In this document: piece by piece, positions 1-33,855 of the stretch
Numbering within the stretch: position 1 is the stretch's first letter
Layout of the letters: every line of letters starts with the position of its first letter
Source of the DNA: Saccharospirillaceae bacterium
GTDB taxonomy: Bacteria > Pseudomonadota > Gammaproteobacteria > Pseudomonadales > Natronospirillaceae
Length of the DNA stretch: 33,855 nucleotides
Direction of reading: 5' to 3'
Assembly (NCBI GenBank): GCA_007116635.1
Contig: SKIB01000071.1
Span: 1 to 33,855 of the forward strand
The notes under the pieces: generated by a model
Seen by the model: the letters and a program-made list of their open reading frames with translations, nothing else
Database searches by the model: none
Told to the model about the DNA's origin: nothing
Translations under genes and position numbers: made by a program

Positions 1-1529
1 GGGGGTAAGGCTTGCCATTCGGGCTGCCTGCCTTCTACCAAGGGCGCAAAGGGCAAGGCCAAAGCCTGCTCACGCCAATTAAACAGTTGCTGCTTGGTTG
101 GAGCTGAGCTGCCGTCAGGGTAAAGCGCCAACGTAAAGGAAGGACCAGAGGTGATCCGAGCAAGGGTCTCTAGACCCGCCTTAGGCTGTACTTTGGTCAA
201 CAGGTCAAGTATGCGTGCTCGGTGACTGCTTAGGTTGAGAATTGGGTCCTGATACAGCCAAAAATCGAGCGCATAGGAAGCCAGCTCAGCAGGCGAGTCC
301 TGATTGCTTTGCAAATAGGAGCGCATCCGCTCTAACTGCGCCTGCCATTCATGCTCGGTTACCCCAAGCGCCAGCAAACGGGCTAATTCATGAGCCAAGT
401 GCTCATAAGCCAGAGCAAAATCGGGTTCGGTCATGACCAGGCTTAGGCCGAGAATGTCGAGATTGGCACTGATGCGGTCTTGAACCGAGTTTGCACCAAG
501 CACAACACCACCAGAGGTCAACTGCTTCACGGCCAAGCGATCTTGTAGAATATCCAACACCAGCATCAGCGATAGCTGTTCCAGTTCAGTACGAGCGTTG
601 TACTCAGCGGCAGCAAACAACCAATTAATGTCAAGCAGACCCACAGGGGTGTAGGGGTCGCTGGCGATCAAGAACTCAGGAATGGCCTCGGGCTGCAGAT
701 CGTATTGCTGCGGCAGCAACCTTTCGGATTCAAGGTCTGGTCGAGTAAAGTATTGCTCCACCAGAGCCAAGGCCTGCTCGGCTTCCACATCGCCCGTCAC
801 CACCAGCAGCATGTTTTCTGGGTGATACCACTGCTGATAAAAATGGCGCAGCTTTTCCGGAGTGGTGGCTTCAATATCCGCACGCTCACCCAAAATTGAT
901 AAGCGTTCCAGTTGGCGTGAGCCTTTAAATAAGGCTTGCTGAATCTGTGACTGAACTCGTTCTTGATCCTGCTGATAAAGCCGCCATTCTTCAACAATCA
1001 CAGCGATTTCTTCGTTAACGGCCTGAGGCGCAAACTCAATGTCGTAGGCCCACTGTGCCAGAATCTCAAGGCTGCTGGCCAGCTGACCACGACTCAAGTC
1101 GTTGAGGTCCAGCCAATAGGCGGTGTGGTCAAAGGTGGTGTAGGCATTGCTGTGCCGGCCCAGCTCAATGCCGAGCTCGCGCATGCGCAGCTGCAATTGC
1201 TGCTCGGGAAAGGCCCTGGTGCCACGAAAGGCCATGTGCTCAACAAAGTGTGCTAAACCAATCTGGTCATCCTCTTCTTGCAGCGCACCGGCAGCAACCA
1301 CCAGTTTCACCCTGGCTTGATTGGCGTACAGGCTATTGCGTTCGGGGATAATGATGACCTCCGGTCGCTCGCTGGTGGCTGCTAAGCGAACCACCTGCTC
1401 CTGATCATAGAGAGGTAAAGCGGTTCGTGACGAACAGCCGGTGATCAGAAGTAATCCAAGGGCCAGCAGCCCTGTTCGTAACCAGACCCGAATAAGTCGG
1501 GTTCCTGGGGTAAAAGATACAGTGTTCAT
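1..1529 (-). CDS. M16 family zinc metalloprotease lipoprotein (3' part cut by window edge)
   Basis: Reading down from an ATG at 1529 gives an open frame of about 509 codons that runs off the left edge, so the C-terminus is missing. An AAGGA ribosome site sits 6 bases before the ATG. The N-terminus is a lipoprotein signal: basic residues, a Leu-rich core and lipobox ITGC with Cys at residue 32, so the protein is expected in the periplasm tethered to a membrane. About residue 95 there is HFVEH, the inverted zinc motif HxxEH of M16 (pitrilysin/insulinase) peptidases, followed by the expected downstream acidic stretch NEEIAVIVEEW that would hold the third zinc ligand. By family it should degrade peptides or small proteins in the periplasm (PqqL-like); the substrate is unknown. 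It is followed upstream by a 210-base gap and then the radical-SAM-like gene on the same strand. Confidence 0.85.
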   Translation of the reverse strand, partial: MNTVSFTPGTRLIRVWLRTGLLALGLLLITGCSSRTALPLYDQEQVVRLAATSERPEVIIIPERNSLYANQARVKLVVAAGALQEEDDQIGLAHFVEHMAFRGTRAFPEQQLQLRMRELGIELGRHSNAYTTFDHTAYWLDLNDLSRGQLASSLEILAQWAYDIEFAPQAVNEEIAVIVEEWRLYQQDQERVQSQIQQALFKGSRQLERLSILGERADIEATTPEKLRHFYQQWYHPENMLLVVTGDVEAEQALALVEQYFTRPDLESERLLPQQYDLQPEAIPEFLIASDPYTPVGLLDINWLFAAAEYNARTELEQLSLMLVLDILQDRLAVKQLTSGGVVLGANSVQDRISANLDILGLSLVMTEPDFALAYEHLAHELARLLALGVTEHEWQAQLERMRSYLQSNQDSPAELASYALDFWLYQDPILNLSSHRARILDLLTKVQPKAGLETLARITSGPSFTLALYPDGSSAPTKQQLFNWREQALALPFAPLVEGRQPEWQALP

Positions 1530-1739
1530 GTCAGTCCTTAAAATGATGCAATCAATGAATGGCCTGAGTGCGGTCGACTAGGTAAAACATGGCTCCCTAT
1601 CTGCCTCAGCCCCCTGCTTAAGACAAGCCTTGGCATGTTATCGAGTTCCGTTCCGAGTGGCCAGATTAAATAACATTCAATGGTCGAGTTGGACAAACAA
1701 AACGAGAGCGTATAAACACTGCAGCTAAAATACTTATAG
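1530..1739. other. intergenic spacer upstream of the M16 gene
   Basis: About 210 bases between the stop of the radical-SAM-like gene and the M16 start. It presumably holds the M16 promoter. I see no strong hairpin terminator or gene in it. Confidence 0.4.
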
Positions 1740-2348
1740 CTAGAGGCGGTGAAAAGAGCGCGCACCCAGATCCAAAGCCAAGGAGCGCAACTGAGCTTGC
1801 TCCGCCGCCGGCGCGTCAGCAAAGCAGCTGACCGCCAAGCCCTGCTCACTGGCTTGCAGAATCAGTTGGCACAGTTCAGCAAAACCCTGAGCCAAGGGTT
1901 GGGCGCGTTGCAGATAGGTTTGTGGCTCAGCGGCAGGAAAATACAGCTCCAAGCGTTCGACCTCCAGCGCTAGCAATTGCTGCACCCTATTTGCAATCTG
2001 ATCACTGGGCAACAAACCATAGCTAACCAGACTAATGGGCACTCCATGGCGCTCTGCCTTGAAGCTAGGCAGCACCTGCGCTAAGAGATCCAGATGCAAC
2101 AAGGGGTCGCCAATGCCGGCAAAGGCTACGCCCTTAAGCTCAAACTCGTTACTGGCCTGCTGCTCATAACCCTGCTGATAGGCTTGTTGCAAGGCAGTCA
2201 ATAGCTGATTGGCCTGGGGTTCGGCAACCAGCCTAGCCATCTGCTGCTCCAGTCCCTGCTTGGTCATGAGCGACTGAGCCGTAGGTAATTGTGACCCGGT
2301 TTGCAGGCAAAGCCTGTCTTGATGCCAATAGTGAACTTGGTTAGCCAT
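1740..2348 (-). CDS. radical-SAM-like protein lacking the CxxxCxxC cluster motif
   Basis: 202-residue protein. A GGAG ribosome site lies 9 bases before the ATG at 2348. The stretch GVAFAGIGDPLLHLDLL near residue 75 resembles the GxGEPL(L) strand of radical SAM enzymes that contacts S-adenosylmethionine, and the alternating strand/helix pattern after it fits a partial TIM barrel. However, the N-terminus contains no CxxxCxxC; only three scattered Cys are present (in RLCLQ, AELCQ and AVSCF). The protein is also shorter than usual for the superfamily. If the resemblance is real, it cannot bind the canonical 4Fe-4S cluster in the usual way and is either a degenerate relative or something else. The fold assignment rests on pattern recognition only. 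Its start codon lies 41 bases from the divergent start at 2390. Confidence 0.45.
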   Translation of the reverse strand: MANQVHYWHQDRLCLQTGSQLPTAQSLMTKQGLEQQMARLVAEPQANQLLTALQQAYQQGYEQQASNEFELKGVAFAGIGDPLLHLDLLAQVLPSFKAERHGVPISLVSYGLLPSDQIANRVQQLLALEVERLELYFPAAEPQTYLQRAQPLAQGFAELCQLILQASEQGLAVSCFADAPAAEQAQLRSLALDLGARSFHRL

Positions 2349-2389
2349 GGAATCCGTCTCCAGATAAAACTATAATGAGGCAAAGTACG

Positions 2390-2737
2390 ATGAGTAATGA
2401 CATGAGCGATCTTTGGTTTATCAATTTTTGCACCCAACTGCCAGAACAGGGGCCGGAGGATGAAAAGTTCCAACTGCAACAATTGCTCAAGCGTTATCCC
2501 AGTTTGCAACAGGCCCAGCTAAAAATGCTGTTCAGCCAAAGTGAGCAACTGCCGGAGCAACTGCAAAGCAGTTGGGTGTGTTCCACTGGCTCCAGCATTG
2601 AGCTGTCATGTTTTAAGATCGAGCTGCTGCAACTGGTGCAGGACTTTATCACCAGGCGTAACGCTGAGCAGGACCCTTGGTTTGAAGGCCTGATTGCAGT
2701 TCAGAGCGGTGAAATTGACATTCATTGGCTGGAATAA
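2390..2737 (+). CDS. hypothetical protein, 115 residues
   Basis: I do not recognise the family. The frame is also open from an ATG at 2375, but the ATG at 2390 has GAGG 9 bases upstream and is the better start. The protein is soluble-looking, rich in Gln, Leu and Glu, without a signal peptide or membrane segment; it starts MSNDMSDLWFINF and ends DIHWLE. Helical, Leu/Gln-rich stretches (for example LQQLLKRYPSLQQAQLKML) suggest an all-helical small domain. It is divergent from the radical-SAM-like gene with a very short shared 5' region, and its TAA stop directly abuts the stop of the hybrid kinase gene on the other strand. The compact packing supports a real gene, but no function can be given. 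Confidence 0.65.
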   Translation: MSNDMSDLWFINFCTQLPEQGPEDEKFQLQQLLKRYPSLQQAQLKMLFSQSEQLPEQLQSSWVCSTGSSIELSCFKIELLQLVQDFITRRNAEQDPWFEGLIAVQSGEIDIHWLE

Positions 2738-4741
2738 TTAGCCAGTGCTTTTCACCTGCTTGATGAACATCTGAAACAGCTGAGCCATGGGCACCGGATA
2801 GGAAAGAACCGCAGCTATGGCCAATCGTTGACACTGCTGCTTGAGATACTCGTCCATCTCTTTGCGCTGCACTAGGGCAATGGGTAATTGGTGTGCATGC
2901 AAACGCAACTGTTCACGCACCATGCTGGCCGTGGTCAGGCCATCGACAAAGGGCATTTCACTGGCCAGAATCAACAAATCGAAGTGTTGATCCGCCACTG
3001 CTTGCAGCGCACTGAAGCCATTATCGAAGTGTTCCACCTCTGCACCCAGATCCTGTAATTGCTGTTTTAAAATCAAGGCATCGGTTTCCTGCTCTTCAAC
3101 CAGAAGAATCCGTTTGCCATCTAATTTTGGGCTCAAGGAGGAAGTAACAGCCTCGTCCAGTGGCAGGCTCAAATCAAAGGAAAAACAACTGCCCTTGTTG
3201 AGCCGACTTTGCACCCTGAGTTGCGCACCCATTTTGGCCAACAATTTCTGACTGATTACCAAGCCCATGCCACTGCCTTCGTACTGCTTGGTTCTACTGC
3301 TGTCGCCCTGAGCAAAGGCCTGAAATAGTTGGCGCATTTGCGCTTGGTCCATGCCAATACCCGAATCCTGAACCTCAAGATGAATGTCCAAGGTGGAAAA
3401 CTGCTGCCCATTGATAACCAATACCAACTCAACCCAACCACTGGGCGTGAACTTTACGGCATTGCTGAGCAGGTTCACCACCACCTGCTGCAATCGCGCG
3501 GCATCGACCAGCACCAACCCCGGTAAACTGGAGGGCAAACGAACTCTGAGCTCTACCCCCTTAGACAGTGCGCGCTCACGCACCAAAGCCAAGCTTTGAC
3601 GCAGTAAGGCCAGCAAATCCGTTGGCTGATGATGCAAGGCCAGTTTACCTGCCTCAATTTGTGATAAATCCAACAGATCGTTGACGATGCTTAGCAAATG
3701 CCGCCCTTGCTTGGCGATGGTTTTGAGTTGCTGCTTAGCCTCAGGCTGTTGGTTCGTCTGTAATAAATCAGCAAAACCAATGATGGCATTCAAGGGCGTG
3801 CGCAGCTCATGGCTCATATTGGCTAAAAACTCAGACTTGGCCTTACTGGCTTGCTCGGCCTTGGTTTTGGCCGCCATCAGCTCCTGCAGCACGGCTAAGC
3901 GAATCTGCACACTGACCACCAGTTCGACGAAGAAGGCCAAAATGCTGCGTTCCCGTTCGGTATAACGATGATGACCCTTGACCCAGTCAAAGCCAACAAA
4001 GCCCTTGAGCACTCCCTGATACACCAAGGGCAGGGTCAGGATGCTTTGGATGCCCTGCGGAAAGAGAATTTCTCGTAAAGGATCGCCCTCAGGCAAGGCA
4101 GGCACATCCGCCACATACATTTCTTTACCATTCTGATGGGCACTAAGCCATTCGGTGATGGCACCCACGGGGATCTGTTGCAGATTGTCGATCTCTGGCT
4201 GCACTCCAGGGGCGCACCATTCATGGGTATTGGAACAATGCCCCTGAGCCAGATCGTAGCGGAAAATATAGACTCGATCGGCGGCGACAAATTTACCCAT
4301 GGCCGCCAAGGCCTGATCAAAGCGCTGATTCAGTTCCTCAACTGGCATGTTCATAAATTGCTGCGCCATGGTTAGCAATAACTGCAAAGTGGCCTGATAA
4401 CTGTCCAGAGGGGAAATGTCTTGTAGGGCTAACCAACATTGGTCCTCAGCCTGTTTATAGACTTCCAGCCATTGCCAACACAGGCGCACCGGGTTGAAGA
4501 ACTCAAGCTGCTCATTGTCAACAATCAGGTCAAGGTCGAGCATGAGTTGCTTGAAATCTGGCACCGACCAAAGCTGAATAAAGGCCTGGTCAATCGGCCT
4601 GTCCATCAGGCTATCATTCAAGGACAGCAGACTGGCCAAAGCCGGATTGATGGCATGCAACTGCCAACGAGCATCGGGACCACGCTGCAAATGGGCGAAG
4701 CCAACCGAACTGCCTGCGATCAATTGCTCTGGTAGTTGCAT
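2738..4741 (-). CDS. hybrid sensor histidine kinase (PAS-like, GAF, HisKA, HATPase, degenerate receiver)
   Basis: 667 residues from the ATG at 4741, which has GGGG 6 bases upstream; an in-frame ATG at 4753 is possible but has no ribosome site. No membrane segments are seen, so it is probably cytoplasmic. In order: a PAS-like region (about 1-110), a GAF domain (about 125-280), a short coiled coil, HisKA with SHELRTPLN (phospho-accepting His311), HATPase_c with N-box NLLSNAVKF (from residue 423), DSGIGM and GSGMGL, and a C-terminal receiver-like domain (about 543-660). In that domain the residue four before the conserved Pro, normally the phospho-acceptor Asp, is Ala593 (in LLILASEMP), the conserved Thr/Ser is Val624 and the conserved Lys is Tyr648; only the acidic pair Glu549/Glu550 remains. 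The kinase core looks active but the receiver should not accept phosphate. No response-regulator gene is adjacent, so it is an orphan kinase. Confidence 0.9.
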   Translation of the reverse strand: MQLPEQLIAGSSVGFAHLQRGPDARWQLHAINPALASLLSLNDSLMDRPIDQAFIQLWSVPDFKQLMLDLDLIVDNEQLEFFNPVRLCWQWLEVYKQAEDQCWLALQDISPLDSYQATLQLLLTMAQQFMNMPVEELNQRFDQALAAMGKFVAADRVYIFRYDLAQGHCSNTHEWCAPGVQPEIDNLQQIPVGAITEWLSAHQNGKEMYVADVPALPEGDPLREILFPQGIQSILTLPLVYQGVLKGFVGFDWVKGHHRYTERERSILAFFVELVVSVQIRLAVLQELMAAKTKAEQASKAKSEFLANMSHELRTPLNAIIGFADLLQTNQQPEAKQQLKTIAKQGRHLLSIVNDLLDLSQIEAGKLALHHQPTDLLALLRQSLALVRERALSKGVELRVRLPSSLPGLVLVDAARLQQVVVNLLSNAVKFTPSGWVELVLVINGQQFSTLDIHLEVQDSGIGMDQAQMRQLFQAFAQGDSSRTKQYEGSGMGLVISQKLLAKMGAQLRVQSRLNKGSCFSFDLSLPLDEAVTSSLSPKLDGKRILLVEEQETDALILKQQLQDLGAEVEHFDNGFSALQAVADQHFDLLILASEMPFVDGLTTASMVREQLRLHAHQLPIALVQRKEMDEYLKQQCQRLAIAAVLSYPVPMAQLFQMFIKQVKSTG

Positions 4742-4753
4742 ATGTGACCCCAT

Positions 4754-4996
4754 ACATTGCTTTATTTTTTGAGTTTAGACCATCAGAGCCAAACTTGAGC
4801 GATTTGCATAGAGTGATTTTCATAGTGCGAGTTGCATGGCAATAGAAGCAAAACATGCCATAGACCTACGCCAGAGTGAGCCAAGCTGTTTATTTGGAGC
4901 GGCCAGCTAGGCGCGGCCTGCTAGGCGAGGCCTGCTTGGCTCGATCATTACTAGCCAGCAATGCCTGAAACCGTTACGAAAACCCAGGCTGGATGA
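4754..4996. other. intergenic region between pirin and hybrid kinase genes
   Basis: About 240 non-coding bases that should carry the kinase promoter and the end of the pirin transcript. The clear structure in it is a three-copy 14-base tandem repeat at 4899-4940 bracketed by an inverted repeat (listed separately). No gene is seen. Confidence 0.5.
4878..4942. repeat. 14-base tandem repeat x3 inside a 9-base inverted repeat
   Basis: Units are 4899-4912 (GCGGCCAGCTAGGC), 4913-4926 (GCGGCCTGCTAGGC) and 4927-4940 (GAGGCCTGCTTGGC), differing by one to three bases. The flanks GAGCCAAGC at 4878-4886 and GCTTGGCTC at 4934-4942 are exact reverse complements, the right one overlapping the last unit. 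It lies about 55 bases past the pirin stop and could act as a transcript-end hairpin, though no T-run follows. Confidence 0.7.
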
Positions 4997-5827
4997 TTAG
5001 AACTTACCTGCTTGATAATCACGAATGGCCTGCTCGATTTCCGCTTGCGAGTTCATGACAAAGGGGCCGTACTGCACCACAGGCTCAGCAATGGGCTTAC
5101 CCAGTACAATGATGGCCCTGCCCTGACCTTGCAGCTGCAACTCATCACCTGGGCTTAGGCGTGCCAGCTGCCCGACCTGCAGTTGACGCTCGTCCAGGCT
5201 CAGCTCACCCTGATAAAGATAAACAAAGCCTACCCAATCACTGGCTGTCGGCAGCAGGAAGTCACCGCTTTCCAGCCGCAGGTCGAGAAACATGGGCTGG
5301 GCAGCGATGTCTGCAACTGGCCCCTCCAGCCATTGCCCCTCGGCATCCTGAATTCGGCCCGCCACCACCCGTACCAGACCATTGGCCAGCTTCAACTCGG
5401 GAATCTGCGCGCTGCCAAACTCCTGGTATCTTGGCGCGCGCATTTTTTGCTCGGCAGGCAGGTTAACCCAGAGCTGAAAGCCCCACATCAGGCCGTCTTC
5501 TTGCATCGGCATTTCTTCATGAATGATGCCTCGCCCAGCGGTCATCCACTGCACGCCACCGGCCTCAATGATGCCGCTATGGCCATGGTTATCGGCATGG
5601 CGCATCTTCCCGGCCAACATATAGGTGACGGTTTCAAAACCACGATGCGGATGAGCAGGGAAACCGCCGATGTAATCACCTGGCTGATCCGAGCGGAACT
5701 CGTCCAGCATCAAAAAGGGGTCTAGATAACGCAAATCCGGCTGACCAATGACTCGTTTGAGCTTAACGCCCGCGCCATCGGAGGCTGGCAGGCCAGTGAC
5801 GATTTGCCTAATGGTGCGCTTTTGCAT
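4997..5827 (-). CDS. pirin family protein (cupin, putative quercetinase-like)
   Basis: 276 residues, the usual length for bacterial pirins. The N-terminal cupin carries the pirin metal site: HPHRGFE gives His59 and His61, and GRGIIHEE gives His103 and Glu105, matching the three His and one Glu that bind iron in characterised pirins. A second, less conserved cupin occupies the C-terminal half. Pirins have been reported as quercetin dioxygenases or as redox-responsive partners of other proteins; which applies here cannot be told. GGAG lies about 10 bases before the ATG. The gene stands alone, divergent from trmL with about 114 bases between. Confidence 0.92.
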   Translation of the reverse strand: MQKRTIRQIVTGLPASDGAGVKLKRVIGQPDLRYLDPFLMLDEFRSDQPGDYIGGFPAHPHRGFETVTYMLAGKMRHADNHGHSGIIEAGGVQWMTAGRGIIHEEMPMQEDGLMWGFQLWVNLPAEQKMRAPRYQEFGSAQIPELKLANGLVRVVAGRIQDAEGQWLEGPVADIAAQPMFLDLRLESGDFLLPTASDWVGFVYLYQGELSLDERQLQVGQLARLSPGDELQLQGQGRAIIVLGKPIAEPVVQYGPFVMNSQAEIEQAIRDYQAGKF

Positions 5828-5941
5828 AACATTTTCACTCCTGCATTGATGACGACATCAGTCTAACGCCTAGGCGCGGCTTTACTAGCCGAGATCTTTG
5901 TTGTGCTTATTCAACTTTTTTGAAGTTCATTGGGAACCGCC

Positions 5942-6406
5942 ATGTTACATGTTGCCCTGTTTCAACCTCAGATCGCGCCGAACACCGGCAACATCATACG
6001 CCTAATGGCCAATACCGGCGGCCATTTGCACATCGTCGAGCCCATGGGCTTTGATTTTGAAGAAAAGAAACTCAGGCGCGCTGGCCTGGACTATCACGAT
6101 CTGGCTAGGGTTAGCCGTTATCCCAGCTTTGAGGCCTTGGTGGCTGCCATGCCAGAGCGTCGCATTTTGGCTCTGACCACCAAGGGCCAGCATCATTATC
6201 ACCAAATGCAATACCAACCAGATGATCTGCTGCTGTTTGGCTCAGAGACCTCTGGTTTGGCTGCGGACATTCATCAATGGTTACCGGCAGAGCACAAGCT
6301 TAGGCTGCCAATGCAAGCCAGCAGTCGTAGCCTGAACCTATCCAACACCGTGGCCATAGTCTATTACGAGGCCTGGCGTCAGCTCGGCTTTGTCGGTGGC
6401 CTATAG
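5942..6406 (+). CDS. trmL: tRNA (cytidine(34)-2'-O)-methyltransferase TrmL
   Basis: 154 residues from the ATG at 5942 (GGGA 6-7 bases upstream); an upstream TTG at 5930 is in frame but gives a start unlike the family. The N-terminus [20 protein letters not shown] matches the SPOUT-class TrmL/YibK family, and the C-terminus has the knot motifs [11 protein letters not shown] and the [13 protein letters not shown] loop that bind S-adenosylmethionine. The enzyme methylates the 2'-O of the wobble base (Cm34 and cmnm5Um34) in tRNA-Leu isoacceptors in E. coli. Single-gene unit, convergent with the MFS transporter gene. Confidence 0.95.
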
Positions 6407-6418
6407 CTGAAAACAACA

Positions 6419-6438
6419 ACCCCGGCCTAGGCCGGGGT
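6419..6438 (-). terminator. hairpin terminator between trmL and MFS gene
   Basis: Perfect palindrome CCCCGGCCTAGGCCGGGG at 6420-6437. Read on the minus strand it is followed by TTGTTGTTTT, so it best serves the MFS transporter; on the plus strand the tail is not T-rich, but it may also help end trmL. Confidence 0.75.
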
Positions 6439-6471
6439 GCTGTTCACAGAGAGAGTCGAAGCTAATTGGGC

Positions 6472-7719
6472 TTAGGCATGTGCCTCTACCGTGCGCTCAG
6501 CCAGTTTACGGCGCACAAAGATCATCATCAATACTGAGATCACCAGCGCAATGACAAAGATGCCGGCAAAGACTTGCATCATGGCGGTGTAACTGCCAGT
6601 GAGATCACGCAGGTAAGAGGCCAAGCTGGAGCCAACCAAACCAGCCAGGGCCCAAGCGGTTAACACATAACCGTGGATGGCGCTGACCTGTTTGGTGCCG
6701 AACAGATCGCCAATGTAGGCAGGCAGAGTGGCAAAGCCGCCGCCGTAGCAGGTCATGATGGCGTACAGCACTACTTGGAACAGCAATACATGGGCCATGG
6801 ATGGCAAAATTAAGAAGGCGCCGATCTGGAAGGCAAAGAAAATGACAAAGGTCAGCGGACGAGTCAACCAATCAGAAGCACTGGCCCAAGCAATGCGACC
6901 CACACCGTTAAACAGACCAATCAAACCCACAATAGCACCCGCTGCAACCGCGCTCATGCCGGTAATTTCTTGCGCCAGAGGTGAGGCCACTGAAATCAAG
7001 GCGATACCGCAGGTGATGTTAATGAACATCATGATCCACAGGCCATAGAAAGGACGCGTGCGCACTGCTTCGTTAGCATTCATGGGCATCAGATCAATGG
7101 CTGCTTTCTTCTTACCAGAAGCAACTTGCTCTTTAAAGCCAGCAGGTGCCCAATCTTTAGGCGGTGGCGACAAGTATTGCGCCGAGGCCATCATCACCAC
7201 AAAGTAAACCACTGCCATGGTCCAGAAAGTGGCCGCAATGCCTACCGAGCCGATTAGGTTAGACATCACCGGGCCGGCAATCATGGAAGCAAAACCAAAA
7301 CCCATGATCGCCATGCCGGTAGCCAGACCGCGACGGTCAGGGAACCATTTCATCAGGGTGGATACCGGAGTCACATAGCCGGTGCCCAGGCCGATGCCAC
7401 CAAAGACACCATAACCCAGATACAGCAGCCAGATGTTGCCGGTTTGAGCACCCAGACCAGCTAAGCCAAGACCCCCACACCAGAACAGTGCAGAAATCAT
7501 ACCGGAGATGCGTGGGCCCTTTTTCTCAACCAGATGCCCCATAACCGCAGCCGACATACCCAACATAAAGATGGCGATACCGAAGGTTAGCTGAACCTCA
7601 CTCAGGCTCCAGCCAAAGGCGTCTTGCAAGGGCCGAGAAAACACACTCCATGCGTAGGCAGAACCTATACAAATATGGATGCCCACGGCCGAGGCCGCAA
7701 TTAACCAACGATTTTTCAT
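6472..7719 (-). CDS. MFS transporter, OFA (oxalate/formate antiporter) subfamily
   Basis: 415 residues from the third of three closely spaced in-frame ATGs (7731, 7725, 7719); only the one at 7719 has GAGG at proper distance (6 bases). About 12 hydrophobic segments, with a central hydrophilic loop around residues 190-215. The N-terminus WLIAASAVGIHICIGSAYAW and the loop KKGPR after TM2 are typical of the OFA subfamily of inner-membrane carboxylate carriers, to which E. coli YhjX, linked to pyruvate, also belongs. Substrate is probably a small organic acid but is not determined by the sequence. Monocistronic, with a terminator at 6420-6437 and a 10-base inverted repeat at the leader (7729-7760). 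Confidence 0.88.
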   Translation of the reverse strand: MKNRWLIAASAVGIHICIGSAYAWSVFSRPLQDAFGWSLSEVQLTFGIAIFMLGMSAAVMGHLVEKKGPRISGMISALFWCGGLGLAGLGAQTGNIWLLYLGYGVFGGIGLGTGYVTPVSTLMKWFPDRRGLATGMAIMGFGFASMIAGPVMSNLIGSVGIAATFWTMAVVYFVVMMASAQYLSPPPKDWAPAGFKEQVASGKKKAAIDLMPMNANEAVRTRPFYGLWIMMFINITCGIALISVASPLAQEITGMSAVAAGAIVGLIGLFNGVGRIAWASASDWLTRPLTFVIFFAFQIGAFLILPSMAHVLLFQVVLYAIMTCYGGGFATLPAYIGDLFGTKQVSAIHGYVLTAWALAGLVGSSLASYLRDLTGSYTAMMQVFAGIFVIALVISVLMMIFVRRKLAERTVEAHA

Positions 7720-7728
7720 ACTCATCCT

Positions 7729-7760
7729 CATAACCTTGTTATAGATGGGGCAAGGTTATG
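7729..7760. promoter_or_regulatory. 10-bp inverted repeat in the MFS gene leader
   Basis: CATAACCTTG (7729-7738) and CAAGGTTATG (7751-7760) are exact reverse complements separated by 12 bases. The repeat ends just before the GAGG ribosome site used by the start at 7719, so it could be an operator or an RNA hairpin affecting translation. Confidence 0.5.
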
Positions 7761-7872
7761 CCAGAGTACATGGGGCAACATTGACCAATATCAAGAGCGC
7801 TGGAAAAAGATGCAAAAGGTTGGGATTTTTTACATCTTTTAGCAGTCCTATTGATCTGCATCAGCACTCAAG

Positions 7873-10713
7873 CTAGCTCATCCATTGCTGCCAGATGTGC
7901 TGCACTTTCTCCGCCACTGCCCGCAGTTCATCCAGCTGCGCTGGATTGTCAATCAGTCGCGAATGCTTAGCCAGACTGTTGCGGTGCACCTGTTCCCTCA
8001 GGGTCAAATAAGCCTGTTGCAAGCTGTCGACCCACTCGGCTGGCCAGATGCCCAACTGCAACAAGCGGTCCAAGGAGCGCATGTTATCCGACCATTGACC
8101 CAGATCAGCATGCCTTTGACCATAGGCCAACAGGCTATACTGCACCATGAATTCAATATCAATCAGACCACCTGGATCGTACTTGAGGTGAAAACCTTCT
8201 TTGCCCGTTGCCTTGCTGCCATGGTGCTGCAGCATTTTTTGCCGCATGGCCACCACTTCCTGTTTAAGCTGCTGCGGGTCACGCTCTTTGGCTAAAAGCG
8301 CCAAACGAATCTGATCAAAGTGCTCAGCGGTGCGGTGATCGCCAGCCACGACACGAGCGCGACACAGGGCCTGATGTTCCCAAACCCAGGCTTCTTGCTG
8401 CTGGTACTGCTCAAAACCCTTCAGGCTGGTCACCAACAAGCCGGAATTGCCCGACGGACGCAAACGCATGTCCACCTCATAAAGCTTACCATTGGGCGTT
8501 AGGGTGCTGAGGTAATGAATGATTTTTTGCCCTAGGCGAGTAAAGAACACCTGATTGTCCAAGGATTTTTCGCCCGTGGTGGCCAGTAGGGGGTCGGCAT
8601 CATGGATGAACACCAGATCCAGGTCCGATTCATAGCTCAGCTCCAAACCACCCAGTTTGCCATAGGCGACAATGATGAAATCCAGCTCACAGCTTTGCTG
8701 CTTGTTTTTCATCGGCAAGCCATGTTTGGCCACCAAATGACTCCAAGAAAGCTGCATCACCTGCTGCAAGATGGCTTCCGCCAACCAGGTCAGATAGTCG
8801 GAAATTTTCATCAGCGGCAGCGCCCCGGTCAGCTCACAGGCCGCAGCCCGTAATTGCCGCGAGCGCTTAAATTGACGCAAGACCTCCATGTGCTGCTCCA
8901 GATCGTCTTCCGGTAAGCGCACCATCAGTTGGCGCAACTCATCGACCAGCTCGTGGCGTTTGGGCAGGTTGTAGAGCGAAGCTGGATCGGTCAGCTCATC
9001 GAGCAAAAAGGGGGTTTGCGCCAAATGCTCGGAAACCCAAGGGCTGAGCAGCACCAGCTTAAGCAGTTGGCGGATGGCCACTGGATTTTCCAGCAGCAAG
9101 GACATGTACACCGAGCGGCGTAAAATGGCCTCTAGTACGGGCTGCACCCCTTGCCAAGCCAAGACGGGTTGCTGCAGTTGCAACAGCTCATGGATCAAGA
9201 GCGGCATCAACTGATCCAGCAGCTTGCGGCTGGCCTCGGACATGCGCGCCACCTCAGAGCTGGCAGCAAAGTCATTCAGGCAACTGGCCAGCTCGGCCAT
9301 ACTGCTGGGTTCGTCAACAAACTGCAGCAGCAAAGCCAGTTCGGCCTTGGGCCAAACCTCGCTCAGGGCTTGGGCCTTTTCGGGCAATACCCCTTGCTCG
9401 TCTAGGGCAATGAAGTTCTCAAAGTGACCATTGATACGGCTGCGCGCCTGCCCAATGCTAGCTAGCCAAGCAGACAAACTTACCGCACCCGCGGCGGCGG
9501 CCAAACGCTCCGCCTGAGTGCCGGTGCTTGGCAGATCCTGAGTTTGTTTATCGGCGAAGCCCTGCAGCAGATGCTCGGTATCACGCAGCAAGCAATAATC
9601 GGCAAGCAGTTCGTCCACTACCTGAGCCGGCAAATAGTCCTCTTTTAACACCTGAGCCAAAGCAAAGATGTTGGCCTGCTGCAAGTCTTTGTCCTGCCCG
9701 CCACGAATCAACTGAATGGCTTGGACGATGAACTCAACCTCACGGATACCACCCTGACCCAATTTGATGTTGTGCTGATTGCCACGGCGGCGCACCTCTT
9801 TGGCAATCATGCGCTTCATGTCACGCAAGGAATCCATGACGCGAAAATCGACATAGGGGCGAAAGCAGAACTGGTTAAAATCTTGGCTCATTGCTTGTTT
9901 AGCCAGGGCATGCCCAGTCACCGGGCGCACCTTGATCATGGCAAAGCGCTCCCACTCTCGGCCCTGAGTTAGATAATAATCCTGCAAAAAAGCTTGGCTG
10001 CAAGCCAAGGGGCCACTTTGGCCCCAAGGGCGCAAGCGCATGTCAACACGAAAGACAAAACCCTGAGCCGTGACCTGATCCAGCAGACGAATCAGCAACC
10101 GACCCTGAAAGGTAAAAAACTCTTCATGACTGATGCTTTGCCCGCCTGTGGTTTGCCCCTTGCTGGAGTAGGCAAAAATCAGATCAATGTCGGAACTGAA
10201 ATTCAACTCCTGAGCGCCATGCTTACCCATGGCCAACACCATTAAGCGCTGCGGCTCACCGGAGTGAGGGCAGGCCTCAGGCAAACCATAGCGCTCGCTG
10301 ATCTTGGTAAAGCTGTACTGCTCAGCCAGGGTCACGGCCTGGTCGGCTAGCTGGCTCAGCTGCAAGCAGCTTTGCTCGGTGCTTTGGCCATTAAGATCAC
10401 GCAGTAAAATGGCCAACATGCTTTCATTGCGCCACAAGCGCAACTGACTCATAAAGGCCTGTTCGTCCAGGGCTAACCAATCGGGGCTGGTATCCTGCTC
10501 TGGCTGGCAGGCCAAGGCCTGCAATTGCTGCCAACGAGCCAAGGATTTGTCGCCCTTTAGCCATTGCTGGCGGGCAAAATCACTGGCGATGAACAGGCGT
10601 TGCAGCTGAGCCAAGGCTTGGGGCTGCTGCTCGGCCCAGCTGGCCAAGCCTAGGTCCGGCCACCACCTCTGCCACAGGGCCTGTAATTCGGAATTTAACA
10701 ATAATTCTGCCAT
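7873..10713 (-). CDS. glnE: bifunctional glutamine synthetase adenylyltransferase/deadenylylase
   Basis: 946 residues, the full length for GlnE. It holds two nucleotidyltransferase domains. The first has NFSSDIDLIF (about 171-180, the adenylyl-removing half), the second, in the C-terminal half, has YESDLDLVF (the adenylylating half); both keep the paired Asp that bind metal. Between them is the helical regulatory linker. The enzyme adds and removes AMP on glutamine synthetase under control of PII proteins, so it sets nitrogen assimilation in the cytoplasm. GAGAGG lies 5-6 bases before the ATG. It stands alone, divergent from typA across a 150-base shared promoter region. Confidence 0.96.
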   Translation of the reverse strand: MAELLLNSELQALWQRWWPDLGLASWAEQQPQALAQLQRLFIASDFARQQWLKGDKSLARWQQLQALACQPEQDTSPDWLALDEQAFMSQLRLWRNESMLAILLRDLNGQSTEQSCLQLSQLADQAVTLAEQYSFTKISERYGLPEACPHSGEPQRLMVLAMGKHGAQELNFSSDIDLIFAYSSKGQTTGGQSISHEEFFTFQGRLLIRLLDQVTAQGFVFRVDMRLRPWGQSGPLACSQAFLQDYYLTQGREWERFAMIKVRPVTGHALAKQAMSQDFNQFCFRPYVDFRVMDSLRDMKRMIAKEVRRRGNQHNIKLGQGGIREVEFIVQAIQLIRGGQDKDLQQANIFALAQVLKEDYLPAQVVDELLADYCLLRDTEHLLQGFADKQTQDLPSTGTQAERLAAAAGAVSLSAWLASIGQARSRINGHFENFIALDEQGVLPEKAQALSEVWPKAELALLLQFVDEPSSMAELASCLNDFAASSEVARMSEASRKLLDQLMPLLIHELLQLQQPVLAWQGVQPVLEAILRRSVYMSLLLENPVAIRQLLKLVLLSPWVSEHLAQTPFLLDELTDPASLYNLPKRHELVDELRQLMVRLPEDDLEQHMEVLRQFKRSRQLRAAACELTGALPLMKISDYLTWLAEAILQQVMQLSWSHLVAKHGLPMKNKQQSCELDFIIVAYGKLGGLELSYESDLDLVFIHDADPLLATTGEKSLDNQVFFTRLGQKIIHYLSTLTPNGKLYEVDMRLRPSGNSGLLVTSLKGFEQYQQQEAWVWEHQALCRARVVAGDHRTAEHFDQIRLALLAKERDPQQLKQEVVAMRQKMLQHHGSKATGKEGFHLKYDPGGLIDIEFMVQYSLLAYGQRHADLGQWSDNMRSLDRLLQLGIWPAEWVDSLQQAYLTLREQVHRNSLAKHSRLIDNPAQLDELRAVAEKVQHIWQQWMS

Positions 10714-10827
10714 GACACCTCTCCGTAACAGTTTTCAGGCAGGCTTGCCAGTCAAAACCGTGCAAAATATAAACAATTTTTTTCATCAATAGGCATCTTT
10801 AGTCTACCTTTGATCCATGGTCTAGGG

Positions 10828-10833
10828 TATGAT
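10828..10833 (+). promoter_or_regulatory. candidate -10 box for typA
   Basis: TATGAT, 30 bases before the likely GTG start of typA. No good -35 match sits at standard spacing, so the call depends on the -10 alone. Confidence 0.4.
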
Positions 10834-10862
10834 CGCGCCACTTTTTTTCGGAGTTGACCCCA

Positions 10863-12680
10863 GTGATTGAGAATCTTAGGAATATTGCCATTATTGCCCA
10901 CGTTGACCATGGTAAAACCACCCTGGTAGACAAGCTGCTGCGCCAGTCGGGCACCCTGGATCGTAAAGATGCTGACAGTGAGCGCATCATGGACTCCAAC
11001 GACCAGGAAAAGGAACGTGGCATTACCATTCTCGCCAAGAACACTGCCATCAACTGGAATCAATACCGCATCAACATCGTGGATACCCCAGGACACGCAG
11101 ACTTCGGTGGTGAAGTTGAGCGAGTTCTGTCGATGGTTGACTCCGTACTCCTGCTGGTCGATGCCGTGGACGGGCCCATGCCACAAACGCGATTTGTAAC
11201 GCAAAAAGCCTTCGCTCGCGGTTTACGCCCCATTGTGGTGATCAACAAGATCGACCGCCCAGGTGCTCGCCCAGATTGGGTAATGGATCAGATCTTTGAT
11301 CTGTTTGACAACCTAGGTGCCACTGACGAACAGCTCGACTTCCCCATTATTTATGCTTCGGCCCTGAACGGCATTGCCGGTATGGAGGCTGATAATATGG
11401 CCGAGGACATGACGCCCTTGTTCCAGGCCATTGTTGATCTGGTTGAGCCGCCCAAGGTTGACCCAGAAGGCCCATTGCAAATGCAAATTTCCGCCCTGGA
11501 TTACTCCAGCTATGTGGGCGTGATTGGTATTGGTCGCATTACCCGTGGCCGCGCCAAGGTTAACCAACAGGTGATCGTGGTGGGTGCTGACGGCAAAGAG
11601 CGCAAAGGTAAGGTCGGCGCTATCATGACCTATTATGGCTTGCAGCGCCAAGACGCGCCAAGCGCGGAAGCCGGCGACATCATCTGCATCACCGGCCTAG
11701 ACCCATTGAACATCTCGGACACCATTTGCGACCCTAGCGCCGTTGAAGCCCTGCCGCCCCTGTCGGTCGATGAACCCACGGTGTCCATGACTTTCCAAGT
11801 CAACGACTCACCCTTTGCCGGTCGTGAAGGCAAGTTCGTTACCAGCCGCAACATCAAAGAGCGTCTCGACCGTGAGCTGATTCACAACGTCGCTCTGCGT
11901 GTGGAAGAAACCGACAGTGCCGACAAATTCAAGGTCTCTGGCCGTGGTGAGCTGCACCTGTCGGTCTTGATCGAAACCATGCGCCGCGAAGGCTATGAGT
12001 TGGGCGTTTCGCGCCCAGAAGTGATCATCAAAGAAATCGATGGCGTCAAGCAAGAGCCATACGAAGAGCTGATCATCGACATCGAAGAACAGCACCAAGG
12101 CAGCATCATTGAAGAGTTAGGCAAGCGTAAGGGCATCCTGACCAACATGAACCCAGATGGTACTGGTCGCTGCCGCTTGGATTTCGCCATTCCTTCTCGT
12201 GGTTTGATCGGCTTCCGTAACCAATTCATGACCCTGACCTCAGGCACAGGCATTCTGACCAGCCGCTTTGATCGTTATGGTCCTTTGGAAGAAGGCATCA
12301 TTGAACACCGTAGCAATGGCGTAATGGTGTCCATGATTGCTGGCAAGGTGTTGGGCTATGCCCTTATGACCCTACAAGAGCGCGGCCGTCTGTTTGTCAG
12401 CCCTGGCGTTGAAGTATACGAAGGCATGTTGGTTGGCATTCACTCGCGTGACAACGACCTGGTGGTCAACCCTACCAAGGCCAAGAAGCTGGACAACATG
12501 CGTGCCTCTGGCAGTGATGAAAACGTGTCCCTAACCCCGCCCGTGCGTTTCAGCCTGGAGCAAGCGCTGGAGTTCATTGATAACGATGAGCTGGTGGAAG
12601 TGACCCCTAAGTCCATTCGTATGCGTAAAAAGCATCTGACTGAAAACGAGCGCAAACGCGCAGCCAAATCGGCAGTCTAG
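10863..12680 (+). CDS. typA: translational GTPase TypA/BipA
   Basis: 605 residues from a GTG at 10863, giving [20 protein letters not shown], essentially the E. coli BipA start; CGGAG lies 9 bases upstream. A TTG at 10854 is in frame but overlaps the spacing region. GTPase motifs are AHVDHGKT (P-loop, from residue 12), the switch I segment ERGITI, DTPGH and NKID, followed by EF-G-like domains II, III and V and the BipA-specific C-terminal domain. The protein binds 70S ribosomes and helps 50S assembly and stress or cold growth. It is a single-gene unit with its own terminator. Confidence 0.96.
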
Positions 12681-12707
12681 CTGTTACAGCGGCAACGCCA
12701 GTGATTA

Positions 12708-12736
12708 AAGCATAGTCCAAGACTATGCTTTTTTTT
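12708..12736 (+). terminator. rho-independent terminator of typA
   Basis: AAAGCATAGTC and GACTATGCTTT form an 11-bp stem around a CAA loop, followed by a run of T. It starts 28 bases after the typA stop. Confidence 0.9.
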
Positions 12737-12792
12737 AACTATTCAGCACCCTGAGCCAACACCACTTGCTCAGCCATCCTGCACTCCCGCCA

Positions 12793-12892
12793 GTCATCCT
12801 GCGCGAAGTCGCAGGATCCAATGCAGTCTGACTGTAATCGCAACCTCAGGTTAGCCCTGTAAGAGAGACCCTGCGACTAGGCACAGGGTGAC
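12793..12892. repeat. pair of inverted REP-like palindromic repeats
   Basis: Copy 1 at 12793-12818 begins GTCATCCTGCG and ends CGCAGGATC. Copy 2 at 12866-12892 is in the opposite orientation, begins AGACCCTGCGACT and ends CAGGGTGAC. Each is itself an imperfect palindrome. They face each other across about 47 bases between the convergent typA and receiver-HDOD genes. A partial copy (CATCCTGCACTC) lies near 12775. The same family fills 22781-23530. Confidence 0.85.
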
Positions 12893-12921
12893 CAGAGATA
12901 ACAGCTCAACGTGCAGAATAG

Positions 12922-14076
12922 CTAAGCTTTTCTTTCAACTGACACCTGAGGAACCGCCCCCAAATGGCGCATCACCTCCATGATTTCCTGTTCTTTGTCA
13001 GCAAGGTTCATCAAACTGGCCAAGCGGGTGATCAGTTTTTCACGGCGAATGATGCCAGTGGGCATCAGGTGAACGGCTCCGGTTAGCTCGCGTACGGCAA
13101 TGGGTAGATGCAGGTCGACCTTGATCTTGTTACCCGCTCGTGGACCAAACCGCGCCAGAACCTTAGTCAAAGCTTCTAGAGAACCCGAGTGCCATTGACC
13201 ACCCTTGTCCAGCCAGGCCTGAGCCAGGCGTAAAACAGCCAACTCTCCCATGTAGATCATCATGCAGGCCGCAAAGCAGGCTTCCGCATCGGCTTGATAT
13301 TTTTTTGCCAGCACATAGGCCGTTTTGGCAATCATCTGCATCCGGTCGCAATAATCCCTAGCCAGAGTCACCAGCCCTGGATGCACCAAGCCGTGGGATT
13401 GAAGTAGCAACTGCTGGCTGATGAGCAAACCACGAGCACTACCTAAGGCTTTAATTGCTTCCGGTACGCTTTCAATCACCTGTCCATTACTCAGTGATAA
13501 CCGATTAGCCTCGGCTATTAAATAAGCCACTAAAACAGTGGATTGACGAGCAAGCTGGTGCAATTCGCGCAGCGGCGAAGGGGAAAGGGTCAGCATGGAC
13601 AGATCTTTTTCAATGGCTGGATCATGAGACAGACGCAAGGCTGACTGTTCGATCTGTTCGACAATAAAGCCTTCAAGGGGCACAAGGGCATCCGTTTGCC
13701 CTGCTTCCTTGGGCTGATTTGGCAATAACTCTGCCAGCTTAGACAGCACCTTATGATGATTAAAAGGCTTAGACAGTATGGAATTGACACCGTACTTTTT
13801 GGCACGAATGACGGTGATGCGGTCGATCTGCTCAATGAGCAATAACACTGGTAGCTGTTTAATGGCCTGGCCAACGGACTTAAGCAGATCAAAGCCATCA
13901 CCATCGGGCAGCTTGGCCGACAGCACTAATAGCTGCACGCTCCATTGCTTAAGCTCAATGCGCGCGTTGTACAGATCGGCGAAGGCCAGAATCCGAGCAC
14001 TGGGCACCAAGCGTAGAACCGCGTTGGTCAACACTTGGCGCAGCAAGGGATCGGGCTCAACCAGGGCTATGTTCAC
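12922..14076 (-). CDS. receiver-like/HDOD domain protein with degenerate phospho-site
   Basis: 384 residues from a GTG at 14076, which has AAGGA 6 bases upstream; an ATG at 14082 is in frame but touches that site. The first 120 residues are a CheY-like receiver (NIALVEPDPLL; LPDGDGFDLL; LSKPF). The phospho-acceptor Asp is replaced by Ser53 (LSAKLP) and one residue of the acidic pair by Pro8, while Lys103 is kept, so ordinary phosphorylation is unlikely. From about residue 165 to 365 lies an HDOD-type helical domain (SPSPLRELHQLA; IAEANRLSL; SVPEAIKALGSARGL), found in proteins of signalling and stress control. It is the last gene of an operon with two acyl-CoA dehydrogenases; its start is about 20 bases after the preceding stop. 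Its partner is not known. Confidence 0.82.
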   Translation of the reverse strand: MNIALVEPDPLLRQVLTNAVLRLVPSARILAFADLYNARIELKQWSVQLLVLSAKLPDGDGFDLLKSVGQAIKQLPVLLLIEQIDRITVIRAKKYGVNSILSKPFNHHKVLSKLAELLPNQPKEAGQTDALVPLEGFIVEQIEQSALRLSHDPAIEKDLSMLTLSPSPLRELHQLARQSTVLVAYLIAEANRLSLSNGQVIESVPEAIKALGSARGLLISQQLLLQSHGLVHPGLVTLARDYCDRMQMIAKTAYVLAKKYQADAEACFAACMMIYMGELAVLRLAQAWLDKGGQWHSGSLEALTKVLARFGPRAGNKIKVDLHLPIAVRELTGAVHLMPTGIIRREKLITRLASLMNLADKEQEIMEVMRHLGAVPQVSVERKA

Positions 14077-14096
14077 CAGCATTCCTTAAAGATTGA

Positions 14097-15812
14097 TTAC
14101 AGACTGGCTTGTGTGATCAACCCGTGGCCAGACAAAATGCGTTCCAGCAGCCAGCGATCTTGAATCAACAAGCGTTGTTCAAAGTATAGCGCCATTAATT
14201 GCTTGTGCTGGAATTCTTCGGCCCTATTGGCAATCCGCCGCTGAATCAGCAACCATTGTTGGCCCTGAACCCCTAGCGCCAGCAGATGCAAGAAGTCGAC
14301 CGCGACCGCGTTGATCAGCAAGGCCTGATCACGCTCAGTGGTTAACACGAAGTCGGTGGCCTCTTCTATGCGGTCTAGGGTTTTGGCCAGTCTTGCGCCC
14401 TCTGGCCCTTGCCAACAAAGGGTGCGCGCTTCTTCCAGCCAGGCTTTCAACCACTGTCCGCCATTAGCCACTACTTTGCGACCCAACAAATCCAGTGCCT
14501 GAATGCCATTGGTGCCTTCGTAAATTTGCGCAATGCGCGCATCACGCACCAACTGTTCAATGCCCCATTCACTGACATATCCATGGCCACCCAAGACCTG
14601 CTGCGCCGTGACACAGGCCTGAAAGCCTTGGTCGGTTAGGTAGGCCTTGACCACAGGAGTCAAGAGCGCCACTCGCCCCTGAGCCAAAGCATCACCCGAC
14701 TTGGCGCGATCCAGCCATAGGCCGCAGTAAGTGGCCAGAGCACGGCCACCCTCAACCATGACCTGCACATCGAGCAGCATGCGCCGCACATCCGGCAAGG
14801 CGGTCAAAGGATCGGCTGGCTGCTCTGGTTCTAACACCCCTCCGGGGCGACGCCCTTGACGGCGATCCTGAGCATAGGATTTTGCGATCTGCAGTGCTCG
14901 CTCCGCCAAACCCAAACCCTGTAAACCAATGGTCAAACGCTCATAATTCATCATGGTGAACATCTGCGCCAAGCCCTGATGCGGCTCACCCACCAGCCAA
15001 GCCTTGGCTTGATCAAAGTGCAGCACCGCAGTGGACGAGCCCTTGATGCCCATTTTGTGCTCCAGACTGGCGCAGTGTACGCCATTGGCTTGCTGCAATT
15101 GCCCCTCAGCATCGAACAAGACCTTGGGCACCATAAAGAGCGAAATGCCCTTAACTCCTGGTGGCGCATCGGGCAGGCGCGCCAAGACCAGATGAATGAT
15201 GTTCTCAGTGAGGTCTTGCTCACCACCGGTAATGAAAATCTTGCTGCCACTGAGCAGATAGTGCTCAGCCTGTGGCTCGGCTTTGCTGCGCAGCAACCCT
15301 AGATCGCTGCCCGCGTGCGGTTCGGTCAGGCACATGGTGCCTGCCCACTGGCCGGAGTAGAGCTTGGGAAGCAAGAGCTGTTTTTGCTGCTCTGAGCCAT
15401 GATGCAGCAACAGCAGGGCTGCCCCGGCACTGAGCAAGGGGTAAAGCGCTAAAGCGCTGTTGGCCGCGTGCTGCATTTCATCAACGAACAGACTCAGTAA
15501 CTTAGGCATACCGGCGCCGCCGTAATTTGGCTCACCGGCCAGCCCTAGCCAACCGGCCTCTGCCCACTGGCGATAGGCAGCCACAAAGCCCTCAGGGGTC
15601 TGCACCCTGCCCTGCTGCCACACACAGCCCTGATCCCCTTGGCGCAGCAAAGGAGCAAACAGTTCTTGTTGCTGTCGCGCGGCCTCACGCAACACGGCCT
15701 CGGCCTCATCGGCACTCAGAGCCAAACCCTGTTCTTGCCACTGTTGCTGCGCTTGGTAAACCTCAAACAGCAAGAACAGCATGTCATCAATGGGAGCTTG
15801 ATAGGGCAACAT
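14097..15812 (-). CDS. acyl-CoA dehydrogenase, long form (second of tandem pair)
   Basis: 571 residues from the ATG at 15812, with GGAGG 4-5 bases upstream; the frame is open further upstream inside the previous gene but has no ribosome site. N-terminal MLPYQAPIDDML, flavin-binding stretches GTMCLTEPHAGSDLG and GSKIFITGGEQDLTEN, and IYEGTNGIQALDLLGRKV, whose Glu should be the catalytic base that removes the alpha proton of acyl-CoA. A C-terminal extension typical of ~600-residue bacterial dehydrogenases follows. It oxidises an acyl-CoA to the 2-enoyl-CoA in beta-oxidation, with FAD. Such proteins are often labelled DmdC (methylthiopropionyl-CoA) by homology, but nothing here fixes the substrate. 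It starts 8 bases after the stop of its paralogue. Confidence 0.92.
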   Translation of the reverse strand: MLPYQAPIDDMLFLLFEVYQAQQQWQEQGLALSADEAEAVLREAARQQQELFAPLLRQGDQGCVWQQGRVQTPEGFVAAYRQWAEAGWLGLAGEPNYGGAGMPKLLSLFVDEMQHAANSALALYPLLSAGAALLLLHHGSEQQKQLLLPKLYSGQWAGTMCLTEPHAGSDLGLLRSKAEPQAEHYLLSGSKIFITGGEQDLTENIIHLVLARLPDAPPGVKGISLFMVPKVLFDAEGQLQQANGVHCASLEHKMGIKGSSTAVLHFDQAKAWLVGEPHQGLAQMFTMMNYERLTIGLQGLGLAERALQIAKSYAQDRRQGRRPGGVLEPEQPADPLTALPDVRRMLLDVQVMVEGGRALATYCGLWLDRAKSGDALAQGRVALLTPVVKAYLTDQGFQACVTAQQVLGGHGYVSEWGIEQLVRDARIAQIYEGTNGIQALDLLGRKVVANGGQWLKAWLEEARTLCWQGPEGARLAKTLDRIEEATDFVLTTERDQALLINAVAVDFLHLLALGVQGQQWLLIQRRIANRAEEFQHKQLMALYFEQRLLIQDRWLLERILSGHGLITQASL

Positions 15813-15820
15813 AGCACCTC

Positions 15821-17611
15821 CTAAAATCGAAACCAATCGGCATCTAGGCTGGTTAGAGTATCCACCGGCGACTGCAAGGCTTTGGCATGCATCTGCGCCC
15901 TTGGCAGCATACGCTGGAACCAAAAGCGGGCGGTTTTGATCTTGGCTTCGTAAAAGCCAGGTTCAGCACTGCCGTCGGCCAAGGCTTGGTAACTCAGGGC
16001 AGCAGTACGCAGCCAGAAGATGGACAACAGGGCATAGCCGCTGTACATCAGGTAATCCACTGCCGCGCCCCCCACTTCGTCTTTATCCATCATGGCACGC
16101 ATCATTAACGACTGGGTTAGCCCCTGCCAGGCCTGCAGGGTTTTACTCAGGGGCTGATAAAACTCTTGTAGCAAATAGTCGTCTTGGTAGGGCTCGACCC
16201 AGGGCGCAAAATGCTGCAACACCTGCTGCAATAACCGACCCTGACTGGCCAGCACCTTACGGCCCAAAAGGTCTAAAGACTGAATGGCAGTGGTCCCCTC
16301 ATAGATGGTGCTGATGCGGGTGTCACGCACGATTTGTTCCATGCCATAATCCTTCACATAACCATGACCGCCATGGATCTGCACCCCATAGTTGGTGGTC
16401 TCCAGCGCCAGCTCGGTTAAAAAGGCCTTGGCAATGGGGGTGACAAAACCCAGCAATTGATCGGCCTCTTTGGCTCGACCGTCTTTGGCATAACGCACCA
16501 GGTCCACCTGCTGCGAGGCCCAAGCCAGCAAGGCTCGTCCGCCCTCGGCCACGGCTTTTTGCGTGAACAGCATACGGCGCACATCGGGATGCACAATGAT
16601 GGGGTCGGCAGCCAGTTTAGGGAACTGAGCCCCCTTCAATGAGCGCATGGCCAGGCGCTCTTTGGCATAGGCCAAGGAGCCTTGAAACGACAGCTCCGTG
16701 GCCGCTACCCCCTGAATGGCGGTACCAATACGGGCAAAGTTCATAAAGGTGAACATGCAGTTCAAGCCCTTATTCGGCGGGCCAATCAGCCAACCCTTGG
16801 CGCCATCAAAATTAAGCACCGCCGTGGCGTTACCATGAATGCCCATCTTGTGCTCTATGCTGCCGCAACGTACCTGATTGGCAGCTTTAATCTGCCCTTG
16901 TTCATCGATCAGCATTTTGGGCACCACAAACAGAGAAATGCCCTTGGTGCCCTTGGGCGCATCGGGCAGGCGCGCCAGCACGATGTGGACAATGTTTTCG
17001 GTTAGGTCGTGCTCGCCCGCGGAAATGTAAATCTTGCTGCCAGTGATGGCAAAGCTACCGTCGGCTTGCGGCTCGGCCTTGGTGCGCAACAAGCCTAGGT
17101 CCGAACCGCAGTGCGGCTCAGTCAAGCACATGGTGCCCGTCCACTGGCCACTGATCAGAGGCTGCAAATAAAGGCGTTGCTGCTCTTCACTGCCGTGCTG
17201 CTCCAGGGTATTAATGGCGCCATGACTCAAACCGGGGTACATGGCCCAAGCCCAGTTGGCCCCTCCCGCCATTTCCGACACCAAATGGGCAATGGATTCA
17301 GGCATGCCCTGACCACCCAATTCTGTAGGGGCCGCCAAACTCGGCCAACCCATCTCAACCCACTGCTGATAAGCCTCTTTGAAGCCTGCTGGGGTAAAGA
17401 CTTGGCCCTCCTCAAAGCGGCAACCCTTGTCACCCTCGGCGTTAATGGGCGACAAAACTTCAGAGGCAAAACGGCCAGCCTCGGCCAGGATAGCATCCAC
17501 CATCTCAGGGCTGGCATCGCTGAAGTTTAGGGATTGATAATGCTGCTCGGCCTGTAACAGTTGCCAAAGCACAAATTGCATATCGCGTAGAGGGGCTTGA
17601 TAACTAGGCAT
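15821..17611 (-). CDS. acyl-CoA dehydrogenase, long form (first of tandem pair)
   Basis: 596 residues from the ATG at 17611; GGAGAG lies 4 bases upstream. An in-frame GTG at 17623 overlaps that site and is rejected. N-terminal MPSYQAPLRDMQFVLWQ is the usual start of this subfamily. Flavin and substrate motifs include GTMCLTEPHCGSDLG and GSKIYISAGEHDLTEN; IYEGTTAIQSLDLLGRKV carries the catalytic Glu; HGGHGYVKDYGMEQ is also conserved. It is clearly paralogous to the next gene along its whole length but the two are much diverged, so the duplication is old and they probably take different acyl chains. First gene of the three-gene operon that ends with the receiver-HDOD protein. Confidence 0.93.
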   Translation of the reverse strand: MPSYQAPLRDMQFVLWQLLQAEQHYQSLNFSDASPEMVDAILAEAGRFASEVLSPINAEGDKGCRFEEGQVFTPAGFKEAYQQWVEMGWPSLAAPTELGGQGMPESIAHLVSEMAGGANWAWAMYPGLSHGAINTLEQHGSEEQQRLYLQPLISGQWTGTMCLTEPHCGSDLGLLRTKAEPQADGSFAITGSKIYISAGEHDLTENIVHIVLARLPDAPKGTKGISLFVVPKMLIDEQGQIKAANQVRCGSIEHKMGIHGNATAVLNFDGAKGWLIGPPNKGLNCMFTFMNFARIGTAIQGVAATELSFQGSLAYAKERLAMRSLKGAQFPKLAADPIIVHPDVRRMLFTQKAVAEGGRALLAWASQQVDLVRYAKDGRAKEADQLLGFVTPIAKAFLTELALETTNYGVQIHGGHGYVKDYGMEQIVRDTRISTIYEGTTAIQSLDLLGRKVLASQGRLLQQVLQHFAPWVEPYQDDYLLQEFYQPLSKTLQAWQGLTQSLMMRAMMDKDEVGGAAVDYLMYSGYALLSIFWLRTAALSYQALADGSAEPGFYEAKIKTARFWFQRMLPRAQMHAKALQSPVDTLTSLDADWFRF

Positions 17612-17704
17612 GATACTCTCCACTGGCTCTTTTAAATAAAGCTAGTAGGGGTTACGCGGGCGCGCCAGTTAACTGCCAGTGAGCTTGCAAAGTTGTCATA
17701 TTGA

Positions 17705-17739
17705 TGAATATTTGGCAGATCACTGGTGCCAAATATTCA
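17705..17739. promoter_or_regulatory. 13-bp perfect inverted repeat, candidate operator
   Basis: TGAATATTTGGCA (17705-17717) and TGCCAAATATTCA (17727-17739) are exact reverse complements around a 9-base spacer; the arm centres are 22 bp apart, two helical turns. It lies about 95 bases before the start of the acyl-CoA dehydrogenase operon. On the minus strand TTGGCA, 16 bases, then TATTCA could form a promoter inside the repeat, which would fit a repressor site. Confidence 0.6.
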
Positions 17740-17880
17740 ACTATCTACCCCATGGCTCAGTGATTTTTTACAGCGCCTTGATCACATATCCCTTTAACAC
17801 AGAGCCCTTGATCGCACTAGCCAGCCGAGCAATGTCACCGCCGGCCAACAAAAGCATTAGAAGATGATGATTTATCCAAG

Positions 17881-17910
17881 AATAAAAAAACCAGCCCCAA
17901 TGGGGCTGGC
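17881..17910 (-). terminator. terminator downstream of maeB-sanA
   Basis: CCAGCCCC-AAT-GGGGCTGG stem (17891-17909). Read on the minus strand it is followed by seven T, so it ends transcripts from sanA, about 110 bases past the sanA stop. Confidence 0.85.
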
Positions 17911-18019
17911 AAAAGTCTAACGACTGACAAGGAAAGCTTATACTTGATAAGCTGAGCCAGCTTAACCAGATAAATCCTAGAGTCCATATCCCATCTGGTA
18001 TAAAGAGGCAATTTACAGA

Positions 18020-18703
18020 TCAGTTTTGCAGGTCAGCTGACAAATTAGGGCCATGGCGCTTATCAATCCTAACTGGATCGCCAAGAAAATGAGGCTCTAC
18101 CGCAATCAAAACATCTTTAACGGCAAGACTACGAGCTAATAAATCACGCAACCTCACTCTAGGAGCACCTCGCCAATCTGGGCTTAGGGCTGCATAACCC
18201 ACAGCATCAATCTTTGCCATCTGAGCCAGAAACAAAGCTCGCTCCAGGTGAAAAGGTTGAGTGACTATGATCAGCCGCTCTTGACCAAAAACATGCTTAG
18301 CCCGGTAAACCGAATCCAGTGTACGAAAGCCAGCAAAATCCATGGTGATGTAACGCCCCGGAACCCCTAGTGCTATCAGGTCTTGCCGCATTTGCCGAGG
18401 TTCGTTGTAACTATCGTGGCGATTATCACCACTAACCAGGATGGCACTGATCAGCCCCTGATGAAACAGCTCAGCTGCGGCCTCAATACGCTCCAGATAA
18501 AATTTGTTGACATGGCCACTGGCGGTAAACTTGCTGGTCCCCAATACCAAGGCCAGATCATAATCCCTCGGTAGGGTTTCTGGCTCATGAAAAACCCTGT
18601 CTCTGGCCTGCCAGTTAAGCCAGCCATCAATCACCAACAAGGGTAAAATGGCCAAACTAGCGCAACCCAGCAAGGCCATTAACAGAGGCGAGAACCAACG
18701 CAA
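18020..18703 (-). CDS. sanA: SanA/YdcF-family envelope protein
   Basis: 227 residues. An N-terminal hydrophobic segment (about 6-27) anchors the protein in the inner membrane with the rest likely periplasmic. The DUF218 core has ALVLGTSKF near residue 52, ILVSGDNR near 88, YNEPRQMRQDL, and DFAGFRTLDSVYRAK, all strongly like E. coli SanA, which is tied to envelope integrity and vancomycin exclusion; the biochemical activity is not established. Its start lies 5 bases after the malic enzyme stop, so the two are co-transcribed and possibly coupled. The transcript ends at the hairpin near 17900. Confidence 0.9.
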   Translation of the reverse strand: MRWFSPLLMALLGCASLAILPLLVIDGWLNWQARDRVFHEPETLPRDYDLALVLGTSKFTASGHVNKFYLERIEAAAELFHQGLISAILVSGDNRHDSYNEPRQMRQDLIALGVPGRYITMDFAGFRTLDSVYRAKHVFGQERLIIVTQPFHLERALFLAQMAKIDAVGYAALSPDWRGAPRVRLRDLLARSLAVKDVLIAVEPHFLGDPVRIDKRHGPNLSADLQN

Positions 18704-18708
18704 GCTTA

Positions 18709-19962
18709 TTACTCTTGATTAACTTGATATTTGTTTGGCAAAGGAGCCCTTGCTGCCCCAGTGTCCACCGCGGCACGAGCCACAGCACCGGCAACAGTTA
18801 TTAGTAAGCGGCTGTCCATGGGTTTAGGAATGATGTAATCCTTGCCAAAAGCCAAGGACTCAAGACCATAGGCATCCAGCACTTCTTGGCTGACGGGCTG
18901 TTGCGCCAGTTCACTCAATGCCTTGGCTGCCGCCAACTTCATTTCTTCGTTGATTTCTTTGGCCCTAACATCCAAGGCCCCACGGAAAATAAAGGGGAAG
19001 CCCAAGACATTATTCACCTGATTTGAGTAATCGGAACGACCGGTGGCCATGATGAGATCATCACGGCTGCTCATGGCCAGATCGTAGGCAATTTCCGGTT
19101 CAGGGTTAGAGCAGGCAAAGACAATGGGCTTAGCCGCCATGCTTTGTAACTGCGCCACGCTAAGCAAATTGGGCCCGGATAAGCCTAGAAAGATATCCGC
19201 CCCTGCTATGGCATCGTCAAGGGTGCGTGCCTCGCTGGCAACAGCAAACTCTTGTTTGTAGGGGTTCAAGTCCGTGCGCTGATCATGAATCACACCCTGA
19301 CGATCCAGCATCAGAATGTTCTCAGCCTTCATGCCTGCCAATCTGAGCAATCGACAGCAGGAGACCGCAGCGGCTCCCGCACCCAGACAGACCAAGCGCA
19401 CATCCTCAATGGCCTTGCCTTGAATGGTTAGCGCGTTGAGCACGCCAGCCAAAGTCACAATGGCCGTGCCGTGCTGATCGTCATGAAACACAGGAATGTC
19501 ACAGAGTTCTTTTAAGCGGCGTTCGATTTCAAAACACTCAGGCGCCTTGATGTCTTCAAGGTTGATACCGCCATAGGTACCGCTGATCAATTGCACGGTG
19601 CGCACAAATTCATCGCTGTCCTGGGTATCCACCTCCACATCAATGGAATCAATGTCAGCAAAGCGCTTAAAGAGTAACGACTTGCCTTCCATGACTGGCT
19701 TTGATGCCATGGCTCCTAGGTTACCTAAACCTAATATTGCCGTACCATTAGAAATAACAGCCACCAAATTGCCTTTAATGGTGTAGCGATAAACATCCTG
19801 AGGGTTAGCAGCAATGGCACGAACTGGCTCAGCAACGCCTGGGCTATAGGCCAAAGACAAATCACGGGCATTACTGGATGGGGTTGTAACCACAATGGCT
19901 AGTTTACCTGGTTGTGGCTGCTCGTGATAATGTAATGCTTCGGCATAGAGATCAGAACTCAT
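18709..19962 (-). CDS. maeB: malic enzyme (oxaloacetate-decarboxylating malate dehydrogenase), short form
   Basis: 417 residues. It has the N-terminal malic domain with LAYSPGVAEPV (Tyr39), MEGKSLLFK (Lys94), Asp136 in LEDIKAPECFEIE and FHDDQHGTAIV (metal-binding Asp161/Asp162), then a Rossmann NAD(P) domain with CLGAGAAAVSC (from residue 192). It converts malate to pyruvate and CO2 and supplies NAD(P)H. The E. coli MaeB carries a C-terminal phosphotransacetylase-like domain; this protein lacks it, so the symbol marks the family only. It precedes sanA by 5 bases and lies downstream of rpmE, an order I recall from Pseudomonas. The ribosome site (GTGAG) is weak. Confidence 0.92.
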   Translation of the reverse strand: MSSDLYAEALHYHEQPQPGKLAIVVTTPSSNARDLSLAYSPGVAEPVRAIAANPQDVYRYTIKGNLVAVISNGTAILGLGNLGAMASKPVMEGKSLLFKRFADIDSIDVEVDTQDSDEFVRTVQLISGTYGGINLEDIKAPECFEIERRLKELCDIPVFHDDQHGTAIVTLAGVLNALTIQGKAIEDVRLVCLGAGAAAVSCCRLLRLAGMKAENILMLDRQGVIHDQRTDLNPYKQEFAVASEARTLDDAIAGADIFLGLSGPNLLSVAQLQSMAAKPIVFACSNPEPEIAYDLAMSSRDDLIMATGRSDYSNQVNNVLGFPFIFRGALDVRAKEINEEMKLAAAKALSELAQQPVSQEVLDAYGLESLAFGKDYIIPKPMDSRLLITVAGAVARAAVDTGAARAPLPNKYQVNQE

Positions 19963-20061
19963 AACAACTCACTTTTTCTACTTGGAGTGGATAGTGTAGG
20001 GGATTTTCTCGCCATTTGCGCTGCTGTGGGGCAACAATAATAGCCTGGATGAGTAGTGGCA

Positions 20062-20090
20062 ATAAAAAAACCCAGCAATTGCTGGGCTTT
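20062..20090 (-). terminator. terminator of rpmE
   Basis: CCCAGCAATTGCTGGG (20071-20086) is a perfect palindrome. On the minus strand it is followed by seven T, 28 bases past the rpmE stop. Confidence 0.9.
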
Positions 20091-20113
20091 TATGCTTTAT
20101 AGGTAAATCCTGA

Positions 20114-20335
20114 TTAGGACTTACGAGCGCTTGGACGAGCACCAAAGCGTTTGTTGAAGCGATCCACACGACCACCAGTATCAACCATTTTCTGCTTACC
20201 AGTGTAGAAAGGGTGACAAGCAGAGCAAACGTCAAGATACAGCTCTTGGCTACGAGTGGAACGAGTGTGGATTTCATTACCGCATGAGCAGCGAACAACC
20301 ACAGCATTGTATTCTGGGTGGATACCTTGTTGCAT
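20114..20335 (-). CDS. rpmE: 50S ribosomal protein L31 (zinc-binding form)
   Basis: 73 residues from the ATG at 20335 (GGAG 8 bases upstream); the frame is open further upstream, but that part does not look like L31. It has [34 protein letters not shown] and [11 protein letters not shown], the hallmarks of L31. CSCG and CSAC provide the four Cys of the zinc-binding (C+) type, which stores zinc and is swapped for a Cys-less paralogue in zinc starvation in many bacteria. Divergent from priA, as in E. coli. A leader of about 108 bases separates the predicted transcript start from the gene. Confidence 0.96.
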
Positions 20336-20449
20336 GAAAAAATCTCCGCAATGAGCGCCGCCACCAAGTCTATGTTCCTGGCACCGCACTCGACTAGGGC
20401 AATGCTTGGACATCAAACACCACGAGCTAGCCAGTTAATAAGGTGGGCA

Positions 20450-20477
20450 ATTCTAACAAAGTGTGCTTAAAACTCAA
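20450..20477 (-). promoter_or_regulatory. predicted sigma-70 promoter of rpmE
   Basis: On the minus strand TTGAGT (20477-20472), a 16-base spacer, and TAGAAT (20455-20450). The start point would be near 20443, giving a leader of about 108 bases. Confidence 0.6.
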
Positions 20478-20526
20478 TCAAAAAAGCGGTTAATTACACT
20501 AGCAGCCCATCAGGGCCGCAGGCATA

Positions 20527-22770
20527 ATGGGCTGTATGCAAAGCGATCTCTTTTCTAGCCTACCACTGCCTGAAGCTACGCCCATTGTTTTGGTGGCCGT
20601 TGCACGTCCGCTGGCCTCAGCCCTTAGTTATGCTTGGCCCTTCGATCAAGCCCCAAGGCCTGGCTGTCGGGTGCTGGTGCCCCTGGGCAACAAAGTCATA
20701 GTGGGCATTTTATTTGGGGTTGAGAACAATTCAGAGGCTAAGGACCAACTCAGCTCAAAACCCAACTCAGGGTTCCAACTCAAGCCGGTTAAAGAGCTGC
20801 TGGACAATGCACCCCTGCTGGACAGCAGCCTACTGAAGCAAGCCCAGTTCATCAGTCAGTACTACCATCAGCCCATTGGCGAGGTGCTCTTTACCCTGCT
20901 GCCCAGCTCACTGCGTAAGGGCGAAAGCGCAAGTCCCAGCCTGGTGCGTTATTGGGCTCTGTGCTCGGCAGAAAAGATTAAGCTTAGAGGTCAGAGACAA
21001 CAGGCTTTATGGCAGCGCCTTAATGAGCAACCGGATAAGCAATTACCCGTTAGTGAATTGCGGCTGCAAGGTTTTAATCGTAGTCATTTTCAGGGGTTGC
21101 AGAACAAAGGGCTAGCCGAAGAGCGACTGCTGCCCGTTAGCTATGCAGCCAACAACAAGGCCCCTAGCCCGGCACTGCAACTGAACGCCGAACAACAACA
21201 GGTGCTGCAGGCGGTTAAGCATGACGGCTTCAACTGCCATTTAATTTTTGGCATTACCGGCAGCGGTAAGACCGAGCTGTATCTGCAAAGCATCGAACAA
21301 GCGCTGGCACGGGGCAAACAGTGCCTCTTGCTAGTGCCTGAGATTGGCTTAACCCCCCAGCTGCTAAGCCGCTTTCAACAGCGCTTTACCCTACCCATAG
21401 CCCTGCTGCATTCTGGCCTCAGCGATCAAGAGCGGCTCAATCAATGGCTGCTCGCGGCCAATGGTCAGGCCAGAATCATCATTGGCACCCGCTCAGCTCT
21501 ATTTGTGCCCGCACCCGAGCTGGGGCTGATCATCATTGATGAAGAGCATGACCCATCCTTCAAACAGCAGGACGGCATTCGATATCAGGCGCGCGATCTC
21601 GCTGTTAAACGCGCCGCCGATCTTGGCCTGCCCATTCTCTTGGGCTCGGCCACCCCAAGCCTTGAGAGTCTGCACAATGCCTATCAGGGTCGCTACCAGC
21701 TGCATTATTTGCGTCAACGTGCCAATGACGCACAGCCGCCCTTTATCGACATGGTGGACATGCGCCAACACCAAGGCTCGCAAGCTTTGGCAGATAAAAC
21801 CCTGAAGCGCATGCAGGAACATTTGCAGCAAGGCAATCAGGTACTGGTGTTCCTTAATCGGCGTGGCTATGCCCCTAGCCTACTGTGCAGTCAATGCGGC
21901 TGGCTGGCCGACTGCCCAAATTGCGATGCCCGTCTGGTGGTGCACCAGCAGCCTGAGCGTTTGCAATGTCACCACTGTGGCTGGCAGCATCCTGTGCCCA
22001 GCTGCTGCCCCAGTTGTGGCAGTCATGAACTGCATGCCTTGGGCCATGGCACGGTGCGCCTTGAGAGCCAATTGCAGCAGCACTGGCCGCAGTTACCCCT
22101 AGTGCGCATCGACCGCGACAGCACCCAGGGCAAACAGTTGGCCGAGCAGTTGGCGCAGATTCCTGAAGATCAGCCCGGCATTTTTGTTGGCACTCAGATG
22201 CTGGCCAAGGGCCATCATTTGCCCAGTATTACCCTGGTGGTGGTGGTGGATGGCGACGCTGGCTTTCAAGGGCCTGACTTTCGTAATTTGGAGCGCATGG
22301 CGCAACAACTGCTTCAGGTGGCTGGCCGCGCTGGCCGTGGTGACCGACTGGGCGAGGTGCTGATTCAAAGTCGTTACCCCGAGCATGGTTTCTTCCAGGT
22401 GTTGCGCCAGCAGGGTTATGAGCAGTTGGCCAAGCAATGGCTAAGCGAGCGGCAAAGCCAACAACTGCCGCCCTTTGCCGCCATGGCAACGCTGCGCGCT
22501 GACCATGAGCAGGGCGAGCAAGCCTTAGCGCAACTGCAGCAAGCCAAGCAGCAATTACTGGCTCAGGGCTTTAATGGTCGTTTGCTTGGCCCTGTTCCTG
22601 CACCCATGAGTAAGCGCCAGGGCATGCATCGCTATTTGATTTATCTTTATTGCTCTCAGCGTGCGCAACTGCAGCAGCAATTGCAGTTGTTTCATCAATG
22701 GCTGTATCAATCCAGTCTAGCCGGCAGACTTAGCATTGGTCTGGATGTCGATCCTTACGACCTAGGTTAA
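20527..22770 (+). CDS. priA: primosomal protein N' (replication restart helicase PriA)
   Basis: 747 residues; an in-frame ATG at 20536 is an alternative start. The N-terminal 3'-DNA-end binding domain (about 20-125) precedes the winged-helix domain, then the superfamily 2 helicase core with GITGSGKT (242-249), IIIDEEHD (DEEH, 338-341) and GSATPS. A zinc-binding insertion in the helicase core carries CSQCGW, CPNCDA, CHHCGW and CCPSCGS, enough Cys for two zinc ions as in E. coli PriA, followed by QMLAKGHHLP and VAGRAGRG. The protein loads the replicative helicase DnaB at stalled or recombination forks. Monocistronic; it ends at a repeat-filled region with no clear terminator. Confidence 0.96.
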   Translation: MGCMQSDLFSSLPLPEATPIVLVAVARPLASALSYAWPFDQAPRPGCRVLVPLGNKVIVGILFGVENNSEAKDQLSSKPNSGFQLKPVKELLDNAPLLDSSLLKQAQFISQYYHQPIGEVLFTLLPSSLRKGESASPSLVRYWALCSAEKIKLRGQRQQALWQRLNEQPDKQLPVSELRLQGFNRSHFQGLQNKGLAEERLLPVSYAANNKAPSPALQLNAEQQQVLQAVKHDGFNCHLIFGITGSGKTELYLQSIEQALARGKQCLLLVPEIGLTPQLLSRFQQRFTLPIALLHSGLSDQERLNQWLLAANGQARIIIGTRSALFVPAPELGLIIIDEEHDPSFKQQDGIRYQARDLAVKRAADLGLPILLGSATPSLESLHNAYQGRYQLHYLRQRANDAQPPFIDMVDMRQHQGSQALADKTLKRMQEHLQQGNQVLVFLNRRGYAPSLLCSQCGWLADCPNCDARLVVHQQPERLQCHHCGWQHPVPSCCPSCGSHELHALGHGTVRLESQLQQHWPQLPLVRIDRDSTQGKQLAEQLAQIPEDQPGIFVGTQMLAKGHHLPSITLVVVVDGDAGFQGPDFRNLERMAQQLLQVAGRAGRGDRLGEVLIQSRYPEHGFFQVLRQQGYEQLAKQWLSERQSQQLPPFAAMATLRADHEQGEQALAQLQQAKQQLLAQGFNGRLLGPVPAPMSKRQGMHRYLIYLYCSQRAQLQQQLQLFHQWLYQSSLAGRLSIGLDVDPYDLG

Positions 22771-23553
22771 GGTGCTGCATGTCACCCAGCGCGAAGCTCT
22801 TTTCATCCTGCGCAAGGCCCTGTCATCCTGCGCGCAGTCGCAGGGTCTCCTCACTGACTTCTCGGGCTGCGCTAGCCCTGCTGCGGTTGCTACCTTGTGG
22901 CCTCTGGCGAGCATTCGCGGCGCGCTGCTTTTTTTGTAGACCCTGCGACTACGCGCAGGGTGACAACCCTCCAACAGCGCTTGCGCCATCCATGGGCATT
23001 CGCATCCGCACATCCCTGTGCTCCTGACGCCGCCGACGGCCACAAGCCAGCACCCGTTTAACGCAGGGCTGGCTGGAATTATGATTATAGTCACCCTGCG
23101 TGTAGCTAAATGTTCTCCTCATCAACTGCTTAGACCACATGTCACCCTGCGCGAAGTCGCAGGGTCTTTTAAAGTTGGTGGTTAGCCACAAAAGAGATCC
23201 TGCGACTTCGCGCAGGATGAAAGTCATCAACAACAGACTGCGAGCAGGATTAAAAACTACAGAATCAGCCCAAGGAGCGGGCTGGGAACTGGGGGCGAGG
23301 GGTGTCGGCGGCCATGGATGGACGCCGTCAAGCGGCCAGGACGGCGAATAGCGTCCCCGAGAGCCCAGTTGCCAGACCAGTGACTGGGCGGCAAACGGCA
23401 GTCCCGCGCTTACTCAAGAGATCCTGCGACTACGCGCAGGATGACTCGCTCAAGCAGAAGATGACTGGCAAAGGCGCAGGATGACGGCTTGCGACTGCGC
23501 GTAGGATGACTGTCGCAAGCGCAGGATGAGCAAAGTTAGCGCAGAAGGACCTG
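22771..23553. repeat. 783-base gene-free tract with cluster of REP-like palindromic repeats
   Basis: The tract lies between convergent priA and speD. One orientation begins GTCAYCCTGCG and ends CGCAGGRTCT; full copies of it are at 22822-22847 and 23141-23167. The opposite orientation (AGAYCCTGCGACT to CAGGRTGAC) is at 22938-22964, 23195-23220 and 23419-23445. Partial or degenerate copies are at 22781-22798, 22802-22815, 23090-23106, 23474-23485, 23489-23510 and 23519-23530. Each full copy is an imperfect palindrome, and neighbouring copies often face each other. Open frames of 60-110 codons across the tract are composed of repeat sequence and are not called. Between copies lie GC-rich structured spacers, notably 23280-23400. 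Confidence 0.88.
23280..23400. repeat. GC-rich structured spacer element within the repeat tract
   Basis: It has nested complementary segments: CGCCGTC (23323-23329) with GACGGCG (23340-23346), and an imperfect outer pair GGGAACTGGG (23284-23293) with CCCAGTTGCC (23364-23373). CCATGGATGG at 23312-23321 is the reverse complement of CCATCCATGG at 22987-22996, elsewhere in the tract. No credible gene is present. Confidence 0.5.
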
Positions 23554-24354
23554 TTAAAGATGTGACAGATTGCGGGAGTAGAAAATCTCTTGCATCTCTT
23601 TGCGCAACCGACGCTCGATGTCTTCCAGCTCAAGATCACTGAATTCGTCAGTACCGGCACCAAACAGATAGTCATCCATGTCGAACTGCTTACGCAGCAT
23701 CTTGGTGTGAAAAATGTTCTCCTGATAAACATTAACATCAATCATCTGGAAGGCGTTTTGCGTTTCATGAGTCAGGTAGTTTTGGATCGAATTGATCTCA
23801 TGGTCAATGTAGTGCTTGTGACCATCCACATCACGGGTAAAGCCGCGCACCCGGTAGTCCATGGTCACAATGTCGGATTCCAAACTGTGAATCAAAAAGT
23901 TCAAAGCCTTCAGCGGTGAAATCACGCCACAGGTAGCCACATCAATGTCGGCACGAAAGGTGCTGATGCCGTTGTCTGGATGACTCTCAGGATAGGTATG
24001 CACCGTTATATGGCTCTTATCCAAGTGTGCCACCACCGAAGGGCGCGGAATGGGGCCAGGGCCTTCAGATACCTCTTCCGCCGTTGGCTGAATGGGAAAC
24101 TCGGAAATCAACATTGTGACACTGGCACCGTAGGGCTCGTAGTCCTGGCGCGCAATGTTGAGGATGTTGGCACCGATGATCTCGCATACCTGAGTTAGAA
24201 TGTCGGTTAAACGATCGGCGCTGTACTTTTCGTCGATGTAATCAATGTATTCATGACGGTGCTGTTCGGTTTTGGCATAACAGATGTCATAGACATTAAA
24301 ACTGAGCGACTTAGTTAGATTATTAAAACCGTGCAGTTTTAAAAAGTCGTCCAT
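23554..24354 (-). CDS. speD: adenosylmethionine decarboxylase proenzyme, E. coli type
   Basis: 266 residues from the ATG at 24354; GGAG lies 8 bases upstream, and the TTG just before is not needed. [14 protein letters not shown] and [15 protein letters not shown] are near identical to E. coli Spe[11 protein letters not shown] holds the self-cleavage site between Lys113 and Ser114, the Ser becoming the pyruvoyl group, and VATCGVISP carries the catalytic Cys142. The enzyme makes decarboxylated S-adenosylmethionine, the aminopropyl donor for spermidine. speE is not adjacent. It follows the OsmC-family gene by 18 bases and is probably co-transcribed with it. Confidence 0.96.
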
Positions 24355-24372
24355 CAATGCATCTCCGTTAAG

Positions 24373-24795
24373 CTAGGCGTCTTGGTCAATAATGCTGTAG
24401 CTATGGGTGATATCCACCCCGGCACGGGTCAGCATAATGGAAGCAGAGCAATATTTCTCTGCCGATAATTCCACTGCTCTTTTAACCATATTCTCTTTTA
24501 GGCTACGACCAGTCACGGTGAAATGAATATGAATTTTTGTAAAAACGGCCGGTACTTCACCGCTGCGCTCGGCGTCCAGGGTCACCTGACAATCACTGAT
24601 CTCTTGACGCATCTTTTCCAGGGTGGTGATCACATCAAAACTGGTGCAGCCACCCAGTCCAGTCAACAGCAACTGCATGGGGCGAAAACCACGATTTTGA
24701 CCACCATAGCTTTCAGGGCCTTCCATCAGCACCTGATGGTCACCGCTCTGGCCCTCGAACAACACCCCTTGACGCCATTGAATCGTTGCTTGCAT
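24373..24795 (-). CDS. OsmC family protein (YhfA-like)
   Basis: 140 residues, GGAG 8 bases before the ATG. The OsmC fold is shown by GFRPMQLLLTGLGGCTSFDV, where Cys50 is the expected peroxidatic Cys, and by EKYCSASIML with Cys116 as the partner. OsmC/Ohr relatives reduce organic or fatty-acid hydroperoxides; the YhfA branch has no settled function. It sits between vfr (divergent) and speD (same strand, 18 bases downstream), the order I recall in Pseudomonas. Confidence 0.9.
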   Translation of the reverse strand: MQATIQWRQGVLFEGQSGDHQVLMEGPESYGGQNRGFRPMQLLLTGLGGCTSFDVITTLEKMRQEISDCQVTLDAERSGEVPAVFTKIHIHFTVTGRSLKENMVKRAVELSAEKYCSASIMLTRAGVDITHSYSIIDQDA

Positions 24796-24939
24796 GTCAT
24801 CTGCTCCAAAATTTTGCCCAAGACTATCAAAGGCTTGCAGCTAAATAAAGACAACAACTGACGAATGGCAGTGCAGCGGAGAACATTTTCGTCTAGGCTT
24901 TAACAGATGGTATGAAAAGCCATGAATTCCGCGCTTATC

Positions 24940-24985
24940 GTCAGTTTTTTTACGAGCCAGCATAGCACTCTGCCAAAAAACTGAC
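24940..24985. promoter_or_regulatory. 11-bp perfect inverted repeat upstream of vfr
   Basis: GTCAGTTTTTT (24940-24950) and AAAAAACTGAC (24975-24985) are exact reverse complements with 24 bases between them, ending 34 bases before the vfr start in the divergent osmC/vfr region. It may be an operator with two half sites or a folded leader. It does not resemble the CRP/Vfr site TGTGA-N6-TCACA. Confidence 0.5.
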
Positions 24986-25019
24986 CATAATGCAGGTATG
25001 GATTAACTATAGGTGTGCT

Positions 25020-25706
25020 ATGACAACAAGCAAAATTGTAGATCACTCACAACTGGAATATTTCCTGTCTCAGTGCCATAGGCGCAAATACCCCAGCAAA
25101 ACTACCCTGATTTATGCTGGCGACCGCAGTGATACCCTTTATTATGTGATTAAGGGTACGGTGTCGGTGGTGATTGAAGACAGTGATGGCCGTGAAATGA
25201 TCATGGCGTACCTCAACCCAGGCGACTTTTTCGGCGAAATGGGTTTGTTTGAGGACGTCGAAAATCGCTCCGCTTGGGTGAAAACTCGCACCGAGTGCGA
25301 AGTGGCAGAAATCAGTTACAGCCGCTTCCGTGAGATCGTTAAAGAAGACCCAACCGTGCTTTTCCGTATCGGTGAACAAATGGCCTCGCGCCTGCGTGAC
25401 ACCACCCGTAAAGTAGGCGACCTAGCCTTCTTGGATGTCACTGGTCGTGTGGCCCGCACCCTGCTTGACCTATGTGCTCAGCCAGATGCCATGACTCATC
25501 CCAATGGCATGCAAATCAAGATCACTCGCCAAGAAATCGGCCAGATCGTGGGCTGCTCAAGAGAAATGGTTGGCCGTGTGCTTAAAGCGCTAGAGGCCCA
25601 AGGCTTAATTTCAGTCAAGGGCAAAACCATGGTGGTCTTTGGCACTCGTGGCAAAGACGCTCGCCTAATGTCCGCTACTGCGGCCAATACCGGCCTGAAC
25701 GACTAA
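25020..25706 (+). CDS. vfr: cAMP-binding global regulator Vfr/CRP
   Basis: 228 residues from the ATG at 25020 (AGG about 6 bases upstream); an ATG at 24990 is in frame but gives a non-family extension. The cyclic-nucleotide domain holds [15 protein letters not shown] and [15 protein letters not shown], where the Arg-Ser pair binds cAMP phosphate. The DNA-binding part has the conserved [20 protein letters not shown] and the helix-turn-helix [20 protein letters not shown], matching Pseudomonas Vfr closely. It should activate or repress many genes in response to cAMP. After [10 protein letters not shown], where Pseudomonas Vfr stops, there are 18 extra residues. A bidirectional terminator follows. 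Confidence 0.95.
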
Positions 25707-25800
25707 ACCAGTCCTGAACGACTAAAGCTGTACAGCTCGCTATTACTGGTTTGGTCTGACAAACTGATCAAGCCAGCTTAACAAGCCAAAACCTGCTAAC

Positions 25801-25827
25801 AAAAAAGCCCCAATTCGGGGCTTTTTT
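25801..25827. terminator. bidirectional terminator of vfr and the trp-linked small gene
   Basis: A6-GCCCC-AATTC-GGGGC-T6. The A-run on one side and T-run on the other let it end both the plus-strand vfr transcript and the minus-strand trp transcript. Confidence 0.92.
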
Positions 25828-25855
25828 GACTTTAAAAGAAAAGCAGCCTCTGCGG

Positions 25856-26041
25856 TTAAAAACCACCCACACAAAAGCGTACACTGGCAGTCAACATGAC
25901 GAGCAACATCAATACCATGATGATGCGCGACATCTGCTGCTGGCGCTCAGGCGTGAGCTGAATGGGGTTACGGCTGGTGACCATGAGCACACCGACAATG
26001 GCGATGGCCAGCACGATTAAAATGGTGACTATGGGTGGCAT
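25856..26041 (-). CDS. small membrane protein coupled to trpC, unknown function
   Basis: 61 residues with two hydrophobic segments: IVTILIVLAIAIVGVLMV (about 4-21) and IIMVLMLLVMLTASVRF (about 40-56), joined by a polar loop NPIQLTPERQQQMSR. Its ATG overlaps the trpC stop as TAATG, so translation is almost surely coupled to trpC. I do not recognise the family. The overlap, the membrane pattern and the terminator just beyond it support a real gene; it is the last gene of the trpGDC transcript. Nothing ties it to tryptophan synthesis except position. Confidence 0.75.
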   Translation of the reverse strand: MPPIVTILIVLAIAIVGVLMVTSRNPIQLTPERQQQMSRIIMVLMLLVMLTASVRFCVGGF

Positions 26042-26835
26042 TAGGCAAACAACTCCTGCAAGGCTGCACCGGGATCGGGCTGGCGCATAAAGGACTCGCC
26101 GACCAAAAAGGCATAGACGCCATGCTCTCGCATCAGCTCTACATCTTGGCGGCTAGCGATTCCAGACTCGGTAACCAGAATGTGCTCAGGCCCTAAATAG
26201 CTACGCAAGTCCAAGGTGGTTTGCAAGCTGACTTCAAAGCTGTGCAGATCGCGGTTATTCACTCCCATTAAGCGATTACCCAACTGCAGCGAACGCTGCA
26301 ACTCTGCGGCATCGTGCACCTCAATCAGCACATCCATGCCCATGTCTTTAGCTTGCTGATACAGGTCACGCATCAAACGCTGCTCCAAGGCAGCTGCGAT
26401 CAGCAGCACACAATCGGCACCCATAGCACGGGCTTCTTCCAGCTGCCAAGCATGGACGATGAAATCCTTGCGAATCATCGGCAATGTGCAGGCATTACGA
26501 GCGCTGATGAAATGCGCCTCGCTGCCTTGGAAAAAGTCACGATCGGTCAACACTGATAAGCAGGCGGCACCGGCCTGTTGATAGCTCTGCGCAATGGCGG
26601 CCGGATCAAAGTCTTGGCGAATCACCCCTTTGCTGGGACTGGCCTTTTTGATTTCCGCAATCACTGCAAACTGCTCCTGTGCCACGCGCTGGGCGATGGC
26701 GCGCTCAAAACCGCGCACCGGCTCTTGGCTCTGCTGGCGGTCGCGTAATTCCGCCAGACTGGTCAAGCGTTTGGCTTCGGAGATTTCCTGATGCTTACGG
26801 GCAATGATTTTTTCCAAAATGGTAGCAATACTCAT
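26041..26835 (-). CDS. trpC: indole-3-glycerol-phosphate synthase
   Basis: 264 residues, a stand-alone TrpC without the TrpF domain found fused in E. coli. The TIM barrel has AEIKKASPSKG (Lys of strand 2, about residue 60-70), VLTDRDFFQGS, MIRKDFIV with the catalytic Lys, VLLIAAAL, EVHDAAEL, GVNNRDLHSFEV and VTESGI, all standard. It turns CdRP into indole-3-glycerol phosphate, the fourth step of tryptophan synthesis. Its start overlaps the trpD stop by 4 bases (ATGA), so the genes are translationally coupled. Confidence 0.96.
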   Translation of the reverse strand: MSIATILEKIIARKHQEISEAKRLTSLAELRDRQQSQEPVRGFERAIAQRVAQEQFAVIAEIKKASPSKGVIRQDFDPAAIAQSYQQAGAACLSVLTDRDFFQGSEAHFISARNACTLPMIRKDFIVHAWQLEEARAMGADCVLLIAAALEQRLMRDLYQQAKDMGMDVLIEVHDAAELQRSLQLGNRLMGVNNRDLHSFEVSLQTTLDLRSYLGPEHILVTESGIASRQDVELMREHGVYAFLVGESFMRQPDPGAALQELFA

Positions 26836-27869
26836 GAACCAAAGACCTCGGTGTAGTCGACCAATTGTTGTAGTTTTTCGCCTGCCAGACCACTATACAG
26901 AGCGTCTTCTGCCATGGCCACGCCCTGTTTAAGGGTGGCGCAGAGTCCAGCGACATAGATAGCAGCGCCTGCATTAAGCGCCAGCATGGCTCTGGCTTTG
27001 TCCGCCCGAGGCGAGCTGTGGCGATGATTAAAGCAGTCTTTGATCAACTGCAGACTTTCTTGGCTATTGGCTACCGCCAAGCCATCCAAACTTTGGCTGG
27101 CCAAACCCACTTCTTCAGGGCGCAGCACATATTCTTGGATCAGGCCATCCTTAAGTTCGGCAATCAGGCTGGGCGCTGCCAGACTGAACTCATCCAAACC
27201 ATCTTGGCTAGCCACCACCATCACATGCTCGGAACCCAAGTTTTGTAAGGCCTCGCACAGTGGGCGCAACCAACGAGGGTCATACACACCCAAGACCTGA
27301 CGCTTGACACCAGCCGGGTTGGTAAGTGGGCCCAATAGGTTAAAGATGGTGCGCATGCCCATCTCTTTACGCACGCCAATGACATTTTTCATCGCCTGAT
27401 GATGCATGGGCGCAAACATAAAGCCTAGGCCAACATCCTGGATGCATTTGGCCACCTGCTGGCTGTTGAGCTGCAGGTTCACGCCAGCGGCTTCCAGCAG
27501 ATCGGCACTGCCAGAGCTGGACGACACGCCACGATTACCGTGCTTGGCCACATGGCCACCAGCTGCAGCCACGACAAAACAACTGGCGGTGGACACATTA
27601 AAGATGCTGGCGCCGTCACCACCTGTGCCAACGATGTCGACGGCGTTTTCCAGATTGATCTGCACTGGACTGGCCAGTTCACGCATGACTTTAGCAGCAG
27701 CGGTGATTTCGGTGATGGTTTCACCCTTCAAGCGCAGCCCCATCAACAGGGCACCCATCTGCGCCTGAGTCAGTTGCCCGGTCATCAGTTGTTGCGTGAC
27801 CCAAACCATTTCCTGCATGTCTAGGTCTTGGTTGGCAGCGAGTTTGCCAAGAAGGCTCTGTATGTTCAT
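26832..27869 (-). CDS. trpD: anthranilate phosphoribosyltransferase
   Basis: 345 residues. [19 protein letters not shown] (from residue 79) is the PRPP-binding glycine loop, [21 protein letters not shown] (109-129) the anthranilate/PRPP region, and [14 protein letters not shown] the conserved second substrate loop. It joins anthranilate to PRPP, the second committed step. It overlaps trpG by 4 bases upstream and trpC by 4 bases downstream. Unlike E. coli, TrpG and TrpD are separate proteins. Confidence 0.96.
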
Positions 27870-28453
27870 GGATTCTCCTGAAGCTGGGCAACAAAGTTGG
27901 CTAACAGCGCATGGCCGTGCTCGGTTAAAATGGATTCAGGGTGAAACTGCACGCCTTGAATGGCCAGGCTGCGGTGCCTAACGGCCATGATATCGCCCTG
28001 TAGCCGATCCGCCAACCAAGCCGTGACCTCTAAGCAGCTTGGCATGCTTGCAGGGTCAATCACCAAGGAATGATAGCGCGTCACCCGCATTGGGCTGGGC
28101 AAACCAGTAAAAACACCCTGCTGCTGGTGAGCGATGCTGCTGGTGCGGCCGTGCAAAATTTCTTCCGCTGGTACAATCTTACCACCAAACACCTGGCCGA
28201 TGCATTGATGCCCTAAGCAAACGCCCAAAATGGGAATTTGGCCAGCAAAGTGGGCAATGGCCGCTAAAGAAACACCGGCTTCATTAGGGGTACAGGGGCC
28301 AGGACTGATCAGTAAGCCAGAGGGCTGCATGGCAACCAACTGCGCCAAGGAGTACTGATCATTGCGGACCACTCGCAGTGGCTGACCCAGTTGCTCAAGG
28401 TACTGCACCAGGTTGTAGGTAAAGGAATCGTAGTTATCTATTAGCAGTAACAT
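27866..28453 (-). CDS. trpG: anthranilate synthase glutamine amidotransferase component
   Basis: 195 residues, class I glutamine amidotransferase. [13 protein letters not shown] opens the protein; [11 protein letters not shown] carries the nucleophile Cys79, and VQFHPES holds His171 and Glu173, completing the triad. It releases ammonia from glutamine for TrpE and may also serve PabB, since TrpG and PabA are hard to separate by sequence. trpE is not in the window next to it, as in Pseudomonas, where trpE is set apart. First gene of trpG-trpD-trpC-small membrane protein. I see no leader peptide or attenuator in the 130 bases upstream. Confidence 0.94.
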
Positions 28454-28583
28454 GAATAGCGCTCAGAAATGCACAACCGCGAGTGTAACAATGGCGATGC
28501 AGGGCGCAAACCTATTTTGTCGATGACTGGACGAAAAAAAGCATCATGAACTATAGTCAATGAAACACTTGGGTAGTTTTTAA

Positions 28584-30767
28584 ATGGCCGATCTTGATCA
28601 AGACCTTATTGAATTTGCTGATGAACCGACGGAAGCTGTTGCGGTAACGGCCAAATGGCGGATTCTAATAGTTGATGATGAGCCAGATGTACACGCCGCC
28701 ACCACCTTAGCCCTGCGTGATACCCCTATTGAAGGGCGACAGTGTCATTTTTTACATGCCTATTCAGGGCAAGAGGCGCTGGACCTTTTGCGCCAGGAAT
28801 CAGACATAGCCGTTGCTCTCATTGATGTGGTGATGGAAACTGAAGACGCCGGCCTGCAACTGGTCAAAGCCTTGCGTGAAGAATTAGGCCTTAAAGACAT
28901 CCGCGTCATCTTGCGCACCGGCCAACCTGGCTATGCCCCTGAAATCGACACCATCAAGCGCCATGACATCAATGACTACAAAACCAAATCGGAATTGACC
29001 CGCATTCGGCTGTTCACCAGCCTGAGCATGGCGATTCGTTCCTATGCACAGATTCAACAGTTGCACCAGAACCAAAAGGGCCTAGAGCACATTTTACAGG
29101 CAGCATTAACCCTAAGCCGAGAACAGCAACTGGACAGCTTTTTGACGGCACTTGCCCTGCAAGTACAGCAAATGCTTGGTCTGGAACCGAGCACCTGGTT
29201 TGCTTTGAATGCCCAAGCCCATCCGAACAATAGGCAATTCCTTGCAGCCAGTGAGACTAACCTTTGCAACCAGGTCTTTGCGCCCCTGGAGGATGCACAG
29301 CATAACCTTGTCATCGAGCAGTGCTTAGAGCACAAAACTCATCAGCTAAGCGAAGACAAAGGGCTGTGCCTTTACCTAGCCAGCACACCCAAGCCCTATC
29401 TACTGTTTTTGGCCTTAGAGCAACCCTTGACCAGCATTGAACAACAGCTGCTGCCCATTCTTGCCAGCCATGCCAGTGCCGAGCTGCAAAACCTGCAACT
29501 GTATTGGCGCATCAATGACCTTGCCTATCGCGATGCATTGGTTGACCTGCCAAACCGTAACGGGCTGCTGCTGTGGATGGACAACCATAGCGCCACGGGC
29601 CAGCAGCTCGCTCTGATTGACCTAGACGGCTTTGCTGATCTTAACAGCATCTTAGACGACAGCTTTGGCGACCTGGTGTTGCAGTCTACCGCACTGCACT
29701 TACGCCAACACTTCAGCGCCAAAACCTGTGTGGCGCGCATCGGCAGTGACATCTTTGCCCTCTACGGCCCCAAAGAAGAAGTAAACAGTAAACAGATTAT
29801 GCAACTCTTTGCCGAGCCCTTCATCAACCTGACTGACGAGAGCCTGCGCATCAGCGCCACGTGCGGGCTAATTGACATCGACATCAACCCAGGAACCAGC
29901 ATTCAACGGCTGAAGAATGCTGGTGCCGCTCTTAAAGAGGCCAAACTCTTTCACCGTGGCCAATGCCACTTTTTCCAGCAACAACTGGCCGATGCCGCCA
30001 AAGATCGGATGCAGCTGCTCAATCGGTTGCGCCAAGCCTTCTCCAGTGAACGGCTGCAGCTTTATTATCAGCCACAGTACGACCTAACGAATGGCCAAAT
30101 GCTGGGCGCGGAAGCCCTATTACGCTGGCAAACCGACGACGGGCGATTCATTCCCCCTGATCGCTTCATTCCTTTAGCCGAGCAGTCGGGCTTGATGGCC
30201 CCATTAGGAGACTGGGTGATACGCACGGCCTTAAAATGGCGTGCCGAGCTTAAATCAATTGTGGCGGACTCGTTTAGAGTGGCCATTAATGTGTCACAGA
30301 TTCAGTTTAATGATCAGCGATTTGTGGAAACATTACTCAGCCACATCCAGCAACAAGGCCTTGAAGGTTATCAGGTTGAAATTGAACTGACTGAATCCGT
30401 GGCCATCGAAAAACTGGAACTGGTACGAGAAAAATTGACCCAACTGCAACAATTTGGCATTCAGATCGCGCTGGATGACTTTGGTACTGGCTACTCCTCG
30501 CTCAGCATATTGCAGCACCTGCCCTTGAACCGACTTAAGATAGACCGCAGCTTTGTTAGCGGCCAAGCAGAGGCTGCGCAAAACTTGGCCGAAACCATCA
30601 TTGCCCTAGCCAAACAACTGAAACTGAACACCATTGCCGAAGGCATAGAAACTCCTGAGCAGCAGGAGTGGTTGAGGCAGTTAGGTTGCCAAGAGGGGCA
30701 GGGCTACTACTACTCTCCGCCCGTGAGCCCGGAATCGTTTCAGAAACTGTTAACAAATAAAGCCTAG
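28584..30767 (+). CDS. receiver-DUF3369-like-GGDEF(degenerate)-EAL cyclic-di-GMP phosphodiesterase
   Basis: 727 residues, no membrane segment. An intact receiver (about 25-150) has ILIVDDEPD (Asp31/32) and ALIDVVMETEDAG with phospho-acceptor Asp81. A GAF/DUF3369-like linker spans about 155-305. The GGDEF domain (about 315-460) has GSDIF (387-391) instead of GGDEF, so cyclase activity is unlikely. The EAL domain (about 480-725) keeps all catalytic marks I can check: EALLRW (Glu510), INVSQIQF, EIELTES, DDFGTGYSS (631-639), LKIDRSF (Lys652), AEGIETPEQQ (Glu687) and EGQGYY. It is therefore predicted to hydrolyse cyclic-di-GMP when its receiver is phosphorylated or released. It is followed by a solute-binding lipoprotein gene (64 bases) and a histidine kinase, the probable phospho-donor. 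Confidence 0.92.
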   Translation: MADLDQDLIEFADEPTEAVAVTAKWRILIVDDEPDVHAATTLALRDTPIEGRQCHFLHAYSGQEALDLLRQESDIAVALIDVVMETEDAGLQLVKALREELGLKDIRVILRTGQPGYAPEIDTIKRHDINDYKTKSELTRIRLFTSLSMAIRSYAQIQQLHQNQKGLEHILQAALTLSREQQLDSFLTALALQVQQMLGLEPSTWFALNAQAHPNNRQFLAASETNLCNQVFAPLEDAQHNLVIEQCLEHKTHQLSEDKGLCLYLASTPKPYLLFLALEQPLTSIEQQLLPILASHASAELQNLQLYWRINDLAYRDALVDLPNRNGLLLWMDNHSATGQQLALIDLDGFADLNSILDDSFGDLVLQSTALHLRQHFSAKTCVARIGSDIFALYGPKEEVNSKQIMQLFAEPFINLTDESLRISATCGLIDIDINPGTSIQRLKNAGAALKEAKLFHRGQCHFFQQQLADAAKDRMQLLNRLRQAFSSERLQLYYQPQYDLTNGQMLGAEALLRWQTDDGRFIPPDRFIPLAEQSGLMAPLGDWVIRTALKWRAELKSIVADSFRVAINVSQIQFNDQRFVETLLSHIQQQGLEGYQVEIELTESVAIEKLELVREKLTQLQQFGIQIALDDFGTGYSSLSILQHLPLNRLKIDRSFVSGQAEAAQNLAETIIALAKQLKLNTIAEGIETPEQQEWLRQLGCQEGQGYYYSPPVSPESFQKLLTNKA

Positions 30768-30774
30768 GCCAAAC

Positions 30775-30802
30775 TTGCAGCCCTAGCCCTCTGGGCTACA
30801 CT
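30775..30802 (+). promoter_or_regulatory. possible internal promoter before the lipoprotein gene
   Basis: TTGCAG (30775-30780), a 16-base spacer, TACACT (30797-30802). The transcript would start near 30809 and cover the lipoprotein and kinase genes without the EAL gene. The spacer also holds a short AGCCC/GGGCT hairpin. Confidence 0.4.
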
Positions 30803-30831
30803 CAAAAGACAGCCCAACCCCGGAGTCCGGC

Positions 30832-31779
30832 ATGAACAAACTAGGTTTTACCCTTGGGTTTTTGCTTTGTTTATCCCTTTTGCTGATGGGTTGTGGCTCT
30901 CCAGAGGCGGAGCCTGACTCTAGCAGCCAAGCGGAGAAGCAAATCGCTCAGGTCAGCGATAGCTTTTATAGTCAGTTAAGCCATGAGGATCAAGCCTTGG
31001 TGGCGCGGATTCAAGAGCGCGGTCGGCTAGGCTTTGCCGTACGCCAGGGTCAAGACTCTTATCAAATTGACGATCAAGGCAATATTCGTGGCTTTGACTA
31101 TCATCTTGCCCTAGCCTTCGCTCAAGCCTTGAGCCTTCCTGCCGAATTTGTGGTGATTGAACAGGTTTCCGACTTCTATGCCGATCAAGAAGGCTTCGAT
31201 CCGGCGGTTATAAACGATGACAGCATCCGCTATCACCCAAGGTTATTCTCCCAAGTGGATGTGCTTGCTGGCCCTCTAGGCATTAACCCCTGGCGTTTAC
31301 GCTTGAGCCGTATGGTGGCCATGCACCCTGCATCCATCAGCATCATGGGGCCTAACGCCAGCCAGATCACAGAAAAGTCAAAGCTAGACGGCAAAACCAT
31401 ACCCATAAGGCCTGGTGATTTCATGCACAGCCTACTGCTCAACATCATGGAACAAGAACAGATCCAGATCGAGTTCCTACCCTTTGATCAAGAAAATCCC
31501 GTAGAAATGACATTAACAGGTCAAGCGGATCTGGCGGTCGATGGCTCTATGTTTCTTGCTCGGTCAGTAGACCTAATCAAACAAGTAGAAGTTTCGCCCT
31601 TACGCCTGAGCATCGTCCCTGTTGCCTGGGCGGTGCAACTGGACGATCTTGATCTTTATCGCATCCTTGGACTCTTCATCAGTCATAGCCTTGAAACCCG
31701 GCTTTACCATGAGATTTGGAGCCGTGAGATGGGAATCGATTTTGATCTTTACCTCTCCATTGCTGGTGACCTGCTTTAG
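30832..31779 (+). CDS. solute-binding-protein-like lipoprotein, likely kinase partner
   Basis: 315 residues with a lipoprotein signal: MNKLGFTLGF, a Leu-rich core and lipobox LMGC with Cys21; Gly follows the Cys, so no Asp+2 inner-membrane retention signal. Beyond a Ser/Glu-rich linker comes a type 3 periplasmic binding fold: ERGRLGFAVRQ, IRGFDYHLALAFAQAL, KLDGKTIPIRPG and LTGQADLAVDG match the usual strands and hinge. Such proteins bind amino acids or similar small ligands. No ABC-transporter genes are nearby; instead a membrane histidine kinase starts 8 bases downstream, so the protein may serve sensing rather than uptake. GGAG lies about 5 bases before the ATG. Confidence 0.82.
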   Translation: MNKLGFTLGFLLCLSLLLMGCGSPEAEPDSSSQAEKQIAQVSDSFYSQLSHEDQALVARIQERGRLGFAVRQGQDSYQIDDQGNIRGFDYHLALAFAQALSLPAEFVVIEQVSDFYADQEGFDPAVINDDSIRYHPRLFSQVDVLAGPLGINPWRLRLSRMVAMHPASISIMGPNASQITEKSKLDGKTIPIRPGDFMHSLLLNIMEQEQIQIEFLPFDQENPVEMTLTGQADLAVDGSMFLARSVDLIKQVEVSPLRLSIVPVAWAVQLDDLDLYRILGLFISHSLETRLYHEIWSREMGIDFDLYLSIAGDLL

Positions 31780-31787
31780 GAGCCTAG

Positions 31788-33392
31788 ATGACTCTGAAAC
31801 GCCGCTTGTTATTGGTTTTCTTACCTCTGAGCATCAGCCCCTTTGTGCTGCTGATGCTGGTGCAATTACTCCTAAGCCGCTCCTATTTGCTCAACCACCA
31901 GCAAGAGTTGATGCTACTGGAGCGTGAGGTGGTGACTCAGGATTTCGTGCGCCGCCAACAACAGCTGCAACAAAGCCAACTGGCCAATGTGACCTTCTTC
32001 CGTAACCAACTGATTGAGCGCGCCGCCCAGCGATTTCAAGGACATGCTCCTCTTGAGCGCGGCCTTATCGTGTTCACGGCACAGGGCGAGTGGCTTTATC
32101 CTACTGCTCTCAACGGCCGCACCGGCTTCAGTACTGAGGAAGCCAGTGAGCTGAATAGCCTGTTGCGCAGCCAAGACATCAGCCGACAAGCTGGCTGGTT
32201 TATTCGTATGCCTAGCCAGATCTACAGCATCACTGGCCTGGTTCAAACCGACACAGGCTTAAGTCTGTTACTCTACCAACAACAGGCCCAAGCCTTGGCA
32301 CCTCTCTATCAGTCGGCCTATTACGCCGTATTAATTGGCATTCTTACTCTAAGCCTTGCTCTCAGCCTGATGGTTTGGGCCTCCAAACGGATCAGCAACC
32401 CCATAAGCCACCTCACCCAAATCGTCACCCAATTTGGTGCTGGCAATAGCCATGTCCGAGCCGAAGTACGGATGGGCGGCGAGGTTGGGGTACTGGCGCA
32501 AGAGTTCAACCAAATGGCCGACCGGCTGCAATCCTTCACCAAATTGCTCGAAAGCAAAATCAGTGAGCGCACCCAAGAACTGGAACAACGTTTGATTGAA
32601 CTCAAAGACACACAAGAGCAACTGATCCAAGCAGAAAAACTTGCCGCTCTTGGCTCCATGGTGGCGGGCATTGCTCATGAACTGAACACCCCCATTGGTA
32701 ATGCGGTGACCGTGGCCAGTAGTCTAATTGATAGCAAAGAACGCTTCGATGTGTTGTTACAACAGGGTTTGACTCGCAGCGCACTGGACAGGCTGTTGGC
32801 CGATGTCGAAGAAGGCAGCCAGATCATTCATCGCAACCTGCAGCGAACTGCTGAGCTGATCAAAAGCTTTAAGCAACTGGCCATTGATCAAACCAGTGAT
32901 CACAGGCGTAACTTCTCACTGTCCGAAGTTGGCCAAGAGGTTCTCTTTAGCCTCAAGCCCAGCTTGAAGCAGCACCCTTGGCAGCTGAGCACCGACATTG
33001 ACGCTCAGCTGGAATTCGACAGCTACCCTGGCGCCCTGAGTCAAATTCTGATTAACCTGATCAACAATGCTGTGCTACATGCCTTTACAGGCCGTGATCA
33101 GGGCCAGATTTGCATTACAGGCAAGAAGCTAAACACCGGCTGGGCCAGCATCAGTATCAAGGACAACGGTCTAGGTATCCCCGAAGACATACAGCAACGT
33201 GTGTTTGAGCCCTTTTTTACCTGTAAGCTAGGCCAAGGCGGCTCAGGCCTTGGCCTACACATTTGCTATAACCTGGCTACCAACCTACTTGGTGGGCGTA
33301 TTTTACTGCATAGTAAGATCGGGACTGGCTCAGAGTTTATCCTAGAGCTGCCATTGGTTGCTCCGCAGGCGGTCTACGAGCATCAACATTAA
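31788..33392 (+). CDS. membrane sensor histidine kinase with HAMP domain
   Basis: 534 residues; GGAG 5 bases before the ATG. TM1 is at about 7-29, a periplasmic domain at about 30-175 of no type I can name, TM2 at about 177-197, then HAMP (198-250), a coiled coil (250-290), HisKA with GIAHELNTPIGNAV (phospho-accepting His297), and HATPase_c with NLINNAVLHAF (N-box, from 423), DNGLGIP (459-465) and GGSGLGLHI. No receiver domain is attached. The nearest receiver is in the EAL protein two genes upstream, so it probably phosphorylates that protein. Its stop overlaps the convergent parC stop by a few bases. Confidence 0.93.
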   Translation: MTLKRRLLLVFLPLSISPFVLLMLVQLLLSRSYLLNHQQELMLLEREVVTQDFVRRQQQLQQSQLANVTFFRNQLIERAAQRFQGHAPLERGLIVFTAQGEWLYPTALNGRTGFSTEEASELNSLLRSQDISRQAGWFIRMPSQIYSITGLVQTDTGLSLLLYQQQAQALAPLYQSAYYAVLIGILTLSLALSLMVWASKRISNPISHLTQIVTQFGAGNSHVRAEVRMGGEVGVLAQEFNQMADRLQSFTKLLESKISERTQELEQRLIELKDTQEQLIQAEKLAALGSMVAGIAHELNTPIGNAVTVASSLIDSKERFDVLLQQGLTRSALDRLLADVEEGSQIIHRNLQRTAELIKSFKQLAIDQTSDHRRNFSLSEVGQEVLFSLKPSLKQHPWQLSTDIDAQLEFDSYPGALSQILINLINNAVLHAFTGRDQGQICITGKKLNTGWASISIKDNGLGIPEDIQQRVFEPFFTCKLGQGGSGLGLHICYNLATNLLGGRILLHSKIGTGSEFILELPLVAPQAVYEHQH

Positions 33393-33855
33393 ATGGCTTC
33401 AATACTGGCCACTTGCTGCAAGCCACGCGGCAAACGATGGCCACGGCGGCCACGGTCGGACTGGTAAAACTGCCAGTCTTCAGGTTTTAGGGTCATTTTG
33501 CGCTTACCGGCGGTGATCACCAAGCTCTGCTCAGGGCCAAGCACCGCCATGGCCACCACTAACTCTTCTCGCTGCTCGGCCTTTTCGGCTGGGATGTTAA
33601 TCAGTTTATTGCCCTTGCCCTTGGCCAATTCAGGCAGCTGGTTCAGAGGGCAGATCAACAACCGGCCGTCAGTGCTGGCAATGGCCAAGAGCTGGCTGTC
33701 TTTATCGTCAAAGCAAACAGGGCTCAACACCCTGGCCTGATTGGTCAGGGTCAAGACCGCCTTGCCCTGACGAGTCTTGCTCAGCAACTGACTCACCTTG
33801 GTAAGGTAACCATAGCCGGCATCTGAAGCCAAAACCAAAGCCTGTTCTTCTGGCA
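33389..33855 (-). CDS. parC: DNA topoisomerase IV subunit A, C-terminal part (cut by window edge)
   Basis: The open frame enters from the right edge and ends at 33389, giving about 155 residues of the C-terminal beta-pinwheel of ParC. LASDAGYGYL, GKAVLTL, LPELAKGKGNKLINIP, AGKRKMTLKPEDW and DRGRRGHRLPRGLQ match ParC blade repeats and its C-terminal end. Topoisomerase IV unlinks daughter chromosomes. The catalytic half lies outside the window. Stop codons of parC and the histidine kinase overlap (33389-33392). Confidence 0.93.
   Translation of the reverse strand, partial: PEEQALVLASDAGYGYLTKVSQLLSKTRQGKAVLTLTNQARVLSPVCFDDKDSQLLAIASTDGRLLICPLNQLPELAKGKGNKLINIPAEKAEQREELVVAMAVLGPEQSLVITAGKRKMTLKPEDWQFYQSDRGRRGHRLPRGLQQVASIEAI

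Follow-up and report, generated by a model that had tools for sequence, protein, structure and literature searches.

A predicted two-component c-di-GMP phosphodiesterase cassette with a candidate lipid-anchored MltF-type sensor protein

The window, a stretch of 33,855 nucleotides from a Saccharospirillaceae bacterium (contig SKIB01000071.1), carries three plus-strand genes in a row that encode a predicted EAL response regulator, a lipoprotein and a sensor histidine kinase and that are separated by gaps of 64 and 8 bases (Table 1). The open reading frames, strand, order and gaps agreed with those given in an earlier note on this DNA. The same note had placed neither an ABC permease nor a DNA-binding regulator nearby. 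The ORF and Pfam scan bore out the absence of a permease from the cassette, whereas the second statement is true only of the cassette itself, because a CRP-family DNA-binding regulator recognized by Pfam (24990-25706) lies 2.9 kb off, beyond trp genes. A single sigma-70-like match was found in the region 28400-33500, which is below the 4.0 expected by chance from shuffles. None of the plus-strand terminator-like sites found fell in the two intergenic gaps, and the three genes are presumably co-transcribed.

Table 1. Coordinates of the cassette genes and of their predicted features in the window
Feature	Position	Strand	Remarks
Sigma-70-like match TGGACG-18-TATAGT, upstream of cassette	28528..28557	+	weak; sole match in 28400-33500
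Response regulator REC-DUF3369-degenerate GGDEF-EAL, 727 aa, predicted c-di-GMP phosphodiesterase	28584..30767	+	
Codon of receiver Asp81, predicted phosphoacceptor	28824..28826	+	invariant in alignment
Degenerate GGDEF signature GSDIF, residues 387-391	29742..29756	+	
EAL domain, residues 480-713	30021..30722	+	Pfam, alignment
Lipoprotein, 315 aa, free-standing MltF-type periplasmic binding module	30832..31779	+	
Codon of lipobox Cys21 (LLMGC)	30892..30894	+	
MltF-type binding module, residues 60-298	31009..31725	+	profile of 27 modules
Sensor histidine kinase, 534 aa	31788..33392	+	TM 7-25 and 180-198
Kinase periplasmic sensor part, about residues 26-179	31863..32324	+	between two TM helices
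Codon of His297, predicted phosphorylated histidine (AGIAHELNTP)	32676..32678	+	

Pfam analysis of the regulator resolved a Response_reg domain (residues 27-135; 34.5 bits versus a cut-off of 30.2), DUF3369 (149-308; 86 versus 27.2), a GGDEF domain (314-458) and an EAL domain (241.5 versus 31.3). DUF3369, which is placed between the receiver and the phosphodiesterase domain, went unnamed in the earlier description. In an alignment of 18 rows (the window and 17 relatives), residues D81, T112 and K135 of the receiver and E510, N569, E601, D631, D632, K652, E686, E689 and Q706 of the EAL domain were identical throughout; we take these residues to have catalytic roles. The signature of active diguanylate cyclases reads GSDIF in the regulator, in agreement with the degenerate GGDEF domain that had been described. 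The EAL and receiver residues are thus intact, and the protein is predicted to be enzymatically active. No transmembrane segment was found in this regulator, which has a receiver and is accompanied by a separate kinase gene.

The kinase contains HAMP (residues 197-248), HisKA (288-352) and HATPase_c (416-523) domains, HisKA scoring 24.2 bits, beneath its cut-off of 26.9. As claimed previously, the Pfam scan detected no receiver of its own. The periplasmic sensor part gave no match in Pfam or PDB, and AlphaFold, applied to kinase residues 1-260 and three relatives, returned pLDDT values under 50 at residues 65-172. Distances between kinase cores followed those between receivers across 55 pairs (Mantel r 0.83, with 0 of 2000 permutations as high), and when paralogues of the same genome were swapped the own kinase fitted better in 4 of 4 tests. 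By co-divergence and swap tests, the kinase and the EAL regulator, which had been paired in the earlier note, are very probably cognate.

The lipoprotein ends at residue 315, past its binding module, and no transglycosylase (SLT) domain was matched in it by Pfam. The profile of 27 MltF-type modules hit it in two pieces with an E-value of 1.6e-19 (255 targets), which flatters the match because these modules had been picked as the lipoprotein's own matches; the best of 200 shuffles reached E 0.94. The NCBIfam MltF model matched residues 48-118 at 4e-9, with a full score of 35.4 bits against a cut-off of 354. SBP_bac_3 remained below its Pfam cut-off (21.5 versus 26.4 bits, over 34 residues only), whereas MltF-like relatives passed it in 8 of 8 cases checked, which argues that the lipoprotein is a diverged relative. 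The label 'solute-binding-like' given to it before was therefore correct but loose. The protein reads as a diverged relative within the SBP_bac_3 group, its nearest kin being the MltF regulatory module; since MltF modules themselves pass SBP_bac_3, 'MltF-type' is a statement about nearest kin and no proof of ligand. Comparison of the single lipoprotein with five SBP_bac_3 and six Peripla_BP_6 proteins by hhalign gave probabilities of 0.85 and 0.94 percent, respectively, the AlphaFold model of the lipoprotein alone had a mean pLDDT of 34.8, and searches of viral contigs with lipoprotein patterns yielded no match. The closest relatives found were MltF-like and tandem-module transglycosylases, as would suit a protein that acts on peptidoglycan enzymes in the manner of MltF's own module, or that binds the wall structurally, independently of the kinase. 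Such a role is highly improbable for a protein that has no transglycosylase domain and lies between signalling genes whose relatives hold other classes of solute-binding protein (SBP) at that place.

A census of 146 DUF3369 loci comprised 124 EAL-type genes, 60 of which had a related kinase within 4.2 kb. An SBP was present within 2.5 kb of 16 of these 60 genes and of none of the 64 without kinase, a comparison made with SBP profiles built from linked cases, which might overlook other SBP classes beside genes that lack a kinase; the association (Fisher 2.8e-6) was computed on rows that are not independent. An iterated SBP search of the census loci added no new place. The order regulator-SBP-kinase was common to eight loci, where the middle slot is occupied by four SBP classes: MltF-type (the window), ABC_sub_bind (1.6e-27), Peripla_BP_4 (1.3e-42) and Peripla_BP_6 (to 3.6e-54). 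A lipobox was present in 7 of the 8 SBPs in this slot, compared with none of the 6 that are linked in another way, with 1 of the 7 remaining SBPs of the stretches and, in the window's own genome, with 0 of 9 SBP_bac_3-matching proteins (one cut at its start). In the regulator tree, SBP class switches within clades that have good support, and in Allochromatium and Thiobaca kinases with a fused SBP_bac_3 domain adjoin the same kind of regulator. Recurrence of the exact trio, on which the earlier note had let its reading depend, was not seen: a full-length lipoprotein orthologue was absent from 57 relatives and 369 class genomes. Kinase/regulator pairs of this kind with an SBP beside them did turn up again across several lineages, the SBP often being a lipoprotein at the same position. 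At the level of sequence, what is seen to be conserved is thus the architecture: relatives retain the kinase and the regulator but have another binding protein or lack one, and none of the seven SBP kinds that were searched for lay near the closest regulator relatives (L074 and L129). In 133 genes at distances above 4.5 kb, no SBP family occurred in at least three members among the Pfam matches listed (25 of 235 families), a result that we did not use as a rate because smaller counts would be invisible. Two candidates were set aside, namely a regulator-kinase fusion of 1465 aa (L165), whose record contains frame jumps and a run of N, and a protein of 164 aa (L187), which is encoded with the regulator on one side and a porin-like gene on the other, had no Pfam match and was not counted as an SBP.

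The kinase has a sensor part of its own, some 150 residues flanked by two transmembrane helices, and could bind a ligand alone, the lipoprotein being a bystander or a separate, co-transcribed binder of wall fragments. For 44 of the 60 kinase/regulator pairs the search, which covered seven SBP kinds, found none nearby, which suggests that such a pair often works without one, and no interaction was observed for two sets of adjoining SBP and kinase genes in P. aeruginosa (PMC11113362). Direct sensing by the kinase is nevertheless rather unlikely, as one slot repeatedly holds SBPs of different classes, which the census found solely near genes with a linked kinase; four classes reusing one slot are hard to credit to chance, and nearly all of these SBPs are predicted lipoproteins. 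SBPs normally serve transporters, and TRAP permease genes found upstream of the kinase and regulator genes in L079, L082 and L083, together with a DctP SBP divergent from the pair in L050, would be in keeping with a lipoprotein that belongs to a transporter encoded elsewhere and a kinase that reports on transport. This explanation is very unlikely for the window, whose cassette has no permease and whose lipoprotein has a module nearest to that of MltF and is predicted to be anchored, whereas Gram-negative SBPs are described as diffusible (PMC11113362).

The locus is best explained, with a probability of roughly 0.6, as a two-component system that has a c-di-GMP phosphodiesterase as output and a binding protein as accessory sensor. 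Its lipid-anchored MltF-type module would bind a small periplasmic ligand, for which a peptidoglycan fragment or a peptide is the likeliest candidate, and the lipoprotein, ligand-bound or free, would touch the kinase's periplasmic domain. In response the kinase would alter its own autophosphorylation on His297, phosphate would pass to Asp81 of the REC-DUF3369-GGDEF-EAL protein, and c-di-GMP hydrolysis by the EAL domain of the phosphorylated regulator would change. We infer the ligand, the lipoprotein-kinase contact, the phosphotransfer and the sign of the c-di-GMP change. The SBP gene adjoins the kinase gene in a slot that recurs in other lineages, and of 11 SBP-kinase couples that have been characterised, 10 have their genes side by side (PMC11113362); on balance, the lipoprotein is probably the sensor partner of the kinase. 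As for the ligand, the earlier assignment to amino-acid-type SBPs stands for the fold family but is doubtful for what is bound, since the regulatory module of MltF is described as occupied by muropeptides (PMC10746161). A wall fragment or peptide is therefore likelier than a free amino acid, an input that we put second because the lipoprotein's matches elsewhere are MltF-like and its SBP_bac_3 score is under the cut-off. That the ligand comes from the cell wall is itself a tentative proposal; if an MltF-type member does bind wall fragments, wall turnover would be linked to c-di-GMP. More speculatively, a cut-loose, lipid-anchored MltF module might read peptidoglycan fragments and set c-di-GMP via the kinase, the kinase/REC-DUF3369-phosphodiesterase pair serving as a general chassis for interchangeable lipoprotein binding-protein sensors, in which case wall turnover would steer biofilm and motility decisions through c-di-GMP.

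In LuxPQ and TorTS a separate binding protein acts with a kinase bearing a periplasmic sensor domain, and NspS acts directly on a membrane GGDEF-EAL protein. With LuxP-LuxQ, TorT-TorS and BctC-BctE (PMC11113362, PMC9602780), the cassette shares a separate binding protein that is as a rule encoded beside such a kinase; it differs from them in its output, a predicted c-di-GMP phosphodiesterase, and in its binding protein, which is MltF-type and predicted to be lipid-anchored. NspS-MbaA of Vibrio cholerae likewise has a binding protein steering a c-di-GMP enzyme (cited in PMC11113362), whereas in the window the route from the binding protein to the c-di-GMP step would run through a kinase and then through a soluble protein with a receiver. 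VCA0210 of V. cholerae (REC, DUF3369, HD-GYP; PMC4212101) also joins REC and DUF3369 to a c-di-GMP phosphodiesterase domain, but the window regulator carries EAL where VCA0210 has HD-GYP, and its presumed operon includes an SBP gene. RmcA of Pseudomonas aeruginosa (PMC8846402) ties an SBP_bac_3 domain to c-di-GMP control; that domain sits inside the c-di-GMP protein, with no separate SBP and no kinase step. The regulatory N-terminal domain of the lytic transglycosylase MltF is the nearest module by profile to the lipoprotein, which, unlike MltF, has no catalytic domain and is located in a presumed signalling operon. In cassettes that encode the likely sensor as a separate SBP between kinase and phosphodiesterase, the stimulus should be open to direct test, since purified SBPs are routinely screened for ligands. 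The stimuli of kinases feeding c-di-GMP networks are mostly undemonstrated, and direct demonstrations of stimulus-kinase contact in these networks are called 'exceptionally rare' in a section of a 2022 review (PMC8846402). Named strains in the SBP-bearing set are Azospirillum lipoferum 4B, Dechloromonas sp. H13 and Propionivibrio soli, which are not known as pathogens; in the first of them the SBP gene AZOLI_RS19215 is BMP-type, the kinase gene is AZOLI_RS19220 and the regulator gene AZOLI_RS19225. With several SBP classes and such strains in the set, lines from ligand to c-di-GMP could be worked out in parallel.

The three adjoining genes described by the earlier note were recovered at the same coordinates, all on the + strand and separated by gaps of 64 and 8 bases. 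Pfam divided the response regulator into REC (residues 27-135), DUF3369 (149-308), GGDEF (314-458) and EAL (480-713) domains. The GGDEF domain is degenerate, as that note had claimed: its signature reads GSDIF, so diguanylate cyclase activity is unlikely. Receiver Asp81 and those EAL residues that are generally regarded as catalytic were identical in 18/18 alignment rows, the window being one row. The histidine kinase contains transmembrane segments at 7-25 and 180-198, HAMP, HisKA (just below cut-off), HATPase_c and His297, and its domain set includes no receiver of its own, again as previously described; its sensor part had no match in Pfam or PDB. A single weak promoter-like site was found just ahead of the regulator, and none of the terminator-like sites found lay on the + strand in either gap. 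One flank carries trpG and trpC with a gene between them, read as trpD, and the opposite flank a gene encoding DNA gyrase C-terminal repeats.

The lipobox of the lipoprotein places its predicted lipidated cysteine at Cys21. The Pfam SBP_bac_3 match covers 34 residues and lies below cut-off, while the NCBIfam model of MltF, a lytic transglycosylase with an N-terminal regulatory binding module and an SLT catalytic domain, matched residues 48-118 (4e-9, far below the equivalog cut-off). The PDB search returned GlnH (0.0065) and MltF (from 0.03). Against whole genomes the lipoprotein matched, besides itself, 21 places representing 20 proteins (11 of ~470-560 aa, eight of ~720-780 aa and a single 287-aa protein); the shorter proteins carried one SBP_bac_3 plus an SLT transglycosylase domain (6/6 checked by Pfam) and the longer ones two SBP_bac_3 stretches plus SLT (2/2 checked). 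A profile of 27 MltF-like modules, which excluded the lipoprotein but whose source proteins had been drawn in by its own search, gave it E 1.6e-19 among 255 targets, as two segments over residues 60-298, compared with 0.94 for the best of 200 shuffles. Proteins of SBP_bac_3 type, one class of solute-binding protein (SBP), from other cassettes scored from 0.31 (L178) to 1.5e-13 (L123). These profile and match results indicate, at the level of sequence, that the MltF regulatory module is the closest kin of the lipoprotein, which lacks the enzyme part. In P. aeruginosa MltF, according to the accessible text of PMC10746161, occupancy of the regulatory domain by cell-wall muropeptides opens the catalytic domain.

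No full-length orthologue of the lipoprotein was found in 57 relatives (4/57 hit, one being the window's own genome and the other three weak) or in 369 genomes of the class (18/369, the window's genome and 17 weak cases), the window's genus being represented by its own genome only. These searches gave no sign of the exact trio elsewhere. The architecture, as read from gene order and domains, is conserved with other SBPs. DUF3369 occurred in 20/22 genomes of the family, 65/293 sampled genomes of the order (64 above cut-off) and 29/369 of the class (21 above cut-off). Our census drew on 60 neighbourhoods, five plasmid records and 80 loci, these being the best 80 of 577 in a scan whose query was a six-protein REC-DUF3369 alignment. 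Half of its six seeds (window, L048, L071) already had an SBP, so the sample leans to their kin. With the window it comprised 146 loci and 124 EAL-type genes (DUF3369 regulators with an EAL domain), 60 of them with a related kinase within 4.2 kb. An SBP lay within 2.5 kb of 16 of these 60, compared with 0/64 without a kinase, 11 of which lie less than 4.2 kb from where the available stretch ends (Fisher 2.8e-6, too small a value given the relatedness of many rows). The 16 genes fall in 15 loci, including two from Pseudomonas MAGs, two from Pseudorhodoferax and two from Azospirillum; without the window, L048 and L071 the count is 13/57. No SBP was found near the census's 15 DUF3369 genes with a kinase and no EAL. 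The SBP profiles were built from linked cases; an iterated SBP search added no place in the census loci, and a seed search found none at four EAL-type loci outside the census (L225-L228).

The eight loci of regulator-SBP-kinase order, window included, also share strand (see table). Seven of their eight SBPs have a lipobox, L071 being the exception (L156 counted in one reading frame). Three more Peripla_BP_6 genes, in L156 and L165, likewise have one. The lipobox was found in 0/6 SBPs of other arrangements, the single pattern match of L207 sitting in a doubtful upstream start, in 0/9 own-genome proteins with SBP_bac_3 matches (one is truncated at the start and at least one is a kinase) and, as a pattern, in 1/7 other SBPs of the stretches. 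As the Peripla_BP_6 members appear to form a single family, lipoproteins were observed in three SBP classes. Gram-negative SBPs are described as diffusible in the accessible text of PMC11113362. The Pseudorhodoferax arrays look as if several sensor pairs fed one or two outputs, and coupling of transport to c-di-GMP is possible at L079, L082 and L083. In a reverse check, the L159 SBP matched 4/369 class genomes at 1e-30. The best match, in G520, belongs to locus L221, so that the arrangement with an SBP may extend to outputs other than EAL; the match in G337 adjoins genes resembling transport permeases, and those in G513 and G463 showed no DUF3369 or kinase match in the 8.0 and 6.3 kb covered. 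One of the four therefore supports an SBP-DUF3369 link and three do not.

Features of the window and of the loci compared
Feature	Source	Coordinates	Strand	Arrangement	SBP class or evidence
Response regulator, 727 aa	window	28584-30767	+		open reading frame, Pfam
Lipoprotein, 315 aa	window	30832-31779	+		open reading frame, lipobox
Histidine kinase, 534 aa	window	31788-33392	+		open reading frame, Pfam
Promoter-like site	window	28528-28557			weak
Kinase/receiver protein	window	2738-4753			TorS/BarA-like matches
Receiver protein	window	12922-14082		separate, with output part unassigned
L048	same family as window			regulator-SBP-kinase	ABC_sub_bind, 1.6e-27
L071	same order as window			regulator-SBP-kinase	Peripla_BP_4, 1.3e-42
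L142, L169	Pseudomonas-group MAGs			regulator-SBP-kinase	Peripla_BP_6 (2.1e-44 for L142)
L159	Dechloromonas sp. H13			regulator-SBP-kinase, gaps 6 and 8 bases	Peripla_BP_6, 3.6e-54
L145	Rhodoferax MAG			regulator-SBP-kinase	Peripla_BP_6, 3.9e-42
L156	Pseudorhodoferax sp. Leaf265	10001-20946		regulator-SBP-kinase, then Peripla_BP_6, kinase; lipoprotein/kinase array beside EAL-type regulator	Peripla_BP_6
L165	Pseudorhodoferax	1977-13525		lipoprotein/kinase array beside EAL-type regulator	Peripla_BP_6
L075, L178	L178, Propionivibrio soli			SBP-kinase-regulator	SBP_bac_3
Azospirillum loci	A. lipoferum 4B, Azospirillum sp. B510			SBP and kinase convergent with regulator	BMP family
L144, 677-aa protein	Zoogloea oleivorans	12248-14281		directly behind EAL regulator	SBP_bac_1, weak SBP_bac_3
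L050				SBP divergent from regulator/kinase	DctP
L079, L082, L083	one genus			TRAP permease genes upstream of EAL regulator and kinase
L123, L124	Allochromatium, Thiobaca			SBP fused to kinase	SBP_bac_3 (Pfam run on L123)
L103				SBP fused to kinase, beside regulator without EAL	SBP_bac_3
L221	G520:C100	404-13067		kinase row and SBP behind DUF3369 regulator without EAL	Peripla_BP_6
551-aa open frame	window's genome, G000:C94	8074-9510			coinciding SBP_bac_3 and kinase-core matches

Kinase-core and receiver distances were correlated (n = 55, L165 excluded; Mantel r 0.83, 0/2000 permutations). Because species descent alone could give such a correlation, we turned to paralogues, two pairs from the window's genome and two from genome G192. 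In 4/4 cases the regulator similarity ranking fitted its own kinase better than the kinase of the second pair in that genome (own/other 0.83/0.53, 0.75/0.57, 0.66/0.56 and 0.87/0.60). In a 56-row regulator tree, built by a quick method with SH-aLRT support values, the window grouped with L074 and L129, where no SBP was found, and with L071 (support 99), next to L128, likewise with no SBP found, and L178 (support 100). Presence of a separate SBP required at least nine changes on this tree, and the six Peripla_BP_6 rows two. A single pair type has thus acquired, shed or exchanged SBPs belonging to different classes.

In the mechanism judged most probable, ligand would meet the lipoprotein, which would act on the kinase sensor; to judge from the families, phosphate would then pass to Asp81 and EAL activity would change. 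A glycine following Cys21 would, under the usual rule, direct the lipoprotein to the outer membrane; with ~37 residues between anchor and module, reach across the periplasm is conceivable. Against the mechanism stand 44/60 kinase/regulator pairs without an SBP of the kinds sought, as well as the nearest regulator relatives, without an SBP found, and the kinase may sense by itself. Neighbouring SBP and kinase genes can also be unrelated: in the accessible text of PMC11113362, SBPs encoded close to AgtS and AruS in P. aeruginosa showed no contact with those kinases, and among 58 kinases two-component genes lay near SBP genes in two cases only.

Both SBP-driven kinases and SBP-driven c-di-GMP enzymes have precedents. 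What we file as new, as a variation on these, is the combination of SBP, kinase and REC-DUF3369-EAL regulator, often lipid-anchored and with exchangeable SBP classes, and the MltF-type module in the window. The DUF3369 passages covered describe no EAL/SBP set, and no such cassette was recognised in the accessible literature on SBP, kinase, c-di-GMP and wall-fragment combinations, a search with subscription papers mostly outside it. The accessible text of PMC8547461 names, among Cycloclasticus mutants, a kinase and a periplasmic substrate-binding protein whose locus tags adjoin, alongside a c-di-GMP pathway, with no contact demonstrated.

The window's genome has DUF3369 matches on contigs C64, C56 and C116 only. 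Those on C64 (L047) and C56 (L055) belong to two more kinase/DUF3369 pairs, one of EAL type in which the kinase gene comes first, the other lacking EAL (~520 aa); neither has an adjoining SBP gene by the SBP profiles. The open frame on C94 appears to encode a kinase fused to an SBP domain. The window itself encodes a further kinase/receiver protein and a separate receiver protein.
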